Source: Salinibacter ruber DSM 13855 (GTDB lineage Bacteria; Bacteroidota; Rhodothermia; Rhodothermales; Salinibacteraceae). From it: 64,000 bases of DNA. Under the pieces are notes generated by a model. It was not told where the DNA came from and ran no database searches. It saw nothing but the letters and a program-made list of their open reading frames with translations. A program made the translations under genes and the position numbers. This document shows, in pieces, positions 1 to 64,000 of this stretch (the stretch's first letter is position 1; each line of letters starts with the position of its first letter). The stretch is from the NCBI RefSeq assembly GCF_000013045.1, contig NC_007677.1, forward strand, positions 2,666,001 to 2,730,000, in the 5' to 3' direction.

Positions 1-231
1 AGCCCGGGCCTCGTCTACCGTGTCGAGGGGCGCGTCGAAATCAATGCGTACCGGCACCGTGGCCTTCTCCTGCTCCACCTCGAGGTCGAAGCCCTCCGCA
101 TCGATGCCCGTCATGCGCGCCCCTTTCGCCTCTATCACGTCCCCATACGCCTCTGCGTACCGGATCAGGTCCTCGGAGTGGGCGTCGTTCATGTGTTCTA
201 CGATGCGGTCCACGTCGTCGGGGGAAAACAC
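1..231 (-). CDS. DUF2470 domain protein, C-terminus cut by the window edge
   Basis: Reading the minus strand leftwards from about 231 gives an open frame running off the window, with the residues HMNDAHSEDL, then YAEAYG and ARMTGID. This is the DUF2470 pattern found at the C-terminus of heme-utilisation (HugZ-like) and pyridoxamine-phosphate-oxidase-fold proteins, or as a stand-alone small domain. No ATG is in frame nearby, so the GTG at 231 is the most plausible start; a stand-alone small protein is likely. The gene is divergent from the thioredoxin-like gene to its right, so the roughly 190 bp between them should hold both promoters. The family is clear, the start and full length are not. 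Confidence 0.65.
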   Translation of the reverse strand, partial: MFSPDDVDRIVEHMNDAHSEDLIRYAEAYGDVIEAKGARMTGIDAEGFDLEVEQEKATVPVRIDFDAPLDTVDEARA

Positions 232-422
232 GGGATCTGCTATGGTCGGGCCTGCTTGGGAAAACGGAGCTTCGGGATTTTGGGAGAAGGCCTTACGGAT
301 GTCCGTCCGGGGTGTTATGGGCGCTCGGTGTTCGAAACTCTCGTGGAGGCAGGAAGCATTTCCCGGCGTTGCTCGTGAAAAGCACTGGTTTATGTATTCT
401 CCTACACAGTCGCCTTCCTCCC

Positions 423-1235
423 ATGTCCTACGAGGTCAACGACTTCGAGACCGACGTACTCGACGCGAGTGCGGACACGCCCGTCCTCGTCGACTTCTGG
501 GCCCCGTGGTGCGGCCCGTGTCAGCAGCTCAGCCCGGTGCTTGAGTCGCTCGCGGAAGCAACCGACGACTGGACGCTGGTCAAGGTGAACGTGGACGACC
601 ATCCGTCCGCGGCCCAAGAGTACGGCGTGCGCGGCATTCCGGCGGTGAAGCTGTTCGTGGAGGGGGACATTGAAGCCGAGTTTGCCGGCGTCAAGCCCAA
701 GCCCCAGCTCGAGAGCTGGCTCGACGAGCATCTTCCGAGCGAAGAAAAAAGCCGGATTGAGGAGGCAAAAGAGGCCCTTGAGGCAGGCAGCCATCAGGAG
801 GCCGAACACCTTCTCTGGCCCGTGTTGGAGGACAACCCCGACCACGACGAGGCCCAGGTGCTCATGGCGCGCGCCCTGGCGTTTAAAGACCCAAACCGGG
901 CACAGGTGCTGGCCCAGGAGGCCGAGGTGGCCGATCCCACCCTTCGTCAGATGCGCGACGGCGTGGAGACCATTGCCCGTCTCCTGGAGCTCGCCGAGGA
1001 CCCGTCCGCCCTCCCCGAAAATGGCGTGAAGGACACGTACGTCGCGGCCCTCGACGCGCTCGCCGATCAGGACTTCGACGCGGCGCTGGACCAGTTCATC
1101 GACGTCGTGCGCACCGATCGCAACTACGACGACGATGGCGCGCGCAAGGCGTGCGTCGCCCTCTTTACCCTGCTCGGGGAACAGCACCCCGTCACCCAGG
1201 AGCACCGCCGCACGTTCGACATGGCGCTGTACTAG
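423..1235 (+). CDS. cnoX: Thioredoxin-domain protein with TPR tail (CnoX/YbbN-like chaperone-redoxin)
   Basis: The 270-residue product has an N-terminal thioredoxin fold with the WCGPC active site (Cys30 and Cys33) and a GIP cis-proline loop near residue 73. A helical tetratricopeptide region follows from about residue 115 to the end. This architecture matches CnoX (YbbN), a holdase that protects proteins from oxidative aggregation and hands them to GroEL and DnaK. The start ATG at 423 was chosen because it begins directly at the thioredoxin fold; the longer open frame upstream adds unrelated residues. There is no Shine-Dalgarno sequence, only a pyrimidine-rich leader. A thioesterase gene follows 32 bp downstream on the same strand. 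Unlike E. coli CnoX, both active-site cysteines are present, so real redox activity is expected. Confidence 0.85.
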   Translation: MSYEVNDFETDVLDASADTPVLVDFWAPWCGPCQQLSPVLESLAEATDDWTLVKVNVDDHPSAAQEYGVRGIPAVKLFVEGDIEAEFAGVKPKPQLESWLDEHLPSEEKSRIEEAKEALEAGSHQEAEHLLWPVLEDNPDHDEAQVLMARALAFKDPNRAQVLAQEAEVADPTLRQMRDGVETIARLLELAEDPSALPENGVKDTYVAALDALADQDFDAALDQFIDVVRTDRNYDDDGARKACVALFTLLGEQHPVTQEHRRTFDMALY

Positions 1236-1267
1236 CCGTGGCCGTTTCCCAATTGCCCTCCCCTTCA

Positions 1268-1687
1268 ATGCCCGACGACGTTCCGGATGCGCTTCCCGAC
1301 GGCGCCCAGCACGTACACACGACCGACCTTGCGGTCCGGTGGGGCGACATGGACGCCGTCGGCCACGTCAACAACAGCCGCTTCTTCTCCTACTTCGAGG
1401 AGGCGCGGGTGGAGTGGCTCAAGGCCACGCTCGACGCGGCGACGTTCGCGGAGAGCGGCCCGGTGCTGGCCCATGCGTCGTGCGACTTCGAGCGCCCGGT
1501 GCACCACCCTGCGACCCTTCACCTCGACGTGTACGCCGAGCCCCCGGGGCGGTCGAGCCTTACGACCCACTACGCCGCCCGCCTCGATGGGTCCGGCGAC
1601 GCGGCGGCCTTCGGGACCGCCGTTCTCGTGTGGGTGAGTGCAGAGAGCGGCGACCCGGTGCCAATGCCCGACCTGGGCCTGGAGTGA
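1268..1687 (+). CDS. Acyl-CoA thioesterase, hotdog fold (4HBT/YbgC-like)
   Basis: This 139-residue protein carries the 4-hydroxybenzoyl-CoA thioesterase signature RWGDMDAVGHVNN (residues 24-36), in which the aspartate is catalytic and the histidine and asparagine close the active site. The helix with FFSYFEEARVEWL follows directly. Such enzymes hydrolyse acyl-CoA thioesters in the cytoplasm; the substrate cannot be read from sequence. The start at 1268 gives the family's usual length. It lies 32 bp behind the thioredoxin-like gene and is probably cotranscribed with it. Its end almost touches the convergent kinase-like gene, with 1 bp between them, so no separate terminator fits in that junction. 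Confidence 0.85.
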   Translation: MPDDVPDALPDGAQHVHTTDLAVRWGDMDAVGHVNNSRFFSYFEEARVEWLKATLDAATFAESGPVLAHASCDFERPVHHPATLHLDVYAEPPGRSSLTTHYAARLDGSGDAAAFGTAVLVWVSAESGDPVPMPDLGLE

Positions 1688-1688
1688 G

Positions 1689-2813
1689 CTATCGCCCGAG
1701 CACGTCGGCGGCGGCCGGGGCACGGAGGTGCTCCACCGCCGTCGCCACCGCGGTCCGCACCGCCGAGTGCTCCACGTCGAGGCCGGCGTAGACGTAGCCG
1801 GCCTGAAACGGCCCGACCGCCCGGACGAGGAGTTCGGCCCCGACGTGAATCGCGGCGTCGCGCCGCTCCGCCGGGTCCCAAAGCGAATCCTTCGTGTCGC
1901 CCAGGGCCTCCTCGTAGGCCTCCAGAAACGCGTTCCGGTGCGCCGCAACGGCCCGGGCGACGGCCTCGGACGGGGCACGTTGCCTCTGCATCCACAGGTG
2001 CGCACACCAGTGCGCCACGTCCTGGAGCGGGCGCCCGTAGTGGGCCAGCTCCCAGTCAATGATCCGCAGGCGGGTGCTGGACGCAATCAAGACCGAGGGC
2101 GGCCAGAGGTCCCCCATCGTGAGGCAGCGACCCGGCCCCAGCAGGCTCCGCCCCAGCGTCTCGGCCCGTCGTCCGAGGACGTCCGCATCGCCGACGCCCG
2201 CTTTCCGCAGCATGTCGGCCACCCCCTGGTACTGCACCGCGTGGCGGGTTTCCTGCATGGGGCGGTTGTTGAAGGCGTCCGCACAACGGTCGTCGTCGCA
2301 CGTCGCCGCGTGGAGGCGCCCCAAGAATGCCCCCAGCCGCCGTCCCTGCGCCGCAGCCCTCTTTTCCAGTGCCTTCGCGTCCGCCTCGCGGAGCCACCGC
2401 CCGAACGACGGCACGGGGCCGATGTCCTCCATGACGACCATGGGCACGTCGGGGTTCAGGTCGATCGCCTTGGGGGGCCGCACCGCGGCCCCGGTCAGAT
2501 CGTTCAGGCGCTCCCCCTGTCCCAGTGCGCGCAGGCACCGCGCCTCGATCAGCAGACGAGACGGGTCGAGCGGGGTGTCCGGGTCGGCCGCGATGTACGG
2601 CGGCGCGTACTTGACGATCAGCGACCGCTCTGCCCCGGGCACCCGCCAGACGACGTTCAGGTTGCCCCCCGGCACCCGCCGCGGCTCCCCCGTTGGCGAG
2701 AAGGCCGGCAGTCGCTCCCGCAGGTACGGCACCACATGGGCGTCCTTCATGGGCTCGTGCCCCGCATCCGAGACCGGACCGCGGTGCCGCCCCTCATCCG
2801 AGTTTCGTCTCAT
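1689..2813 (-). CDS. APH-fold kinase resembling S-methyl-5-thioribose kinase (MtnK-like)
   Basis: The 374-residue product has the aminoglycoside-phosphotransferase/protein-kinase fold. Visible blocks are GGNLNVVWRV (nucleotide loop), LIVKYAPPYI (lysine), VVMEDI (hinge), MGDLWPPSVL (catalytic loop) and IIDWELAHYGRPLQD (metal-binding aspartate region). The NLN...VKxAxPYI order and MEDI are hallmarks of methylthioribose kinase. The catalytic loop is unusual: MtnK has HGDLHTG, here both histidines are replaced. It starts 3 bp after the stop of an MTA-phosphorylase-like gene, a tight operon that supports a methionine-salvage role. A related APH-family small-molecule kinase remains possible. An internal ATG (MKDAHVV) about 21 codons in is an alternative start. 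Confidence 0.65.
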   Translation of the reverse strand: MRRNSDEGRHRGPVSDAGHEPMKDAHVVPYLRERLPAFSPTGEPRRVPGGNLNVVWRVPGAERSLIVKYAPPYIAADPDTPLDPSRLLIEARCLRALGQGERLNDLTGAAVRPPKAIDLNPDVPMVVMEDIGPVPSFGRWLREADAKALEKRAAAQGRRLGAFLGRLHAATCDDDRCADAFNNRPMQETRHAVQYQGVADMLRKAGVGDADVLGRRAETLGRSLLGPGRCLTMGDLWPPSVLIASSTRLRIIDWELAHYGRPLQDVAHWCAHLWMQRQRAPSEAVARAVAAHRNAFLEAYEEALGDTKDSLWDPAERRDAAIHVGAELLVRAVGPFQAGYVYAGLDVEHSAVRTAVATAVEHLRAPAAADVLGR

Positions 2814-2816
2814 GGG

Positions 2817-3608
2817 TCACTCTTCAAATCGGTAGATGGTATTCGGAAAGTCGACCGGCTCGGCCGCCCGCAAAAACGCCCGCACGACCCGTTCCTGCTC
2901 GTCGCGCGAGCGGTCGAGCGTGGCGGAGAGCGCCTCTTGCTCCGGCGGGTCGCGGTCGGGAATCGAGTACTTGTGCCCCACCACCAGCCCCGCACACGGA
3001 ATCTCCAGCTCGTTGGCCAGCACCACCTCGGGCCCCAAGGTCATGGAATTGACCTGGGCCCCCATTCGGGGCCACATGCGGTTCTCCGCCGCGGTCTTGG
3101 AGCGGGGCCCCTGCACGTAGGCGAACGCAACCGTGTCCGCGATCGGCGCGTCCGCCCCCTCCGCCAGGGTGCGCACCTGTGCGGAGAGCCCCGTCGCGAA
3201 GAGGCCGTCGTTGAGGACGAGGTGCCCGTGGGCCTCCGACGGCTCCGTGAACATGGTGCAGGCGCTTCCGTCCGGGAGGCGGTTGTCGGGCATGAGCAGA
3301 TCGTCCACCAGGAGCGGCCGGTAGAGCGGCACGTCGGGATCCAGCACGCCGACCGAGCTGGTCACGAGCAGCGCCCCGCAGCCCACGGCCCGCAGCGCCG
3401 CGGCCTGGGCGCGGTAGTTGATCTGGTTGGGGAGCAGGCGGTGGGGCAGGCCGTGCCGGAACAGCACGTAGGCCGGGCGGTCGAGGCCGCGAACCCGATG
3501 AAGCGTCTGCGTCCCCCACTCCGTCTCCACTGGCTCCGGCTCCAGGTCAAGCTCGTCCGGAAAGGCATCGGCAAAAGCACTTCCGAGGATGGCGGCAACG
3601 GCGGGCAT
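2817..3608 (-). CDS. Purine nucleoside / 5'-methylthioadenosine phosphorylase family protein
   Basis: The product (263 residues from the ATG at 3608) matches the PNP/MTAP family. NQINYRAQAAALRAVG corresponds to the substrate-binding INYRAN region, followed by the TSSVGVL ribose-phosphate segment, GPRSKTAAENRMW (the GPRFxTxAE motif) and MTLGPEVVLANELEIP. These enzymes cleave 5'-methylthioadenosine or purine nucleosides with phosphate. The next gene, 3 bp downstream, is MtnK-like, which favours an MTA-salvage role. A TTG codon at 3662 would extend the N-terminus by 18 residues, but that stretch is encoded by an intergenic repeat array and has no homology, so I prefer 3608. Confidence 0.75.
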   Translation of the reverse strand: MPAVAAILGSAFADAFPDELDLEPEPVETEWGTQTLHRVRGLDRPAYVLFRHGLPHRLLPNQINYRAQAAALRAVGCGALLVTSSVGVLDPDVPLYRPLLVDDLLMPDNRLPDGSACTMFTEPSEAHGHLVLNDGLFATGLSAQVRTLAEGADAPIADTVAFAYVQGPRSKTAAENRMWPRMGAQVNSMTLGPEVVLANELEIPCAGLVVGHKYSIPDRDPPEQEALSATLDRSRDEQERVVRAFLRAAEPVDFPNTIYRFEE

Positions 3609-3614
3609 ATCGGG

Positions 3615-3759
3615 GTGAGCGTTCTGGGTTGAGGGTTGAGCGTTCTGGATCGGTGCTGTCAAGGGACATCATGAGCGTCGAGCTTGCGTCCGAATTTCCC
3701 ACCTCAGCCCAAAATTATAACGCAAAACCCTCAACGCCCAACGCGTAACCTCCAACGCT
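3615..3759. repeat. Paired inverted array A (TTGAG/TTCTG type)
   Basis: The left arm (about 3615-3650, units like GAGCGTTCTGGGTTGAGG) and the right arm (about 3724-3759, CCCTCAACGCCCAACG) are imperfect reverse complements around a spacer of about 73 bp. The right arm touches the stop codon of the TonB-receptor gene at 3758, and the left arm lies a few bases before the ATG at 3608. Boundaries are approximate because the units are degenerate. Confidence 0.6.
3710..3741 (-). promoter_or_regulatory. Candidate Bacteroidota-type promoter of the MTA phosphorylase unit
   Basis: On the minus strand TTG (3741-3739) is followed after 21 bp by TAATTTTG (3717-3710). This fits the TAnnTTTG -7 element with an upstream TTG described for Bacteroidetes sigma-A promoters. 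It lies in and beside the inverted array and would give a leader of about 95 nt. This is pattern matching only. Confidence 0.35.
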
Positions 3760-6700
3760 AAAATTCGTACCGCAGGCCAAACTGGAATTGGCGCGGCGGC
3801 CCGGCATTCTTCTCCTCAATGTCCGCCCCCGGCGGCCCCACCTGGATCTGATTGCTCTGCGTGGCATTGTTGGCAAAGCCGCTCAGGTTTTTCGTGTTGA
3901 GCACGTTGAACACGTCGGCCCGGGCCACCACACGCCCCGCGCCGATGGACCAGCCGTACTGCAGGCTGAGATCGAACCGTGTGGACCACGGCAGTCGATC
4001 GGTGTTGCGCTCGGCCCCCGGAAAGCGGTCGCTGTCCCCGACGTACTGCCCCCCCCGGTACGTCCCGTCCCCGTTCAGGTCACGGGTTCCGAAGCAGATT
4101 TCCCCTTCGCTTCCCTTGCCGGGATCGCACGCGTTCGGCACCCGGTTGATGGGCTGGCCGCTCTGGAGGAGGCTCGCGAGCGTCACGCGGAGCCGATCGG
4201 TCGGGTAGACCGTCCCGACGGCACTGATGACGTGCCGACGGTCGTTGACCGAGGGGCCCCACTCGTCTTCGAAGTCGTTGGCGTCTTCGGCCCGGAAATT
4301 AATGTCGTCGGTGTTGTTGCGCCGGCTGGACAGCGTGTAGCTGACGCGGTACGAGTAGAGATCGTCGGCCCGATCCTTGACTAGGTTGACATTGGCCGCC
4401 CAGTAGCGCGCCTCGCCTTTCGTTTCCGTCATGGTGATGCGCCGCGCGCCTCCCGGCCGTGGGGCGACCGGTCGCGCCTCGTTGGCTTCCGCCACGCTCC
4501 GCACCAGGTCGGAGGGATCCCGTTCCGGATCGTTCAGGACATCTTCGAGGTCGTCCTCAGTGATCTCGAAGGGGGCCGGCGCGTTCAGGTCACGGATGCG
4601 GTAGAGGTTGTAGGTGCGGGTGTGGGTGAGGTCCACGTACGCCAGCAGGTCGTCGCCGAACTGGCGCTGCACGCCCAGCGAAAACTGGTGCGTCTCGGGG
4701 TTCTCGTACCCGTTCGGGTTCAGGATCTGGGCCTGGCTCAGGACGTCCGTGGGCGTTGCCTCCACAGTCGAGGCCGTCGGGCCCTCCAGGTAGTCGGGCG
4801 GTGGCGTCGCCCCGAGCGTCCGATTTCCGTTGAAGGTGACCTCCTCCACGTTGGTGCCGGACGGCAGGCGGCCCTGGTCGACGAGCTCAGCGATCTGCGC
4901 CCGGAACCCGTCCGTGTTGGTGTTGACCTGGAGTGCGTCGCTGACGACGGAGTAGACGATCTTGTCGTAGAAGATGCCGTAGCCGCCGCGCAGGGTCGTG
5001 CGCTCATCGAGCGAGTAGTTGAGCCCTAGGCGCGGGGCGATGTTGTTCCAGTCTCCGTGCTCACGCCCGAGGGTCGCCTCCGAGAGGCTATCGTAGTCCC
5101 AGCGCAGGCCCGCCGTGATGGTCAGATCCGAGAGCGGCGAGAACTCATCTTCTACATAGAGCCCGATGAGGTCCTGGCGTGTGCCAAACGAAGACGGTCG
5201 CAGCTCCACGCGATACCTAGTGACATCGAGGGCCTGCGCGTCCACGCCCAGCGCCCCGTGCAGCTCGGCGGGCGTCAGCGACGGGTCGAGGTTGGCGCTC
5301 CGGAAGCGGTCGAACTGCGACTGGGTGAGCTGCACCGTGTAGTTGCCGTTCGGGTTGCCGCCGCCCGCGAGGCTGTGGTCGGACAACAGGAGGTCGGCTC
5401 CCGCTTTCAGGTTGTGGTCGCCGAGGGAGTACGACACCTTCTGCTGCAGCTGAAACGTGTTTTCCACGCTGTCGAACGTGAACCCGGGATGGCCAAGCCT
5501 CGCCCGAAGGGTGCCGCCCGGCCCTTCCACGTCCACCTGCGGGCTGCTCGGGTTGCGCGGGTTGCCGGCGTCCCAGTTGAACCAGCTGTACTGAAAATTG
5601 CTCTCGTACACGAGCTTGTCGCCCACGTAGGTGTTTTGGAGGGCCGCGTGGACACCGTCGCGCTCCTCTGTGCTGGCCGCACTGGCGAACGTGACGCCGC
5701 CGGTAAGCCCACCGCCCTGATTTTCGATTTGGACGCGGTTGGCGTTGAGCCGTGCCGTGGAGCGCCACCGGTCATTCCAGCGGTGGTCCACCCGGGCCGA
5801 GGCGTACGTGAGGTGGTTCCGACCGTCGATGGTCTGCCGCACGCCCGGCGCGTCCAGCCGGTTGTCCTTGAAGTCGGTCGTATGCTCCACGTTTACGTGG
5901 AAGAACGTCTGGTCCTCCACGATGGGCCCGCCGAGCGCGAAGCCGCCCTGCTGGCGCTGGAAGCCGCTCTTGACCGTGTTGCCCGACAGGTCGCGTTGCG
6001 TCGGCGTGTCGGCGCCGAATTCTCCGTCGAGCGGCTGGCCGGGGCGGGTCAGGTAGAAGGCCTCGCCCGTCCACTGGTTGCTGCCGGACTTCGTGGTGAC
6101 GTTGAAAATGCCGTTCCCGGTGCGCCCGTACTCGGCGGAGTAGGTGCTGGTCAGCACGGTTACGTCTTTCACGATGCCCGTCGGCACGTCGAACTGCGGC
6201 CCGCCCAGGAACTGTTCGTTGTTGTCCATGCCGTCGATCAGGTACTGGGTATAGAGGCCGTTCGTCCCGTTGATGGTGACGTTGGGGGCCTCGGCAAAGA
6301 AGCCCGTCGACGGCGTGACGTTGGGCAGGCGGTAGAGGCTCTGTGTGAAGTTGCGGCCCTCCACGGGCAGATCCTCCAGGGTGGCGGCCGATAGGCTCGA
6401 GGACACCTCCGCGTTCACCCGATTCACGTCCGCCACGCTTCGCCCCCCTTCCACCACGACCTCGTCGAGCTCGTACGCGGCCACGGGGCGGAGGACGAGG
6501 GTCACGCTCCGGGTCGCGTCCGCCCGCAGCTCGACGTCGGACACGCGCGCCTCGTAGAACTGATCGTTTTCTTCGATGAACACCGAATAGGCCCCTGCCG
6601 TGGAGAGTCCGCCCCACTGCGCGGTGCCCTGGTCGTCGGTTCGGCGGTTCGACTCGAAGCCGATGCCCTCATTTACGAGGTGGACGACCGCGCCGGACAC

Positions 6701-6865
6701 CGACTCGTTTGCTTCGACGTCGAACGCGTGCACCTCCAGGGCCGCCTGGCCGTGGGCATTCGGGGCGGTGAAGCCGACAAGCAGAAGGAACAGACATGCC
6801 GTCCACAGCGCACGGTGGCGTCGTGGAGACAGAGTAGGGGTGGTACGTGAAGTCATGGGACACAT
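3758..6865 (-). CDS. TonB-dependent receptor with N-terminal carboxypeptidase-regulatory-like domain (Oar-like)
   Basis: This 1035-residue outer-membrane protein has a signal peptide (hydrophobic FLLLVGFTAP, ending at AHGQ near residue 40) and a Cna-B/carboxypeptidase-regulatory-like domain of about 85 residues. A plug domain follows around residues 150-260 (LPVEGRNFTQ, INGTNGLYTQYLIDGMDNN, YSAEYGRTGNGIFNVTTKSG), then a long beta-barrel ending in the typical aromatic QFGLRYEF. Together with the Oar-type plug this indicates a large gated channel; the ligand is unknown. The start could be either of two Met codons (6865 or 6856). It has no SusD partner next to it. The 3' end abuts inverted array A and is followed by the MTA phosphorylase gene on the same strand. 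Confidence 0.88.
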   Translation of the reverse strand: MCPMTSRTTPTLSPRRHRALWTACLFLLLVGFTAPNAHGQAALEVHAFDVEANESVSGAVVHLVNEGIGFESNRRTDDQGTAQWGGLSTAGAYSVFIEENDQFYEARVSDVELRADATRSVTLVLRPVAAYELDEVVVEGGRSVADVNRVNAEVSSSLSAATLEDLPVEGRNFTQSLYRLPNVTPSTGFFAEAPNVTINGTNGLYTQYLIDGMDNNEQFLGGPQFDVPTGIVKDVTVLTSTYSAEYGRTGNGIFNVTTKSGSNQWTGEAFYLTRPGQPLDGEFGADTPTQRDLSGNTVKSGFQRQQGGFALGGPIVEDQTFFHVNVEHTTDFKDNRLDAPGVRQTIDGRNHLTYASARVDHRWNDRWRSTARLNANRVQIENQGGGLTGGVTFASAASTEERDGVHAALQNTYVGDKLVYESNFQYSWFNWDAGNPRNPSSPQVDVEGPGGTLRARLGHPGFTFDSVENTFQLQQKVSYSLGDHNLKAGADLLLSDHSLAGGGNPNGNYTVQLTQSQFDRFRSANLDPSLTPAELHGALGVDAQALDVTRYRVELRPSSFGTRQDLIGLYVEDEFSPLSDLTITAGLRWDYDSLSEATLGREHGDWNNIAPRLGLNYSLDERTTLRGGYGIFYDKIVYSVVSDALQVNTNTDGFRAQIAELVDQGRLPSGTNVEEVTFNGNRTLGATPPPDYLEGPTASTVEATPTDVLSQAQILNPNGYENPETHQFSLGVQRQFGDDLLAYVDLTHTRTYNLYRIRDLNAPAPFEITEDDLEDVLNDPERDPSDLVRSVAEANEARPVAPRPGGARRITMTETKGEARYWAANVNLVKDRADDLYSYRVSYTLSSRRNNTDDINFRAEDANDFEDEWGPSVNDRRHVISAVGTVYPTDRLRVTLASLLQSGQPINRVPNACDPGKGSEGEICFGTRDLNGDGTYRGGQYVGDSDRFPGAERNTDRLPWSTRFDLSLQYGWSIGAGRVVARADVFNVLNTKNLSGFANNATQSNQIQVGPPGADIEEKNAGPPRQFQFGLRYEF

Positions 6866-7061
6866 TGACGCTCGATACGAAAAACCTACAGTTCACGGAC
6901 AACGTCCAGCGCGGGCGCACGAGTCGGGTGAGACATCGGCCGTTCGGGGGAGGCATACGCCTCCCGCACAGAATCCGCAGTGCGCCCTGGATAGACACGG
7001 GCAGATGAGAACCGCCCATCTTTGATGAGCCGCCATGCGACGGGAGGAGCCGTCAGGCCCT

Positions 7062-7781
7062 TCAGCGGCGGCTCAGGAGAGAACTGTAGGGGGGTGCCCG
7101 GGACCGACGCTCCAGGACCGGACGCGTCGTGCTTCGAGCCGGGACGTGAGAGGTGCAGTGGGTGCTTCCAAGCACTCGACGAAGACGCGCCGCGAGGGCC
7201 CCAGCTCGATTTCGACGCAGCAGCGCACGGAGCTCCGCGGGCTCATTTACATCGTCGCGCACGGCGAGACGGACGGGCGCGACCCCGGACGCGGCCACGA
7301 GGTGGCGGTGTAGGGCCGGAAACAGCCTGTCGGTCGTCCACGGAAGCGCCGCAAACGCCGCGTGCTCAAACTGATCGCGGGAGAGCCCAATCAGGTAGGC
7401 CCCGTCCTGGCCCGACGTGGGCCCGAGCACGGGTCGCCCCGCTTTCAACTGCTCGGTGACTGCCGCCCAGTCGACCTCGTGCAGGGCCGGGCAGTCGTTG
7501 CCCACGGCAATGACGTGCTCGTACCCCGCCGCAAACGCGTCGGCGACGGCGTTGGCGAGGCGCGCGCCGAAATTGCGCCCGCGCTGCTGCGCACCGTTGA
7601 CCTCGATCGCGGGCAGCCCGCTGTCCGCCACCGCCCGTCGGGCATGGTCGTAAAACGCCGCGGCCACCCGTCGACTTTGGGCGTAGTCCTGCCCCACGAG
7701 CTGTTTGTTCAGCCCCTCCCGTTCCGGGCGGCGGCTGAAGAACAGAATGGCGGTGTCTGCGTCAGGGGTGCCGATGGCAAT
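7062..7781 (-). CDS. DUF2064 (TIGR04282-like) glycosyltransferase-fold protein
   Basis: The protein has the DUF2064 core: GRNFGARLANAVADAFAAGYEHVIAVGNDCP, then VLGPTSGQDGAYLIGL and LPWTTDRLF. The family has a nucleotide-sugar-transferase fold (GT-A-like) and an unknown substrate. The conserved N-terminal strand AILFFSRRPEREGLNKQ lies upstream of the first usual start codon (GTG at 7697). The in-frame stop TAA further up leaves only an ATT near 7781 or CTG codons as initiators. I placed the start at the ATT because it includes the complete first strand and gives 239 residues; with the GTG the protein would be 211 residues and lack that strand. The Arg/Ser-rich last 30 residues are not conserved. 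Confidence 0.6.
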   Translation of the reverse strand: MAIGTPDADTAILFFSRRPEREGLNKQLVGQDYAQSRRVAAAFYDHARRAVADSGLPAIEVNGAQQRGRNFGARLANAVADAFAAGYEHVIAVGNDCPALHEVDWAAVTEQLKAGRPVLGPTSGQDGAYLIGLSRDQFEHAAFAALPWTTDRLFPALHRHLVAASGVAPVRLAVRDDVNEPAELRALLRRNRAGALAARLRRVLGSTHCTSHVPARSTTRPVLERRSRAPPYSSLLSRR

Positions 7782-7944
7782 TCGTCGCGTGGGCCGGATT
7801 TAGTGCAGGAACGAAAGGGACCGATGCTTGCTGTCGGTGATTCCCCTCTGTCCATGTGGGGTATGTTCGGGGACGGTGCCGTTACGTGCTCAAGTATGAC
7901 CATTTCGCAAACCGTCTCGCCCCCTCCCCGGTCTCCGCGTTGCC

Positions 7945-9867
7945 CTACGTCTGTACGCGCTGGTCTGTCCGCGCCCCGTCCCCCCGCGGTGCCACCTGAT
8001 CGGCGTACTGCAGGTCGTACAGCTTTCGGTAGAGGCCGTCCGCCGCCAGCAGCTCCTGGTGCGTGCCCCGCTCCCGGATCTCCCCCTTGTGCATCACCAG
8101 AATCTTGTCCGCGTCCTGGATGGTGGAGAGGCGGTGCGCGATGGCGAGCGTGGTGCGCCCTTCCGTCACCCGCTCCAGGGCCCGCTGGATGAGGGCCTCC
8201 GTCTCCGTATCGACGCTGGAGGTGGCCTCGTCGAGCACCATCACGTCCGGGTCGTACAGGAGCGCCCGCACGAACGCAAGGAGCTGCCGCTGGCCGCGCG
8301 AGAGCGACGAGCCCCGCTCCTTCACGTCCTGGTCGTACCCGTCCGGCAGCCGCTCGATGAGCTGATCGGCCTGCACCGTCTCGGCGGCGCGTCGCATCGT
8401 CGCCTCGTCGATGCTCGGGTCGTCGAGCGTCAGGTTGCGCCGCACCGACCCGCTGAACAGGAACACGTCCTGCGGGATGAGGCCGATGTGCTCGCGCAGG
8501 TCGCGGAGCCGCAGGTCGCGGATGTCGTGCCCGTCCACCCGAATTTGGCCGCGCTGGATCTCGTAGAAGCGCAGCAACAGGTTCATCACCGTGGACTTGC
8601 CCGCGCCGGTCGCCCCCACCAGCGCCGCCATCTCGCCGGGCTCCACCCTGAACGACACGTCCTCCAGCACCCAGTCGGGGGTTCCCGCGTCGTCCTCCTC
8701 GTAGGCGAACCACACGTTCTTGAACTCGATGGTCCCCTCGACCGCGTCGAGCTCGACCGGCGCGCTGGGCGCCTCGATGCTCTCGTCGGTGTCGAGCAGA
8801 CTGAAGACCCGCTCGGCCCCCGCCATCGCCTTCTGCAGGGTGTCGTACTGGTTGGACAGGTCGCGGATGGGCCGGAAGAACTGCCGCGCGTACTGGATGA
8901 ACGCCACGAGGACGCCGAGCGTGAGGGCCGAGCCGCCCAGGGCCCGAAAGCCGCCGAACCAGAGCACCGCCGCCAGGGCCAGGTTCGAGATAAACTCGAT
9001 GGACGGCCAGAAGATGGCGTAGTAGAAGATGGTGTGGAGGTGCGCCGCCCGATGCTTGTCGTTGATGCCCTCAAACCGGTCCTCCTCTTCGTCCTCCCGA
9101 TTAAAGAGCTGGACGATGTGCATCCCCGTCACGTGCTCCTGAATGAAGGAGTTGATCCGGGCCATCTGCTTGCGCGTCTCGCGGTACTGCTCCCGCACGT
9201 TGCGCCGAAACCAGAACGTCACCCACACCATCAGCGGCATCACCAGGAGCGTCACCACCGCCAGCATCCAGTTGAGGGTGAACATGAAGTAGGCGATGAA
9301 CACCAGCTTGAACAGGTCCCCCAGCACCGACACGAGGCCCGAGGAGAGGGCGTCGCTGAGGGCCTCCACGTCGCTGGTGGTGCGGGTGATGACGCGCCCG
9401 ACGGGCGTCCGGTCGAAGTACGCGAGGGACTGCCCCTCGACGTGCCGGAAGAGGGTGGTGCGGAGGTCGTAGATGGCCTGCTGCCCGATCCACTGCGTGA
9501 GGTAGTTTTCGCCGAAGGAGAGAATGCCCTCCCCCACCAGCGCGAGCACCAGGTACAGGATGATGTACTGCAGGCCCTCCAGGTCCCCCACCACGATGTA
9601 GTTGTCGATGCCCTTCTGCACGAGCCATGGGCGCAGCGGGCCGAGGAAAGACGCCCCGAGCGTGATGGCCAGCGCCAGGACGATGTACCCGGCGTAGGGG
9701 GTCAGGTACTGGCCCAGGCGACGGATGAGGCGCCCGTCGAAGGTGTTGACCTCATCGACCGTGTCTTCGGGTTCGAAGTGATCGTCGGACGCGTCGTCAG
9801 CCAAGTGCGGGGGAGCGGGTGGGTGAGAGAAATCAACAAGACAACAGTCAAGCAACTTGGAGGACAC
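7945..9867 (-). CDS. ABC exporter half-transporter (permease-ATPase fusion), canonical ATPase site
   Basis: The 640-residue product has a six-helix type-1 exporter domain (about residues 50-350) and a nucleotide-binding domain with Walker A GATGAGKST, signature LSRGQ, Walker B VMVLDEATSSVD and a switch histidine in AIAHRLS. Walker B keeps the catalytic glutamate. It resembles the YheH/MdlB half of heterodimeric multidrug exporters. The likely partner lies 1.1 kb away (11005-12804), with ribonuclease Z between. The start is uncertain: GTG at 9867 gives an acidic 50-residue leader, while a TTG at 9804 would shorten it. The exported compound cannot be inferred. Confidence 0.88.
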   Translation of the reverse strand: MSSKLLDCCLVDFSHPPAPPHLADDASDDHFEPEDTVDEVNTFDGRLIRRLGQYLTPYAGYIVLALAITLGASFLGPLRPWLVQKGIDNYIVVGDLEGLQYIILYLVLALVGEGILSFGENYLTQWIGQQAIYDLRTTLFRHVEGQSLAYFDRTPVGRVITRTTSDVEALSDALSSGLVSVLGDLFKLVFIAYFMFTLNWMLAVVTLLVMPLMVWVTFWFRRNVREQYRETRKQMARINSFIQEHVTGMHIVQLFNREDEEEDRFEGINDKHRAAHLHTIFYYAIFWPSIEFISNLALAAVLWFGGFRALGGSALTLGVLVAFIQYARQFFRPIRDLSNQYDTLQKAMAGAERVFSLLDTDESIEAPSAPVELDAVEGTIEFKNVWFAYEEDDAGTPDWVLEDVSFRVEPGEMAALVGATGAGKSTVMNLLLRFYEIQRGQIRVDGHDIRDLRLRDLREHIGLIPQDVFLFSGSVRRNLTLDDPSIDEATMRRAAETVQADQLIERLPDGYDQDVKERGSSLSRGQRQLLAFVRALLYDPDVMVLDEATSSVDTETEALIQRALERVTEGRTTLAIAHRLSTIQDADKILVMHKGEIRERGTHQELLAADGLYRKLYDLQYADQVAPRGDGARTDQRVQT

Positions 9868-9918
9868 GCGCAGTGTTGCGTCCTCCAGAACGGGGATGTG
9901 GCATTGGTCGCCGGTGTG

Positions 9919-10887
9919 TTACGATTCGTCCGCCGGGCCCACCGGATCGGGCTCTTTTTCGCGGGGGTCCAGCTCGTAGCGTCGGAGCTCTTCGGCAACC
10001 TCTGCCGCGGGAAAGACCGAGCGCGCCTCCCGCTCCTGTGGCGCGGGATCCGGATAGCGGGCGCTGAGGTGCCCCAGAAGCAGGCGCGTGGCCCCCGCCT
10101 CGCGGGCGACCGTCGCCGCCTGCCGGGCCGTCGAGTGCCCCGTCTCGTCGGCCCGCGCTGCGTGGTCGTCCGCGAAGGTGGCGTCGTGGTAGAGCAGGTC
10201 GGCCTCCTCGGCGAGGGCGCGTCCGCCCGCACAGGGGCGGGTGTCGGTCACGTAGGCCGCCACGACGCCGGGGCGCGGTGGGCCCAGCACCTGCCCCGGA
10301 CGCACCGTCGTGCCGTCCGGGGTCGTCACCGGGCACCCGTTTTGAAGCCGCCCGAACGCCGGCCCCTCCGGCACGCCCAGCGCTCGGGCCCGCTCGGGAT
10401 CAAACCGACCGGGCCGCGTCCGCTCCGCCACCCGGAAGCCCATTGCAAACACCTCGCGGTGATCCAGGCGCCGGGCCTCAACGGCAATCTCGTCGGTCTC
10501 GTACACCGTGCCGAGGGTCCCCGCGGCGTCCGCCTCCACCACGTGCACCGGGAAGGACAGGCGCGCCGGCGTGGCGCCGGGCACGGCGCGCAGCATGGCC
10601 GGGCCGCCGGGGGGCAGCACGAGCGTCACGGGATCGGCCCGCTGCTGCAGTTCCATCGTCGAGAGCAGGCCCGGCAGCCCGTAGCAGTGGTCCCCATGCA
10701 GGTGCGTCACGAAGATGGCCTCGATGCGTGCCCAGCTGAGCCCGGCCTCCCGCAGGCGGTACTGCGTCCCCTCCCCGCAGTCGAAGAGCAGCACCTGCCC
10801 CTTCCGTTCCACCGCCAGGGCCGAGAGGTGCCGCTCGTCCGTCGGCACCGCCGAGGCCGTTCCGAGGGGGATGACGTCAATTTTCAT
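9919..10887 (-). CDS. rnz: Ribonuclease Z (tRNA 3'-processing endonuclease)
   Basis: This 322-residue metallo-beta-lactamase-fold protein has the HLHGDH zinc motif (residues 62-67), LLFDCGEGTQYRL before it, and the later LYHDATF and HLSARY histidine blocks. These are as in RNase Z, which cuts precursor tRNAs after the discriminator base to allow CCA addition. Length and motifs are those of the short bacterial form. The ATG at 10887 starts right at the first beta strand (MKIDVIPLGTAS). The gene sits between the two ABC half-transporter genes on the same strand. Inverted array B occupies part of the space upstream. Confidence 0.92.
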   Translation of the reverse strand: MKIDVIPLGTASAVPTDERHLSALAVERKGQVLLFDCGEGTQYRLREAGLSWARIEAIFVTHLHGDHCYGLPGLLSTMELQQRADPVTLVLPPGGPAMLRAVPGATPARLSFPVHVVEADAAGTLGTVYETDEIAVEARRLDHREVFAMGFRVAERTRPGRFDPERARALGVPEGPAFGRLQNGCPVTTPDGTTVRPGQVLGPPRPGVVAAYVTDTRPCAGGRALAEEADLLYHDATFADDHAARADETGHSTARQAATVAREAGATRLLLGHLSARYPDPAPQEREARSVFPAAEVAEELRRYELDPREKEPDPVGPADES

Positions 10888-10936
10888 CTATGCAGAATGC
10901 CTCGTGTCGGGCAGGAGTACGCTTCGACGGGGGGAA

Positions 10937-11008
10937 CGTACTGCGTATTTCGTATCGCGTCTTGTCCAGGCAAAAGACACGCAGTACGAACCACGCAATA
11001 CGAACTAC
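10937..11008. repeat. Paired inverted array B (TACTGCGTATT type)
   Basis: The left arm (about 10937-10964, CGTACTGCGTATTTCGTA) and right arm (about 10971-11008, CACGCAGTACGAACCACGCA) are imperfect reverse complements with a short loop. Within each arm the unit TTCGTAnTGCGT recurs in degenerate form. The right arm includes the stop codon of the downstream-numbered ABC gene (11005-11007). Confidence 0.65.
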
Positions 11009-12804
11009 AGTGCCTGGATTTCTTCCTCGAGAAGCTGCTTCTCGTACAGATCCGCGTAGAGGCCCTCCTCGCCCACGAGCGCCTCGTGGGTTCCGCGCTG
11101 CACCACCTTCCCCTGCTCCATCACGAGAATGAGGTCGGCCTCCTGCACGGCACTAAGGCGGTGGCTCACGATGACGAGCGTGTGGCTGCCCTGGCGCGCC
11201 CGCAATGACCGCAGGATGTTGCGCTCCGTGGCGGTGTCGACGGCCGAGAGCGCGTCGTCGAACACGAGCACGCGGGGGTCGCGGATCAGCGCCCGGGCGA
11301 TCGAGGTCCGCTGCTTCTGCCCCCCCGACAGCGTGATGCCCCGTTCGCCCACGTACGTATCGAACCCGTCCGCGAAGTTCTCCACGTTCTCCACGAGATC
11401 CGCCTCCGCGGCCGCCGCCCGGATCTCGTCGCGCCCGGCATCGAGGTCCCCAAACGCAATGTTGTTGGCGACCGTGTCGCTAAACAGAAACACGTCCTGC
11501 GGCACGTACCCCATGTGCTCGCGCAGCGTCCGCAGCGGGATGGTCTCAATCTCGTACCCGTCGACGGCAACGGTGCCGGCGTCCGGCTCCAGAAGGCGCG
11601 GAATCATGCGGACGAGGGTGCTTTTGCCGGACCCGGTGCGCCCGACGATGGCGAGGGTCTGGTCGGCCGGAAGGTCGAAGCTTACCCCGCGCAGGGCCGG
11701 CTCGTCTTCGTCCTCGTACTGGTACCACACGTCACGGAACGTGATGCGCCCCTCCAGGCTCTGGATCGCCGGGTTGGTCTGCGGCCCGTCGTCGATGTCC
11801 GGCTCCCGGTCCAGAATCTTCTGCAGCCGCAGGACCGACGCGGAGGCCCGCTGAATCATCGTAATCACGAAGCCGAGCGAGGCGACCGGCCACGTCATCA
11901 TGTTGATATAGATGATGTACTCGGCGATATTCCCGATGGTGATGGCCCCCTCCGCCACGAGCTGCCCGCCCATCCACACCACGATCACCGTCGACACGCC
12001 CACGAGCAGCAGAAAGGAGGGCCGCCACGCCGACTCCACCAGCGCGAGGTTCAGGTTGCGCGCCCGGTACTCCTGGCTTTCGTCGTCGAAGGCCTCCGCC
12101 TCCGCGGCCTCTCGCGTGTAGGCCTTCAGCACCCGAATGCCCGACAGCGCCTCCTGCACGCGACTGGTCAGGGCCGAGTATTGCTGCTGCAACTGGTCGC
12201 TGCGGTGGTGCACCATGCGGGCCATGAAAAACACCGCCACCGCCAGCACCGGCAGCGGCGTGAGCGCGTAGAGCGTGAGGGTGGGCGAGATGACGAACAT
12301 GACCGACGCCGCCACCAGCACCATCACGAGGGAGCGGGTCACGTACATGATCGCCGGGCCGATGTAGCGCCGCACCTTCTCGATGTCGTCGGTCGCCCGC
12401 GTAATCACGTCCCCGGTCGAGTATTCCTGGTAAAACGTGGAGGAGAGCCGCTGCAGGTGATTGTAGAGGTCGTTACGCAGGTCGTACTCGATGTGGCGGG
12501 AGGCAACCACGACGGTCTGCCGCATCAGAAACATGAAGAGGCCGCTCGTCCCGGACAGGGCAATGATCACGAGCGCGAACAGCACCAGCGCGCCGAAGAA
12601 GTAGGCGTAGAGCTCCGCCTGCGCCGGCGTGCCGCCGTACAGCGTGTACAGCCGCACGAACCGGGGAATGCTGTCCACGGCCTGTCGCACCACCATCGGC
12701 ACCGTGATCTGAAAGCCGGCCGAGATCATCGTGAAGAGAAGCCCCGGCACGAACAGGTACTTGTATTGCCAGAAGAAGTGGTTGAGGCGGCCAAGTGGGC
12801 CCAT
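11005..12804 (-). CDS. ABC exporter half-transporter with degenerate Walker B (heterodimer partner)
   Basis: The 599-residue protein (start ATG 12804, MGPLGRLNHFFWQYKYLF) has a six-helix exporter domain and an ATPase domain with Walker A GRTGSGKST, signature LSGGQKQR and Walker B VLVFDDALSAVD. The second acidic residue of Walker B is Asp rather than the catalytic Glu. In heterodimeric exporters such as TM287/288 the degenerate subunit shows the same change, so this is probably the regulatory half pairing with the product of 7945-9867. It resembles YheI/MdlA. A longer open frame to 12939 exists, but its extra N-terminus looks like translated intergenic DNA. Confidence 0.87.
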   Translation of the reverse strand: MGPLGRLNHFFWQYKYLFVPGLLFTMISAGFQITVPMVVRQAVDSIPRFVRLYTLYGGTPAQAELYAYFFGALVLFALVIIALSGTSGLFMFLMRQTVVVASRHIEYDLRNDLYNHLQRLSSTFYQEYSTGDVITRATDDIEKVRRYIGPAIMYVTRSLVMVLVAASVMFVISPTLTLYALTPLPVLAVAVFFMARMVHHRSDQLQQQYSALTSRVQEALSGIRVLKAYTREAAEAEAFDDESQEYRARNLNLALVESAWRPSFLLLVGVSTVIVVWMGGQLVAEGAITIGNIAEYIIYINMMTWPVASLGFVITMIQRASASVLRLQKILDREPDIDDGPQTNPAIQSLEGRITFRDVWYQYEDEDEPALRGVSFDLPADQTLAIVGRTGSGKSTLVRMIPRLLEPDAGTVAVDGYEIETIPLRTLREHMGYVPQDVFLFSDTVANNIAFGDLDAGRDEIRAAAAEADLVENVENFADGFDTYVGERGITLSGGQKQRTSIARALIRDPRVLVFDDALSAVDTATERNILRSLRARQGSHTLVIVSHRLSAVQEADLILVMEQGKVVQRGTHEALVGEEGLYADLYEKQLLEEEIQAL

Positions 12805-12948
12805 GGCGGGCGGAAACTGTGTCTGAGAGACAGGATGTGCCAACGAGGATCGAAAAGAGGCTGATCCGGGCACACTGTGACGAGACAGGTGGATTCGCTC
12901 CCGAATCGGTCGCCGCCGGCCCCGTCCCCCTTCCTCCACAAGGCCTTT

Positions 12949-13035
12949 GGCGTATTTCGGAGTGCGTATCTTGCGCGGCAGATCTTAAACCGGAGGGCGC
13001 ACGCCCGCGCAAGACGCGCACTGTGCAATACAGAA
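12949..13035. repeat. Paired inverted array C (TACTGCGTATT type)
   Basis: The left arm (about 12949-12979) contains AGTGCGTATCTTGCGCGG. The reverse complement of the right arm (about 13004-13035) contains AGTGCGCGTCTTGCGCGG, 16 of 18 identical, and further outward GCGTATTTC pairs with CTGTATTGC. The spacer is about 24 bp. The element lies between the stop of the cyclic-nucleotide-domain gene (13061) and the start of the ABC gene (12804). It is the same sequence type as array B. Confidence 0.65.
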
Positions 13036-13060
13036 TGGGCGGCATCTCCGCCAGAATAGG

Positions 13061-13660
13061 CTACATCTCCGCCGGCACCTCGTCCCCGATCGTCTCGGCC
13101 GCCTCGGTGTAGGCCCGGAGCGCCGCCCGGGCGTCTGCCTGCTCCTCGTACCGTCGGATGAGCTCCACATGTTGGGCCGCCAGGTGCCGGGCCAGTGCCA
13201 TCGTGATCTCCATTCCGGCCTTCGGATTGCGGCGCATGACGTTCTTGAGGTCGGGCCGGAAGAACCCCAGCACCTGCGTCTCCGCGGCGGTTTCGGCCGT
13301 TTCGAGCCGTCGGAAGTCGCCGAGCAGAGACAGCCCCCCAATCATGCCGCCCGTGTCGATCGTTCGGAGTTCGTGGGGTGCCTCCGGCACCCGGTCCGTC
13401 ACGAGGCGCACCCGCCCCGACTCCACGACGTACAGCCCGAGCCCGGGGTCGCCCTCGTAGTACAGCGACTCCCCGCGGCGGTACATGCGCCGGTGCGTCA
13501 CGTCGGCCATGGCGTACAGGGCGCTCGACGAGAGGTGGGCAAAGGCCGGCACGTTCCGGAGGCGCTCCGCAATCTCGCGGGTGCGGGAGTCCAGCCGGCG
13601 CCGGAAGACCCGGCGGTACAGTCGCGTGACGGCCCGAAAAAGCGGACGAAAGATGGACAT
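13061..13660 (-). CDS. Cyclic nucleotide-binding domain protein (Crp-like sensor without DNA-binding domain)
   Basis: The 199-residue product has a basic N-terminal helix (residues 1-35), then a cNMP-binding beta-barrel: FAHLSSSALYAMADV, YRRGESLYYEGDPGLGLYVVESGRVRLV, the phosphate-binding-cassette region IGGLSLLGDFRRLETAETAAET, and the C-helix. The cassette departs from the cAMP consensus GE(L/I)ALL...RAA, so the ligand is uncertain. There is no helix-turn-helix at the C-terminus, only a helical tail, so direct promoter binding is unlikely. The start ATG at 13660 (MSIFRPLF) was chosen over an upstream one because the preceding residues look non-coding. The Omp85-like gene lies 108 bp upstream on the same strand. 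Confidence 0.75.
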   Translation of the reverse strand: MSIFRPLFRAVTRLYRRVFRRRLDSRTREIAERLRNVPAFAHLSSSALYAMADVTHRRMYRRGESLYYEGDPGLGLYVVESGRVRLVTDRVPEAPHELRTIDTGGMIGGLSLLGDFRRLETAETAAETQVLGFFRPDLKNVMRRNPKAGMEITMALARHLAAQHVELIRRYEEQADARAALRAYTEAAETIGDEVPAEM

Positions 13661-13768
13661 GACCGGCAACGTACGAATCGAGCGAGAAGCGGAATGAACA
13701 GGCGGAGGGGCGGCGTCGCGTGCCCCGTCGGCGGGGCGCTCCCCCCCAAACACGCCGACGCGACGGGC

Positions 13769-16345
13769 TCAGAAGGAGTGGCCGATGCCAAAGTGAAGAA
13801 GTGGGCCGCTGAAGTTGTCCCCAAACACGTCGTCGTTTCGGGGCGAGGGGTCGTGCAGCCGGTACGCCAGATCGAGCCGGACGATCAGGTACGGCCACTC
13901 CAGGCGCAGCCCGGCCCCGCCCCCCACCCCAACGTCGAGCAGCGCCTCCGGTCCCGCAAACCGCCCGTCCCGGCCGTCGCGTGCGGCCCCCGGCCCGTCG
14001 CGGTTGTCGTCTGCCTGCCCAAAGCCGCGGTTGCGCGGGCCAAACCACACGTTGCCCACGTCCAGGAAGGTGGCCCCGATCCATCGGGCCGCCAGCACGC
14101 TCGGAAAGAGCGTCGTCCGCAGCTCGATGCTCGACTCGAGCTTTACGTCGCCGCCCAAGATGTTCGAGGGGCTCTCCGGCACCGCCGTCGTGGTGTCTGC
14201 CGGGAGGCCCTCCCCAGGCCCCAGCTCCCGCAGGCGCCACCCGCGGACGCTGTTCGCCCCCCCACTGAAGAAGCGGCGGTCGAACGGCACCACGGTCGGC
14301 CCCGCGGTGGGATGCGCCCACCCGCCAAAGAACTTAAGCCCGAGCGTGGTGCCACTCCCCAGGGGCACGTACCGCCGCAGGTCCACCGACGCCCGGACGT
14401 ACGGACGGTAAATGAGCTGCCCGGTGAGCCCGCCGGCGCCCCCAAAGAGACTGGGCAACGAGTAGTCCGGGCGGCCGGGCGTAAACACGAACCGATCCAG
14501 CAGGAGGGGAAGCGTATTCCCCACCTCCCCGGATGCCTCGTAGATGTGTCCGCTCCGCCGCCGCATCGGCCCCGCCGTGGCGTCCCGAAACGTGTACCGG
14601 ACGGCCGTATTCACCTGCGGCTGCGTGTAGTCCTCCAGAATCTGCTGCCGCTGCACCGGGTCCTGCAGGTTGTCCCCCCCACGCCCGAACACGCGCCGGA
14701 GGAACTTCTTGCTGAACTGATCGAGGGTGTCCGGGTTGCTCAGGCTCAGGTCCACGACGTCGACCAGGGAGGACTGGGTCGGCGTGTGGTCCATCTCCAG
14801 GCGCAACTGTGCGTTTACGCGACTCCGAATCCGCAGCCCGAGGTCGGTCCGCAGGGCCGTCAGGCCCGTGAGCGACAGGCGGGTGCGGGCGCTCGACAGG
14901 TCGAACGTCCGGTCGAGGGACTGAAACGGGCGAATGAGGTACGGGAGCACGAGGGAGGCACTGCCCTCAAACTGATTCGAGCTCACGAGCAGGGAGTCGA
15001 GGCCCGTGGCGACCGAGGCCGACGTGCGGAGCCGAAACGTCTCGCCGCCCCCGAAGGCGTTCACGTTCTCGTACGTGCCGCTCAGGCCGACCCCAAACTC
15101 GTTGAGCCGCACCCCCGCTTCGCGCGCCCCCACCGACTCGCGCTGCAGCGCAAAGGTCTCCGCCTGCAGCCGATGGCGCTGCCGGGTCTGCGCGTTGATC
15201 TGAAGGGGCAGGTAGGGCGCCCCCGTCGTGTCACGCCGCACGGCATCCTCGTACTGCGGCGACAAATTGGTGAAGGCGAACACGCCCGTGCCGTCGAGGC
15301 GCCGCTTCGTGGCCTGGACGGCCGACTGGTCGTAATACGCCCCCGGCGTAAACCGGAGACTGCGACGCACAATGGCGGGGTCGAGGCGACGCTCGTCCAC
15401 AAATCGGGCGGTCACCTGCGGCCGCCCCCCTCCGGTCGTGTCCACGGCCACGTCGACCGTGTCGGAGCGGGGCGGCGCGTCCTCCGGTCCCGTCGCCTCG
15501 AAGCGCACGTCCCCGAACCGATACCGCGGCCCCGTCTGCACGCGGAGCGTCACGTCAAACGAGTCGGGCGTCGCCCGATATACCACCGCCCGGACCGAGT
15601 CGCGGCTCACCGCAGCGTATCCCTCGTTCTGCAGAAACGTCAGGATGCGCCGGCGCTCTTCGAGCAGCATCGGCTCCCGGTAGCGCTGTCCCTGCACCCG
15701 CACGCTCAGCGTATCCCCCATCGAAACGGACGCCGTCTCAAAGACCGTCCCGTCCACGAGGCGCTGCTTCTGTCCGGTCCGCAACGCATCGAGCCCCGCG
15801 TACGTCACGCGCCGAAGATGGGTGGCCGATCCCGGTTCGATTTCAAAGACCACCCGCACCCGATCGTCCTCCTCGCGCGGCTCAACCCGGTACGACACCG
15901 ACGCGTCCCGAAACCCGCGCTGGCGGTAGAACAGTTCCAGCCGTTCGGCGTCGCCCCCAACCGTGGTCGAGTCGATGTAGGCGGGCGGCTCGCCCCCGGA
16001 CCGGAGGGCCCTCCCCAGGCGCTCCCACATCCAGTCGGCGCTCCCCAACTGGTGCACCCAGCGCCACCACGTGAGGCCCGGGATGCCGAGGACACGCCGG
16101 TTGGGGCGGGTACGGATGTTCTCCTTGAGCGTCCCCGACGCGAACTGACGATTGCCCCGAATGTCGACCTCGTGGACAATCGGAGCGGTGGTGTCGGCCG
16201 CCGCCCGTGCCCCACTGGCCAGGCGAGACGCCTGCGCGGGCCGGCGCCCCCCGATCAGAAGCACCACCCCGATCAACAGTCCCGTCACGGGGATCGCGTT
16301 CGGCCGGACGATGGCCCGAACAGTCGAGGAGAGATGGGTCGGCAT
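13769..16345 (-). CDS. Omp85/BamA superfamily outer-membrane protein (TamA-like)
   Basis: This is an 858-residue protein starting MPTHLSS, with a hydrophobic N-terminal segment (VTGLLIGVVLLIGG) and tandem POTRA-type repeats from about residue 55 to 390. Visible POTRA pieces are VHEVDIRGNRQF and LELFYRQRGFRDASVSY. A surface-antigen barrel with GGANSVRGWRLRELGPG (the conserved loop-6 region, in which (V/I)RG contacts the barrel wall) follows, ending LLHFGIGHSF with a terminal Phe. Such proteins insert or secrete beta-barrel proteins. The presence of few POTRA domains and no bam neighbours favours a TamA-type rather than BamA role. The open frame continues upstream to 16477, but the signal sequence supports the ATG at 16345. 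Confidence 0.83.
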   Translation of the reverse strand: MPTHLSSTVRAIVRPNAIPVTGLLIGVVLLIGGRRPAQASRLASGARAAADTTAPIVHEVDIRGNRQFASGTLKENIRTRPNRRVLGIPGLTWWRWVHQLGSADWMWERLGRALRSGGEPPAYIDSTTVGGDAERLELFYRQRGFRDASVSYRVEPREEDDRVRVVFEIEPGSATHLRRVTYAGLDALRTGQKQRLVDGTVFETASVSMGDTLSVRVQGQRYREPMLLEERRRILTFLQNEGYAAVSRDSVRAVVYRATPDSFDVTLRVQTGPRYRFGDVRFEATGPEDAPPRSDTVDVAVDTTGGGRPQVTARFVDERRLDPAIVRRSLRFTPGAYYDQSAVQATKRRLDGTGVFAFTNLSPQYEDAVRRDTTGAPYLPLQINAQTRQRHRLQAETFALQRESVGAREAGVRLNEFGVGLSGTYENVNAFGGGETFRLRTSASVATGLDSLLVSSNQFEGSASLVLPYLIRPFQSLDRTFDLSSARTRLSLTGLTALRTDLGLRIRSRVNAQLRLEMDHTPTQSSLVDVVDLSLSNPDTLDQFSKKFLRRVFGRGGDNLQDPVQRQQILEDYTQPQVNTAVRYTFRDATAGPMRRRSGHIYEASGEVGNTLPLLLDRFVFTPGRPDYSLPSLFGGAGGLTGQLIYRPYVRASVDLRRYVPLGSGTTLGLKFFGGWAHPTAGPTVVPFDRRFFSGGANSVRGWRLRELGPGEGLPADTTTAVPESPSNILGGDVKLESSIELRTTLFPSVLAARWIGATFLDVGNVWFGPRNRGFGQADDNRDGPGAARDGRDGRFAGPEALLDVGVGGGAGLRLEWPYLIVRLDLAYRLHDPSPRNDDVFGDNFSGPLLHFGIGHSF

Positions 16346-16542
16346 GAAGCGCGGCGGTCGGCAGATCCGGAAGAGGGCCCGCGTGTGGATCGGGGCTAAC
16401 GCCTCAGTGTCCAGACGGTGCCGGATGGGATTGTCCCCCTGCGTCCCGCCGCTGTTCGAGTCGAAGCGAGTGTGCACGGGACGGGCATTTTCTCATCACG
16501 CACACGGCGTCTCGTCCCAACGTCATCCCTTCCGGATCCGGA

Positions 16543-17565
16543 TCAGCGTGCCGATGCGGGGGACGCGCTCCCGCCCGCGCTCGCCCGGTACTGCTGGGTC
16601 CGACGCTCGAGCGTACGGTAGCTCTCCGGACTCATGTCCGGCATCAGGAACCGCATGGGGTTGAGGGCCGACCCATCGAGGCGGCGCACTTCGTAGTGGA
16701 GGTGAGGACCGGTCGACAGCCCCGAGTTGCCACTGTACCCGATGGTGTCGCCCCGTTGCACCTCGGCCCCGCGATAGATCTTATCTGGAATCTCGGAGAG
16801 GTGCGCGTACCGGGTCATGTACTCCGATTCCGGGTGTTTGACCTCAATCACCTTCCCGTAGCCCGGATTGTGCTCGGCCCGTTGCACCACCCCCTCGGCC
16901 GTCGCCATGACGGGCGTTCCCCGCTTCAGCAAGAAGTCAATTCCTTCGTGCATTTTCCGGACCTTTAGGATGGGATGGTCCCGCATTCCGTAGTTCGACA
17001 CCACGCGTCCGTTGGCCGGGCGGATGGCCGGAAGCTGGCGGAGCCGATCCTGACGCTGCTTCGCCACGCTGTAGAGCTCCTTGTAGCTCGACTTCTGCAG
17101 GCTCATCTGACGCTCCAGTTTGTCGAGCTGCTGAGCCGTGTTCTTCAGGAGCGCTTCGGTATCCGCCCCCAATTCGTCGAACTGTCGGTACGGGTCGGCC
17201 CCTCCGACCCCCACCTGCCGCACGTCCTCGGAGATCGGCTTCATCTGAAACAGCCGCCGGTAGAGCGTGCGGTCCTTTTTCGCCAGCGTGTCGAGCCGGG
17301 CTGACAGGGTCGTCATTCGGGAGTTGACGCGGTCGAGCTGCTGCTCAAGGGCCGTATTCTCGACCCGCAGGGTCTTCTCACTGGGCGAGGCGATCCACTG
17401 CTGATCAATCCCCCAGAAGAGAAGCCCCGTGAGGATGACGGCGAGTCCCGCGATCTGTCCGGCACGGGCCGCCCAGTCGGTCCAGGTCGTTTCGACCTCC
17501 TTAAAGGAGCAGGTCTCGGGATCGTATACGTACGTCTGGTCTCGGTCCATGGCAGGGGCGCTCAT
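16543..17565 (-). CDS. M23 (LytM) family metallopeptidase with coiled coil
   Basis: The 340-residue product has a cytoplasmic N-terminus (TYVYDPETCSFKEVE), one transmembrane helix (about residues 38-58, IAGLAVILTGLLFWGI) and a coiled coil (LEQQLDRVNSRMTTLSARLD). The C-terminal LytM domain carries the zinc motifs HEGIDF (HxxxD) and HLHYEV (HxH). It likely cuts peptidoglycan cross-bridges or organises the divisome, as in EnvC/NlpD-like proteins; both zinc motifs are intact, so activity is expected. Start choices are ATG 17565 and ATG 17550; the second begins at MDRDQTY. The YxYDPET opening is common in Bacteroidota M23 proteins. Confidence 0.85.
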   Translation of the reverse strand: MSAPAMDRDQTYVYDPETCSFKEVETTWTDWAARAGQIAGLAVILTGLLFWGIDQQWIASPSEKTLRVENTALEQQLDRVNSRMTTLSARLDTLAKKDRTLYRRLFQMKPISEDVRQVGVGGADPYRQFDELGADTEALLKNTAQQLDKLERQMSLQKSSYKELYSVAKQRQDRLRQLPAIRPANGRVVSNYGMRDHPILKVRKMHEGIDFLLKRGTPVMATAEGVVQRAEHNPGYGKVIEVKHPESEYMTRYAHLSEIPDKIYRGAEVQRGDTIGYSGNSGLSTGPHLHYEVRRLDGSALNPMRFLMPDMSPESYRTLERRTQQYRASAGGSASPASAR

Positions 17566-17898
17566 TCGAGTCCGGTGGGGAAGCGTGTGCCAGGACGGCA
17601 ACGAGGCGTCCGGCCCGAGCGCATCGCCGGGGCGCGGGCACGTCTAGAGTAGAAAGAGTTCTGGGTTGATTTTGACAGAACCATCGGCAAAAATAGTGGG
17701 ATGGAGTGTGCCTGTCAACCGAGATGGGCGGGCCCATCGGATTTTGACGCGGCCCGCTCAATGCCCCGTTCTCGTCGGGACATCGTGCCGGTGCTGTAAA
17801 AATGGATCGGTTTTCCCGCGATAACGCCGGGGGATCATTTCGGCGCAATGGTCATGCCGATTTCCCGCCCCGGAGGGCCCTGTGCTGTCCTCCCCCCT
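17566..17898. other. Intergenic region between hprK and the M23 peptidase gene
   Basis: These 333 bp hold no convincing gene. The sequence before the M23 gene contains an AT-richer patch (about 17655-17700) that is a reasonable promoter location for the minus-strand peptidase gene, but I see no clear -7/-33 pair. No strong hairpin is evident after the hprK stop. Confidence 0.4.
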
Positions 17899-18915
17899 CT
17901 ATTCGTAGTCCTGTTCGAAGTACTCAATGCCGCGCCGCGGCGCGGGCGGGCCGTCCTGCTGAATGCGGGTTCGGAGCCGCTCGGTGAAGACCTCCGCCGG
18001 GTCGTGCCCGTAGTGGCGAAGCAGGTAGTTCATGGCGATCACCTCGCAGATCACCGTAATGTTCTTGCCGGGGGTGATGGGCACCCGCACCATCGGCAGG
18101 TCAATTCCCAACACGTCGTGGGTATCTTTTACCATGTTAATTCGGGTGTACTCCTTGTCTTCGTCCCAGAGCTCCATGTTGACGACAATCTCGATGCGCT
18201 TCTGGAAGCGGATCGCCCGGATGCCAAACATGGAGCGAATGTCGACGAGGCCGAGCCCCCGCACCTCCATGAAGTGCTGCACCAGGTCGGTCCCCGCCCC
18301 CATCAGGATCGACTCGTCCCGTTGGGTGGCGATGACCACGTCGTCCGCCACGAGCCGGTGGCCCCGCTCCACCAGGTCCAGGGCCACCTCGCTCTTTCCG
18401 ATGCCGGGCTTGCCAATCAGCAGAAGCCCGATGCCGTAGACGTCGACGAGGGAGCCGTGGACAGCCCGCTGGAGCGCAAACTGGTCGGCCAAGAAGTTGC
18501 GGAGCGAGGACATGAACTGCACCGTGGGCAGCGGCGTGCGGTACACCGGAATCCCAGCGTCTGTCGCCCTGTCCACGAGCGACGCGTCGAGTTCATTCTC
18601 GTCCGTGAGCACGATGCAGGGCACGTCGAACTGCGCCAGGTGCCCGAACGCGTTCCGCCGGTCGGCGGCGTCGAGCTGGTGCAGGTACCGCGTCTCGGTG
18701 TTGCCGAGAATCTGGACGCGCTGGTGGGTGAACAGGTCGACGTATCCCGCGAGGGCGAGGCCGGGGCGATGGAGCGTGCTCTCGGTCACCGACCGCTCGG
18801 CTGCGTCCACCGCGTCGTTGACCGGCGTCACCTCCACGCCCACGGTCTCGCGCAGCTGGCGGACCATGAAGGCCACGGAGATCGACTCTTTCTGAAAGGT
18901 CTCGGGGCGGTCCAT
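17899..18915 (-). CDS. hprK: HPr kinase/phosphorylase
   Basis: The 338-residue protein has the P-loop GKPGIGKS (residues 168-175), the following aspartates in LVADDVV, and the HprK signature MEVRGLGLVDIRSMFGI. In Firmicutes HprK phosphorylates Ser46 of HPr to control carbon catabolite repression and reverses the reaction with phosphate. In many Bacteroidota and other phyla it occurs without a full PTS, and no HPr or PTS gene lies in this window. The ATG at 18915 begins a normal-length HprK. It lies 67 bp downstream of moxR on the same strand, so cotranscription is plausible. Confidence 0.92.
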   Translation of the reverse strand: MDRPETFQKESISVAFMVRQLRETVGVEVTPVNDAVDAAERSVTESTLHRPGLALAGYVDLFTHQRVQILGNTETRYLHQLDAADRRNAFGHLAQFDVPCIVLTDENELDASLVDRATDAGIPVYRTPLPTVQFMSSLRNFLADQFALQRAVHGSLVDVYGIGLLLIGKPGIGKSEVALDLVERGHRLVADDVVIATQRDESILMGAGTDLVQHFMEVRGLGLVDIRSMFGIRAIRFQKRIEIVVNMELWDEDKEYTRINMVKDTHDVLGIDLPMVRVPITPGKNITVICEVIAMNYLLRHYGHDPAEVFTERLRTRIQQDGPPAPRRGIEYFEQDYE

Positions 18916-18982
18916 GGCAGGACAGACAGGCCAGTCGAAAAAGAGGGCCGCGCTGGAGAGGGCTGCGCTAGAGAGAGCCGCG

Positions 18983-19978
<996 letters not shown>

Positions 19979-20023
19979 GGGGGCGGGCGGGTCGGAAGAG
20001 AGCGTGCGGACGGCGAGCGGGCC

Positions 20024-20947
20024 CTACTCGCCGAGGCGGTCGCCCTCGGAAAGGGCGTAGCCGTTGAGGAAGTCGGCGGCGTCGAGGCGCTGTCGCCCGG
20101 GCTGCTGCAGGACGACTACCTCCACGGCCCCGGTGCCGCAGGCCACGAGCAGGCGCCCATCGGCGTCGAGCACCGTGCCGGGCGCCCCCGTGCCCTCCGC
20201 CCGCCGCGTGCGGTATATCTTCAGGCGCGTGTCGTCGTGCAGCGTCCACGCCCCGGGATAGGGCGACAACCCGCGGACGTGGTTGTGCACCGCCTCGGCC
20301 GACGCGTCCCACGGGATCTCGCCGTCTTCATCGTGGATCTTAGGGGCCGGGGTCGCTTTCTCGTCGTCCTGGGGGCGCGTCTCGACGGTGCCGGCGTCGA
20401 TCTGCCGGACCGTCTCCACCACCGCCTCGGCCCCGAGCTCGGCCATCCGGTCGTGCACCTCGCCGGCCGTCTCGTTAGGGCCGATCGACATCTCCTTCTG
20501 CAGGATGATGTCGCCGGTGTCGACGGACGGCTCCAGGAAGAACGTGGTGACGCCCGTCGTGCTCTCGCCCGCCATGACGGCGTGGTTGATGGGCGCGGCC
20601 CCGCGATACTTGGGCAACAGCGCCCCGTGCAGGTTGAAGGCCCCCTCGCTCGCAGCCGCAAAGACCTCGGGCGGGAGGATCTTGTAGGCCACCACCGCGA
20701 TGACGTCGGGCTCCAGCTCCGCCACGGCCGCGGCGAACGACGGGTCCGTCACGTCCTCCGGCTGGAGGATGCGGTCGATGCCCGCCGCCTGCGCCGTCTC
20801 CTTGACGGGGGTCGGCGTGACCTCCTGCCCGCGCCCCCGCGGACGATCCGGCCCGGTGGCGACGGCCACAGGGGGGTACCCGGCGTCGACGAGGGCAGTG
20901 AGCGAGGGCACCGCAAACTCCGGCGTGCCCATAAAAACGACTCTCAT
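20024..20947 (-). CDS. fmt: Methionyl-tRNA formyltransferase
   Basis: This 307-residue protein starts MRVVFMGTPEFAVPSL, the usual Fmt opening. It carries the catalytic block NLHGALLPKYRGAAPINHAVMAGES with GVTTFFLEPSVDTGDI, and a C-terminal OB-like domain with the sequence GLSPYPGAWT. It formylates initiator Met-tRNA using 10-formyl-THF. Length is typical. Upstream lies ftsY, separated by 74 bp almost entirely occupied by inverted array D. Confidence 0.95.
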   Translation of the reverse strand: MRVVFMGTPEFAVPSLTALVDAGYPPVAVATGPDRPRGRGQEVTPTPVKETAQAAGIDRILQPEDVTDPSFAAAVAELEPDVIAVVAYKILPPEVFAAASEGAFNLHGALLPKYRGAAPINHAVMAGESTTGVTTFFLEPSVDTGDIILQKEMSIGPNETAGEVHDRMAELGAEAVVETVRQIDAGTVETRPQDDEKATPAPKIHDEDGEIPWDASAEAVHNHVRGLSPYPGAWTLHDDTRLKIYRTRRAEGTGAPGTVLDADGRLLVACGTGAVEVVVLQQPGRQRLDAADFLNGYALSEGDRLGE

Positions 20948-20951
20948 GATC

Positions 20952-21036
20952 GGGTTGGGAGTTGAGTGTTGGAGTGTATTGGGTTGGTATCGACAGAAAC
21001 ACGAGAGGCCCCCTCAACCCACTAACTCTCAACCCC
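20952..21036. repeat. Paired inverted array D (GGGTTGAG type), overlapping the end of ftsY
   Basis: The left arm (about 20952-20987, GGGTTGGGAGTTGAGTGTTG) pairs imperfectly with the right arm (about 21010-21036, CCCTCAACCCACTAACTCTC); the spacer is about 22 bp. The right arm supplies the last codons of ftsY (Gly-Val-Glu-Ser-stop), so the repeat extends into coding sequence. It lies 4 bp from the fmt start codon. Confidence 0.6.
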
Positions 21037-21996
21037 TTTAAACAGTCCCTGCACGAAGCCCTTGCGGTCGAAGACCTGCAGGTCCTCCACCGCTTCCCCC
21101 ACCCCGATGTACTTGACCGGCACCTGGAACTGGTGCGAGACCCCGATCACGACGCCCCCCTTCGCCGTCCCGTCGAGCTTGGTCAGCGCCAGGCCGGTCA
21201 CGTCCACGCTGTCGATGAACTCCTCGGCCTGTCGGAGGGCGTTTTGCCCGGTCGAGGCGTCGAGCACGAGCAGCACCTCGTGGGGCGCATCCGGGATCTT
21301 GCGCCCCATCACCCGCTTCATCTTGGCAAGCTCGTCCATGAGGCCGCCCTTCGTGTGGAGCCGCCCCGCCGTGTCGACGATCGCCACGTCCGCGTCCCGC
21401 GCCTCGGCGGCCTCGATGGTGTCGTAGGCCACCGCCGCCGGGTCCGCGCCGTGTTTTTGCTTGATGAGGGGCACGCCCGCCCGGTCGGCCCAGATCTCAA
21501 GCTGCTCGATGGCGGCGGCCCGGAAGGTGTCGCCCGCCCCCATCAGCACGCTCTTGCCCGCCTGGCGGTACTTGTGGGCCATCTTGCCGATGGTGGTCGT
21601 CTTGCCGACCCCATTCACGCCCACCACCATGATGACGTGGGGCTGATTGGGAAGCGGCGCGTCGAAGTCGGCCGGGCGCTCCTCGGAGCCCTCCAGCATC
21701 AGCCTCGCAATTTCGTCCCGGATCAGCCCGTTCAGCTCCTGGGCCGACACGTACTGGTCCTGCGCCACGCGGGCCTCCACGTGGTCGATGATGTCGAGCG
21801 TGGTGTCCACGCCCACGTCGCTGGTGATCAGGATCTCTTCGAGCTCGTCGAGGACCTCGGCGTCGACCGTGTCCTTGCCCCGCACCATGCGGTCGAGCTT
21901 GCCGAAGAAGCTGTCGCGGGTCTTGTCGAGCCCCTCTTCGAGCTTCTCCTGCTCATCGTCGTCGTTCCAGTTCGTAAACGTGTCGAGAAAGCCCAT
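21022..21996 (-). CDS. ftsY: Signal recognition particle receptor FtsY
   Basis: The 324-residue product (ATG 21996, MGFLDTFTNW) has a short acidic N-terminal region, the four-helix N domain, and an SRP GTPase G domain with GVNGVGKTTTIGKMA, DTFRAAAIEQL, VDTAGRLHTK, TKLDGTAKGG and GVGEAVEDLQVF. It docks SRP-ribosome complexes to the membrane. An open frame continues upstream to 22455, but that part overlaps pgsA and is not FtsY-like. The final residues GVES derive from inverted array D, past the conserved core, and are unlikely to matter for function. Confidence 0.94.
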   Translation of the reverse strand: MGFLDTFTNWNDDDEQEKLEEGLDKTRDSFFGKLDRMVRGKDTVDAEVLDELEEILITSDVGVDTTLDIIDHVEARVAQDQYVSAQELNGLIRDEIARLMLEGSEERPADFDAPLPNQPHVIMVVGVNGVGKTTTIGKMAHKYRQAGKSVLMGAGDTFRAAAIEQLEIWADRAGVPLIKQKHGADPAAVAYDTIEAAEARDADVAIVDTAGRLHTKGGLMDELAKMKRVMGRKIPDAPHEVLLVLDASTGQNALRQAEEFIDSVDVTGLALTKLDGTAKGGVVIGVSHQFQVPVKYIGVGEAVEDLQVFDRKGFVQGLFKGVES

Positions 21997-22040
21997 AGCG
22001 CATAAGACAAATCCAAAAAAGCACTGCGGTCCGGCGGCCG

Positions 22041-22643
22041 TTAGGGGCCTTGGGGAACAGAATCGGGCGTCGCCCCCTCGGCGTTCCGTGTGGCCTGCAG
22101 GTAGCGGACCACGTACAGGAGAAAGGAAAACACAAACAGGCCGGTTGCCATCCAGAGGCAGACGCGGAAGACCGGCGGATCGGCCCTCAGGATCACGCTC
22201 AGGATCGTCAGGGCCAGCCAGAGCGAGGCGGCCTTCCCCGCCCAGGCGCTCATCACGATCTGCCCCGAGCGCCGCGCGATCGCCATCCCGCCGAGCAGGA
22301 TGGCAACGTCCCGCCCCACCACGAGGCCGAAGAACCAGAGCGGCAGGTGGGGATCCGCCGGGCGAAACGTGAGGGCCGTCACGGTCATGATGGCCGCAAA
22401 CTTGTCGGCCACCGGATCGATCACCTTCCCCCAGTCCGATACGGAGTGGGTCCACCGCGCGATGCGCCCGTCAAACCAGTCAGTGAGGATCACCAGGATG
22501 ACGAGCCCGAGCAGCCAGCCCAGGGGCCCGTCCCGCCACAAAAAGACCGTAATGGGCACCACCAACGCCAGCCGGCACAGGCTCAACGCGTTGGCGGCGG
22601 TCCAGAAGCGGCCCAGATTGGGGAGGGACGGGACGAACGACAT
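22041..22643 (-). CDS. pgsA: CDP-alcohol phosphatidyltransferase (PgsA-like phosphatidylglycerophosphate synthase)
   Basis: This 200-residue membrane protein has the CDP-alcohol transferase signature DWFDGRIAR followed by GKVIDPVADK, matching DxxDGxxAR(x8)GxxxDxxxD. Four to six hydrophobic helices surround it. PgsA makes phosphatidylglycerol phosphate from CDP-diacylglycerol and glycerol-3-phosphate; other alcohols cannot be excluded from the motif alone. Length and the NALSLCRLALVVPITVFL first helix are PgsA-like. It lies 44 bp upstream of ftsY on the same strand. Confidence 0.82.
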   Translation of the reverse strand: MSFVPSLPNLGRFWTAANALSLCRLALVVPITVFLWRDGPLGWLLGLVILVILTDWFDGRIARWTHSVSDWGKVIDPVADKFAAIMTVTALTFRPADPHLPLWFFGLVVGRDVAILLGGMAIARRSGQIVMSAWAGKAASLWLALTILSVILRADPPVFRVCLWMATGLFVFSFLLYVVRYLQATRNAEGATPDSVPQGP

Positions 22644-22889
22644 GGGGCGCGTCTGTTTCCGCGAGACAACGAGGCGATGCCCAACGGGGAGCCGCGGCGG
22701 ATGGTCTGTGGCGACGCGCCCCCCGCCCGTCCCATTTCATGAATCCACGGGGATTTTGCGGGGCCGGATCCGGAGGGTCCCCTGGATGGATCCGTGCCCC
22801 CAAGGGCAAAGACGAACCGTCCTCGCCGTTTCTGTATCGCCCTCGTCGTTGCGGGACCGAGCCGGCGCCCCCCCCCCTCAACCGAACAG

Positions 22890-23801
22890 CTACTCCCGCT
22901 GCCGGATCGGGATCTGAATCGTATCCGAGTAGACCCCGCCCACGAAGCCGTGCCCCCCCTCCACGTTCGTAAAGGTGTCCGGACGGGCAATGTCGTTGAT
23001 CGACACGCCCCGCCAATCCGGCCAGTCCGGCCCGCCCGCAGTTACGGCCACCCGCGCGTGCGGCCGGACAAACTGAGACCGAAAAGTGCACCTGTCTCCT
23101 CCAGGCGTTCCGACCCGGATGTCCGCCCCGTAATACACGGAGATCCGGTACAGGTCATCGGTTTCTCTGTACTCGGCATCGTTGTAGTGGTCCACCAGGC
23201 TGAATGCTCCCTCAATCGGGTAGAGCACCTGGACGGCCGCAAGCGACTCAACGGCGCTGGCCCGAAGCGTGAACGTATTCGCCGACTCCACGAGCTCGCG
23301 GTCTCTCGTGAGGCACGGGAGGAGAAACGGCTTGTCGTCCGTCGAAGTGGGCTCGTGCCGGAGGGTGGGCGGGCGGGCCGGCGTCGTCGTGGTCGCCGTC
23401 GTTACGGGCGTCCCCTCCACACGTACCGACACGCGGTATCGCGTATCGGGGCGGATGGGATGAGTCGTCTTGAGGTTGTGAAAGCGGGCGGATCCTTCGC
23501 CGATGGTCTCGAAGGAGTCGGCGAGCGTCACCTGCGTTCCGGTCTCCACATTCTCAAGGCGGACGGTTGCGGCGAGGGCTTTCTGGCTGCCCACCCGGCT
23601 CGTGTCCCCCAGCGGGTCTACGCGAATCACCTGCGTGTCGGCCGCCACATTCAGGGTGCCGAACAGCGAGAACCGATACTGATCGGAGGGGTTCAGAACC
23701 GACACGGAGGGATCGCACCCTCCCAGTATGAGGATGGCCGCGAGGATGGCCGCGGCCCCGGGTGCACAAAACGGCCGGAATGAAGGGACGAGCTGTCGCA
23801 T
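22890..23801 (-). CDS. DUF4249-like outer-membrane-associated lipoprotein
   Basis: The 303-residue product has a signal peptide with lipobox LILGGC, so it is lipid-anchored. The mature part has the DUF4249 layout: an early beta-rich domain with LNPSDQYRFSLFGTLNVAADTQVIRV, RYRVSVRVEG, and a C-terminal domain ending in the FVGGVYSDTIQIPI strand. DUF4249 genes commonly pair with TonB-dependent receptors in Bacteroidota. Here the receptor gene ends 54 bp upstream on the same strand, fitting a two-gene uptake unit. The start at 23801 (MRQLVPSF) places the signal peptide correctly; an upstream Met at 23846 is less likely. Confidence 0.75.
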   Translation of the reverse strand: MRQLVPSFRPFCAPGAAAILAAILILGGCDPSVSVLNPSDQYRFSLFGTLNVAADTQVIRVDPLGDTSRVGSQKALAATVRLENVETGTQVTLADSFETIGEGSARFHNLKTTHPIRPDTRYRVSVRVEGTPVTTATTTTPARPPTLRHEPTSTDDKPFLLPCLTRDRELVESANTFTLRASAVESLAAVQVLYPIEGAFSLVDHYNDAEYRETDDLYRISVYYGADIRVGTPGGDRCTFRSQFVRPHARVAVTAGGPDWPDWRGVSINDIARPDTFTNVEGGHGFVGGVYSDTIQIPIRQRE

Positions 23802-23855
23802 CGAACGAGACGGGCAATCGGAAAACAACTGGGGGGACACCGGCACTCCCCGGCT

Positions 23856-26186
23856 TTACTGGATGTCGACCTGGAGGGACAGGTACGGGATAATGGGAAG
23901 CTGGTCGACTCGGTCGAGCGTAAAGAGGTCAATGTAGAACACGTTGGACCGGTTGTACGCGTTCATGGCCCCTGCTTCGGCCGACAGGCCCAAGTCCGGG
24001 CCCAGGTCGAACGAGCGCCCCAGCGAGACGTCGAGCCGGTGGTAGCTTGGCAGGCGTGCCCGGTACGGCCGATCGAAGAGGGCCCGGGGCACCCCCACAG
24101 CGTCGGAAGGCGTATCCCGAAGCCCCCGCACTTCGAGCAGCGTGTCGTATCCGTACACCTGCGTGAACGGGCGTCCGGACCCGTACTGCCACCGCACGGA
24201 GGCCGTGCCCCAGCCCGCATCCAGGGACGTGACAATGCTCACCTTGTGCCGCCGGTCGTGCGGGGGCGAGTATTCCAGCACGGAGTCGCCGACCCATGCC
24301 CCGAGCTGGTCCCGGGAGGCCCGGTACTCGACCTGCCCGTACCCGTATGTCACGTCGATCCGGAGCGGGTCCCGGTCGTACCGCAGGGACAGATCCACCC
24401 CGTACCCGGTGCCGTCCGCCCGGACCAGGTTGGTGTTGAATCGGACGAGGGGCGTCCACCGCGGCACGGGGAGATCCTGGAATCGCCGGTACCACCCTTC
24501 GACCGAGAGGCGGACGTCGGACAGGAGCTGCTGCTCCCATCCGAGGAGGGCATGGTCGGCCCGGAGGGGACGATTCTCGAACGGGCTGGGGGTCCAGGCG
24601 CGAAACGTGGAGCCCACATCTCGCTCGTCGGTCACGGTGGTCGGGATCTGCTGATAGACCCCAAGGGCCGCGGTGAGCGTCGCCGACCGCTCCGTCCACG
24701 GTTGGTACGCCACCTGCACGCGGGGGTCAACGGACACGCTTCCCCACTCGAAAAGCGACTGGGCCCCGACACTCGGGTTGACCATGAGCGACTCGTCGAC
24801 CTTCCATTCAAGGTCCCCATACAAGGATGCACTGAGCAGAAATTCGTCCTCGCTGGTGAACCCCAAGAACGGCTCGTCCAATCCGAACCCGTAGTCGTCC
24901 ACCTGCACCGTCCCGCCCCACCGCAGTTCACCGTCCCAGGGGGCCGGTTGCGTGAGGTCAAATTTCGTCCGGACCTTCCACGTCCCCGCGGTCCGAACCG
25001 TCCCGTCGGGCGATCGCACGCGATTGTTGAAGTGCGTCGTGCCAAAACTCAGGTGCAGCGTCTGGGCCGACTGGGCACTAAACAGGAGGCATTCGCCCCC
25101 AACGGAGGTATTGTCCCAACGGAAGGAGGCGTCCGTGTCGGGATCAATGCGTCCTCGGTCGTAGGTGCGCACGCCGGTAAACGAGCACTGGCTGGAGGCG
25201 CCCTGGGTGTGCACCTTTGCGGTTACGTCGTAGAACTTGTAGGGCGCGTCCTGGCCCAGGAGGGAAGGCCCCGCCTGCTCGATGAGGGAATGCCGGGCGT
25301 GCACCAGGAAAGACTTTCGACCGCGTTGCAGGGGGCCCTCCACGTGCGCCGAGGCCAAAAACGGACCGGTGCCCACACTGCCCTGATACTGCTTCGTGTT
25401 TCCCGGACGGAGTTGCACGTCCATAACGGACGAGATGCGCCCGGTGTGCTCCGCCCCAAACCCCCCCGCATGAAAGTTGGTGCTCGACACGAGCCGGCCC
25501 GGAAAGGCCGAGTAGAATCCAATGATGTGAAACGGCTTGTAGATCGGCGTGCCGTCCACCAGGACGAGATTCTGAGACGGGGTCCCGCCCCGAATGTACA
25601 GGCGCCCGCCCCGATCCCCGGTCGTCGCCACCTCAGGGAGAGACCGCAAGTAAGAGGCAAGATCGCTTCCCGGCCCCGGAGTGGGAATGTTCTCCACGTC
25701 GGCGGGCTGGATCTTGCGGAGCCCTGCCTCGGCGTCCTCAACCCCTTGTCCCCCTTCAACCGTCACCTCTTCCATCTGGCGGGGCGCCACCGCCAGCTCC
25801 ACCGAGAGCGTCCGACGGGCCCCCGGAGCAAGCCGAAGCGTATCGCGGTAGGACCGGTAGCCGACAAAACTAATCTGGAGGCGATAGCGGCCCGGGGGGA
25901 TCCGCGAAAGCTGGTAAAACCCGCGACCGGCGGCGGCCCCGGCCGCCTCAATCGCCCCCGACATTCGACGCACGACTACGTTTGCCCCTTCCAGGGGCCG
26001 TCCCCCGGCCTCGTTCCGCACGAATCCACGGAGGACGGCCTCCTCCGCATCGGGCTGCGCCAACGCGGGCGCCGGCCCCACCGAACCGAAATACACGAGC
26101 ATCAGAAGGCCCCACCCCCACAACCCCCAGCGCTCGGAGAACGAGTGTCGATGGTGAGGGCGCGTGCACGTGTGCATCCGCAACAT
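23856..26186 (-). CDS. TonB-dependent receptor with carboxypeptidase-regulatory-like domain
   Basis: This 776-residue protein has a signal peptide (GWGLLMLVYFGSVGPAPALAQ), a CarboxypepD_reg-like domain (VLRGFVRNEAGGRPLEGANVVV to about residue 130) and a plug with PTPGPGSDLASYLRSLPEV, GGRLYIRGGTPSQNLVLVDGTPIY and FGAEHTGRISSVMDVQLRPG. A barrel follows, ending at PYLSLQVDIQ. The terminal residue is Gln rather than the usual aromatic. It is probably the importer partner of the DUF4249 lipoprotein encoded next. The substrate is unknown; receptors of this subclass are often linked to iron or small peptides, but nothing here proves that. Confidence 0.87.
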   Translation of the reverse strand: MLRMHTCTRPHHRHSFSERWGLWGWGLLMLVYFGSVGPAPALAQPDAEEAVLRGFVRNEAGGRPLEGANVVVRRMSGAIEAAGAAAGRGFYQLSRIPPGRYRLQISFVGYRSYRDTLRLAPGARRTLSVELAVAPRQMEEVTVEGGQGVEDAEAGLRKIQPADVENIPTPGPGSDLASYLRSLPEVATTGDRGGRLYIRGGTPSQNLVLVDGTPIYKPFHIIGFYSAFPGRLVSSTNFHAGGFGAEHTGRISSVMDVQLRPGNTKQYQGSVGTGPFLASAHVEGPLQRGRKSFLVHARHSLIEQAGPSLLGQDAPYKFYDVTAKVHTQGASSQCSFTGVRTYDRGRIDPDTDASFRWDNTSVGGECLLFSAQSAQTLHLSFGTTHFNNRVRSPDGTVRTAGTWKVRTKFDLTQPAPWDGELRWGGTVQVDDYGFGLDEPFLGFTSEDEFLLSASLYGDLEWKVDESLMVNPSVGAQSLFEWGSVSVDPRVQVAYQPWTERSATLTAALGVYQQIPTTVTDERDVGSTFRAWTPSPFENRPLRADHALLGWEQQLLSDVRLSVEGWYRRFQDLPVPRWTPLVRFNTNLVRADGTGYGVDLSLRYDRDPLRIDVTYGYGQVEYRASRDQLGAWVGDSVLEYSPPHDRRHKVSIVTSLDAGWGTASVRWQYGSGRPFTQVYGYDTLLEVRGLRDTPSDAVGVPRALFDRPYRARLPSYHRLDVSLGRSFDLGPDLGLSAEAGAMNAYNRSNVFYIDLFTLDRVDQLPIIPYLSLQVDIQ

Positions 26187-26364
26187 CCGACTCTATGGAG
26201 GTGTGGTGCGTCCAGGCCGAGCGGGAGGGCGCCCGTCTCTGCCGTGCAGTGTCCTTCCTTAAGGCCCATCGGTCGCCCTGCACGTGCCGACGGACCGCCG
26301 GCAGGCAGGCATTTTTGCCCTCCATTTCGCGTGTCTCGCTTCCCGGCATCAGCGCGAGCAGCCG

Positions 26365-26940
26365 CTAGTCCCCTTGCGAAGACGACGCCTGAGAAGACTC
26401 GTCGGGGCCTTCCTCCAACCGCCTCAACAACTGGCGGATGGGGGCACGTGCCTCGTGGGAGATGGAGAACCCTTCCCCCCCGACCGTTCCGCTAACTTCG
26501 TCTACGCCTCCGATGGTGGACAATTGCTCACTCGTCACCTCGACGCGTGCGAACGTACCGCTCCGGATGGTCGAGGCCCGGTTCACCGAGCGGTTCTGAG
26601 GGTCTTTCCAAGAGAGGGTTTCCGTTCCAATGGTTAAACTCACCCCCCGCCCCTCAATCTGAACGGACTGCATGCCCTCCTTGACGAAGTGTAGGTCGTA
26701 GGATCGGGGCACACAGTCCTGGCTGGTGCACGTCCCCACAACCTGCATGTAAAACCGATTCCCCGTCTCAAGTCCCTGCGTCATCTCGATCCCGGATAAC
26801 CGCATTTGTCGGGTTTTGTAGGTGGTCTGGCCGGACGACGCGTCCTGTGTAATCTGGACGGGCGGGGAGGAGCTGCCACACCCAGCGATCAAAAACACAA
26901 GCGCAAGGACGAGCCAGCCTTTTGGGACGTAAACGTTCAT
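26365..26940 (-). CDS. Hypothetical lipoprotein
   Basis: The 191-residue product starts MNVYVPKGWLVLALVFLIAGCGSSS, a clear lipoprotein signal with lipobox LIAGC. The rest is predicted beta-rich and I recognise no family. It contains a possible disulfide pair (CTSQDC), a patch SLTIGTETLSWKDP, and an acidic Ser/Gln-rich tail (EGPDESSQASSSQGD). Its placement between the TonB/DUF4249 unit and the fasciclin lipoprotein suggests an envelope role only. A Met five codons upstream (26955) is an alternative start. It is not obviously in an operon, as a terminator-like hairpin lies upstream at about 27120-27153. Confidence 0.6.
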   Translation of the reverse strand: MNVYVPKGWLVLALVFLIAGCGSSSPPVQITQDASSGQTTYKTRQMRLSGIEMTQGLETGNRFYMQVVGTCTSQDCVPRSYDLHFVKEGMQSVQIEGRGVSLTIGTETLSWKDPQNRSVNRASTIRSGTFARVEVTSEQLSTIGGVDEVSGTVGGEGFSISHEARAPIRQLLRRLEEGPDESSQASSSQGD

Positions 26941-27119
26941 GGCAGCCAGTGGCATTGTGATTACAACGGAAAACCGATCCTCAAAGGGTTCTTCCTGCGA
27001 CCTGCAGCTTCGTGACGATAGTGCGGTGTCGGACCTCTCAAAGCGCCTCCCGGGTGCAGAGGCGCTGATTTGCACGTTCTCGCGAGGATGGGCGGTCGTG
27101 CTCCCGCTCCCCAAACAGA

Positions 27120-27153
27120 GAAGCCGACTGCCCCGATCGGGACAATCGGCTTC
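27120..27153 (-). terminator. Hairpin after the fasciclin lipoprotein gene
   Basis: GAAGCCGACTG (27120-27130) pairs with CAATCGGCTTC (27143-27153) with one G-T wobble, and the interior CCCGATCGGG is itself self-complementary, giving a very stable stem. It lies about 45 bp past the stop of the fasciclin gene. There is no good T-run, so it may work as an mRNA 3' end stabiliser or a bidirectional terminator. Confidence 0.6.
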
Positions 27154-27198
27154 CCACGTGCAGAGGCCAGAGCAGGCGACCGTCGTTCAGGTCGCTGG

Positions 27199-28422
27199 TC
27201 AGTCGGTGGACTCCACGTCAATCACGGCCTCGTCCATCACATCACTGCCGTCAAGCTGGTAGGGAGGATCAGAACTGTCACCATCAAAACTCTCATTCCC
27301 GCTGTTTTCTCTGTGCGGTATTGCAACCAGAGTGATCGGCCCCGTCCCACTGCTAAAGTTTTCTTCCAAGCCGACCTTTACTTCGTTACTGACCCCCGGT
27401 CCTGAGATGTACTTTGATTCACCTACAACAGAACCTGAGTCGTCATAAAGGAGAATGTAACCGCCTTCCTCAGGAAAGTAGGATCCGTCAACCGTGAGGC
27501 TGTCATCCGGTGCGTCTTGTGTGACGGTCGTATCCGCCACCGTCCGATCCGTGAAGTCCACCGATGCGGTGGGCGGAAGAAGAGGCGCACCGTCCAGCTT
27601 GTGAATCACACCATTCGTGGCCGGAATGTTGGCCTGCGAAACCATCTCGGCGGTCACAGAAACGGTCTCACTGCCGAGCAGCGTTTCCACACCGTTTGCC
27701 GGCAGGTCGCTCGCGGTAAGGCTATCGCCCTGAATGGCGTGGTACTTCAGAATATCGGCACGGACACTCGTAGTAGCATCCTCATCGCCGTCTGTAGCTT
27801 GTGTCGGCACGTTTTCGAGCGCCGCAAACGCTGCCTCAGAGGGCGCGAACAATGTGAAGGAGGGCCCCTCCTGACTGAGTACGTCCGCAATTCCGGAGGA
27901 CGCGGCCAGACTCGTAAGGGTTGAGAAGGCCCCGAAGCGACCGATTTGGCCGCTGAGGTTATCGGTCACCGCTGCCGAAACATCAATCGTCTCGGCGTTG
28001 ATGTTATCGTTGCTCGCGTTCACCTTGATCGAGTTCGTACTCGCGCTCATGCCCGATGTGGTCGCGATCGGGTCACCCGGCCCGTACACGACCGTGATGA
28101 ATTCGCCACCACGGCTCTGCCACTCGTAGGTCTGATCGGAACTCGCCGCAACAGGGAAATCCGACGATCCATTCACGGTCCAGGTATAGTCCTTGTTAAC
28201 GGTGTATCCCTGCATGTAGTAGTCCACCGTGTCGGGCACGTTCACCGTATTTGCGTCGGAGAAGGACCCGGTGGCCGCGTCCCCGGAGGCCGAGCTGTTC
28301 TGAGTGATGATGTATCGATTTACATTCTCCGGGCTCGCCTTCTGCGAGCTTTGATCGCAGCCCGCAAGCACCAGTGCGGCAGCTGCACAGAGCAAAAGAA
28401 GTGTGTGATATCGATGTCTCAT
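27199..28422 (-). CDS. Fasciclin (FAS1) lipoprotein with a DUF7282-like C-terminal domain
   Basis: The 407-residue protein has a lipoprotein signal (LVLAGC), an N-terminal Ig-like region (about 40-150), and a FAS1 domain (about 165-285) with FGAFSTLTSLAASSGIADVL, SFTLFAPSEAAFAAL, LKYHAIQGD and TNGVIHKLDGAPLLP. The last 120 residues (VDFTDRTVADTTVTQ, DDSLTVDGSYFPEEGGYILLYDD, GVSNEVKVGLEENF) look like the DUF7282/surface-glycoprotein domain common in haloarchaea. It follows susD and completes the first SusC/SusD cluster; the shared hairpins argue for coordinated expression. FAS1 domains usually mediate adhesion; whether this one binds a SusCD ligand is unknown. Confidence 0.75.
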   Translation of the reverse strand: MRHRYHTLLLLCAAAALVLAGCDQSSQKASPENVNRYIITQNSSASGDAATGSFSDANTVNVPDTVDYYMQGYTVNKDYTWTVNGSSDFPVAASSDQTYEWQSRGGEFITVVYGPGDPIATTSGMSASTNSIKVNASNDNINAETIDVSAAVTDNLSGQIGRFGAFSTLTSLAASSGIADVLSQEGPSFTLFAPSEAAFAALENVPTQATDGDEDATTSVRADILKYHAIQGDSLTASDLPANGVETLLGSETVSVTAEMVSQANIPATNGVIHKLDGAPLLPPTASVDFTDRTVADTTVTQDAPDDSLTVDGSYFPEEGGYILLYDDSGSVVGESKYISGPGVSNEVKVGLEENFSSGTGPITLVAIPHRENSGNESFDGDSSDPPYQLDGSDVMDEAVIDVESTD

Positions 28423-28478
28423 AGGTCCTGTGACTGATTCGGAGTGTCTCGCGATACGGATGACGTAGCAGGACTACA

Positions 28479-28511
28479 GGAAAATGCCCCTTCGGACAGG
28501 AATCCGGAGGG
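28479..28511 (-). terminator. Intercistronic hairpin with T-run, susD to fasciclin gene
   Basis: On the minus strand CCCTCCGGA-TTCCTG-TCCGAAGGG (28511-28488) forms a 9-bp stem with one wobble and is followed by GCATTTTCC. It looks like a Rho-independent terminator or attenuator about 22 bp after the susD stop and before the lipoprotein gene. Confidence 0.6.
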
Positions 28512-28532
28512 ACGTGTGGTGGGCAGGGCTAC

Positions 28533-30170
28533 CTAATCGGCACTGTACGCGTTGGCCGACGGGGGACCGTCCACGTCCCAGGCGACCCGGCAGTCTTCAT
28601 CCTCGTTCTGCGCGCCTCCTTCGGAACTGCCCGACCCCTGAAAGTTCCCACTACACTTATTGGCGGCTTCGGTGTAGTTTTCTCCGTTCAGGTTGGCCTC
28701 CGACGACGGGTATGGCACGCGGAGCGGCGCGTACGAGTCGAACCCGCCGGCCACACCGCCTTCGGGGGCGCCGAGCACGCCCTCGAAGTCAAACCGCCGC
28801 CAGGTCGACCAGCCCTGGATGTTGTGCATGTAGAAGGAGATGTAGCGCTGCTCCCCGATCACTTGTTCGGGATCCGAGTCGAAGTCATTCTGCACCTGTG
28901 AGATGTAGTTCTGTGTCGCGCTGCTCGAGCCCGAGATGTCGGCGTCGGTCTGATTCCCGTAGAAATTGACAGACGCCTCGATCGCGTCCCCAACAAGGTC
29001 TTCCGGAGTGCCAGAAATCAGGCCTTCGTTGGCAGCCCACGCTTTGGTCAGGAGGACCTCATCGTAGTACATCATCGGGCTGAATGAGTCACCCTCGCCG
29101 CTGGGCCCGTTTGGGAACCAGGCCTCCGGCCGGGAGAACGCACAGGGTGGATTTCCGCTGTACGTTGCCTGCGCATCTCCCTGCTTGAGAGCAAAGGGAA
29201 ACCCTTCGTACTCACCGCTTCCGTCCGCACAGGGACGTCCGGAGTTCGACGTCTGTTCAAAGTACGCGTCCAGGCGGGGATCGGCCGCACCGTAATTCGT
29301 CTCCATGAAGCCAATGAAACGTGCCGACCCGTCAAAGTCGTCTCGGAAGTCAACCTCTCGGTTCTCGTAGTAGCTGTTTCGGTGGACGGCACTCGTGCCG
29401 AACTGGAAGTACACATTGTCGGCGTTGCTCGTCAGTGGCTCCCCATTCACGTTCGGGTCCACGGCGTTCGAGATAATTTCGCCCGGCCCTCCCAGATCTC
29501 CCCAGTTCGCGTCAAGCTCATAGCCGCGCAGGGCAATCCGCATCTTCAGCCCGTTGGCGAATTTCTGCCACATTTCCATGTTGCCCCCGTTCACCAGATC
29601 GCCGGACGGGCCGGCGGCTCCTGTGTTGATCTTGCCCAGCGCCGTGTTCAGACTGTCCACGAGGGCCGGGTAAATGTCCGCCTGGGCCGTGTAGGCGGGG
29701 GACTGATTCCCGCGCTGCTGGAGGGCCTCGTTAAAGGGGATATCCCCGTACGCGTCGGTCAGGATTTGAAAGGCCCACGTCTGCATGATTGTAGCAACCG
29801 CCTGGAAATTGCCCTGATTCTGGACCGTACCCGGCCGCTCCTTCGCAATCTGCTTGGCCGTCTTGAGGTCAGTCAGCCGGGTGTAAAAGCCTTCCCACGG
29901 GTAGTCTACCGGGGAGTATCGACTCTCCGACGGGTAAAAGTTTTGGGTGGTGTACTGCGCCCACACGTTGGAGCGGCGCATCATGTTGGTCCCGGCGTAC
30001 ACCTCGCCCGACATGTAGCGCTGGGCGTTGGCGAGGAGGTTATTGGGGTTTGCCGACGTGGCCTGGTTGGGATTTTCATTGTAGCTCGTGAGGCTATCAC
30101 AGCCCCCCAGGGCCAGGAGGAGCGAAAGCCCGCTGGCAACGAGTAGTGTGAGTGTAACGTGGCGTCTCAT
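28533..30170 (-). CDS. SusD/RagB-family nutrient-binding outer-membrane lipoprotein
   Basis: The 545-residue product has lipobox LALGGC and a SusD-like_2 type sequence: NPNNLLANAQRYMSGEV, WAQYTTQNFYPSESRY, and AVATIMQTWAFQILTDAYGDIPFNEAL near residue 140. These are the helical repeats that pack against SusC. SusD proteins form the lid of the SusC channel and capture ligands at the cell surface. The partner SusC gene lies immediately upstream (102 bp). SusD-like_2 members are often associated with peptide or unknown-ligand uptake; no glycosidase is nearby, so a glycan substrate is not supported. Confidence 0.9.
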   Translation of the reverse strand: MRRHVTLTLLVASGLSLLLALGGCDSLTSYNENPNQATSANPNNLLANAQRYMSGEVYAGTNMMRRSNVWAQYTTQNFYPSESRYSPVDYPWEGFYTRLTDLKTAKQIAKERPGTVQNQGNFQAVATIMQTWAFQILTDAYGDIPFNEALQQRGNQSPAYTAQADIYPALVDSLNTALGKINTGAAGPSGDLVNGGNMEMWQKFANGLKMRIALRGYELDANWGDLGGPGEIISNAVDPNVNGEPLTSNADNVYFQFGTSAVHRNSYYENREVDFRDDFDGSARFIGFMETNYGAADPRLDAYFEQTSNSGRPCADGSGEYEGFPFALKQGDAQATYSGNPPCAFSRPEAWFPNGPSGEGDSFSPMMYYDEVLLTKAWAANEGLISGTPEDLVGDAIEASVNFYGNQTDADISGSSSATQNYISQVQNDFDSDPEQVIGEQRYISFYMHNIQGWSTWRRFDFEGVLGAPEGGVAGGFDSYAPLRVPYPSSEANLNGENYTEAANKCSGNFQGSGSSEGGAQNEDEDCRVAWDVDGPPSANAYSAD

Positions 30171-30221
30171 GGTAGAGAGTCAATCAACTGTTGGGGAAAT
30201 GATTGCAGGTCCTGAGGGCCG

Positions 30222-30256
30222 TTCTCGCCCCCGGCGGACCGCACCGGGGGCGAGGA
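30222..30256 (-). promoter_or_regulatory. Intercistronic GC-rich hairpin between susC and susD (cluster 1)
   Basis: CTCGCCCCCGG (30224-30234) and CCGGGGGCGAG (30244-30254) form a perfect 11-bp stem with a 9-nt loop, extended weakly outward. It starts 15 bp after the susC stop. No T-run follows, so it probably acts as a processing or stability element rather than a full terminator. Confidence 0.6.
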
Positions 30257-30271
30257 ACAGCGGTCTGGCGC

Positions 30272-33200
30272 TTAGAAGCTCAGGTTCACGCGGAAGGTAT
30301 ACTGGCGCTGAGGCGGAATCTGGGCCGACTCGACACCCTGAACATTCCCGGCCCCGAGCGTGACCGAAGGGTCGATGTTGGGGGCCTCTTTGTAGAGGAA
30401 CATCAGGTTGCTGCCAGTAAGGGACACACTGGCCCGCCGGAGGGCAAAGTCGTTAAACCAGCGCTGCGGGAGGCTATAGGTGATCGCCAGCTCCTGCAGC
30501 TTGGCGTGCGTCGCGTCGTAGATGAACTGATCGCCTCCGCCCGCGGAGAACCAGTTCTTCCAGTAACTCGCCGCCGGAATGCGCCCCACGGCCTCGCCGA
30601 AGTCTGTGCCCTCGACATCGTAGTTGCCATTTTCGTTTGGGGTGGCATCATCCACCACAACGCCTTCCGGGATGACCCCGGTTTCACGCTGATTGTCGGC
30701 GACCGTCGACTCCACAAGCCCACTGTAGGTCCCGAACTTGTTGGAGAGGGAGTAGACGTCTCCGCCCACCTGCCCGTCGACGACGGCACTGAGCGTGACG
30801 CCCTTGTAGGACACCGTGGTCGACAGCCCCCCGGTCCAGTCCGGCTGGAAGTTCCCCACGACCTGCGGACTGTTCGTCGTCTGTGGAACGCCGTTTCGCT
30901 GGAAGACCACGTCGCCGCTCGCGTCGCGGCGCAGGGACGGCTGCACCATCGCCCCGTAGGCCTTTCCTTCTCGGGCCTGAATCGTGGGCCCGAAGATCAC
31001 TCCTCCCGCAGTCAGGTTGTAGGTGTCCAGCCCCTCGGCCAAGTCAACGACCTTGTTCACGTTTTTGTTGAAGTTGGCCGTCACGTCCCACTGCAGATCC
31101 TCTTGCAGAACCGGCGTCACCGTCAGGCTGGCCTCCAGCCCTCGGTTCGACACCTCCCCGGCGTTGATAAGGGACGATTCGATGCCGGAGGCGCCCGAGA
31201 CATCCACCGCGAGGATCTGGTCCTTCGTCACGTCGCGGTAGTACGTCGTGCTCAGGTTCACCCGCTCGTTGAAGAAGCGCAGGTCCGCACCGAATTCGAT
31301 GCCCGTCGTCCGCTCCGGCTTCAGGTCCGGATTGTTGGCCGACCGCTGCACGTTCTGAAGGGCTTGCCCCTGGAAGGGAGTACTGCCCGGGTACGTTACG
31401 CCGAGACGATACGGATCAGTGTCCTGCCCGACGCGGGCCCAACTTGCCCGCACCTTTCCGAACGACAGGATGTCCTGGTCCTGAAGCGCATCCAAGCCCG
31501 TGAAGATCAGATTCCCCGAGATTGACGGGTACAGGTACGAGTTGTTGTCGGCCGGGAGCGTGGACGACCAGTCGTTTCGGAGCGTCCCCTCCAGGAACAC
31601 GATGTCCTGGTAGCCCAGACTCACAAGCCCGTACGTGCTGTAGACCATGCTTTCCTGGAACGTCTCCTCCACGGCGGGTCGGCCGACAGAATTCTGGAGC
31701 GTGAACACGTTTGGTGAAGCAAGACCGTTCTGAGTCGAGCCCAGGTTTTGCTCGTAGGTCTCGTACCGCACTTTCCCGGCCACGAAGGAGGTCAGGTCCA
31801 CCTGATCCGTCAGCGACCGCGAGTAGTCAAACCGGAGCGAGGAGCTTGTCTCCTGCTCTTCGATCACGTCCTCGCTGAAGGATCCAGGGGCTCCCGTGGA
31901 GATGTCGGAGCGGCGGTCGCTAAACCGGTGCGTCCGGAAGTCGGTGGTGACCGTAGCCGTTCCGGTCAGGTTCGGCACGATGTCGTAGGCCACCTCGGCC
32001 TTTCCGAGCAGGCGCTGCTCGTCGTCCTGCTGGAAGTTCGCGTACCGGTTCACGTAGGGGTTGTCGGTGTACTGGAACTGTGTCGCCGGTCCCTGTGCCC
32101 CCGAGACGCCGGCGTAGTTCCAACCGCGCTGCTGGCCGTTCGCGCGCTGGTAGTCGCGCATGTAACTGTCCGGCCCGTAGTCGAGCTGTCGTTGGGTGAA
32201 GGTGTTGAACGCAGCGAAGGGATTTTCCTCAAACCCATAGCCCATTCCGGACCGCGCCTTCACGTCCTGGTAGCTATACTTCGCGAAGGTCGTCGCCCGG
32301 AGGTCGTCGCTCAGGTCGACCGACCCGTTAAAGTTCACCTGGTAGCGGTCCATCGAGCCGTTCGGCATCACGCTGCCCTGGTTGCGGCTGGTGAGCCCCA
32401 ACCGGTAGTTCAGCGACTCGGTCTGCTGCGACAAGGCGACGTTGTTGGTAAACACTGCCCCCGTATCCATAAAGTTCTCGATGGCGTCCGGGTGAGCCTC
32501 CCAGGGGGTCGCCTCTCCTTCAAGCCCGTTCACGTCGTCCCAACTGTACCACTGCCGGACCGGGCGCCCGTCCAGGCGCGGCCCCCAGGACTCGTCCACG
32601 GCGTACTGCACGACGTACTGATCCCCGTCCGGCTTCTTGAAGTCCCCGTCCAGGGTCGAGAACGTGGAGCTCGGCGCGCCGCCACCGTACCTGTTCTGGT
32701 AGTCCATGAACTCGTACGCCTGGCTCATGCTGACGCTGGAGGAAAACGAGACCCCGATCTCATCGTCGAGATTCGATCCGTCCTTGGTGGTAATCTGAAT
32801 CACCCCGTTCGCGCCCCGGGATCCATACAGCGCCGCGGCCGACGGGCCCTTCAGGACCGAGACCGATTTGATGTTGCTCGGGTTGAGGGACGAGGCGGCG
32901 TTTCCGAAGTCAAACCCACCGTTTCCCTCCACGGTGCCCCCGCCGCTCTGGCGCGAGCGGTTGGAGACCACAATGCCGTCGACCACGATGAGCGGCTGGT
33001 TGTCGCCACTGATCGAGCTGTAGCCGCGCAGGACGATGTTCGAGGACCCGCCCATCGTGCTGGATGATCGGATGTTCGCCCCGGACACCTTCCCGCGCAG
33101 GGAGTTGACGAAATTGGCGTTGTCCGTGGCGTCGAGGTCCGCCCCGGACACCTGCTGCACCGACGACGAGACGGCGCGCTCCTCGCGCTCCACGCCCAAG

Positions 33201-33550
33201 GCCGTCACCACAACGTCCTCAAGGCCGACTGCCTGAGGCGCCAGGCGCACGTTCACAGTCGTCGTTTCGCCGGCCTCCACCTCCACCGGGATGTTCTTCC
33301 GGGTGTACCCGACGAAAGACGCCTGGAGGACCTGCTCCCCGGCCGGCACGCCGGAGATTTCGAACTGTCCGTTCGGCCCGGTCGCGGCCCCAATGTTGAG
33401 GCCCTGGACCGTCACGTTGACGCCCGGGAGGGTCTGGGAGGTGGTGCTATCGATGACGGTGCCCGAAACGGTACCGGTGTCTTGGGCCAGTACAGTTGCC
33501 GGGAGCAACAGCAACAGACCTGCAAGCACAGATAGTAGCTTTCGAAACAT
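30272..33550 (-). CDS. SusC/RagA-family TonB-linked outer-membrane transporter (cluster 1)
   Basis: This 1092-residue protein (ATG 33550) has a signal peptide (LLSVLAGLLLLLPATVLAQ), a carboxypeptidase-regulatory-like domain with the SusC pattern PGVNVTVQGLNIGAATGPNGQFEISGVPAGEQ, and a plug with LRGKVSGANIRSS, VLRGYSSISGDNQPLIVVDGIVV, and SVLKGPSAAALYGSRGANGVIQITTKDG. The barrel ends in the aromatic FRVNLSF. It forms the channel for the adjacent SusD lid. An upstream in-frame extension to 33673 is non-coding in character. The 5' leader is long (more than 150 nt to the nearest promoter-like motif). Confidence 0.93.
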   Translation of the reverse strand: MFRKLLSVLAGLLLLLPATVLAQDTGTVSGTVIDSTTSQTLPGVNVTVQGLNIGAATGPNGQFEISGVPAGEQVLQASFVGYTRKNIPVEVEAGETTTVNVRLAPQAVGLEDVVVTALGVEREERAVSSSVQQVSGADLDATDNANFVNSLRGKVSGANIRSSSTMGGSSNIVLRGYSSISGDNQPLIVVDGIVVSNRSRQSGGGTVEGNGGFDFGNAASSLNPSNIKSVSVLKGPSAAALYGSRGANGVIQITTKDGSNLDDEIGVSFSSSVSMSQAYEFMDYQNRYGGGAPSSTFSTLDGDFKKPDGDQYVVQYAVDESWGPRLDGRPVRQWYSWDDVNGLEGEATPWEAHPDAIENFMDTGAVFTNNVALSQQTESLNYRLGLTSRNQGSVMPNGSMDRYQVNFNGSVDLSDDLRATTFAKYSYQDVKARSGMGYGFEENPFAAFNTFTQRQLDYGPDSYMRDYQRANGQQRGWNYAGVSGAQGPATQFQYTDNPYVNRYANFQQDDEQRLLGKAEVAYDIVPNLTGTATVTTDFRTHRFSDRRSDISTGAPGSFSEDVIEEQETSSSLRFDYSRSLTDQVDLTSFVAGKVRYETYEQNLGSTQNGLASPNVFTLQNSVGRPAVEETFQESMVYSTYGLVSLGYQDIVFLEGTLRNDWSSTLPADNNSYLYPSISGNLIFTGLDALQDQDILSFGKVRASWARVGQDTDPYRLGVTYPGSTPFQGQALQNVQRSANNPDLKPERTTGIEFGADLRFFNERVNLSTTYYRDVTKDQILAVDVSGASGIESSLINAGEVSNRGLEASLTVTPVLQEDLQWDVTANFNKNVNKVVDLAEGLDTYNLTAGGVIFGPTIQAREGKAYGAMVQPSLRRDASGDVVFQRNGVPQTTNSPQVVGNFQPDWTGGLSTTVSYKGVTLSAVVDGQVGGDVYSLSNKFGTYSGLVESTVADNQRETGVIPEGVVVDDATPNENGNYDVEGTDFGEAVGRIPAASYWKNWFSAGGGDQFIYDATHAKLQELAITYSLPQRWFNDFALRRASVSLTGSNLMFLYKEAPNIDPSVTLGAGNVQGVESAQIPPQRQYTFRVNLSF

Positions 33551-34111
33551 AAGTCGGCTCGGGGATGGATGAACAACGGAGTGCACGTAGGTCGATCGGA
33601 GGCGGCAGGGAGAGGGAGGGCTTCTCCTGAACGCTCTCGAACCGGCCTTGTCTGGGCCGGCCTCTCCCAACAACGTCCGCCGCCTTCAGACGAAGGTTTG
33701 CTGTAGAGCGTGTGACCTTAACATTACGCTTCCCAATGTGGGCCTCTCGGCCCGGAATGTCAAGAGATTCCCAATTTGCAAAGCATACCGTAACACTCGG
33801 GGCGCGCCCGACACGTGAAGTAATTTCCCATTCCTCAACAGTGGGTTCTTTACCGCACAAAACTTTATTCTGGTGCCGCATTCCCCCAGTTGCGTCAGTG
33901 GTTCTTGGGGCGTGGGGCCCAACACAGCCGGTGTGCACTCGTGGGGCTCCGGTTATACCTTCCCGCCGACAACCGTGCGGATTGGCTCATACTGTGGATT
34001 GTCTCATGCTGTGTGTCCTCAGTATTCAGCACATGATTCAGACGGACCGGTCCATGCGGCAAAGCAATGAAGGGCACTAATGTTGGAGGTTCGCTTACTG
34101 TCATCACTCAC
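33551..34111. other. 561-bp leader region upstream of susC cluster 1
   Basis: No gene is convincing here. On the minus strand the string TCTCTTGACATT ends near 33757; the same 12-mer occurs upstream of susC of cluster 2. Directly beside it GGGCC-TCTC-GGCCC (33741-33754) forms a perfect 5-bp inverted repeat that could be an operator. AT-rich patches lie near 33825-33870. Promoter and operator roles are inferred. Confidence 0.4.
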
Positions 34112-34459
34112 CTACCTCTTCCCGGGCCGCCAGCGGTGCGCGTCGAGGTCCACCTGGTCTTCGGCCACGAACGTGACCCCTTCGCTGCGCAGCCGCTCCG
34201 CCATCACATGGGGCGTTTCGAAGTGGCGCCGGCCCGTCAACACCCCGTTGCGGTTCACCACGCGGTGGCAGGGCAGGTCGCCCCCCACCGCGTCCTTCAG
34301 CGCCCAGCCCACGATCCGGGCCGCCCCCCGCCGCCCCAGGTGCGCGGCGATGTCGCCGTAGGTGGTGACGCGGCCCACCGGAATCTGCGCGACGACACGC
34401 CAGACGGAATCATAGAACGAAGACGGCGGGTTGATACTCCCCATCGGTATTTGGGACAA
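34112..34459 (-). CDS. MGMT-like DNA-alkyl-guanine protein, copy A (chimeric)
   Basis: The 115-residue protein is the C-terminal, DNA-binding type of O6-alkylguanine-DNA alkyltransferase: VVAQIPVGRVTTYGDIAAHLG with the helix-turn-helix, then the reactive-site motif PCHRVVNRNG. Small relatives with W in place of Cys are alkyltransferase-like (ATL) proteins; here the cysteine is kept, so methyl transfer is possible. Positions 34125-34396 match copy B (42842-43113) with one mismatch, while the first about 21 codons differ abruptly. It sits beside the low-GC GWxTD gene, 20 bp downstream of it. Confidence 0.8.
   Translation of the reverse strand: MSQIPMGSINPPSSFYDSVWRVVAQIPVGRVTTYGDIAAHLGRRGAARIVGWALKDAVGGDLPCHRVVNRNGVLTGRRHFETPHVMAERLRSEGVTFVAEDQVDLDAHRWRPGKR
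34125..34396. repeat. 272-bp direct repeat, copy 1 (MGMT-like core)
   Basis: This segment is identical to 42842-43113 except G at 34142 versus A at 42859. Both ends are sharp: beyond them the two genes encode different residues. The offset is 8717 bp. Confidence 0.95.
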
Positions 34460-34479
34460 ATTTCTCCGGACCTTCGGCT

Positions 34480-36675
34480 TTAGCGGCCACCCTCAGAAGG
34501 TGTCAGCGTGAGTGAAATGGAGCGCTCAATCTCATTGCCCGTCACGTTGTCGGTGACCCGGACGGTCACCTGCGTCGACTGCGGCCGCTTTGGATCTGCC
34601 TCCAGGTCCAGGTCCAGCTGAAGATACTCTTCAGTTCGACGTTTCCGACCAGTATACTCGGCAGTCGTGCTCGTGACTTCCGTATTCGTATCGTCCCCGA
34701 AGAGGCGTCCCAAAAATCCTTTTCGGGTTTGCCGACGTGCCTCGTAGGTAACAGTATAGCGCGTCTGTCCCTGCGCCGATTGGCCCAAGTGATAGATCTC
34801 AAAATATAAGAAGAGCGGCGTTTGGGGGGGGACGGTGTCGTACGGGTACGGTACCGTCTTCTGAAGGATCGAGCCCCCCTCGTCCCGTACCGACGGTGGG
34901 ACCGACATCAGGCGGAGATCGCTCATCTCCAGCTCAGAGGCGTCCGCTCGAAGGGGCTGCAGCGTATCCACCCGTGCTGCAAACATGCCCAGACGCTGGC
35001 CTGCTGGCCTCCGGGGCTCTTCCCTGGAGCGCCAGTCCCACTGAAGAGAAAGATGATGTGTATCTCTCCCTCCATTCACGACCGTACGCTGGGGCGCCGT
35101 TCCCTCCCACCCATCACCTATAATCTGATCTCCACTGTACCCTCGTGAAACCTGACCCAGCCGACGATACTGGGAGCCGTGCCGAACGATCGTCATCTCC
35201 ACTCCGGTGGAGGAGTCCGCATCCGCAAAGGGCCCAGTGCGGCCTCCCCAGTACACCTCGGTCCGCGTGGTCCCTTCCCGGCCCAAAAACCGTGCAACGC
35301 GGTATTCGACCGGCAGACGCTGGCCCACCTCGCCAGCCGGCGAATGTGTCCGGGGCATTTCGCGGGTGCGCCGACGGGAGAACTGGCGTTCCTGATTTCT
35401 AACATTACTTATACTGGCAGTCGCAGCGGAGGATGGGTATCCCTTTTCAGGTCCGCTTCCCCCGAACACACGCCGAGCCCCTGGTCCAAATCCAATTTCA
35501 CGCCCCCCCTGTTTACCAGACAGATCGCTGATTCTACGACGGGATGCCTGGTAAGAAAACCATCCGTTTAACTTCGACAGCGTGTTTCCTCGGTCATGAT
35601 ACTGCAATGAAAGCTGACTGTACACGTACCGGAGCGCCGCCATGGAGGAGTAGGCTACGTTTTGCTGCCGATTCCCTGGCCCGAAGGGTCCTTGGAGGGG
35701 AGCCGGAAGAAGTTCCAGGGCTGTCGAGAGCTCAAACTCATCCCGTTTCTCATTTCTAACGAAGAGGTACTTTCCAGAGGAGCTGAGTGCCGGGTACTTC
35801 CAGATCACATTTCTAGGAAAATCCGATCGACTTACCGGGACTCCGGAGCGGACCACCTCTGAGAGAAACCCCATGTCGTCGAACTTGATGCTGTACTTCT
35901 GATCGGGCCGACCGTATCGCACGTACACGTCTCCCCGATCATCCCATCCTGCAATCCGCCGCTGCGAAGCAAATTTTTCGACGGCTCTGTCTACCCTACG
36001 CAAATGTTCTTCCGCACGCTCGTTCTTCTCCGTTTTTGGGACAGGGTCTTGTCGACGCCACCAGGTCAAAAGCCAAAGGCCGGCACCTTTTCGAAAAGCC
36101 CAACCCTCAGGAGATGAGCTGCTACCACGCACTACGTGCTTTCCAAGCGTTTCGTCGCCCACGAGAGGCCTGAGCTGAGCTACGACCTCCCGTAGTACTG
36201 CTTGTGTTTTGGATGGAAGATCCGGGCCCACACGGCGGAGAAGGCGGAAATAAAGTTCGGTCGCCTCTAGTGAGGATTCGCTATGCGGACTCACCATCTG
36301 GGACAGATAGAAGTCGAATAACCGGGCATCAAAGTTATCGTGCTTCAGAATAGCCCGTGTGCCCGTCCTCGCAGCCCAGTTCGAAGAATCTGTATGACCA
36401 GTTTTCTGGTACGACAAGGCCAACCAATACGCAACGCTTCCTTGCTTTCCCGTAAGTGAGCGATCAGCCGTGAAAGTTCTTCTTAATTGGCCTTGAGCTC
36501 GCGCGTATTCTCCCCTGTGATACGCAGCGATACCCTCTCTGTACTGTTTCTTTAGGGAGTCATCAGGTGCAGATAGAACCAACGGGGAGAATACAGTCAG
36601 AACGTAAGACAGACAGAAAAGAGCCAAGCCGTCTGTGAGATGGATATAGGAGAACACTCGTCGAGCGACTCGCAC
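34480..36675 (-). CDS. GWxTD domain protein, large variant
   Basis: The 731-residue product begins at GTG with a hydrophobic segment (LALFCLSYVLTVFSPLVL) and a TPR-like region (YREGIAAYHRGEYARAQGQL). The central GWDDRGDVYVRYGRPDQKYSI matches the core of GWxTD proteins (Bacteroidota/Chlorobi family of unknown role), where TDRGriyiryG.Pd is typical. A second, beta-rich half follows. The gene is clearly lower in GC than the flanking chromosome and uses more A/T-ending codons, consistent with acquisition. It is cotranscribed at most with copy A of the MGMT-like gene. No function is assigned to the family that I can support. Confidence 0.7.
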   Translation of the reverse strand: MRVARRVFSYIHLTDGLALFCLSYVLTVFSPLVLSAPDDSLKKQYREGIAAYHRGEYARAQGQLRRTFTADRSLTGKQGSVAYWLALSYQKTGHTDSSNWAARTGTRAILKHDNFDARLFDFYLSQMVSPHSESSLEATELYFRLLRRVGPDLPSKTQAVLREVVAQLRPLVGDETLGKHVVRGSSSSPEGWAFRKGAGLWLLTWWRRQDPVPKTEKNERAEEHLRRVDRAVEKFASQRRIAGWDDRGDVYVRYGRPDQKYSIKFDDMGFLSEVVRSGVPVSRSDFPRNVIWKYPALSSSGKYLFVRNEKRDEFELSTALELLPAPLQGPFGPGNRQQNVAYSSMAALRYVYSQLSLQYHDRGNTLSKLNGWFSYQASRRRISDLSGKQGGREIGFGPGARRVFGGSGPEKGYPSSAATASISNVRNQERQFSRRRTREMPRTHSPAGEVGQRLPVEYRVARFLGREGTTRTEVYWGGRTGPFADADSSTGVEMTIVRHGSQYRRLGQVSRGYSGDQIIGDGWEGTAPQRTVVNGGRDTHHLSLQWDWRSREEPRRPAGQRLGMFAARVDTLQPLRADASELEMSDLRLMSVPPSVRDEGGSILQKTVPYPYDTVPPQTPLFLYFEIYHLGQSAQGQTRYTVTYEARRQTRKGFLGRLFGDDTNTEVTSTTAEYTGRKRRTEEYLQLDLDLEADPKRPQSTQVTVRVTDNVTGNEIERSISLTLTPSEGGR

Positions 36676-36945
36676 TTAAGTTCAGCAGTACCTGAGTAGT
36701 GAGTACCCTGCCCGTCTTATTTTATTAAAAGTATTGGTATGAAAATTAATTTTTTATTGTGTATACTATTTAGCACAATGCATTTTCAAATAACTTTCAG
36801 TTCGCATTAACTCTTGAATTTTTGTTTTTATGCACCTATCTATCAAACTGGTTTTCATATTAAAAGCAGATATGACCGCAGTTGTTAAATCAACTGCGGT
36901 CACATCTCTGCCTTGAAATACGCCTATCTTGTGAGGCAGGAGCTG
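36676..36945. other. Very AT-rich intergenic segment
   Basis: These 270 bp between the GWxTD gene and the cluster-2 lipoprotein gene are the most AT-rich part of the window, especially about 36715-36865, with runs such as TTTTTTATTG and TTTTTGTTTTTATG. The segment contains the terminator hairpin at 36873-36902 and probably the promoter of the GWxTD gene. I find no small gene in it. Confidence 0.5.
36873..36902 (-). terminator. Terminator of SusCD cluster 2
   Basis: TGACCGCAGTTG (36873-36884) and CAACTGCGGTCA (36891-36902) form a perfect 12-bp stem with a 6-nt loop. On the minus strand it is followed by TATCTGCTTTTAAT. It lies 43 bp beyond the lipoprotein stop codon, as expected for a Rho-independent terminator. 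Confidence 0.8.
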
Positions 36946-37485
36946 CTAGTTTGTGACAGTGACCTCGAAATATCGGAAGTTCTCCGCGACCTCAATATCA
37001 GAGTCAGGATTCGGCTCCAGACGCAGTGTTACCCGCTCAGTGGTGTCGGGGTCTGAATTGGGAAGGGCATCTCCAATTTCAACCTCAAAGGTGACATTGC
37101 TAGTGTCCTGCGGAAATGAAACCTCACTCGGAACAGTGTATTCGCCGGACTCAGCAGTAGTCGGGTCTGCCCGAACATCGACAACGGTCGTGTCGGTCCC
37201 GTCTCCTTGCGGCACCTGCCGCTCGCGAAAAGCAGTATCTGTCTGAACACTCACACCAACCGAAAAGCTTTCGCCGCGCTGGAGGCCGATAAGCTGAACA
37301 GGAACTGAGACGCTCGAATTCGGTCCATCTGAGACGGTTGCACCGAACTCACCGGTCTGTTGGTACTGACTGAATCCCACACGATCAGGACCATCGTAAG
37401 GACCTGAGACCTCCTCAAAACATCCCGTCAGTATGAGCACGGAAGCGACTGTCAGTGCGAGCGGCGTGTAGTATATTTTCTTCAT
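36946..37485 (-). CDS. Lipoprotein of SusCD cluster 2, beta-sandwich (Calx-beta or DUF4843-like)
   Basis: The 179-residue product has lipobox LILTGC followed by an acidic beta-rich domain: VGFSQYQQTGEF, SVSVPVQLIG, FEVEIGDALPNSDPDTTERVTLRLEPN and a final strand FEVTV. The arrangement resembles Calx-beta/DUF4843 lipoproteins that accompany SusCD pairs as accessory surface-exposed proteins. It is the last gene of the unit and is followed by a strong terminator. Its GC is low like its neighbours. The family match is by eye and tentative; the lipoprotein call is firm. Confidence 0.65.
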   Translation of the reverse strand: MKKIYYTPLALTVASVLILTGCFEEVSGPYDGPDRVGFSQYQQTGEFGATVSDGPNSSVSVPVQLIGLQRGESFSVGVSVQTDTAFRERQVPQGDGTDTTVVDVRADPTTAESGEYTVPSEVSFPQDTSNVTFEVEIGDALPNSDPDTTERVTLRLEPNPDSDIEVAENFRYFEVTVTN

Positions 37486-37544
37486 GAGTCCAATATCTAG
37501 TGTTGATAGAGGAAAGGGTGAGACAAATCTCGAACGGTGCCCAC

Positions 37545-37567
37545 TGGGAGAGTCCTGCCCTCTCCCA
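37545..37567 (-). promoter_or_regulatory. Intercistronic hairpin between susD and lipoprotein gene (cluster 2)
   Basis: TGGGAGAG (37545-37552) pairs perfectly with CTCTCCCA (37560-37567) around a 7-nt loop, 22 bp after the susD stop. No T-run follows on the minus strand, so a stability or processing element is more likely than a full terminator. Confidence 0.55.
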
Positions 37568-37589
37568 ACGAGACCGATATCGCAGTGAG

Positions 37590-39068
37590 CTAATAGCCTG
37601 GGTTTTGCTCAATGGCCGTGTTGGACTGCACCTCTCCAGTCGGGATCGGAGCAAGGATCTTGAATGACTCACGGTCACCGCTGTACTCAAGGACAGTATC
37701 GGTCCTCTGTGGCTTCGGGATATCCATTCCGTATCGCTTGAGGGTAAAGAACCGTTTTCCTTCAAAGAGAAACTCACGGCGGCGCTCTTCAAGGATAGAA
37801 TCAAGCAATGATTGGCCTGTGATTCCAGTGAGTGGACTCAGTCCCCGTCGGACGCGAATGTAGTTTAGATCCGACCTTGCTTCATCCGGCTCGCCTTGAT
37901 GATATCGGGCCTCCGCACGGTTCAAATACAATTCTGCGACCCTCAAGAGAGGAATCCGGTCGGTGAAGTTCCCAATTGTACCGGTGTACTTTTCAAGATA
38001 TGTATTTCCAAGACTATCGGGTGCAAACAGATCGGTTCGCGCATCGTCCGATGTGAAGATTGACTTCACGTCGTCTGACGGCAGTACTTCATAGGCGAAA
38101 GCACCCGTGCCATCACTGCGTCCTCCATCCGTGAGCGATTGAAGGGCCTGGTTGGAGTTCGTGGCATCTCCGTCGGTTCCCGTCGTCATGGACAGCTCAA
38201 ATACAGACCCCGGATAGGAGGACGCCTCCCATGCATCCTGAAAGCTAGTGCTTGTTGCATCCACAACTTCGGCGCTAGTGAGACCAAGAGCCGCAGTAGC
38301 AGCTGAGTCGGCCTTCTCCCAATTCTGTCGATACAATTCCACACGGGAGAGCAGACCGAACGCGGCGGCAGCAGTGGCTCGCTGCGGGGGAGATTTCGCA
38401 TTTGAATTTCCTTCCAGAAGATACCCCGAAGAACGAATGTCCGCGGCAGCCCTTGAGAAAACCGCAGTGTTTGGAGCACGAGGCTTTTCGTCAGCAGCGC
38501 CCGGTGAGCGGGTCGGTTCCGTTCGAAGAGGAACCCCGAGAGAAAAGCCGCCTACCTCCTGCCCTGGTGTATAGCCGTAAACGCGGGCGAGGTCGAAGTA
38601 CGCCATTCCACGGAGGAACAAGGCTTCACCTCGGATCCGATCCCGAATGTCTTGCGCGACTGACGGATCACGATCAAGAGAGAGGCTTCCAATATCCTCA
38701 ATGATGTTGTTGGCCTCATTAATCGTCGAGAAGTACGCTCCGTACCCCCCAAGGTGCTCAAACCGTCCGTTTGATACAAATCCGGGATACCGATTCGAGG
38801 TGGCTCCAGGTCGGAGCTTCACATTGTCTGCCAGCGCATCCGGGACGAGCATATACTGCTGACCGTACAGACCGAAGCTCTGAAGACGGTCATACATGCT
38901 GGTGACAAGTCCCTCAAACCCAGCTTTCGACTCTATAGTCTGCTGCAAAGAAATACTGTTGGTCGGCTGGGCTTCGTCGAGATCCGCCTGATCGCAGGCG
39001 GACAAGCCAAAAGCCAGTATCGCTACTGACAATACCCCTATGAAGCGTTTAAGAAAGAAATCGTGCAT
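37590..39068 (-). CDS. SusD/RagB-family outer-membrane lipoprotein (cluster 2)
   Basis: The 492-residue product (ATG 39068, MHDFFLKRFIGVL) has lipobox LSAC, a SusD N-terminal region (LQQTIESKAGFEGLVTSMYDRL), INEANNIIEDI and RGEALFLRGMAYFDLARVYGYTPGQE, the classic SusD TPR-like signature, and a C-terminal LNRAEARYHQGEPDEARSDLNYIRVRRGL with ILEERRREFLFEGKRFFTLKRYG. It is the lid of the SusC channel encoded upstream. It belongs to the main SusD/RagB class, unlike the SusD-like_2 type of cluster 1, so the two clusters probably take different ligands. Confidence 0.93.
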   Translation of the reverse strand: MHDFFLKRFIGVLSVAILAFGLSACDQADLDEAQPTNSISLQQTIESKAGFEGLVTSMYDRLQSFGLYGQQYMLVPDALADNVKLRPGATSNRYPGFVSNGRFEHLGGYGAYFSTINEANNIIEDIGSLSLDRDPSVAQDIRDRIRGEALFLRGMAYFDLARVYGYTPGQEVGGFSLGVPLRTEPTRSPGAADEKPRAPNTAVFSRAAADIRSSGYLLEGNSNAKSPPQRATAAAAFGLLSRVELYRQNWEKADSAATAALGLTSAEVVDATSTSFQDAWEASSYPGSVFELSMTTGTDGDATNSNQALQSLTDGGRSDGTGAFAYEVLPSDDVKSIFTSDDARTDLFAPDSLGNTYLEKYTGTIGNFTDRIPLLRVAELYLNRAEARYHQGEPDEARSDLNYIRVRRGLSPLTGITGQSLLDSILEERRREFLFEGKRFFTLKRYGMDIPKPQRTDTVLEYSGDRESFKILAPIPTGEVQSNTAIEQNPGY

Positions 39069-39163
39069 GAATTTTCGAATCGTTGGGCCGTGAGAGTTAA
39101 GGAGTTGCATAATACGTCGTGCTGTCCAGTTGTTACGCAGGGAATAGAGGAGGGGGGATGAGA

Positions 39164-39191
39164 CTGGCCCCACATCCAGACGTGGGACCAG
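39164..39191 (-). promoter_or_regulatory. Intercistronic hairpin between susC and susD (cluster 2)
   Basis: CTGGCCCCAC (39164-39173) pairs with GTGGGACCAG (39182-39191) with one wobble around an 8-nt loop. It starts about 30 bp after the susC stop, the same relative place as the cluster-1 hairpin, though the sequences differ. Confidence 0.6.
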
Positions 39192-39220
39192 CCTGAGTGC
39201 CCGCGAGCAGTTGGTCGCGA

Positions 39221-42200
39221 TCAGAGACCGAGATCGAGACCAGCAGTCAGTGTACGAGCCTGTGGGTAGTTCCCCAATCCTGTGCCGACCAGCTCCGGGT
39301 CCGGACCGGTGTAGTTGGTCCAGGTCGCGAGGTTCGACCCCTGCACGAAGACCGTGACATTTCGGAGAGATCCGACCGTCTCGGTTAGTGACTTCGGCAG
39401 GGTGTAACTCACCTTCACCTCCTTCAGACGGATGTAGGACGCGTTCTCCACAAATCGCGTGGTGAAGATGCCAGGATCAGTTCCATCGGCATATGTGTCC
39501 AACCCACTCGCCAGAAGGGAGCCAAACGCTGCTGGACTCTCCGTCACGTCTCCCGGCTCTTTCCACCGGTTTTCAACGAGACGCTCTGCCTTGTTGTACG
39601 GGAAGTAGCCCACGTCCGCAAAAAACCGGTCGTTGTTGAGGGTTTTTCGACCGTAGTCGTACTGGAAGAACGCAGAAACCTGGAGTCCCTTGTAGGAGAT
39701 CGTGTTGCCGAACCCCCCATAGAAATCTGGCTGCAGGTTCCCAATCAGCTTCTCGTTATTGGTATCATTCCCCACGTATGTCAGATCGCCGTTCGCATCC
39801 AGGTACATGGGCCGACCATTCGCCGGGTTTGCCCCTGCGTAGCGTGTGTATCGCAACTGCGCGGCCGGTTCTCCCACGCGATACACGTCTCCTCCAGATG
39901 TAACCTCGTCGTCGCCCGGCAAGAGACTTCGAACCTCCGTGCGCTGGAACGAGATATTGAAGTTGGTCTCCCAGGTAAGGCCGTTCCAGTCGTTCAGGTT
40001 GATGGTTGACACGGAGAAGTCAAGCCCCTCGACACGGATTTCTCCAACATTGTCAAGGTAGCTTCCGAAACCACTGTCCAGCGATAGATCACGGAAGAGA
40101 AGGAGCTCTTCCCGATCATCGCGGAAGACATCAACTGAACCAGTGATTCGTCCCCCGAAGAAGCCGTAGTCAAGCCCGACGTTTGTAGAAACCTTCTCCT
40201 CCCACGTCAACGAAGGGTTTCCTAGCGCAGTGGGGCGGATTCCGGGCGTTCCGTTGTACTCGCCTGACCCGCTGAATTGCTGACGTGATTGGAAGTTGTC
40301 GATGTCACTATTTCCTGTAACTCCGTAGCTGGCACGCAGCTTCAGGTTCGAGATCACGTCGGTATCTTCGAGAAAAGACTCATTGGAAATGCGCCAGAAC
40401 CCACTCACAGTTCCAAAAATCCCAGACTGATTATCAACTCCAAAGCGGGAGTTAGCGTCTCGGCGCAGCGTCCCTCCGATCTGATAAGTATTATCGAAGG
40501 TGTATGTGGCGTTCCCAAAGTAGCTGATCTGACGGTACTGAGTTGAGAAACTGGACACATCCGTCGGATTGGCCGCCGAGGCAAGCGTCCGGAAAAGCTC
40601 GTTGGGAAAGCCCTCGCCGCTCCCCGAAGTAAACTGCTCACGATTCCGCTTTATCTCAGCTCCTGCCAGTGCGGATATGGTGTTCACACTCGCAAATGTA
40701 TTTTCGTAGCTAAGCGTCTGTGAGACGTTGAAGGTGATGTCTCGCTGTGTACTGTTAAAACCCTCACCTCCAAAGCCAGCGTTCGGCGGAAGTCGTGGGT
40801 CCCCGTAATCAAATTCTTTCGTATCGACGTACTGAACTCCGGCGTACGTCCGTGCTGCAAATTCAGCAGGGAGATCCCAGTTGGCTGTTACATTCGAGGT
40901 AATGGTATTCGCCGAGGACTCTCGGGTATTAAATTTCTCTTGGGCTACTGGATTGTAGCTAAATGTCGAGTTCGGCGTTAGGTTTAAGGCAGTGCTCGGA
41001 TCCCCTGGGGTGGTGTAGACTGGAGATGTCGGAGGAATGTTGTAGGCCGCCCAGAACGGACTGTTGATGAACGCACCGTCCGAGATCGTTCCTTGATATC
41101 GGGTTGTCGACAGGTTCGTTTTAGCGGAAAGATTCAAGAAGTCCGCCGGCTGGTGATTCAAATTCAGGCGGAGTCCCCCCCGGCGAAAATTCGAGTCAAT
41201 GACCTGCCCCTCATCTCTGGTGAAGTTCCCAGAGATGTAAAACTGTGTGTCGTCACTGCCTCCACGCAGAGAGAGGTTATATGATTGAGTGAAACCTTCC
41301 CGGAAGACCTGGTCCGTCCAGTCGGTGTTAATGCTGTCGGGTCCGAAGGCGCCGTTAACGATAGTCTGCGGATCACTACCGAAAGCCACGGAGGCAGGGA
41401 GTCCAAAATTTTCACGTGAGGCATTATCAAGCGCCTCAGCCCGAAAGTTTAAGTACTGCTCGGAGTCCATCACCCCATACGGCTCGATGTTGCTTACACT
41501 TCCAAGCTTGGTACTGAAATTAATCTGTGTATCGCCGGACCTTCCCTCCTTCGTCTCAATGACGACTACTCCGTTAGCAGCCTGCGCACCGTAAATCGAT
41601 GCAGCAGCCGCGTCCTTGAGAACCTGGATCGACTCAATGTTGCCCGGGTTGATTGTAGAAAGGGGGTTTCCATTAGCCAAATCCAGGTTGTTTTCCTTAT
41701 TGATTTGCACGCCATCAACGATGTAGAGTGGATCGCTTCCTGCGTTAACCGAGAGTGCTCCTCGCACCTGAATGCTGAATCCGGATCCCGGCTGCCCACC
41801 GAGGCTGGTTACCCGAACGCCAGAAGCGCGCCCCTGAAGTGCCCCCTCCGCACTCGTCAAATCAGCCGTCTCGATGCTTTCACCGCTGACTGTAGCATCA
41901 GCCCCCGTCGCCACCCTATCTGTTTCTGGTCGATAGGCCGAGACAGTCACCTCTTCCAGCTGGGCCTCACCCGTTTGAAGCTGGAAATTTACCCGAACCG
42001 TGCCCCCTTCCGGTACATTGACGGTTCGCTCCTGTGCTTGGTATCCGACAAATGATACTCGGAGGGTTTGTTCGCCCGTGGGGACTCCGGCAATGCGGTA
42101 CTGGCCCTCGGCGTCGGAGGCCGCACCACTCCCCTCGTCCACAATTTGAACGGTAGCCCCCGGCAACGGGTTGCCGGTCTCCGCCTCCGTCACCGTGCCG

Positions 42201-42286
42201 GTCACGGTTCCCTGCTGGGCCCACGCCAGCCCCGGAAGGAGCAGAAGGGCGAGTCCGAAAACAACGCTTGGTATCAGTCGCTTCAT
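39221..42286 (-). CDS. SusC/RagA-family TonB-linked outer-membrane transporter (cluster 2)
   Basis: This 1021-residue protein has a signal peptide (VVFGLALLLLPGLAWAQ), a carboxypeptidase-regulatory-like domain (GNPLPGATVQIVDEGSGAAS, RVSFVGYQAQE), the short linker LEEVTVSAYR, a plug with LQGRASGVRVTSLGGQPGSG, IQVRGALSVNAGSDPLYIVDGVQIN, and IQVLKDAAAASIYGAQAANGVVVIETKEG. The barrel ends TLTAGLDLGL. It transports the substrate bound by SusD of this cluster. The first about 100 codons look GC-rich and native-like, while the rest drifts toward lower GC, which may reflect a mosaic gene. Confidence 0.93.
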   Translation of the reverse strand: MKRLIPSVVFGLALLLLPGLAWAQQGTVTGTVTEAETGNPLPGATVQIVDEGSGAASDAEGQYRIAGVPTGEQTLRVSFVGYQAQERTVNVPEGGTVRVNFQLQTGEAQLEEVTVSAYRPETDRVATGADATVSGESIETADLTSAEGALQGRASGVRVTSLGGQPGSGFSIQVRGALSVNAGSDPLYIVDGVQINKENNLDLANGNPLSTINPGNIESIQVLKDAAAASIYGAQAANGVVVIETKEGRSGDTQINFSTKLGSVSNIEPYGVMDSEQYLNFRAEALDNASRENFGLPASVAFGSDPQTIVNGAFGPDSINTDWTDQVFREGFTQSYNLSLRGGSDDTQFYISGNFTRDEGQVIDSNFRRGGLRLNLNHQPADFLNLSAKTNLSTTRYQGTISDGAFINSPFWAAYNIPPTSPVYTTPGDPSTALNLTPNSTFSYNPVAQEKFNTRESSANTITSNVTANWDLPAEFAARTYAGVQYVDTKEFDYGDPRLPPNAGFGGEGFNSTQRDITFNVSQTLSYENTFASVNTISALAGAEIKRNREQFTSGSGEGFPNELFRTLASAANPTDVSSFSTQYRQISYFGNATYTFDNTYQIGGTLRRDANSRFGVDNQSGIFGTVSGFWRISNESFLEDTDVISNLKLRASYGVTGNSDIDNFQSRQQFSGSGEYNGTPGIRPTALGNPSLTWEEKVSTNVGLDYGFFGGRITGSVDVFRDDREELLLFRDLSLDSGFGSYLDNVGEIRVEGLDFSVSTINLNDWNGLTWETNFNISFQRTEVRSLLPGDDEVTSGGDVYRVGEPAAQLRYTRYAGANPANGRPMYLDANGDLTYVGNDTNNEKLIGNLQPDFYGGFGNTISYKGLQVSAFFQYDYGRKTLNNDRFFADVGYFPYNKAERLVENRWKEPGDVTESPAAFGSLLASGLDTYADGTDPGIFTTRFVENASYIRLKEVKVSYTLPKSLTETVGSLRNVTVFVQGSNLATWTNYTGPDPELVGTGLGNYPQARTLTAGLDLGL

Positions 42287-42825
42287 CGGTTTGGACTGTC
42301 TCTGTGAGTAATCTATCTGAGGGTCTCAAGCAAGAAAGCTGGGGCGCAGGGCGTCTCGCCCTGCCGCACTCCAGGTGGCCGCTCAACGGAAAGCGCCGAA
42401 AGGCAGCGGCGGTGCGCCTGAGTGGTTCCGCTGTCTCTGTGCACACCACTTAACACTGCTTCAGGCAGAACTTCTAGCGGTTCTTGTCTAGCGATAATCC
42501 AATGTTAATCGCCGTGGAGACAATGTCAAGAGACGGGCCGCAGCCCTGAGGACGCCCCGGCACGCCCATTGCGGGGCTTTCCCCTCCAAATCCCCGCCTC
42601 ACGCCCGCCCTCCGCCATCAGACTCCAGTTCCGAACCGGAGTGGAGGTCACTTTAATTAACTATTTATTAATTTAATAGATACAATAGCGTTCAGCCTGT
42701 CGGCTTCACGACAGGGGTGGCCGGTCTGGGCCCGCCCTTCTCGTGCCGGATCCCCGAGGGATGCAGGGAAGTGGGCCCTTCACGGCGCTCTTGGCCCATC
42801 GACGCGTTGAGCGGCCGCCCCCGGC
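42287..42825. other. 539-bp leader and spacer upstream of susC cluster 2
   Basis: No gene is evident. The susC-proximal half is GC-rich. A promoter-like pair lies at 42502-42529. A strongly AT-rich patch (about 42650-42690, TTTAATTAACTATTTATTAA) marks the island edge. Downstream of it the sequence returns to high GC just before the MGMT-like copy B. Confidence 0.5.
42502..42529 (-). promoter_or_regulatory. Candidate promoter of susC cluster 2
   Basis: On the minus strand TTGACA (42529-42524), a 16-bp spacer and TAACAT (42507-42502) form a sigma-70-like pair, within the longer string TCTCTTGACATT also found upstream of susC cluster 1. The leader to the start codon would be about 210 nt. Whether this organism's sigma-A uses such boxes is unknown. 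Confidence 0.4.
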
Positions 42826-43164
42826 CTACTCCGCCTCCCCCGGCCGCCAGCGGTGCGCATCGAGGTCCACCTGGTCTTCGGCCACGAACGTGACCCCTTC
42901 GCTGCGCAGCCGCTCCGCCATCACATGGGGCGTTTCGAAGTGGCGCCGGCCCGTCAACACCCCGTTGCGGTTCACCACGCGGTGGCAGGGCAGGTCGCCC
43001 CCCACCGCGTCCTTCAGCGCCCAGCCCACGATCCGGGCCGCCCCCCGCCGCCCCAGGTGCGCGGCGATGTCGCCGTAGGTGGTGACGCGGCCCACCGGAA
43101 TCTGCGCGACGACGGCCCAGGCCCGCTCGAAAAACGACTCGTCCGAATCGGAATGCGCCTGCAT
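42826..43164 (-). CDS. MGMT-like DNA-alkyl-guanine protein, copy B
   Basis: The 112-residue protein has the same VAQIPVGRVTTYGDIAAHLG and PCHRVVNRNG blocks as copy A. Its N-terminus reads MQAHSDSDESFFERAWAV, acidic as expected for the halophilic host, and its surroundings are high-GC, so this looks like the resident copy. The reactive cysteine is present. The start at 43164 is preferred over an upstream ATG at 43212, which would add a Cys-rich stretch (GPCLSCDTPGC) that might be real but is unusual. It is divergent from murB. Confidence 0.8.
   Translation of the reverse strand: MQAHSDSDESFFERAWAVVAQIPVGRVTTYGDIAAHLGRRGAARIVGWALKDAVGGDLPCHRVVNRNGVLTGRRHFETPHVMAERLRSEGVTFVAEDQVDLDAHRWRPGEAE
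42842..43113. repeat. 272-bp direct repeat, copy 2 (MGMT-like core)
   Basis: This segment pairs with 34125-34396 with a single mismatch (A at 42859). The two direct repeats bracket about 8.4 kb that carries the GWxTD gene and SusCD cluster 2. Confidence 0.95.
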
Positions 43165-43455
43165 CGTACAGCCGGGTGTATCACACGACAAGCACGGGCC
43201 GGACACCGACATCTTTCGTCAGGCCCTGGTGATTTGTACGCGCCCTCGTCGCGGTCCTTCCGATCGGCGGCCCCGAGGGCCGGGCTGGGGGCTTGGGCGC
43301 CCCGTCGATAAACCAACAAGAAACCAGTGTTGGCCGGACGTTTGGGAAATTTCTTGGATGCCGGGTCCCGAGAGTGGATTTATTGTCGATCTCCCACGTA
43401 CTATGGCCCAAATGCAAAAAAGTCATATTCTCTCGTTTTCGCCCTTCACCCCCTC

Positions 43456-44484
43456 GTGACCCCTTCCTCCCCGCCGGCAAACGCGCTTCGTGCGACGCTC
43501 GGCCCCGATCGGCTGCGCCGGGACGTCCCCCTGGCCCCGTTCACCACCTTCCAACTCGGCGGGACGGCCGACTGGTACGCCGACGTGCGCTCGGCCGACG
43601 AGCTGGCCGCAGTCACGCGGACGGCCCGGACGCACGACGTCCCCTACTTTCTGCTCGGCACCGGGGCCAACGTGATCGTCGGCGATCGCGGGTACCGGGG
43701 CCTCGTCATCCACAACCGGGCCCGCGCCCTCCAGGTCGATCGCGACACGAATCGCGTTTGGGCCGAGAGCGGGGCCGTCGTGTACCCCGACCTCATCGAA
43801 CGCGCCGTCTCGGCCGGCCTCTCGGGGTTGGAGCACTACGTGGGCATTCCGTCGACCGTGGGCGGGGCGCTCTGGCAGAACCTGCACTTTCTCTCGCCGC
43901 CCCCCGACCGGGCCCGAACGGTGTTCTGGGACGAGGTCGTCCACTCCGCCGACATTCTCACCGAAGAGGGGGAGCGCAAAACGGTGAGCGCCGACTATTT
44001 CGACTTCGACTACGACTACTCGATTCTCCACGACCGGGACGACGTGGTGCTGGCGACCACCTCCCAACTCGAACCGGGCGATCCGGAGCGGATGCGCGAG
44101 ATCATGGACGCCAACCTGCAGTGGCGCGCCGAGCGGCACCCGCCCCTGGACACCGAGCCGAGCGTGGGGTCGATTTTCAAGAAAATCGAGGGGGTCGGCG
44201 CCGGGCGCCTCATCGACGAGTGCGGGCTGAAGGGCGCGCGGATTGGGGGGGCGATGATCACCCACCGCCACGCCAACATTTTCGTGAACGTGGACGGCGC
44301 GCGAGCGGCGGACGTGTGCGCCCTGATCGACCTGGCCCGCGACACCGTAGAGCAGGAGACCGGCTACCGCCTGGAGACGGAGATCGACTTCATCGGCGAG
44401 TTTGCCCCGCCGACCGACGCGGAGCCGACGTTCGTCCCGAAGGACCCCGACCTCGTGACGGCGGCTGATCGGGCACGCGCGTAA
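43456..44484 (+). CDS. murB: UDP-N-acetylenolpyruvoylglucosamine reductase
   Basis: The 342-residue product has FTTFQLGGTADWY, the FAD-binding LLGTGANVIVGDRGYRGLVI, GLEHYVGIPSTVGGALWQN and the catalytic-serine segment SVGSIFKK, followed by GLKGARIGGAMITHRHANIFVN. MurB reduces UDP-GlcNAc-enolpyruvate to UDP-MurNAc in peptidoglycan synthesis. No ATG fits; the GTG at 43456 gives a start just before the conserved region, while the open frame upstream to 43327 has a composition unlike coding DNA. An insertion sequence lies 81 bp after its stop, so any transcription continuing downstream would be interrupted. Confidence 0.93.
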   Translation: MTPSSPPANALRATLGPDRLRRDVPLAPFTTFQLGGTADWYADVRSADELAAVTRTARTHDVPYFLLGTGANVIVGDRGYRGLVIHNRARALQVDRDTNRVWAESGAVVYPDLIERAVSAGLSGLEHYVGIPSTVGGALWQNLHFLSPPPDRARTVFWDEVVHSADILTEEGERKTVSADYFDFDYDYSILHDRDDVVLATTSQLEPGDPERMREIMDANLQWRAERHPPLDTEPSVGSIFKKIEGVGAGRLIDECGLKGARIGGAMITHRHANIFVNVDGARAADVCALIDLARDTVEQETGYRLETEIDFIGEFAPPTDAEPTFVPKDPDLVTAADRARA

Positions 44485-44556
44485 TGGTGGGAGGTTGTCT
44501 AGACCGGAAAATTCCTTCTCGACAAACGAACTCTCTTGGAATGCTCCCGTTACAAT

Positions 44557-44565
44557 TCAAGACCA
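44557..44565. repeat. Target-site duplication, left copy (TCAAGACCA)
   Basis: TCAAGACCA here and at 45820-45828 flank the insertion sequence exactly. A 9-bp duplication is within the range reported for IS4-type elements. Confidence 0.8.
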
Positions 44566-45819
44566 CTGGCTACCGGACAGTTTTTCGAATCCCTGCTAAA
44601 GTAGAAGAAGGCCGTTGCCCTCGGCGGACAGACCGTTGAGGTTGTGGTGAGCCAATCACCGAACCTCCCGTTCCAGCCCGCCAATGAGCAACAGCCTTCT
44701 CATCCAACGTAAAATGGAGTCGACGCTTTCCCAACTGCTTCCCGAGGCGCTGGCTACCCGGCGCCGCGCTCTGGCACAGATGATCACCGGATTGCATCTG
44801 GCCGAGCATGTTCATCTTTCGAAGGTGGCCGGTCGGATTGCTGGGACGGCCCAACTGGAAAGCAAGACGCGCCACTTGCGGCGATTTCTTGGAAACGAAA
44901 ACGTTGATCCTGAGCGATTCTACAGCCCGGTTCGAGACCGCCTGATTGAGTGGGCGGCCCAGGGAGCAGAAACGCAGGGGAGCGGCCCGATTCGACTTCT
45001 GGTCGACACGGTGGAGCTTTCCGGAGAGCGGCAGGTGCTTATGGCTGGGATTGCTTATCGCCGAAGAGCCCTTCCGATCTGCTGGGAAACGTACCGACGG
45101 GAAGGAGTCACGAACGCTGAGCAGCAGATATCCCTGCTCAAAGCGCTTGTGGGCCGGTTTCCCGACGAAGCAGAGGTTGTGGTCGTAGGCGACGGGGCGT
45201 TTCATTCCACTGATCTGATGGACTTTATAGAGGATCAGGGATGGCATTTTTGCCTGCGGCTCCACGCAGACACCTACATCCGCTCCTTCAAAGATTCCTC
45301 CAAAGGCTTTCCCAAGGAAGGGACCTGGAAACAGCTTCGAGATCTGGTTCCGGAGGAAGGAGAACGACGATACCTGCAAGACGTCATCGTGACGAAAGAC
45401 AACGAATACGGCCCCGTGGGTCTCGCCCTTTGCCAAGCCGAAGATGAGGACGATCCGTGACTGATCTGTACCGACCGGGAAGCCAGCTACGCAACGATCC
45501 GCACTTACAGCCGCCGGATGTGGATCGAACAGTTGTTTGCGGATTTGGAAGACGGAGGCTTCCATTTGAACCGGAGCCGGATCTATCCACCAGAGCGGCT
45601 CTCGCGGCTGGTGATGGCTCTTTCGTGGACGTACGTCTGGCTCCTGCATGTCGGTGCATGGATGGTCAAGCGGGGCTTTCGGTCAAAGGTCGACAGAACT
45701 GGTCGTCGAGATCGAAGCTACGTGGAGCTCGGGCGGCGGTGGCTTCAGCGGTGTTTGACCAATCAGATTCCTCTCCGAATCGGAATCCGGCCCTATTTCT
45801 GAAGCTGTCCGGTAGCCAG
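44566..45819. mobile_element. IS4-like insertion sequence, 1254 bp
   Basis: CTGGCTACCGGACAG (44566-44580) and its perfect reverse complement CTGTCCGGTAGCCAG (45805-45819) are terminal inverted repeats. They are flanked by 9-bp direct target duplications and enclose one transposase reading frame. The perfect duplication indicates a recent insertion, between murB and a toxin-antitoxin pair. Confidence 0.9.
44684..45802 (+). pseudogene. IS4-like DDE transposase interrupted by an in-frame TGA
   Basis: The reading frame of 373 codons carries LLVDTVEL (first acidic residue), VVVGDGAFHS (second), and RRMWIEQLFADLEDGGFHL, the conserved Y/M-x-x-E-x-LF region with the catalytic glutamate. Codon 259 (TGA, 45458-45460) interrupts it, and the frame continues unchanged on both sides: DDP-stop-LICTDRE, where related transposases have tryptophan. 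A TGG to TGA change explains it. The protein would lose its catalytic glutamate domain, so transposition would need readthrough (the next base is C, a leaky context) or another copy acting in trans. Confidence 0.8.
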
Positions 45820-45828
45820 TCAAGACCA
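45820..45828. repeat. Target-site duplication, right copy (TCAAGACCA)
   Basis: This is the right-hand partner of the duplication at 44557-44565. Confidence 0.8.
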
Positions 45829-45933
45829 ATTAGGCCGAGGGTACATGCGCCGACGGGCGTAAGCCTCCGCTTTCTTTTTGGGCCCCACTGGCAGACGAGT
45901 TGACAGGTCGATTTGAACAACTGGACCGAGACC

Positions 45934-46167
45934 ATGACGAAACTGATGGAGCGGCTCATTGGCCGACTGAAACGCCTTCCCGAGACGCAGCAAGATCGAT
46001 ATGCCGCCGCGTACCTTGCGGAGCTGGACGACGATCAGCGATGGGAAGAGCTCTTTGCCCAGACCACCGACGAAGAGTGGCAGAAAATCGCCTCGAAGGC
46101 TCGAACGGAGGCGAGGAAAGAAGAGTCGGTTCCGCTTGAGGAGTTTCTGGGGAGCAACGAATCGTGA
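45934..46167 (+). CDS. Antitoxin of a type II toxin-antitoxin pair
   Basis: The small 77-residue acidic protein (MTKLMERLIGRLKRLPETQQDRYAAAYLAELDDDQRWEELF..., positions 45934 on) has a helical N-terminal half and an unstructured C-terminal half, as in antitoxins whose tail wraps the toxin. The pattern ALEELExxxRWxELFxxs is typical of antitoxins paired with this RelE/ParE subfamily. Its stop overlaps the GTG start of the toxin by 4 bp (GTGA), the usual translational coupling. A TTG seven codons upstream is an alternative start. The IS inserted about 105 bp upstream may have displaced its promoter. Confidence 0.7.
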   Translation: MTKLMERLIGRLKRLPETQQDRYAAAYLAELDDDQRWEELFAQTTDEEWQKIASKARTEARKEESVPLEEFLGSNES

Positions 46168-46436
46168 CCTCATCCACGACCGAGCAGTTCCGAACACTGT
46201 TCACTGATCTCCCAGCCGACGTGCAGAAGCAAGCACGATCGAAATTCTCGATGTGGCTGGACAATCCCCATCATCCCAGTCTTCACTTCAAGAAGGTCTC
46301 ACCGAACGAACCGGTGTGATCAGTACGGATCAATCGCTCGTACCGCGCTCTCGGGATCCGAGAGGAGGATCACATCGAATGGTTCTGGATTGGCGATCAC
46401 GATGAGTATGACCGAGTGCTGTCCCGGCTGCAGTAG
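46164..46436 (+). pseudogene. RelE/ParE-superfamily toxin with an in-frame TGA
   Basis: From the GTG at 46164 the frame reads TTEQFRTLFTDLPADVQKQA and HPSLHFKKVSPNEPV, then TGA at codon 52 (46317-46319), then SVRINRSYRALGIREEDHIEWFWIGDHDEYDRVL to the stop at 46434. Homologous toxins have PVWSVRI at this place, so the TGA replaces a tryptophan codon (TGG). The C-terminal half, with the active-site arginines and WFWIGxHxEYD, is lost unless the stop is read through. Loss of toxin activity with a kept antitoxin is the simplest explanation. Confidence 0.72.
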
Positions 46437-46505
46437 GAGTTCAGAGTGAAGCCCAGCATTTCGACGACCAACCCTATCCGACAATTGAGGCGCGGGCGTT
46501 CTGAA

Positions 46506-46577
46506 AGGATGGAAGGCTGGAAGCATAGATGAGGGAAGACGCCTTCACACTTTCATACATCCCCCCTCCACCCTTAC
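46506..46577. repeat. Paired inverted array F (GGATGGAAGG type)
   Basis: The left arm (about 46506-46542, AAAGGATGGAAGGCTGGAAG) and right arm (about 46541-46577, with TTTCATACATCCCCCCTCCA) are imperfect reverse complements meeting at GAAGACGCCTTC. The right arm contains the stop codon of the ADP-ribosylglycohydrolase gene (46574-46576). It has the same layout as arrays A-E with a third sequence type. Confidence 0.5.
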
Positions 46578-47551
46578 GAGAGAGCACCGGCAAGCGCCCG
46601 GGCCTCCGCTTCGAGACGGTCAAACGCCTCCAGGCCCTCCCCCCACTCGTCGGGAAAGGCCGACCAGCCGTGCAGCGCGCCCAGCATGGCCCCCATCATC
46701 GCCCCGGTGGTGTCGGCGTCGCCCCCGACGTTGATGCCGGAGAGCAGTGTGTTTTCCAGGAGGTGGGCGCGGCGCGCAACCATCGCACACGCGAACGGCC
46801 AGGCCTCGTCCGCACGAATCCCCACCCCGTCGCACGCGTCCCCGAGGTTGAGTGGAAAGGCGTCGAGGTGGTCCGCGAGGGCCTCCAGGCGGCCCGATAC
46901 GCGATCGTCGCCGTCGAGCCGCCCCTCCGCCCACGCCGTCGCGTCGACCAGCCGCTCCCAGAAGGCCGCGCGGTCGAACGCATCGGGCGTCCAGCCCAGC
47001 AGCGTGTGGACGGCCACTGCCTGCCCCCACCCGGCCGCCAGGGCCGCCGGATGCCGGTGGGTGACGGCCAGCACCGGACGAATGGCCTCGAAGGCCGCCT
47101 CGCGATCAAGGTCCCGGGCCGCCCACCACACGCCGAGCGGGGCCGCCCGCATCGCGGCGCCGTCGGTCGGCCGGTCGGGCACGCCCGCCTCGGCGGGCGG
47201 CGTGCCGTCGGCCAGCCGGTCGACGGCGGTGGTGGTGGTCTCGCCCCAGCGCCGGGCCTCGGGCCGGAGGGCAACGTACTCGTCCGCGACGGCGGCCGGC
47301 CACGCGTCCGGCGACGCGGGGTGGTCGGTGAGGGCCCGCACAAGTGCGAACGTCATCTGCGTGTCGTCGGTCCACTGCCCGGCGCCTAGATCCCCCCGCT
47401 GGTCGTCGTCCCGGTACTCTTTGATGCCCTTGTAGTAGGTGCGCACGTTGGCGTGGCTGAGGCCCTCGACGGGCATGCCCAGCGCGTCGCCGACGGCGGT
47501 GCCGAGAAGCGCCCCGGCAATGGAATCGGAAGGGGGAGGCGTGGTGCTCAT
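46574..47551 (-). CDS. ADP-ribosylglycohydrolase family protein (ARH/DraG-like)
   Basis: The 325-residue product has GALLGTAVGDALGMPVEG, GQWTDDTQMTFAL (the metal-binding TDD residues) and late GGDADTTGAMMGAMLGALHG, the three metal-site blocks of ARH enzymes, which remove ADP-ribose from proteins or small molecules using two Mg ions. All acidic ligands are present. It is divergent from ccmB, with a shared 153-bp promoter region. A link to the nearby toxin is not supported by anything but proximity. Confidence 0.88.
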   Translation of the reverse strand: MSTTPPPSDSIAGALLGTAVGDALGMPVEGLSHANVRTYYKGIKEYRDDDQRGDLGAGQWTDDTQMTFALVRALTDHPASPDAWPAAVADEYVALRPEARRWGETTTTAVDRLADGTPPAEAGVPDRPTDGAAMRAAPLGVWWAARDLDREAAFEAIRPVLAVTHRHPAALAAGWGQAVAVHTLLGWTPDAFDRAAFWERLVDATAWAEGRLDGDDRVSGRLEALADHLDAFPLNLGDACDGVGIRADEAWPFACAMVARRAHLLENTLLSGINVGGDADTTGAMMGAMLGALHGWSAFPDEWGEGLEAFDRLEAEARALAGALS

Positions 47552-47704
47552 GAGGCGGGCGGCGCAATCCGTGAACAGGGCCGAACAGGAGACGGAGGGG
47601 AGCGGAGGGGCAGTCGATTTTCCGTGCCCGCATCGCTATTTTGGTCGCTCCCTTCGAAACGAAGGGACACGGTCGCGTTCCACTTCTCGTCGTCTTTGCG
47701 TCCC

Positions 47705-48373
47705 ATGGATTGGCTCGCCGGCGCCTGGTCGGTGTTTCGGAAGGACCTGCGCACCGAGCTGCGCAGCCGGTACGCGGCGAATACGCTTCTCCTGTTCGCC
47801 CTTGCGGCCCTCCTCCTCGTGGCGTTCGCCGTGGGGCCGCAGCCCCTGAGCGCCCGGGTGCGGGCCGCGCTCTTGTGGATCGTCCTCCTCTTCGCGGCCT
47901 CGATTGGGCTGGGGCGGTCGTTCGTGGCGGAGCACGAGGGCGGCACCGCGCTCCTGCTCCGGCTCCACACGCGGGCCAGCATGGTGTTCGCCGGCAAGCT
48001 GCTGTTCAACTTTGGCCTGGTGGCACTTCTGACCCTCGTCGCCACCGGCGTCTTCCTGCTGCTGCTCGGCGTCTCCGTCGGGACGCCGAGCCTGTTTGCG
48101 GGCACGCTTGCGATCGGCGCCCTCGGCCTGACCGGCGCGACGACACTGCTGTCGGCCCTCGTGGCCCGCGCCTCCCGCGGCGGCCCGCTCCTGCCGGTGC
48201 TTCTGCTGCCGGTGCTGGTGCCGGTGCTGGTGTCGGGGGTGGGGGCCACGCGCAAGGCGCTCCTCGGCCAGCGGTGGGTCGCGGCGCAGGACGAGCTCCT
48301 CACGCTCGTGGGGTTTGCCGGGGCCACCCTCTCCGCGGCCGTGGTGCTGTTCGACTACGTATGGGCCGAGTAA
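47705..48373 (+). CDS. ccmB: Cytochrome c maturation heme exporter subunit CcmB
   Basis: This 222-residue protein with six hydrophobic helices starts MDWLAGAWSVFRKDLRTELRSRY, the CcmB opening (KDLxxExRxR). It contains ASIGLGRSFVAEHEGGTALLLR and the LLPVLLLPVLVPVLV helix. CcmB is the membrane part of the CcmAB transporter that releases holo-CcmE. It starts the cluster ccmB-ccmC-ccmD-like-ccmE. The ATPase subunit gene ccmA, usually just upstream, is not in this window. The start ATG at 47705 fits the family start. Confidence 0.88.
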   Translation: MDWLAGAWSVFRKDLRTELRSRYAANTLLLFALAALLLVAFAVGPQPLSARVRAALLWIVLLFAASIGLGRSFVAEHEGGTALLLRLHTRASMVFAGKLLFNFGLVALLTLVATGVFLLLLGVSVGTPSLFAGTLAIGALGLTGATTLLSALVARASRGGPLLPVLLLPVLVPVLVSGVGATRKALLGQRWVAAQDELLTLVGFAGATLSAAVVLFDYVWAE

Positions 48374-48478
48374 CCCGCCGCTTTGAACGTTGAGCGAATT
48401 CAGAGGCGCCTCCGGAAGTCCCCACTTTGGGGGACGTATCAGGCGATGACATCCTTACTCACGTTCCCTCGCTGCGTC

Positions 48479-49231
48479 ATGTCGTCCCCCGCACAGCCCC
48501 CGTTTCCGGTTGGCCGTCGCCTGTACCGCGTCGTGCGAGGCGTCGTGGTGGTGACGCTGACCGGCATCCTTGCCGCCGGCTTCCTGGGCGAGATTCCGCA
48601 GTTGGACATCCTCGAACAGTCGGCGCGCAACCTGTATTTCCACGTGCCGATGTGGTTTACGCTCATGGCGGCGACGATCGTCTCGGCGTATCACTCGGCC
48701 CAGTACCTTCGGAGCGGCGACCGCATTCGCGACCTCCGCGCCCGGGAGGCGGCCCGGCTGGGCCTCATTTTCGGTGGGCTCGGCATCATAACGGGCATGG
48801 TGTGGGCCCGCTTCACCTGGTACGAAGGCACCGGGGTCTGGTGGAATTTTGACCCGAAGCAGTCGATGGCGGCGGTCCTCCTGCTCATCTACGCCGGGTA
48901 CTTCGTCCTGCGCGACGCCATCGACGCCCCGCGGACGCGAGGGCGCATCGCGGCGGTCTACAACCTGTTCGCAGTCGTGACGATGCCCTTCCTGCTCTAC
49001 ATCCTGCCCCGTCAGATGCCGAGCCTCCACCCCGGCGGGGAGGGCAGCCCGGCCTTCAGCCAGACGGACCTCGCCCCGGCCATGCGCTGGGTCTTCTACC
49101 CCTCCGTCCTGGCCTTTTTGGGGCTCTGCTGGCTCCTGTACACGCAGCGGGTGCGCCTGGCCTGGCTCCAGGAGGTCCTGCGGCAAAAGGCCCTCGGGGC
49201 GGCCCACGACGATGAGGGCGCCGGCCGCTGA
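48479..49231 (+). CDS. ccmC: Cytochrome c maturation heme-handling protein CcmC
   Basis: This 250-residue membrane protein has ARNLYFHVPMWFT (the conserved histidine), AARLGLIFGGLGIITGMVWARFTWYEGTGVWWNFDPKQSMAAVLLLIYAGYF (the WWxxDxxQ heme-handling segment) and NLFAVVTMPFLLYILPRQMPSLHP with a second histidine. CcmC loads heme onto CcmE. The tryptophan-rich motif is WWNFDPKQ rather than WxWD, a minor variation. The start was taken at the ATG of MSSPAQPP. It follows ccmB by 105 bp that contain a single TTTGAACGTTGAGCG unit like those in arrays A-E. Confidence 0.9.
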   Translation: MSSPAQPPFPVGRRLYRVVRGVVVVTLTGILAAGFLGEIPQLDILEQSARNLYFHVPMWFTLMAATIVSAYHSAQYLRSGDRIRDLRAREAARLGLIFGGLGIITGMVWARFTWYEGTGVWWNFDPKQSMAAVLLLIYAGYFVLRDAIDAPRTRGRIAAVYNLFAVVTMPFLLYILPRQMPSLHPGGEGSPAFSQTDLAPAMRWVFYPSVLAFLGLCWLLYTQRVRLAWLQEVLRQKALGAAHDDEGAGR

Positions 49232-49289
49232 CGCCCGCGGCCCCAGTCCGGTTCTGTTCTTCGATCCACCCCGCCGTCTCCGCTGCGTC

Positions 49290-49571
49290 ATGACGATTCA
49301 TCCCCTCCGGCCCTCCGATCCGCCCGCCCTCCGGCCGGAGCAGGAGCGCCCGGACACGACCGCGGTCTACGATAGCACATGGACGGAACAGCCCGACGCC
49401 GCCGCCCCGGACGGGCTGGACCGCATCATGGGCCAGGACGGCAAGATTTACGTCGTGCTCGCCGTCGTGCTGCTGATCTGGATCGGGGTGGTGGCGCTCC
49501 TCTTCCGGACCGACCGTCGGATTGAGCGCCTGGAACGGCGCATCGACCGGTCCATTTCAGAAGACGAGTAG
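49290..49571 (+). CDS. CcmD-like small membrane protein with N-terminal extension
   Basis: The 93-residue product has one transmembrane helix (IYVVLAVVLLIWIGVVALLF) followed by a basic helix RRIERLERRIDR. This is the CcmD layout, which stabilises CcmC and CcmE. Classical CcmD has about 40-70 residues, while here an acidic, proline-rich N-terminal stretch of about 50 residues precedes the helix. An internal Met at GLDRIMGQDGKI would give the short form. Its position between ccmC and ccmE supports the role. Sequence conservation in CcmD is weak, so the assignment rests mostly on order and topology. Confidence 0.65.
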   Translation: MTIHPLRPSDPPALRPEQERPDTTAVYDSTWTEQPDAAAPDGLDRIMGQDGKIYVVLAVVLLIWIGVVALLFRTDRRIERLERRIDRSISEDE

Positions 49572-49598
49572 TTTTGCACCCTCATTCCCTGTGTCCCC

Positions 49599-50030
49599 AT
49601 GAAGTGGAAGACCATCCTCGGCCTGGCCGGCATGATTGGCTTCGGCACCCTCCTGTTCGTCAACTTTGGCAGCCAGGTGGGCGGGTACATGAACTTTGAG
49701 CAGGCCGCCCGCACCGGGGCCACGGCCCACGTGGTCGGCACGTGGGCGGAGGACCGTCCCACGAGCTACGACCGCATGCAGAACGTCTTCACCTTTTACA
49801 TGCGCGACGAGGACGGGACGGTCCGAAAGGTGCGGTACAACAACCCGAAGCCGGCCAACTTTGAGGAGGCCGAGCAGGTGGTCGTGGAGGGGCGAAACCA
49901 GGACGGCACGTTCGTGGCCGAAAACATCCTCGTGAAATGCCCTTCGAAGTACAACGACGCGCAGGGCCTGAAGCAGAAGGCAAGCCGGTCGTCCCAAGAG
50001 ACGCCCCCTACGTCTTCTACGCCGCAGTAG
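49599..50030 (+). CDS. ccmE: Cytochrome c maturation heme chaperone CcmE, CxxxY type
   Basis: The 143-residue protein has an N-terminal membrane anchor, the OB-fold core (TFYMRDEDGTVRKVRYNNPKPANFEEAEQVVVEGRNQDGTFVAENILVKC) and the heme-attachment motif. In most CcmE the histidine of HxxxY binds heme covalently; here the motif is CPSKY (Cys114, Tyr118). Such CxxxY proteins are known from archaea and some bacteria such as Desulfovibrio, where the Ccm system also lacks CcmH. No ccmF, ccmG or ccmH lies in this window. The polar Ser/Thr/Gln tail after the motif is unremarkable. Confidence 0.88.
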   Translation: MKWKTILGLAGMIGFGTLLFVNFGSQVGGYMNFEQAARTGATAHVVGTWAEDRPTSYDRMQNVFTFYMRDEDGTVRKVRYNNPKPANFEEAEQVVVEGRNQDGTFVAENILVKCPSKYNDAQGLKQKASRSSQETPPTSSTPQ

Positions 50031-50040
50031 CCCTTCCCCT

Positions 50041-50478
50041 GTGCCCCCGTTCAGACTCGGCGCTGTCCTGCTCGCCCTGACGCTTCCGATCGTGGCCGAG
50101 GCCCAGTCGCTGCCCGACAATCCCCTTTCCGACTGCCCCGACACGCCCAATTGCGAGCGTGTGGCGCGCGGATACGAGGCTTCGCCGGACACGCTGTACG
50201 CGGCCGCCGAGCGGGCCCTCGAATCACTGGGCCCCGTCACGCTCCGTCGGCCCGATTCGTCTGCCGCCCGTCGGCTGGAGGCGGTGTACCGGGTGGCCCT
50301 AATTTTTAAGGACGACGTGGCCGTGGCCGTCCGGGCCCGGGACGGCGGCGGCAGCGCCCTGTACGTCCGCAGCGCAAGCCGGGTGGGGCACAGCGACCTC
50401 GGCGTCAACCGGCGCCGCGTCGACCGATTCCTGGAGGCGGTCGGGGCCGCCCTCCGCGACGCGTCGTCCACGTCGTAG
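50041..50478 (+). CDS. DUF1499 family protein
   Basis: The 145-residue product starts at GTG and has a signal peptide (LGAVLLALTLPIVAEAQ). The DUF1499 core carries LPDNPLSDCPDTPNCE (a Cys pair) and ends with SASRVGHSDLGVNRRRVDRFLEAV, the conserved C-terminal SRxGxxDxGxNRxRI block of the family. The function is unknown. It follows ccmE by 10 bp and is probably in the same transcript, but no role in cytochrome maturation is known for the family. It is convergent with mgtE. Confidence 0.8.
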   Translation: MPPFRLGAVLLALTLPIVAEAQSLPDNPLSDCPDTPNCERVARGYEASPDTLYAAAERALESLGPVTLRRPDSSAARRLEAVYRVALIFKDDVAVAVRARDGGGSALYVRSASRVGHSDLGVNRRRVDRFLEAVGAALRDASSTS

Positions 50479-50514
50479 CGTACGACCGCCATGGCGCGTA
50501 CAACCGCCACGGCC
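50479..50514. repeat. Imperfect 18-bp tandem repeat between DUF1499 gene and mgtE
   Basis: CGTACGACCGCCATGGCG (50479-50496) and CGTACAACCGCCACGGCC (50497-50514) are consecutive copies. They fill the gap between the two convergent genes and could fold into hairpins that separate the transcripts. Confidence 0.55.
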
Positions 50515-50522
50515 GGGGCGGC

Positions 50523-51941
50523 CTACAGGTAGAGCGCCGTGGCGATGAGGAAGTAGATGGCCAGCCCCATGATGTCGTTGAGGGTCGTGACGAACGGCCC
50601 CATCGCGCTGGCCGGGTCCACCCCCAGCCACGTCAGCAGAAAGGGAATCAGCGCGCCGTTGGTGGTCGCCACCAGGCTCACGGACAGCATCGTCAGGCTG
50701 AGGGTCGCCACGAGCATCGTCACGTCCCCCATGCCGAGCAGGGCCACCGTTCCGCAGAGCAGCCCCGCCACGACGATGCCGTTGAGCAGGGCCACGAGCA
50801 TCTCCTTCCCGATGCGCTTGAAGGCGTCGGACAGCCAGAGCTCCCCCGCCCCGAGGCCCTGCACGGCGATGGCCGCGCTCTGGACCGCGGCGTTCCCCCC
50901 CATGGCCGTCACGACGGGAATGAACGTGGCGAGGACCACGGCCTGTTGAAGCGTGGCTTCGAAGGCCCCGATGACGGTGCCGGACAGCCCCGACCCCACG
51001 AGCCCCACGATCAGCCACGGCAGGCGCCCCCGGCTCACCTGGACCGCCGAGTCGACGGTCTCCTCCTCCCCGGTGAGGCCGCTCATGAGCTGCATGTCCT
51101 CCTCCGCCTCGTCGCGGATGACGTCCACCACGTCGTCAATGGTGATGCGGCCCATCATCCGGCCCGTGTCGTTGACCACCGGCACGGACACGAGGTCGTA
51201 CCGCTGCACGACGCGGCCCACCTCCTCCTGGTCCACCCGGGGCGCAACCGAGATAAAGTCGGCGTCCATGACGTCGCGGACCTTCACCGCCCCCGCAGAG
51301 AGCAGCAGTTGCTTGAGCGAGAGGGTGCCGAGGAGCGTCCCCGCCTCGTCCACGACGTAGGCCGTATACACATCGTCCACGTCGGCGGCGCTGCGCCGGA
51401 CCGCCTCGGTGGCCTCCTGCAGGGTCTGGTCCGGAGCAAGGGCCACGTACTCGCGGGCCATGATGCCGCCGGCCGTCTCCTCGCCGTACTCCAGCAGCTC
51501 GGTCAGGTCCGCCGCGTCCTCCAGGTCGGGCAGCACCTCCAGGGCCACCCGGTCCGGCAGGTCGGCGAGCACGTCCGCCGCGTCGTCGGTGTCGAGCGCG
51601 TCGATCAGGTCGATGAGGGTGTCCGGCCGCAGGTCGTCCAGCAGCGCCGCCCGCACTGCATCCTCCATCTCCGCGAGCACGTCGGCGCCCATCTCCGGCG
51701 GGAGCCACCGAAAGAGGCGGCCGGCCTCCGCGTCCGGCAGGCGGCGAAGCAGCAGGGCCACGTCGGCCGGATAGAGGTCGGCGACCAGGTTGAGCACCAT
51801 CCCGCGCTGCTGCTCCGTCAGCAGGGTGGCGATGTCGTCCACGACCGACTCGTCGACCTCCAGCAGGCCGCTGTACGGCGGCCCGTCGGAGGCGGCCGGC
51901 GATCGCGAGGACGACGAGGGAGACGGGTCGGAGGCGGGCAT
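50523..51941 (-). CDS. mgtE: Magnesium transporter MgtE
   Basis: The 472-residue product has an N domain of repeated acidic helices (LPPEMGADVLAEME, DDAADVLADLPD), two CBS domains (about 150-270) and a membrane domain with five helices containing the selectivity segment FIPVVTAMGGNAAVQSAAIAVQGL. The order and length are those of MgtE, a Mg-gated Mg channel in the inner membrane. Cytosolic Mg binding to the N and CBS domains closes the pore. No magnesium riboswitch is apparent in the short gap to rsmA. The start at 51941 fits. Confidence 0.93.
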   Translation of the reverse strand: MPASDPSPSSSSRSPAASDGPPYSGLLEVDESVVDDIATLLTEQQRGMVLNLVADLYPADVALLLRRLPDAEAGRLFRWLPPEMGADVLAEMEDAVRAALLDDLRPDTLIDLIDALDTDDAADVLADLPDRVALEVLPDLEDAADLTELLEYGEETAGGIMAREYVALAPDQTLQEATEAVRRSAADVDDVYTAYVVDEAGTLLGTLSLKQLLLSAGAVKVRDVMDADFISVAPRVDQEEVGRVVQRYDLVSVPVVNDTGRMMGRITIDDVVDVIRDEAEEDMQLMSGLTGEEETVDSAVQVSRGRLPWLIVGLVGSGLSGTVIGAFEATLQQAVVLATFIPVVTAMGGNAAVQSAAIAVQGLGAGELWLSDAFKRIGKEMLVALLNGIVVAGLLCGTVALLGMGDVTMLVATLSLTMLSVSLVATTNGALIPFLLTWLGVDPASAMGPFVTTLNDIMGLAIYFLIATALYL

Positions 51942-52011
51942 GGCGCGACGGCGACTGGGCAGGATTCAAATCCGGTCCGTTCCGCAAACGGGTCGACCCC
52001 AGAGGTGTGCG

Positions 52012-52815
52012 TTAGGCGTCGGGGACCGGGTCGGCGTGGGCGTCCAGGTGACGAGCGAGCGTCGCGAACTCGTCGGGCGTGAGCGCCTCGGCCCGCTTCC
52101 GGCCCCAGTCGTTCGGGAAGCCGACGTCCTGCTCCTTCGTCCAGGCGCTCAGGCTGTTGCGGAGCATCTTGCGGCGCTGGTTGAAGGCCGCCCGCACGTA
52201 GCGGCGCGCGTCGTCGAAGTGAAGATCCTCGGGCTCCGTGTCGGGGCCGAATCGAATACGGACCACCGCGCTCGTGACGTCGGGCTGGGGGGAGAAGACC
52301 TGCGGCGGCACCGTAAAGCAGAGGGTCGGCTCGGCGAAGAGCTGCAGCAGGACACTGAGAATGCCGTACGCCTTGGTGCTCGGCTCCGCGACGATCCGCT
52401 CGGCCACCTCTTTCTGCATCGTGAGCACCGCCTCGGCGAGGCAGTCTCGCTGCCCCAGCAGGGCGAAGAGGATCGGGCTCGTGAGGTAGTACGGCGTGTT
52501 GCTGATGACGCGGAGCGGCCCGCCCTTCTCGTCGGCGAGGGCGGCCCAGTCCGTCTCCCGCACGTCCGTCTCCCGCACGTCCGCCTCGGGGACGCGCTCG
52601 CGGAGGACCTCCACGGCCCGCTCGTCAATCTCCAGGGCCGTGAGCCGGTCGTGCCGCTCGGCCAGCCGTTCGGTAAGCACGCCGGTGCCGGCCCCCACCT
52701 CCACGACGTGGGCCTCCGGCGGGGCCGTCAGCGTCCCCACGATCTTTTCGGCCATGTTGGGGTCGTGCAGAAAATTTTGGCCGAGGCTCTGCTTCGGGCG
52801 AAACGGAATGCTCAT
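52012..52815 (-). CDS. rsmA: 16S rRNA adenine dimethyltransferase RsmA (KsgA)
   Basis: The 267-residue protein has QSLGQNFLHDP, the SAM-binding VVEVGAGTGVLTERLA, VISNTPYYLTSPILFALL (motif IV, NxPY) and QKEVAERIVAEPSTKAYG, all as in KsgA, which dimethylates two adenines near the 3' end of 16S rRNA. Start codons at 52821 and 52815 are both possible. A small peculiarity is a 15-bp tandem duplication (DVRET repeated, around 52556-52590) in a loop after the GxGxG domain. Inverted array E directly precedes the gene. Confidence 0.94.
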   Translation of the reverse strand: MSIPFRPKQSLGQNFLHDPNMAEKIVGTLTAPPEAHVVEVGAGTGVLTERLAERHDRLTALEIDERAVEVLRERVPEADVRETDVRETDWAALADEKGGPLRVISNTPYYLTSPILFALLGQRDCLAEAVLTMQKEVAERIVAEPSTKAYGILSVLLQLFAEPTLCFTVPPQVFSPQPDVTSAVVRIRFGPDTEPEDLHFDDARRYVRAAFNQRRKMLRNSLSAWTKEQDVGFPNDWGRKRAEALTPDEFATLARHLDAHADPVPDA

Positions 52816-52820
52816 CTTCA

Positions 52821-52926
52821 TTGGAACGTTGGACGTTGGAACGCTGAACGCTCTCGGGGAGGAGCGACTACCGCAATCACGGCCCACGTGCGAACGTTCC
52901 AACGTTCAACGCGAAACCGTTCAACC
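52821..52926. repeat. Paired inverted array E (TTGAACGTTGGAACG type)
   Basis: The left arm (about 52821-52856) contains TTGGACGTTGGAACGCTG. The reverse complement of the right arm (about 52888-52926) reads TTGAACGTTGGAACGTTC, nearly the same sequence. The spacer is about 35 bp. The right arm includes the stop codon of the VWA gene (52921-52923), and the left arm abuts the rsmA start. Confidence 0.7.
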
Positions 52927-54027
52927 CATGTGCTTTCGCCGGTTTCGGACGTAGTCTTCGAACAGGAAGGAGCCGAGGTCGTCGAGTTCCGAGTAGTAGG
53001 CGCGGCCCTGGTTGGCCTCCGTCAGCTCGCGGACGAAGTCGCGCAGGCCCGGATCGCGGGCGATCATGAAGGTCGTGATCGTGATGTCCTCGCGCCGACA
53101 GACCGTGGCCTCGTCGAGCACCTTGTTGACGACCTTGCGGTCCAGCCCGTAGGCGTTGCGGTACATCTCCCCGTCCTCGATGTGGCAGCTGGGCTTGCCG
53201 TCGGTGATCATGAAGATCTGCTTGTTGCGGTTGTTGCGGCGGTGCAGAATGTCGCGCGCCCGCCGCAGCCCGGCCCGCGTGTTCGTGTAATACGGGCCCA
53301 CGTCGAGGTACGGCAGCTCCTCCACGTCCACCTCCCAGGCGTCGTTGCCGAAGGCCACGATGTCGAGGGAGTCCTTCGGGTACTGGGTCATGATCAGCTC
53401 CGAGAGGGCCAGCGCCACCCGCCGGGCCGGCGTGATTCGATCCTCCCCGTAGAGCACCATCGAGTGGGAGAGGTCGATCATGAGCACCGTCGCCATGGAG
53501 GCGTGGTGGTCCGTCTTGTGGACCTGAAAGTCGTCCTCCGCGAGGTTCCAGTCGTCCCCCACGCCGGAGCGCTTGAACGAGTTGGAGAGGGTGCCGGTCA
53601 CGTCGAGATTCGACAGGTCGTCCCCGAACTGCCAGTCCTTTGTCTCGGGCAGCCGCTCGTCGCCCTGTCCGGTATAGGAGGTGCGGTGGCCGCCCATGCC
53701 GCCCTTCTTGAGGTCGTTGAAGATTTCCTCCAGGGCCGACTGCCGGAGCGAGCGCTCGGTGCGGGCCGTAATCTCGACCGTCTCGCCGTCCTCGCCGTCT
53801 TCGAGGTAGCCGCGCTTCTTTAGCTCCTCGATGAAGTCGTCGAGGTCCTTGTCCGAGCCCTCAGTCAGGCCGTACTTGTCGTCGAGCTGTTCCATCCAGT
53901 CGAGGGCCTCCTCCGCGTCCCCCGCCGTGTGTTCGAGCAGTTCCTGGAAGAGGTCGAGGAGCTCCTCAAAGAGCGGCTGCTGACTGCCGTGGCGGACGGG
54001 GTCCCAGTCGGTATACCGAAAACGCAT
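52921..54027 (-). CDS. VWA-domain protein (MIDAS-containing)
   Basis: The 368-residue product has an acidic helical N-terminal half (EELLDLFQELLEHTAGD) and a von Willebrand A domain with the MIDAS sequence DLSHS near residue 190, followed by GPYYTNT and MITDGKPS. Such proteins are partners of MoxR ATPases in chaperone systems or of cobaltochelatase-like enzymes. The only MoxR in the window is 33 kb away, so a link is possible but unproved. The conserved YYTNTRAGLRRARDIL region suggests a tight subfamily. The gene is cytoplasmic; no signal sequence is seen. Confidence 0.8.
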   Translation of the reverse strand: MRFRYTDWDPVRHGSQQPLFEELLDLFQELLEHTAGDAEEALDWMEQLDDKYGLTEGSDKDLDDFIEELKKRGYLEDGEDGETVEITARTERSLRQSALEEIFNDLKKGGMGGHRTSYTGQGDERLPETKDWQFGDDLSNLDVTGTLSNSFKRSGVGDDWNLAEDDFQVHKTDHHASMATVLMIDLSHSMVLYGEDRITPARRVALALSELIMTQYPKDSLDIVAFGNDAWEVDVEELPYLDVGPYYTNTRAGLRRARDILHRRNNRNKQIFMITDGKPSCHIEDGEMYRNAYGLDRKVVNKVLDEATVCRREDITITTFMIARDPGLRDFVRELTEANQGRAYYSELDDLGSFLFEDYVRNRRKHMG

Positions 54028-54161
54028 GGCGGAGTGGGGGGTCTGAGAAAAATACTACACGAGAGATACGCCGGGATCCTGCTGTTTGTTTGTTCTTCAC
54101 GGACGCGCCCCACGCATCCTTACACGGATGGGACATTCGCCTCCCGCCTGTGGGCCTGCGC

Positions 54162-55400
54162 TCAGCCCGAGTAGGCCTCCTCGAGGTACCGCTCCGCGCG
54201 CTCGTGGGCCCCGGACGCGTCTTCCATGTTGAGCACCGTCCGGTAGCGGTTGACGGCCATCTCGCGGCGGCCGAGGGCGTCGTACACCATGCCCTGGTAC
54301 AGATAGCCGAGCACCCGGTAGCGCGTGTCCTCGATGGTCTCCCGGGCGGTCAGTTGCTCCAGCTCCGCCAGGTGCTGCAGGGCCTCCCGGTAGGCGTCCC
54401 GGTAGAGCCGGTCGCGGGCCAGGTACAGCTGTGCGATTTCCTCCATGTGGGTGTTGTAGCCCGCCTGCCCGGCCTCTGCGCGCTCTACGACCGCCTCGAA
54501 GATGCGGCGCGCCTCTCCCCAGCGTCCCCACCGGGCGTAGACCCGCCCCTCGAAGGTGTGGAAGAAGGGGTTGTTCGGATGCCGCTCGCGGAGCCGCTCG
54601 GTCCACTTCCGGGTCTCTCGGAAATCATCCTCGTACAGGTAGTGGACCTTCGCGAGGAAGTAGATCGCCTCCGTCTGCACGTAGTGCCCATTCGTGGCCG
54701 TCTCGCGAAGCAGCGTGAGCCCCCGCTCCTTGTTGCCGTCGGGCAGCATCCACATGAGGGCCTTCGACAGCGAATATTCCTCCGGCAGGATGGCCGCGTA
54801 GTAGTCGTACATGCCCGAGCCGAAGACGTAGTCGCCCCGCTCCGGCGCCACCTCCTCGACCGTCTGGACGTAGCTAATGGCCTTCTGGGCGTTCCGGAGG
54901 GTCTTCCACCAGTGATACCGGTTGGAGTGGAGACGGGACAGAAAGCCGTGGGCCGCCGCCTTGAAGAGGGCCGCGTCGAAATGGTCCGGGTCCTCCGCCA
55001 GCAGCGCGTCGCACCGGTCGATCACGGTGTTCATCTGTTCGGCGAACGCCTCGTCGTGGGAGGTGTCCGTCAGGTCGAGCATGATGGTCCACCACAGGTT
55101 GAGCCCCTGCAGGAACGGCCCGATGGGATGATCGGGGTAGCGCGCATCGATTTTTTCGAAGCGGGCCTTCGCCGCCTCGAACTGCATGCCGTAGAGCCGA
55201 TCGAGCCCCTCGGTGCCCGTCGTCCGGACAAACTCGTCGGTGAGCACGGAGGAGGTCTGCGCCACGGCGGTGGTCTCGGCGGCCGCCGGGGCCGAATGGG
55301 GCTGGCCGCGGGCGCGGTCTGCCCCCGTTAGGAGCAGGGCCGCGAGCACGGCGACGGCCATCCGGACCGGCAATACGCTACCAAACGGCATACGGGTCAT
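54162..55400 (-). CDS. TPR-repeat exported protein, function unknown
   Basis: The 412-residue product (ATG 55400) has a signal peptide (VLPVRMAVAVLAALLLTGADRARGQ) and helical repeats through the whole mature part, for example LYGMQFEAAKARFEKIDARYPDHPIG, YFLAKVHYLYEDDFRETRKWTERLRERHPNNPFFHTFEGRVYARWGRWGEARRIFEAV and YLYQGMVYDALGRREMAVNRYRTVL. It is a periplasmic scaffolding protein by architecture. The start could also be the Met at 55391. No partner is suggested by the neighbours, which are ddl and the VWA gene. Confidence 0.75.
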   Translation of the reverse strand: MTRMPFGSVLPVRMAVAVLAALLLTGADRARGQPHSAPAAAETTAVAQTSSVLTDEFVRTTGTEGLDRLYGMQFEAAKARFEKIDARYPDHPIGPFLQGLNLWWTIMLDLTDTSHDEAFAEQMNTVIDRCDALLAEDPDHFDAALFKAAAHGFLSRLHSNRYHWWKTLRNAQKAISYVQTVEEVAPERGDYVFGSGMYDYYAAILPEEYSLSKALMWMLPDGNKERGLTLLRETATNGHYVQTEAIYFLAKVHYLYEDDFRETRKWTERLRERHPNNPFFHTFEGRVYARWGRWGEARRIFEAVVERAEAGQAGYNTHMEEIAQLYLARDRLYRDAYREALQHLAELEQLTARETIEDTRYRVLGYLYQGMVYDALGRREMAVNRYRTVLNMEDASGAHERAERYLEEAYSG

Positions 55401-55539
55401 GTTGGCGAAGGGCAAGTAAGTGGGGCTCGCCACTCGGTCGGATGGGCCCCCAAGTCAGCGCGTGCCCTTGACTCTCGTTGATGTTCGGGGCGACGAGGCA
55501 GGGGGCTTCCCATCGTCGCGACCAATGTTGATGGAGGTT

Positions 55540-56844
55540 CTAGGGCGCCTCGTCCGCCTTGACGCCCTGCAGGTTCTTCTCGGCGAGCAGGTTCACGTCG
55601 TAGGTCTGGACCCGTCCGTTCCGGTCGCGGTGGCGGCGGCGGGCGATGGTCACCAGCCGGTCCACCAGCGCGTCGAACGACACGCCGGACGGCTCCCACA
55701 GGTAGAACGAGAACGAGCCCGGGATGGTGTTTATTTCGTTGAAATAGACCCGCCCGGTCGACTCGTCGATCATGAAGTCGATGCGGACGACCCCGGCGCA
55801 CTCGAACTGGTGGAAGATGCGGACGGCCAGGTCCTGAATCGTTTCGGTGCGCTCGTCGGAGAGGTTCGCCGGCACGATGCGGTCCTGGGCGGCCATGCCT
55901 TCCGGGCTCGACTCGGCACTTTTGGTGCCGCCCTCCGCCTTCGCCGCCTCTCCGTCCTCCCGCATGTACTTGTCCTGAAAGGTGAGCACCGCGTCGTCGT
56001 CCGACGGCACCGGCTCCTCCAGCACGCTGGGCGTGGCCTCGTGGCCGTCGCCCAGCACCGAGCAGTTGATCTCGCGCAGCGCCTCCACCGCCTTCTCCAC
56101 GACCACCTTGTCGTCGTACCGAAGCGCGTCCTCGATGGCCGCGTCGAGTTCCGCCCGGGTGTTCACCTGCGCGATGCCGATGGACGACCCGCAGCGGGCC
56201 GGCTTCACGACGAGCGGGTAGTCGAGGGTGGCCTCGCACTCGTCCAGGGCCGCCGCCTCCCGGCCGGCCCATTCCCCCTCGCGGAGGGCCACGAAGTCGA
56301 CCACGGGAATCCCGGCCTGCCGGCACACCCGCTTCGACATGACCTTGTCCATGCCGAGGGCGGAGCCGAACACGCCGGCGCTGGTGTAGGGCACGTTGAA
56401 CGTCTCGCAGAGGCCCTGCACGCCCCCGTTCTCGCCGGGGCCGCCGTGCAATCCCAGCAGCATGACGTCGATCCGGCGCCGCAGTGCGGGGCGCTGGAGG
56501 CGCTTCAGGATGCCCGGCGCGCGGTCTTCGAGCAGCTCGAGGTGCCCGTACGGCGTCGGCGCGAGGGCCACGGGCAGCGCGTCCTCGCGGAGGGCGTCCA
56601 GGTCGCGGTACGCCTCCACCTCCAGCAGGGCGTCCCCCGTGTACCACGTGCCGTCCTTCGCGACGTAGATGGGCACGGGCGTGTACCGGTCGCGGTCGAG
56701 CGCCGCGGCGGCCTGCAGCGCCGTGATGACCGACACCTCGTGCTCGGGGGCCACCCCGCCGAGGACGATGCCAACCTGTAGGGGCTCGGAGGACACAGTG
56801 GGGCCGGGGACGGACGAGAAACAGAACGATGCGGAGGGAGGCAT
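55540..56844 (-). CDS. ddl: D-alanine--D-alanine ligase
   Basis: The 434-residue product is an ATP-grasp enzyme with VGIVLGGVAPEHEVSVITA at the start of the core, GLHGGPGENGGVQGLCE, PVVVKPARCGSSIGI-like sequence (positions around 200), VVRIDFMIDESTGRVYFNEINTIPGSFSFYLW and a C-terminal helix. It joins two D-Ala residues for peptidoglycan. It is about 100 residues longer than E. coli DdlB, partly due to an Ala/Glu/Ser-rich insert after the KYMREDGEAAKAEG segment and partly to the N-terminus. A GTG at 56796 is an alternative start closer to the core. D-Ala-D-Lac specificity is not indicated. Confidence 0.9.
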   Translation of the reverse strand: MPPSASFCFSSVPGPTVSSEPLQVGIVLGGVAPEHEVSVITALQAAAALDRDRYTPVPIYVAKDGTWYTGDALLEVEAYRDLDALREDALPVALAPTPYGHLELLEDRAPGILKRLQRPALRRRIDVMLLGLHGGPGENGGVQGLCETFNVPYTSAGVFGSALGMDKVMSKRVCRQAGIPVVDFVALREGEWAGREAAALDECEATLDYPLVVKPARCGSSIGIAQVNTRAELDAAIEDALRYDDKVVVEKAVEALREINCSVLGDGHEATPSVLEEPVPSDDDAVLTFQDKYMREDGEAAKAEGGTKSAESSPEGMAAQDRIVPANLSDERTETIQDLAVRIFHQFECAGVVRIDFMIDESTGRVYFNEINTIPGSFSFYLWEPSGVSFDALVDRLVTIARRRHRDRNGRVQTYDVNLLAEKNLQGVKADEAP

Positions 56845-56916
56845 CCGGTACGGAGACGAGCGCCCGGACGATCCCCCGGAGGCGGCGTCCCGCTCCTGCT
56901 CGGCGCGAGCGGGCCG

Positions 56917-58209
56917 CTACGCCGCCCCGCACTCCACGAACTGCCCGTCGCTGTAGACCGCCCGGGGCCGCCCCACCATCTCGGCGTCCGTGAACGGGGT
57001 GTTTTCGCTCTTCGACCGGATGTCGTCTTTTGTGAAGGTCCACTCGGTCGACGCGTCGAAGACCGTCAGCCGCGCCGGCGTGCCCTCTGTGAGACCCGGT
57101 TCGTCGAGGTGCAGGATGCGGCGCGGGGCGACGGTCAGCGTCCGCACCGCCTCTTCCACAGAGAGCACGCCCGGCTCGATCAGCTCGCGCCCGATGAGCC
57201 CCCAGGCGGTTTCGAGGCCGAGGATGCCGAAGGGGGCATGGGCGAACTCGACCTGCTTTTCGTAGGACGCGTGGGGGGCGTGGTCGGTACAGATCGCGTC
57301 GATGGTGCCGTCGGCCAGGCCCTCCTTCAGGGCCGCCACGTCGGCCGGCGAGCGGAGGGGCGGGTGCATTTTTGTATTCGTGTCGAACTGGGACGCCTCC
57401 ACCGCCGCGTCCGTGAGCGTCAGGTGGTGGGTGCACACCTCCGCCGTGACGGGCACGCCGTGGGCCTTGGCCCGCCGCACGAGCTCCACGCCCCGGGCGG
57501 TGGAGATGTGCGCCACGTGGAGGGCGCCCCCGGTGCGGGCCGCCAGTTCAATGTCGCGGGCAATCATCACGTCCTCGGACGCCGCCGGAATGCCGTCGAG
57601 CCCGAGCCGCGCCGACACCTCGCCCTCGTGCATCTGTCCGCTCGGATTGAGCGTCTCCTCCTCCATGTGGTTGATGATGGGGCGGTCGAGCATGCTGCTG
57701 TACTCCAGGGCCCGCCGCATCAGCCCTGCCGTCGGCACCGGCGCCCCGTCGTCGCTGAAGGCGACGGCCCCGCCGGCCTCCAGGTCGGCCATCTCGGCAA
57801 TCTCGTCACCGGCCCGCTCTTTGGAGACGCACGCGATGGGGTGGACGCCCACCGGCGTGTCCTCGGCCCGCTCCCGCACAAACTCGACCACGTCGCGCGT
57901 GTGGAGGGGCGGATCGGTATTGGGCATGCAGGCCACGTCCGTGAACCCGCCCGCGAGGGCCGCGCGGCTGCCGGTCGCGACGGTTTCTTTGTGCTCGTAG
58001 CCGGGCTCCCGCAGGTGGACGTGCATGTCCATCCACCCCGGCGAGATGAACAGGCCCGACGCGTCGTACGCCGGCACGTCGTCCCCCACGTCCAGGTCGG
58101 TTCCGATCGTGGCAATCGTGCCGTCCCGGATGAGCAGGTCGGCGTCCTGGGTCGTTTTCGGCTCGGGCCGGAGCAGCGTGCCGCCGCGGAGGAGCAGATG
58201 AGGCGTCAT
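56917..58209 (-). CDS. pyrC: Dihydroorotase, class I
   Basis: The 430-residue amidohydrolase has the zinc motif MDMHVHLREPGYEHKETVATGSRAALAGGFTDVACMPNTDPP (HxHxRxPG), later INHMEEETL, HVAHISTARGVEL, and CTDHAPH, and a C-terminal FTDAEMVGRPRAVYSDGQFV. It interconverts carbamoyl-aspartate and dihydroorotate in pyrimidine synthesis. Metal ligands are complete, so an active enzyme rather than an inactive PyrC' homologue is expected. It lies 72 bp upstream of ddl on the same strand. It is divergent from gyrA. Confidence 0.92.
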   Translation of the reverse strand: MTPHLLLRGGTLLRPEPKTTQDADLLIRDGTIATIGTDLDVGDDVPAYDASGLFISPGWMDMHVHLREPGYEHKETVATGSRAALAGGFTDVACMPNTDPPLHTRDVVEFVRERAEDTPVGVHPIACVSKERAGDEIAEMADLEAGGAVAFSDDGAPVPTAGLMRRALEYSSMLDRPIINHMEEETLNPSGQMHEGEVSARLGLDGIPAASEDVMIARDIELAARTGGALHVAHISTARGVELVRRAKAHGVPVTAEVCTHHLTLTDAAVEASQFDTNTKMHPPLRSPADVAALKEGLADGTIDAICTDHAPHASYEKQVEFAHAPFGILGLETAWGLIGRELIEPGVLSVEEAVRTLTVAPRRILHLDEPGLTEGTPARLTVFDASTEWTFTKDDIRSKSENTPFTDAEMVGRPRAVYSDGQFVECGAA

Positions 58210-58326
58210 GCGGAAACGGGGCGTCGTGAGGAAGTGCGATTTGCCCCAAGGTACGATCTCAGTCCCCGTCCGTCAACGGCCCCGCCCGCCTTGTCAAAAG
58301 CCGGTGGAAGTGGGTTCTGACGGGCA

Positions 58327-58363
58327 TTTTGGTGGCACTTCTGCCCCTGATTGCGTATGTTTT
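58327..58363 (+). promoter_or_regulatory. Candidate promoter of gyrA
   Basis: TTTTG (58327-58331) and TATGTTTT (58356-58363) are a near match to the TTG / TAnnTTTG boxes of Bacteroidetes, with 24 bp between, slightly long. The leader to the gyrA ATG would be about 80 nt. Confidence 0.3.
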
Positions 58364-58445
58364 ACAAGTTGAAGCTCTGTTGTCTGGGCCGTCGGCCCAG
58401 GCCGCTTTTTCGTTACCGCCTTCGTACCAGCCGTCCACCCACACC

Positions 58446-61178
58446 ATGGAAGCCGACGACAGCCGCGTGATCCCGATTAACATCGAGGAGGAGATGAAGT
58501 CCTCCTACATCGACTACTCGATGTCGGTGATCGTGAGCCGCGCGCTTCCGGACGTGCGCGACGGCCTCAAGCCGGTGCACCGCCGCGTCCTGTACGGCAT
58601 GCACGAGCTCGGCCTCACCCAGGGCGCCAACTACAAGAAGAGCGCCCGCATCGTGGGGGAGGTGCTCGGAAAGTACCACCCGCACGGCGACTCGTCGGTC
58701 TACGACACGCTCGTGCGCATGGCCCAGCACTTCTCGATGCGGTACCCGCTGGCCGACGGGCAGGGCAACTTCGGCTCCGTCGACGGCGACTCGGCGGCGG
58801 CGATGCGGTACACGGAGGCCCGCATGACGCGGATCGCCGAGCAGATGCTGACCGACATCGGCAAGGAGACGGTCGACACGCAGGAAAACTTCGACGGGAC
58901 GATGGAGGAGCCGACGGTGCTCCCCGCCGCGTTCCCCAACATGCTCGTGAACGGGGCCGACGGCATCGCCGTGGGGATGGCCACGAAAATCCCGCCCCAC
59001 AACCTGGGTGAGACGATCGACGCGACGGTCGCCTACATCGACGATCCGGACATCGAGATCGACAACCTGATGGACCACCTCCCGGCGCCGGATTTTCCGA
59101 CCGGCGGCATCATCTACGGCTACGCGGGGGTCTACGAGGCCTACCACACGGGCCGGGGCCGGGTCGTCATGCGCGCCAAGATGCACGAGGAGGAGGTGCG
59201 CAGCGGGCGCGACGCGCTCGTGGTGACCGAGCTGCCGTACCAGGTGAACAAGAGCCGCGAGGTGGAGCGGATCGCCGACCGCGTGCGCCAGGAGCGCATC
59301 GAGGGCATCGCCGACCTGCGCGACGAGAGCGACCGAGACGGCCTCCGCATCGTGATTGAGCTAAAGCAGGGGGCCAACGCCGAGATCGTCAAAAATCAGG
59401 TCTACAAGCACTCGCGCCTGCAGGACACGTTCGGCGTCAACATGGTGGCGCTGGTGGGCGGGCGCCCCCAGGTGGTCACCCTAAAGGACGCGATCCGGCA
59501 CTACGTGGACCACCGGCACGAGATCGTCGTCCGCCGCACGGAGTACGACCTGGCGCAGGCCCAGGACCGCGCCCACATCCTGGAGGGGCTCACCCTGGCG
59601 CTCGATCACCTCGACGCCGTCATCGCCATCATCCGCCACTCCCCCGACACCGGGACGGCCCGCCAGAACCTCCGCGCGGGCCGCTATCCGGACGCCCTGT
59701 CGGACGACGACCTCCGTACGATCAACGTGCCTCTCACCCCGCCGGGGGAGGCCGACGAGGAGCAGGACACCGTCCAGGCCCTCCTGGGCGACGAGTACGA
59801 GGAGCTCGTGCAGCAGCCGGACGAGGGCGACTGGCTGACCGAGGCCCAGGCCAACGCCATCCTGCGCCTGCGCCTGAGCCGCCTGACGGGGCTGGAGCGC
59901 GAGAAGATTATCGGCGAGTACGAGGACATCATCGAGCAAATTCGAGAGTACCAGCGCATCCTGAACAGCCGCGACCGCCGGATGGCGCTCATCAAGGAGG
60001 AGCTGCTAACGGTCAAGGAGCGGTTCGACGATGAGCGCCGCACCGAGATCGACTACACCGGCGGCGACGACATCATCATCGAGGACCTGATCGAGCGCCA
60101 ACACGTCGTCGTCACGATCACAAACCAGGGCCTCACGAAGCGCACCCCCATCGATACGTACCGCACACAGGGCCGGGGCGGCGTCGGCATGCGGGGCACG
60201 GGCAAGCGGGAGGACGACTTCATCGAGCACCTCTACGTGTGCCACTCCCACGACGTGCTGCTCCTCTTTACCGACAAGGGCCAGTGCTTCTGGCTCCGCC
60301 CCTTCGAAATTCCGGAGGGCGGCCGGACGGCGAAGGGCCGGTCGATCCGGCAGCTCATCGACATCGACCCGGATGACCGCGTGCGGGCCGTCATCAGCGT
60401 AAGCAAGGAGAACTTTGAGGACGAGGCCTTCCTCAACAGCCACTACGTCCTCGCGGCCACGCGGCAGGGCCAGGTCAAAAAGACCGCGCTCGAAGCGTAC
60501 AGCCGCCCGCGTTCCAACGGCATCATCGGCATCAAGATCGACGAGGGCGACCAGCTCATCGAGGCGTCCCTCACCGGCGGCGACAACACGGTCGTGGTGG
60601 CCTCCTCCGGCGGCCGGGCCGTCCACTTCGACGAGGGCGACGCGCGCCCGATGGGCCGCAACACGCGGGGCGTGCGGGGCATGGAGCTGCCCGGCGACCA
60701 GGAGCTGGTGGGCATGATCTCGGTGCCCCCGGCGATGCACGATGACCTCGACGTGCTCGCAATCGCGGAGCACGGCTACGGCAAGCGCACGGCCCTCTCC
60801 GACTACCGGGTGCAGGGCCGGGGCGGCAAGGGCCTCATCACCCTCAACCGCACCGACCGCACAGGCGCCCTCGTCTCCATCAAGGGCGTGCTCGGCGACG
60901 AGGACCTGATGGTCATCACCGAGGGCGGCATCATGATCCGCACCCGGGTCGGGGAGATCAGCACGATGGGCCGCAACACGCAGGGCGTGCAGGTCATCGA
61001 CCTAAAGGACGGGGACGCGATTGCCGACGTCACCCGCGTGGCCGACACCGACGAGCCGGAGGCCGACGACGGGACGGCCGACGACGAGGCCCCCGACGCC
61101 GACGCCGCGGCCGCCGCGAACGGGGAGATGGACGACGACGCGGCCAGCGACGCCGTCGAAGACACAAGTGGCACATGA
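58446..61178 (+). CDS. gyrA: DNA gyrase subunit A
   Basis: The 910-residue product (ATG 58446) has catalytic Tyr122 (AMRYTEARM), the quinolone-determining segment [17 protein letters not shown] with Ser83 and Asp87 as in susceptible E. coli, and a C-terminal pinwheel domain with [10 protein letters not shown] in the GyrA-box position and QGRGGKG later. With GyrB it introduces negative supercoils. The box departs from QRRGGKG. The last 40 residues are strongly acidic ([26 protein letters not shown]), probably halophilic adaptation or a regulatory tail. An open frame to 58329 is not part of the gene. Confidence 0.95.
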
Positions 61179-61227
61179 TCTGGCTCCCCACCGGAAGTCT
61201 GATGCGCGCCCCTACTTCCTACGTCTA

Positions 61228-63996
61228 TTACCTCACGACAACCATCTTGCGGGTCTTCGTGAACTCGTTCCCGCTCACGCGAAGGAAGTACGTGCCACTG
61301 CTCCAGCGGCTTGCGTCCACGGTCAAAGTAGCAGGCGTGAGGGCCTCTAGGTCTCGACGATCTTGGTACAAACGTCTTCCGAGAGCGTCGTAGACTTCTA
61401 TCGTCACAGACTGACCAGTCTGTGCCGTCACGTCGAGCGTTGCGGTGCTCCGAACGGGATTCGGATACGGACCCAGAGCAAAGGCCGACTCCTCCAACTC
61501 AATCTGCTTGGACTCAGCTTGGCTCGTGAGGCTGTTGCCCTGTTCGTCGATCGACACCACGCGGTAGTTGTATTTGCCAGGGACTTGCCGCTCGGCCCGA
61601 AAGCTGGTCCGATCTGTTGTCCCCACAGATTCAAAGGGTCCTTGCCGACCCTTCTGCCGCTCTATCCGGTATGTGAAGCCTTTCGTTCCCTGCGGCGTGC
61701 TCCACGAAAGCTCAACCGGACGACGTCCCGATTCGTCTTTCATGCCTTCTGTGGCACTGAGCTCCTGCACGTTGAGCGTGTCGGTTGCGATAACCGAAGT
61801 GCCTTGCGTGCCGTCGGCACGCGTCCATCGCACCCGGAAGGAAAAAGCACCAAGACCGAGTCCCTCAAGCCGCACCGGAGGAGCATCGACCGATTTCACC
61901 GCTTCAAACTGCCCATTGAAGTAACGCCGCTGCACTTTGTAGTTCTGGATGCTGACATCGGGATCCACCTCCCAGGAAAGCGTCACCGCTCCACTCCTTG
62001 AATTCTCAGCGGTCGCCTGCAGCCCTGTCAGTACAGGATCCGGTACTGCGTCTGGTCCCTGCACAAAGCCCGCTCCGCTCCACGGGTCACGCCCCGATCC
62101 GATCTGCTGAAGCGTGTTGGTGCGGTCAGCGCGCTCTGTCACGTCCGCCGCGGTCGACTCCAGGCGGTCGTACACGCCGGCCGGGGCCAGGCCGGGACGC
62201 GCCTGCCGAATCAGTGCCCCGATGGCCGCTACGTTCGGCGCCGCCGCCGAGGTGCCAAAGAAATTCGGATGTGGATCCGGGTCGACTCCTCCAAGGGCCG
62301 TGTCCGAGATGTCGCTCCCGAAGAACGTGTTGTCGATTCCATCGGTGCCCGTCACGTCTGGCTTTTGCCGAACCTTCGGGGTGGCCCGGCGGCTCCCGTC
62401 TTGGTTGAAGAGCAGCGGAATGCCGCCCTTCGAGGAGAACGACTCCAGAATCGCTGGATCGGCGTCCGAGTCGTAAGCGGACGTGAAGAAGAAGGGGGCG
62501 GCGGCGACTGCCATGGCCCCTTCCGCCATCGGGTGACCGTACACCGTCGGGCCAAGCGTGTCGTACTCCTGAATGGCATAGCCGCTGCCACTGTACACGT
62601 ACTTGACTTCCTCCGGGTCGGGCCCGCCAGCTTTCTCAATCACCAAGTCGAGCGTCTGGGCACTGCCCGTCTCGTTGGTGTAGTCAATGCTCTCGAGTGG
62701 AACACCAGTCTCGATGTTATTGCCAATCGACTCCGCAACGATGGTGCCGGTCTCGTCGACCAGCGCCACGTCAATGTCCGTATCGGCCCCGTCCGATCCA
62801 TCGACGATAGATGAAGGGTCGGTCCACTGAAAGGAAAAGATGCGAAAGTTGCCACCCGCCTCAAGGGTAATCTCCTGGCGGGTGTCCGTCCCACTCGAAG
62901 GGTCGAAGTCGTGGGCATCGGACGAACTGTTGATGACGCCCGGCTCCCCGGAATCTCGGAACGGTGCCTCATAGGAGTTCTGCCCATCGTTCCCGGCGGA
63001 GGAGAAGTAGGGAATACCCTCATTCTGCACTACGTCGTCAACCGCATTTGAGACGGGACCGTCCTGGTAAAACGGCTCGAGGTTGTACCCTACGTCATCA
63101 ACGATCACGGTGCAACCGGCATCGGCCAGGTCCCGGATCCCTTGGGCGAAGATTCCAATTCCTCCGAAGGCCGTATGGAAGCCCAGCTCCGCCCCAGGCG
63201 CGATGTCGTGGATCAGTTGCAGCATTGCCCGCCCCTCGTCACTTCCATCCGCCCCTCCTTCTTGCACCACGTCGACCGGAGACGTATTTCCCTCTGGGTT
63301 GCCCGGTCCCGGGAGATCTCCTGACTGGATGTCTCGGCTCGCCTGCCCGCGGGCATCGTAGCTGTCGGACAGGGCGCAGATCTTCTGCCCGCTTCCGTCG
63401 AGGTTTCTCGTTTCTCGTACCGCTACGGTAGCATGGGACGTGTCTGCCTCCGAGCCGACGCTTCCAGTGTGCGTCCGCACGTGAGCTGGGAGCATGCCCT
63501 GAAGGGCGTCCAACTGCGCCGCGTCTCCGAGCGCCCCAATCGGAAGTTTTCCCGATACCACATCTCCTGCCGATGCCCCGTTCTCCAACCCCAGTCGACG
63601 AAGCTCAGCATACAGCCGGTCCGTTTCGCCTACGGCAATGGCGTTAACGGACACGGACTCACCGTCCGGAGAAATGGGCGATTGCACTCGGCTCCGAATC
63701 TGCCCCACGTCCTCTTGCCTTTTCGCGATCGGCTGCACGGATTGTTCTCGAATCGACCGCACTCCGGCTGCTCCGGCGGCTTGCTGCTGCTCGTACAGCA
63801 AAGCCAACTCCGACCCGATCTTCACCAGGGGCCCATTCTTACCAGTCCCGTCTGGTCCAGTGATCCCCCTCCGGGCCGCCCGCATGACAGAAGTAGATAT
63901 TCCTTCTGTATCGAGCATGCCCACAGCACGAGGGTTTTCGGGATCGTCCTGTCCGGCAGCCGGGACCGTCCCGAAAAGAGCGATCCCCAAGAGCAC
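61228..63996 (-). CDS. Secreted S8-like serine peptidase with T9SS sorting domain, start possibly beyond the window
   Basis: The frame of at least 922 residues has ICALSDSYDARG (putative catalytic Asp), DEGRAMLQLIHDIAPGAELGF, CTVIVDDVGY, YFSSAGNDG (oxyanion Asn) and FFGTSAAAPNVAAIGALIRQARPG (catalytic Ser). Where subtilisins have HGTHVAG it has SDEGRAML, so the catalytic histidine is absent there. Two or three fibronectin-type segments follow (about 680-830), then FALGPYPNPVRSTATLDV...VYDALGRRLY...GTYFLRVSG, a type IX secretion C-terminal sorting domain. It is likely exported to the cell surface. The GTG at 63996 may not be the true start, since the signal peptide looks short. It is convergent with gyrA. 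Confidence 0.82.
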   Translation of the reverse strand: MLLGIALFGTVPAAGQDDPENPRAVGMLDTEGISTSVMRAARRGITGPDGTGKNGPLVKIGSELALLYEQQQAAGAAGVRSIREQSVQPIAKRQEDVGQIRSRVQSPISPDGESVSVNAIAVGETDRLYAELRRLGLENGASAGDVVSGKLPIGALGDAAQLDALQGMLPAHVRTHTGSVGSEADTSHATVAVRETRNLDGSGQKICALSDSYDARGQASRDIQSGDLPGPGNPEGNTSPVDVVQEGGADGSDEGRAMLQLIHDIAPGAELGFHTAFGGIGIFAQGIRDLADAGCTVIVDDVGYNLEPFYQDGPVSNAVDDVVQNEGIPYFSSAGNDGQNSYEAPFRDSGEPGVINSSSDAHDFDPSSGTDTRQEITLEAGGNFRIFSFQWTDPSSIVDGSDGADTDIDVALVDETGTIVAESIGNNIETGVPLESIDYTNETGSAQTLDLVIEKAGGPDPEEVKYVYSGSGYAIQEYDTLGPTVYGHPMAEGAMAVAAAPFFFTSAYDSDADPAILESFSSKGGIPLLFNQDGSRRATPKVRQKPDVTGTDGIDNTFFGSDISDTALGGVDPDPHPNFFGTSAAAPNVAAIGALIRQARPGLAPAGVYDRLESTAADVTERADRTNTLQQIGSGRDPWSGAGFVQGPDAVPDPVLTGLQATAENSRSGAVTLSWEVDPDVSIQNYKVQRRYFNGQFEAVKSVDAPPVRLEGLGLGAFSFRVRWTRADGTQGTSVIATDTLNVQELSATEGMKDESGRRPVELSWSTPQGTKGFTYRIERQKGRQGPFESVGTTDRTSFRAERQVPGKYNYRVVSIDEQGNSLTSQAESKQIELEESAFALGPYPNPVRSTATLDVTAQTGQSVTIEVYDALGRRLYQDRRDLEALTPATLTVDASRWSSGTYFLRVSGNEFTKTRKMVVVR

Positions 63997-64000
63997 AAAG

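Follow-up and report, generated by a model that had tools for sequence, protein, structure and literature searches.

Near-identical tracts in two MGMT-like genes of Salinibacter ruber point to gene conversion within a putative exchange slot for SusC/SusD receptors

Why should two MGMT-like genes of Salinibacter ruber DSM 13855 share 272 bp with a single mismatch, while bracketing a receptor gene cluster of low GC content? The question was raised by a preliminary description of the window (the whole 64,000-nucleotide stretch analysed, positions 2,666,001 to 2,730,000 of NC_007677.1, in which coordinates are given below). The explanation that we favour, at a probability of roughly two in three, is that the locus is a receptor slot of exchangeable modules, in which one MGMT copy (A), at the end of a module designated S, was refreshed by the other (B) via recombination. 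The features concerned are the following (G and L numbers denote genomes and loci, respectively).

30272-33550, minus strand: SusC1 (X), left anchor of the slot, 92-97% identical in G001, G002 and G005
33551-33800, minus strand: conserved block upstream of SusC1, approximate left limit of the variable slot; homology among G000, G001, G002 and G005 ends about 215-295 bp before the start of X
34112-34459, minus strand: MGMT-like gene copy A, end of the S module (alternative ATG start at 34444); PF01035, 87.3 bits; placed in the module as in L136
34125-34396, minus strand: putative conversion tract in copy A, 271/272 identical to 42842-43113, with one synonymous difference in 270 bases
34480-36675, minus strand: GWxTD-domain protein, S module; TIGR04514, 48.4 bits (cut-off 28)
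36946-37485, minus strand: small lipoprotein-like protein, S module, so called after visual inspection of its N-terminus; unmatched in Pfam and NCBIfam, 33% identical to the small protein of the G005 R module
37590-39173, minus strand: SusD, S module; PF07980, 100.6 bits (cut-off 23.1)
39221-41974, minus strand: SusC body, S module, low GC (0.54); TIGR04056, 716.4 bits for the whole gene (cut-off 368.25)
41975-42286, minus strand, limit approximate: shared susC leader (signal peptide and N-terminal domain); identity 0.58-0.82 between slot types and at most 0.59 with SusC elsewhere
42826-43212, minus strand: MGMT-like gene copy B, adjoining murB; PF01035, 84 bits; 96.7% protein identity to G005 over residues 7-126
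42842-43113, minus strand: the same tract in copy B, the probable donor, to judge from the repeat match and from the colinearity of the 5' flank with that of the G005 ortholog
43327-44484, plus strand: murB, right anchor of the slot; PF02873, present in 13/13 genomes of the genus

A search of the genome against itself, followed by alignment, matched both places over the full 272 bp, the sole mismatch being 34142 versus 42859; the preliminary description was exact on this point, and the abrupt divergence of codons that it reported on either side of the tract is seen in the A/B alignment. A repeat comparison places a direct repeat of 300 bp at 95% identity around the tract, which beyond A and B has one further match in this genome, weak and only 33 bp long. 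Such a near-identical tract with abrupt ends, inside diverged paralogs, is the pattern by which gene conversion is recognised. Over the same 270 coding bases, B differs from its ortholog in G005, the nearest relative searched, by 14 synonymous and 1 nonsynonymous differences, and the synonymous differences of A or B from the G005 and G002 orthologs number 13-17. Against these values, the one synonymous difference between A and B is explained neither by chance nor by selection on the protein. Purifying selection could appeal to the wide distribution of the protein (106 of the 114 genomes of the order) but is ruled out by the synonymous counts, and extra copies decay in relatives. Short repeats can also collapse in assemblies, one copy being written over the other; such an artefact is hardly credible here, as the genome is in two contigs, A and B have different unique flanks and a one-base difference, and Sanger or long reads exceed the 272 bp of the repeat.

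Both copies score far above the PF01035 cut-off (27 bits) and carry the sequence LPCHRVVN, in which the active-site cysteine of the PCHR(V/I) motif is kept; its replacement, usually by tryptophan, which marks the ATLs, is found in neither. The product is probably an ordinary single-domain alkyltransferase-family protein. Set against AGTs and ATLs as characterised in the relevant parts of PMC10779285, it resembles ATLs in consisting of one PF01035 domain and lacking the N-terminal domain of AGTs, and AGTs in its PCHRV motif; it corresponds to neither canonical form, being as short as an ATL, having the cysteine of an AGT and often being encoded near SusCD and GWxTD genes.

The single A/B mismatch gives no direction for the copying, since A has the base of G005 and B that of G002. 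The contexts of the two copies are more informative. Copy B lies in the ancestral context: its 5' flank is colinear with the G005 ortholog and its core differs from G005 by ordinary species divergence. Copy A, outside the tract, has codons divergent from those of B yet MGMT-like; its segment SSFYDSVWR is matched in score by only 15 of the 109,481 nine-residue segments of the six-frame window, including itself and the corresponding segment of B. Taken together, these two contexts suggest a recent partial gene conversion from B to A, which fits the copies best. One MGMT copy was thus probably overwritten recently with sequence of the other, and B is the likelier donor, although an allele from another strain may possibly have served instead. 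The divergent flanks of A, the colinear flank of B and the synonymous counts support the earlier proposal of a recent conversion between a resident B and a divergent A, and make A the likelier recipient.

The same proposal had named a contrary outcome, namely that all relatives carry both copies, equally similar in each. Among 12 other genomes of the genus, we instead found one real match to the tract in eight, none in two, and a second copy in G001 and G002 (second matches listed for G004 and G005 span 33-36 bp and were not counted as real copies). These second copies are decayed; compared with the intact copy in their own genome, identity is 81% (257 bp) in G001 and 85% (156 bp) in G002. Remnants like those beside the G001 and G002 modules had no match in 112,330 bases of control; L042, L047, L048 and L061, being situated within or next to the slot, did not count as control. 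A search next to the R module of G005 and the U module of G011 revealed no such remnant.

The neighbourhood of the MGMT genes turns over between species. Comparing one genome per species, we observed seven different SusCD module arrangements on the murB side of the locus in eight genomes, only G003 and G004 being alike; all eight versions hold SusC/SusD modules and are in this respect similar in function. In the S module, TIGR04056 and PF07980 both exceed their cut-offs in adjacent genes, as expected of a SusC/SusD pair. Copy B corresponds to the end gene of another module, P, of relatives, which is missing from this genome. In G006, G007 and G010, the MGMT gene is at a distance from murB, and its surroundings showed no SusCD gene. 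G001 possesses two P-type modules in tandem, with SusC proteins 83% identical, each followed by an MGMT copy (81% over 257 bp), and this arrangement is what one would cite for a tandem duplication of a SusCD-MGMT unit with subsequent divergence, the end gene alone having then been duplicated recently to give the A/B identity. The divergent MGMT-like codons of A outside the tract would be unexpected in a fresh copy of B, and we consider this origin improbable.

Where, then, are the limits of the low-GC block? It had been described as lying between the two copies, and GC content is indeed lower there (0.52 at 36676-39220), but the limits do not coincide with the copies: the drop occurs inside susC near 41975, the leader having a GC content of 0.62 and the stretch 41975-43212 one of 0.64. 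Likewise, homology to G005 extends past B, across the intergenic DNA and into susC (81% over 1380 bp), which places the right limit inside susC, at about 41975, rather than at B. An insertion through the MGMT gene, with the copies as its limits, is thereby rejected as the origin of the right border, and copy A holds the end-gene place of a module. The six called genes of 34.1-43.2 kb, to which the scan was confined, matched no recombinase family (Pfam/NCBIfam), and in this the slot differs from an integrase- or transposase-borne island. An IS4-like fragment is located at 44684-45460, outside the block.

The same junction bears on the idea that the S module came recently from a donor together with its own MGMT copy, by a Campbell-like crossover in the resident MGMT gene that left direct repeats. 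Such an arrival is favoured by the GC content of S, which is low (GC3 0.62 in its SusC, against 0.84 in SusC1), by L136 of genus g4, where the genes stand in the same order, and by a resemblance, judged by eye, of the SSFYDSVW of copy A to other genera as close as to Salinibacter B. We nevertheless hold it unlikely: B does not mark the right junction, the extra MGMT copies of G001 and G002 are old and decayed, and the closest relative of the S-module SusC (SusC2) outside the genus, among 114 genomes of the order, is a 59% match in G074 that is not MGMT-linked, so that no recent donor emerges from these genomes.

Returning to the slot, its otherwise unrelated SusC receptors are alike over the first ~95 codons and unlike SusC genes elsewhere, the latter represented by the 20 genes listed for these genomes, a part of the full set. 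Beyond the first two 50-codon windows, nucleotide identity between the S SusC and other slot types falls to 0.28-0.66. In G006, two unrelated slot SusCs have leaders of 0.90 identity, and the T gene of that genome is without the shared leader. At four-fold sites, slot pairs of the same genome agree at 90/185 positions in the leader versus 151/540 in the body; across genomes the sharing is weak (882/2531 versus 2250/7719), and the S-T pair agrees at only 16/43 leader sites, so that protein constraint may contribute to the likeness. In genus g33, leader sharing was not apparent by eye, nor was there a sharp recombination break inside MGMT.

The linkage itself extends beyond the genus. The order SusC-SusD-GWxTD-MGMT recurs in L120, L121 and loci of g33, and the order with the small protein between SusD and GWxTD in L136; the place of copy A is that of the end gene in the SusC-SusD-GWxTD modules of these other genera. 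A GWxTD domain was detected in all ten MGMT-linked large proteins scanned, in eight of them over the cut-off. Outside the genus, 20 of 60 MGMT loci have a strong SusC match nearby (E below 1e-80, with a profile built from SusC genes of the genus), in 20/20 cases on the strand of the MGMT gene, as against 1 of 40 control stretches (p 1.1e-4); the other 40 loci are without one. In matched genomes the figures are 11/25 and 1/40. The 60 loci were taken, largely by score order, from the 95 genomes of other genera in which MGMT was matched, and are often shortened by contig ends (946,814 bases in total versus 800,000 in the controls); the controls lie at arbitrary round, not random, positions in 25 of the same genomes. 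They were used instead of a SusC density from TIGR04056 counts, which was unusable because about six candidates per genome had been scored. Of the 23 genomes of other genera with a P-type SusC gene, 14 have it within 10 kb of MGMT. When viral contigs were scanned once for an MGMT gene, no relative was among the 4 pattern matches.

The recurrence of this gene order does not amount to common descent of the S module. The best blastp match of its GWxTD protein is a paralog elsewhere in the genus (35%, 394 bits); the MGMT-linked GWxTD proteins of other genera come next (up to 32%, 237 bits), with a tree placement lacking support. Three of the ten paralog loci (L053, L055 and L058), for which the longest frame was probably the wrong one, were not used. 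Since the genus paralog is closer, common descent of the S-module GWxTD gene with its MGMT-linked counterparts was not borne out, and neither was shared descent of the whole module with those of other genera.

With gene order, recurrence, module-type turnover and the A/B near-identity as observations, the slot explanation runs as follows. The stretch between murB and SusC1 would be a receptor slot holding modules of susC, susD, in some cases a small protein and a GWxTD gene, and MGMT, all in one direction; this genome would hold the full module S, ending in copy A, beside copy B, the end gene of the absent P module. After the lineage had separated from the nearest relative searched, homologous recombination between the end genes would have overwritten at least 272 bp of A with the sequence of B. 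Modules have a homologous stretch on either side, the susC leader and the terminal MGMT gene; to judge from the sequences compared, recombination of this sort, through the initial ~300 bp of susC and through the MGMT gene, probably swaps whole modules. The MGMT-like gene, as a conserved end gene, would act as a recombination handle, the extra copies decaying in G001 and G002 and A having been refreshed. Deletion of the module through recombination between the direct repeats A and B is a fair prediction.

The nearest parallel is provided by replacement flexible genomic islands, which, in the portions of Lopez-Perez et al. 2014 (PMC4033161) relevant here, place different gene sets of similar function (surface structures) at one chromosomal position, with homologous recombination proposed for their exchange. 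The slot has the same varying gene content and similar function at one place, here between species; what sets it apart is that its unit is a small receptor module whose own ends, the susC leader and MGMT, contain the homology, and that several modules may occur in tandem. On this reading it would be a variant form of replacement islands. According to the passages on S. ruber islands in PMC6060240 (fGI-1 and fGI-2) and PMC2800850 (metagenomic islands), these have low GC and include SusC/RagA receptors among their variable cassettes, and low GC and SusC receptors likewise occur in the slot; those passages do not name the slot module or its end gene, and the slot (2.700-2.709 Mb) lies outside the three metagenomic islands published for DSM 13855 (249037-358080, 775936-845933 and 1360489-1403241). 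A literature search under the word GWxTD returned no paper on these proteins. In Bacteroides, SusC and SusD reportedly vary by DNA inversion, which is likewise variation of outer membrane proteins through recombination; in the slot, by contrast, all genes have one direction, the repeats are direct and the changes are seen between species.

A repeat of two copies thus becomes a testable exchange mechanism for SusC/SusD receptors, with a defined slot, a candidate handle on either side of the module, and putative products that can be seen: one end gene converted, others left behind in decay, and receptor bodies swapped. The small alkyltransferase-family gene and the GWxTD proteins are, moreover, linked to SusCD transport across an order. 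More tentatively, and as a conjecture somewhat less likely than not, Salinibacter and its relatives could possess a receptor-exchange locus in which recombination keeps both module ends alike within each genome, the ends serving as handles for a cassette swap of the receptor body, perhaps with phage sensitivity, while the susC start and the end gene stay. If true, a swapping of receptors that relies on homologous recombination and on no known invertase or integrase would be relevant to dietary change in these bacteria and perhaps to their escape from phages.

Two genes for MGMT-like proteins, A and B, lie in a variable slot between murB and the receptor gene SusC1. The main features, in window positions, are:

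30272-33550, minus strand, SusC1 (type X), left anchor of the slot
34112-34459, minus strand, MGMT-like gene A, end of the S module
34125-34396, near-identical tract in A
41975-42286, leader of the S-module susC (limit approximate; the rest of the gene is the body)
42826-43212, minus strand, MGMT-like gene B, beside murB
42842-43113, near-identical tract in B
43327-44484, plus strand, murB, right anchor of the slot

The near-identical repeat reported in the preliminary description is confirmed in contig C1 (2666001-2730000; the whole genome comprises 2 contigs and 3587328 bases): 34125-34396 and 42842-43113 align over 272 bp and are identical at all but one base, both genes lie on the minus strand, and the 300-bp frame around the repeat is 95% alike. 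Each product is a single PF01035 domain with a PCHRV motif; the features of AGT and ATL proteins are given in PMC10779285. A single synonymous change is all that separates A from B in 270 coding bases, whereas B differs from its ortholog in G005, another genome of the genus, by 14 synonymous and 1 nonsynonymous changes, and from that of G002 by 16 and 7, respectively; the copying therefore postdates the divergence from the closest of the relatives searched. The 5' flank of B is colinear with that of the single G005 gene, from which the B core diverges to an ordinary degree. The 21 codons of A preceding the tract are unlike those of B, yet still family-like: among the 109481 nine-residue segments read from the window in six frames, 15 score as high as their SSFYDSVWR segment, itself and the B segment included. 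A thus appears to have been a divergent copy already when the tract was laid over it. With this single synonymous difference and the divergent A codons outside the tract, the conversion signature makes the recent gene conversion proposed earlier the likely origin of the near-identity. The mismatch leaves the direction undecided, since A carries the G005 base and B the G002 base, and the donor allele may possibly have come from another strain and not from B.

The limits of the low-GC block are not the two copies. Identity between the own genome (G000) and G005 is 81% over 1380 bp, starting before B and reaching into the S/R susC genes; past susC codon ~100 it falls to about half, and GC drops at the same place (leader 0.62, body 0.54). 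At the left end, the sequence preceding SusC1 loses homology about 215-295 bp ahead of the start of that gene. An insertion bounded by the two MGMT copies, the earlier alternative, was judged not likely. Other genomes also have low GC3 in the SusC genes that stand on the stretch from X to the intact MGMT gene (R 0.60 and 0.65, P1 0.62, T 0.64, U 0.69). Values are higher for P of G005 (0.87), P2 of G001 (0.81) and the SusC1 of four genomes (0.76-0.87), but the murB-side P genes of G003 and G004 are likewise low (0.63-0.65). Low GC is therefore common in the slot and not the mark of one event.

An MGMT-like gene is present in 11 of the 13 genus genomes, own included, and the modules of the slot have turned over.

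Slot arrangements, read leftwards from murB (P, Q, R, S, T, U and X are our own labels for SusC types)
Own genome: murB, B, S module (SusC, SusD, small protein, GWxTD), A, X (SusC1)
G005: murB, P, MGMT, R, X
G001: murB, P2, MGMT, P1 with GWxTD and MGMT remnants, X
G002: murB, MGMT, R, MGMT remnant, T, MGMT remnant, X
G003 and G004: murB, Q, P, MGMT
G011: murB, Q, MGMT, U, X
G012: murB, Q, MGMT, X

The G001 MGMT remnant is frameshifted (193 bits) and 81% identical (257 bp) to the intact copy of that genome; of the two in G002, one has its 5' end cut off (107 bits; 85%, 156 bp) and the other is strongly decayed (52 bits; 72%, 72 bp). The same search of 112330 bases of control sequence gave no match. 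The MGMT gene lies away from murB in G006, G007 and G010. There murB is still flanked by SusCD genes, which are T-type in both G006 and G010 and form a broken P pair in G007. The murB neighbourhood of G006 (L071-L072, contig C4, ~1468000-1490000) holds three SusC genes as well as GWxTD fragments that contain a stop codon, the sole MGMT match being ~500 kb away. In the window, an IS4-like transposase fragment (44684-45460; NF033591, 79.1 bits, below the cut-off of 152) sits between murB and an ADP-ribosylglycohydrolase gene, in a lower-GC patch (44.5-46.5 kb); these two genes are about 60 bp apart in G002 and 250 bp in G005.

The modular structure recurs outside the genus. MGMT-like genes were found in 106 of 114 genomes of the order, and neighbourhoods were examined in 60 of the 95 MGMT-bearing genomes outside the genus. 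Of the 60 loci, 20 have a strong SusC, always on the MGMT strand (20/20), vs 1 of 40 arbitrarily placed 20-kb control stretches from 25 of the same genomes (Fisher p 1.1e-4; matched 25 genomes, 11 loci vs 1/40, p 4.6e-5), p-values that are generous because the genomes are related to each other; 40 loci have no strong SusC. The S-module order, SusC-SusD-small-large-MGMT, is found at L136, and SusC-SusD-large protein-MGMT at L120, L121 and in genus g33. L137 has SusC, a 501-aa protein (no SusD match), a large protein, a 157-aa protein and MGMT; MGMT stands immediately ahead of SusC at L158, L161, L164, L172, L175 and L176, and L128 and L140 read MGMT-large-SusC. All ten large proteins scanned contain a GWxTD domain, above the cut-off in eight.

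Within g33, versions of SusC, SusD and GWxTD are 25-48% alike or without match, while MGMT (79-93%) and flanking genes (about 75-93%) are conserved, so that MGMT borders a swapped block on one side in this genus as well; a sharp break inside the g33 MGMT gene was looked for, and none is present. In G067 (genus g4), contigs C269 and C336 each carry a strong MGMT match along with SusC genes, possibly a second case of doubled modules. L146 and L145 (G041 and G043, family f8) share by eye the genes preceding MGMT, with a SusCD pair before MGMT in one alone, a difference that could reflect presence and absence at the same place.

When SusC types were compared solely with MGMT-linked loci of other genera, the matches were L158 for S (44%) and R (39%), L136 for Q (48%), L120 for P (44%), L132 for T (41%) and L123 for U (52%). 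In whole-genome comparison, 14 of the 23 genomes from outside the genus that carry a P-type SusC have it no more than 10 kb from MGMT. The corresponding count for T-type is 2 of 29, and 9 others have it at 13-18 kb (9/9 on the same strand); for the best U match it is 2 of 5, both g33. Beyond the genus, S finds its best match in G074 (59%), where the gene is not MGMT-linked; its match in G063 (46%) is. The nine more distant T-type genes share contig and strand with MGMT in eight f3 genomes and one f13 genome, a spacing that suggests an older, wider receptor neighbourhood.

The S-module GWxTD protein is more similar to a GWxTD paralog located elsewhere in the genus (35%, 394 bits) than to the MGMT-linked ones (at most 32%, 237 bits), and a quick tree gives no support to its position (0.27); the G001 remnant is nearest to the MGMT-linked gene of L120. 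The S module therefore has the gene order of other genera, common descent of all its genes not being demonstrated.

The opposite module end is also shared. Among slot SusC genes of different types, the first 95 codons are 0.58-0.82 identical, vs 0.40-0.55 for the bodies (74 pairs). Leaders are 0.43-0.59 identical between slot genes and 20 SusC genes elsewhere (280 pairs), 0.48-0.57 between slot genes and SusC1 (84 pairs) and 0.45-0.56 among the other SusC genes of one genome (21 pairs). Same-type pairs mostly show the reverse, the leader exceeding the body in 3 of 17. Where residues are shared, different-type pairs of the same genome agree at 90/185 four-fold sites of the leader vs 151/540 of the body (p 5e-7), and the leader figure for slot genes against other SusC genes is 292/916; agreement is weaker across genomes (0.35 leader vs 0.29 body), and just 16/43 for the S-T pair. 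Two unrelated adjoining SusC genes of G006 have a leader identity of 0.90 and bodies of 0.45; the T gene of that genome, also compared, does not have this leader in common.

Modules would thus start at a common susC leader and end at MGMT, within-genome likeness tending to hold at both. If homologous recombination acts at these ends, it could exchange the body, add or delete a module, or convert the end gene, and the A/B tract may be a recent product of such recombination. Module structure, its recurrence, turnover and the signature of conversion are observed; exchange would presumably depend on RecA, and both ends might be used in one event. Metagenomic islands 1-3 of DSM 13855 are located away from this locus (PMC2800850), and PMC6060240 places SusC receptors among the variable cassettes of fGI-1 and fGI-2. 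A literature search for an MGMT-SusCD module, judged by its listings, yielded no description, and one on the word GWxTD no paper. The locus is best filed as a variant of the replacement island, a concept from PMC4033161, with homologous module ends, and diet or phage may select among its modules.
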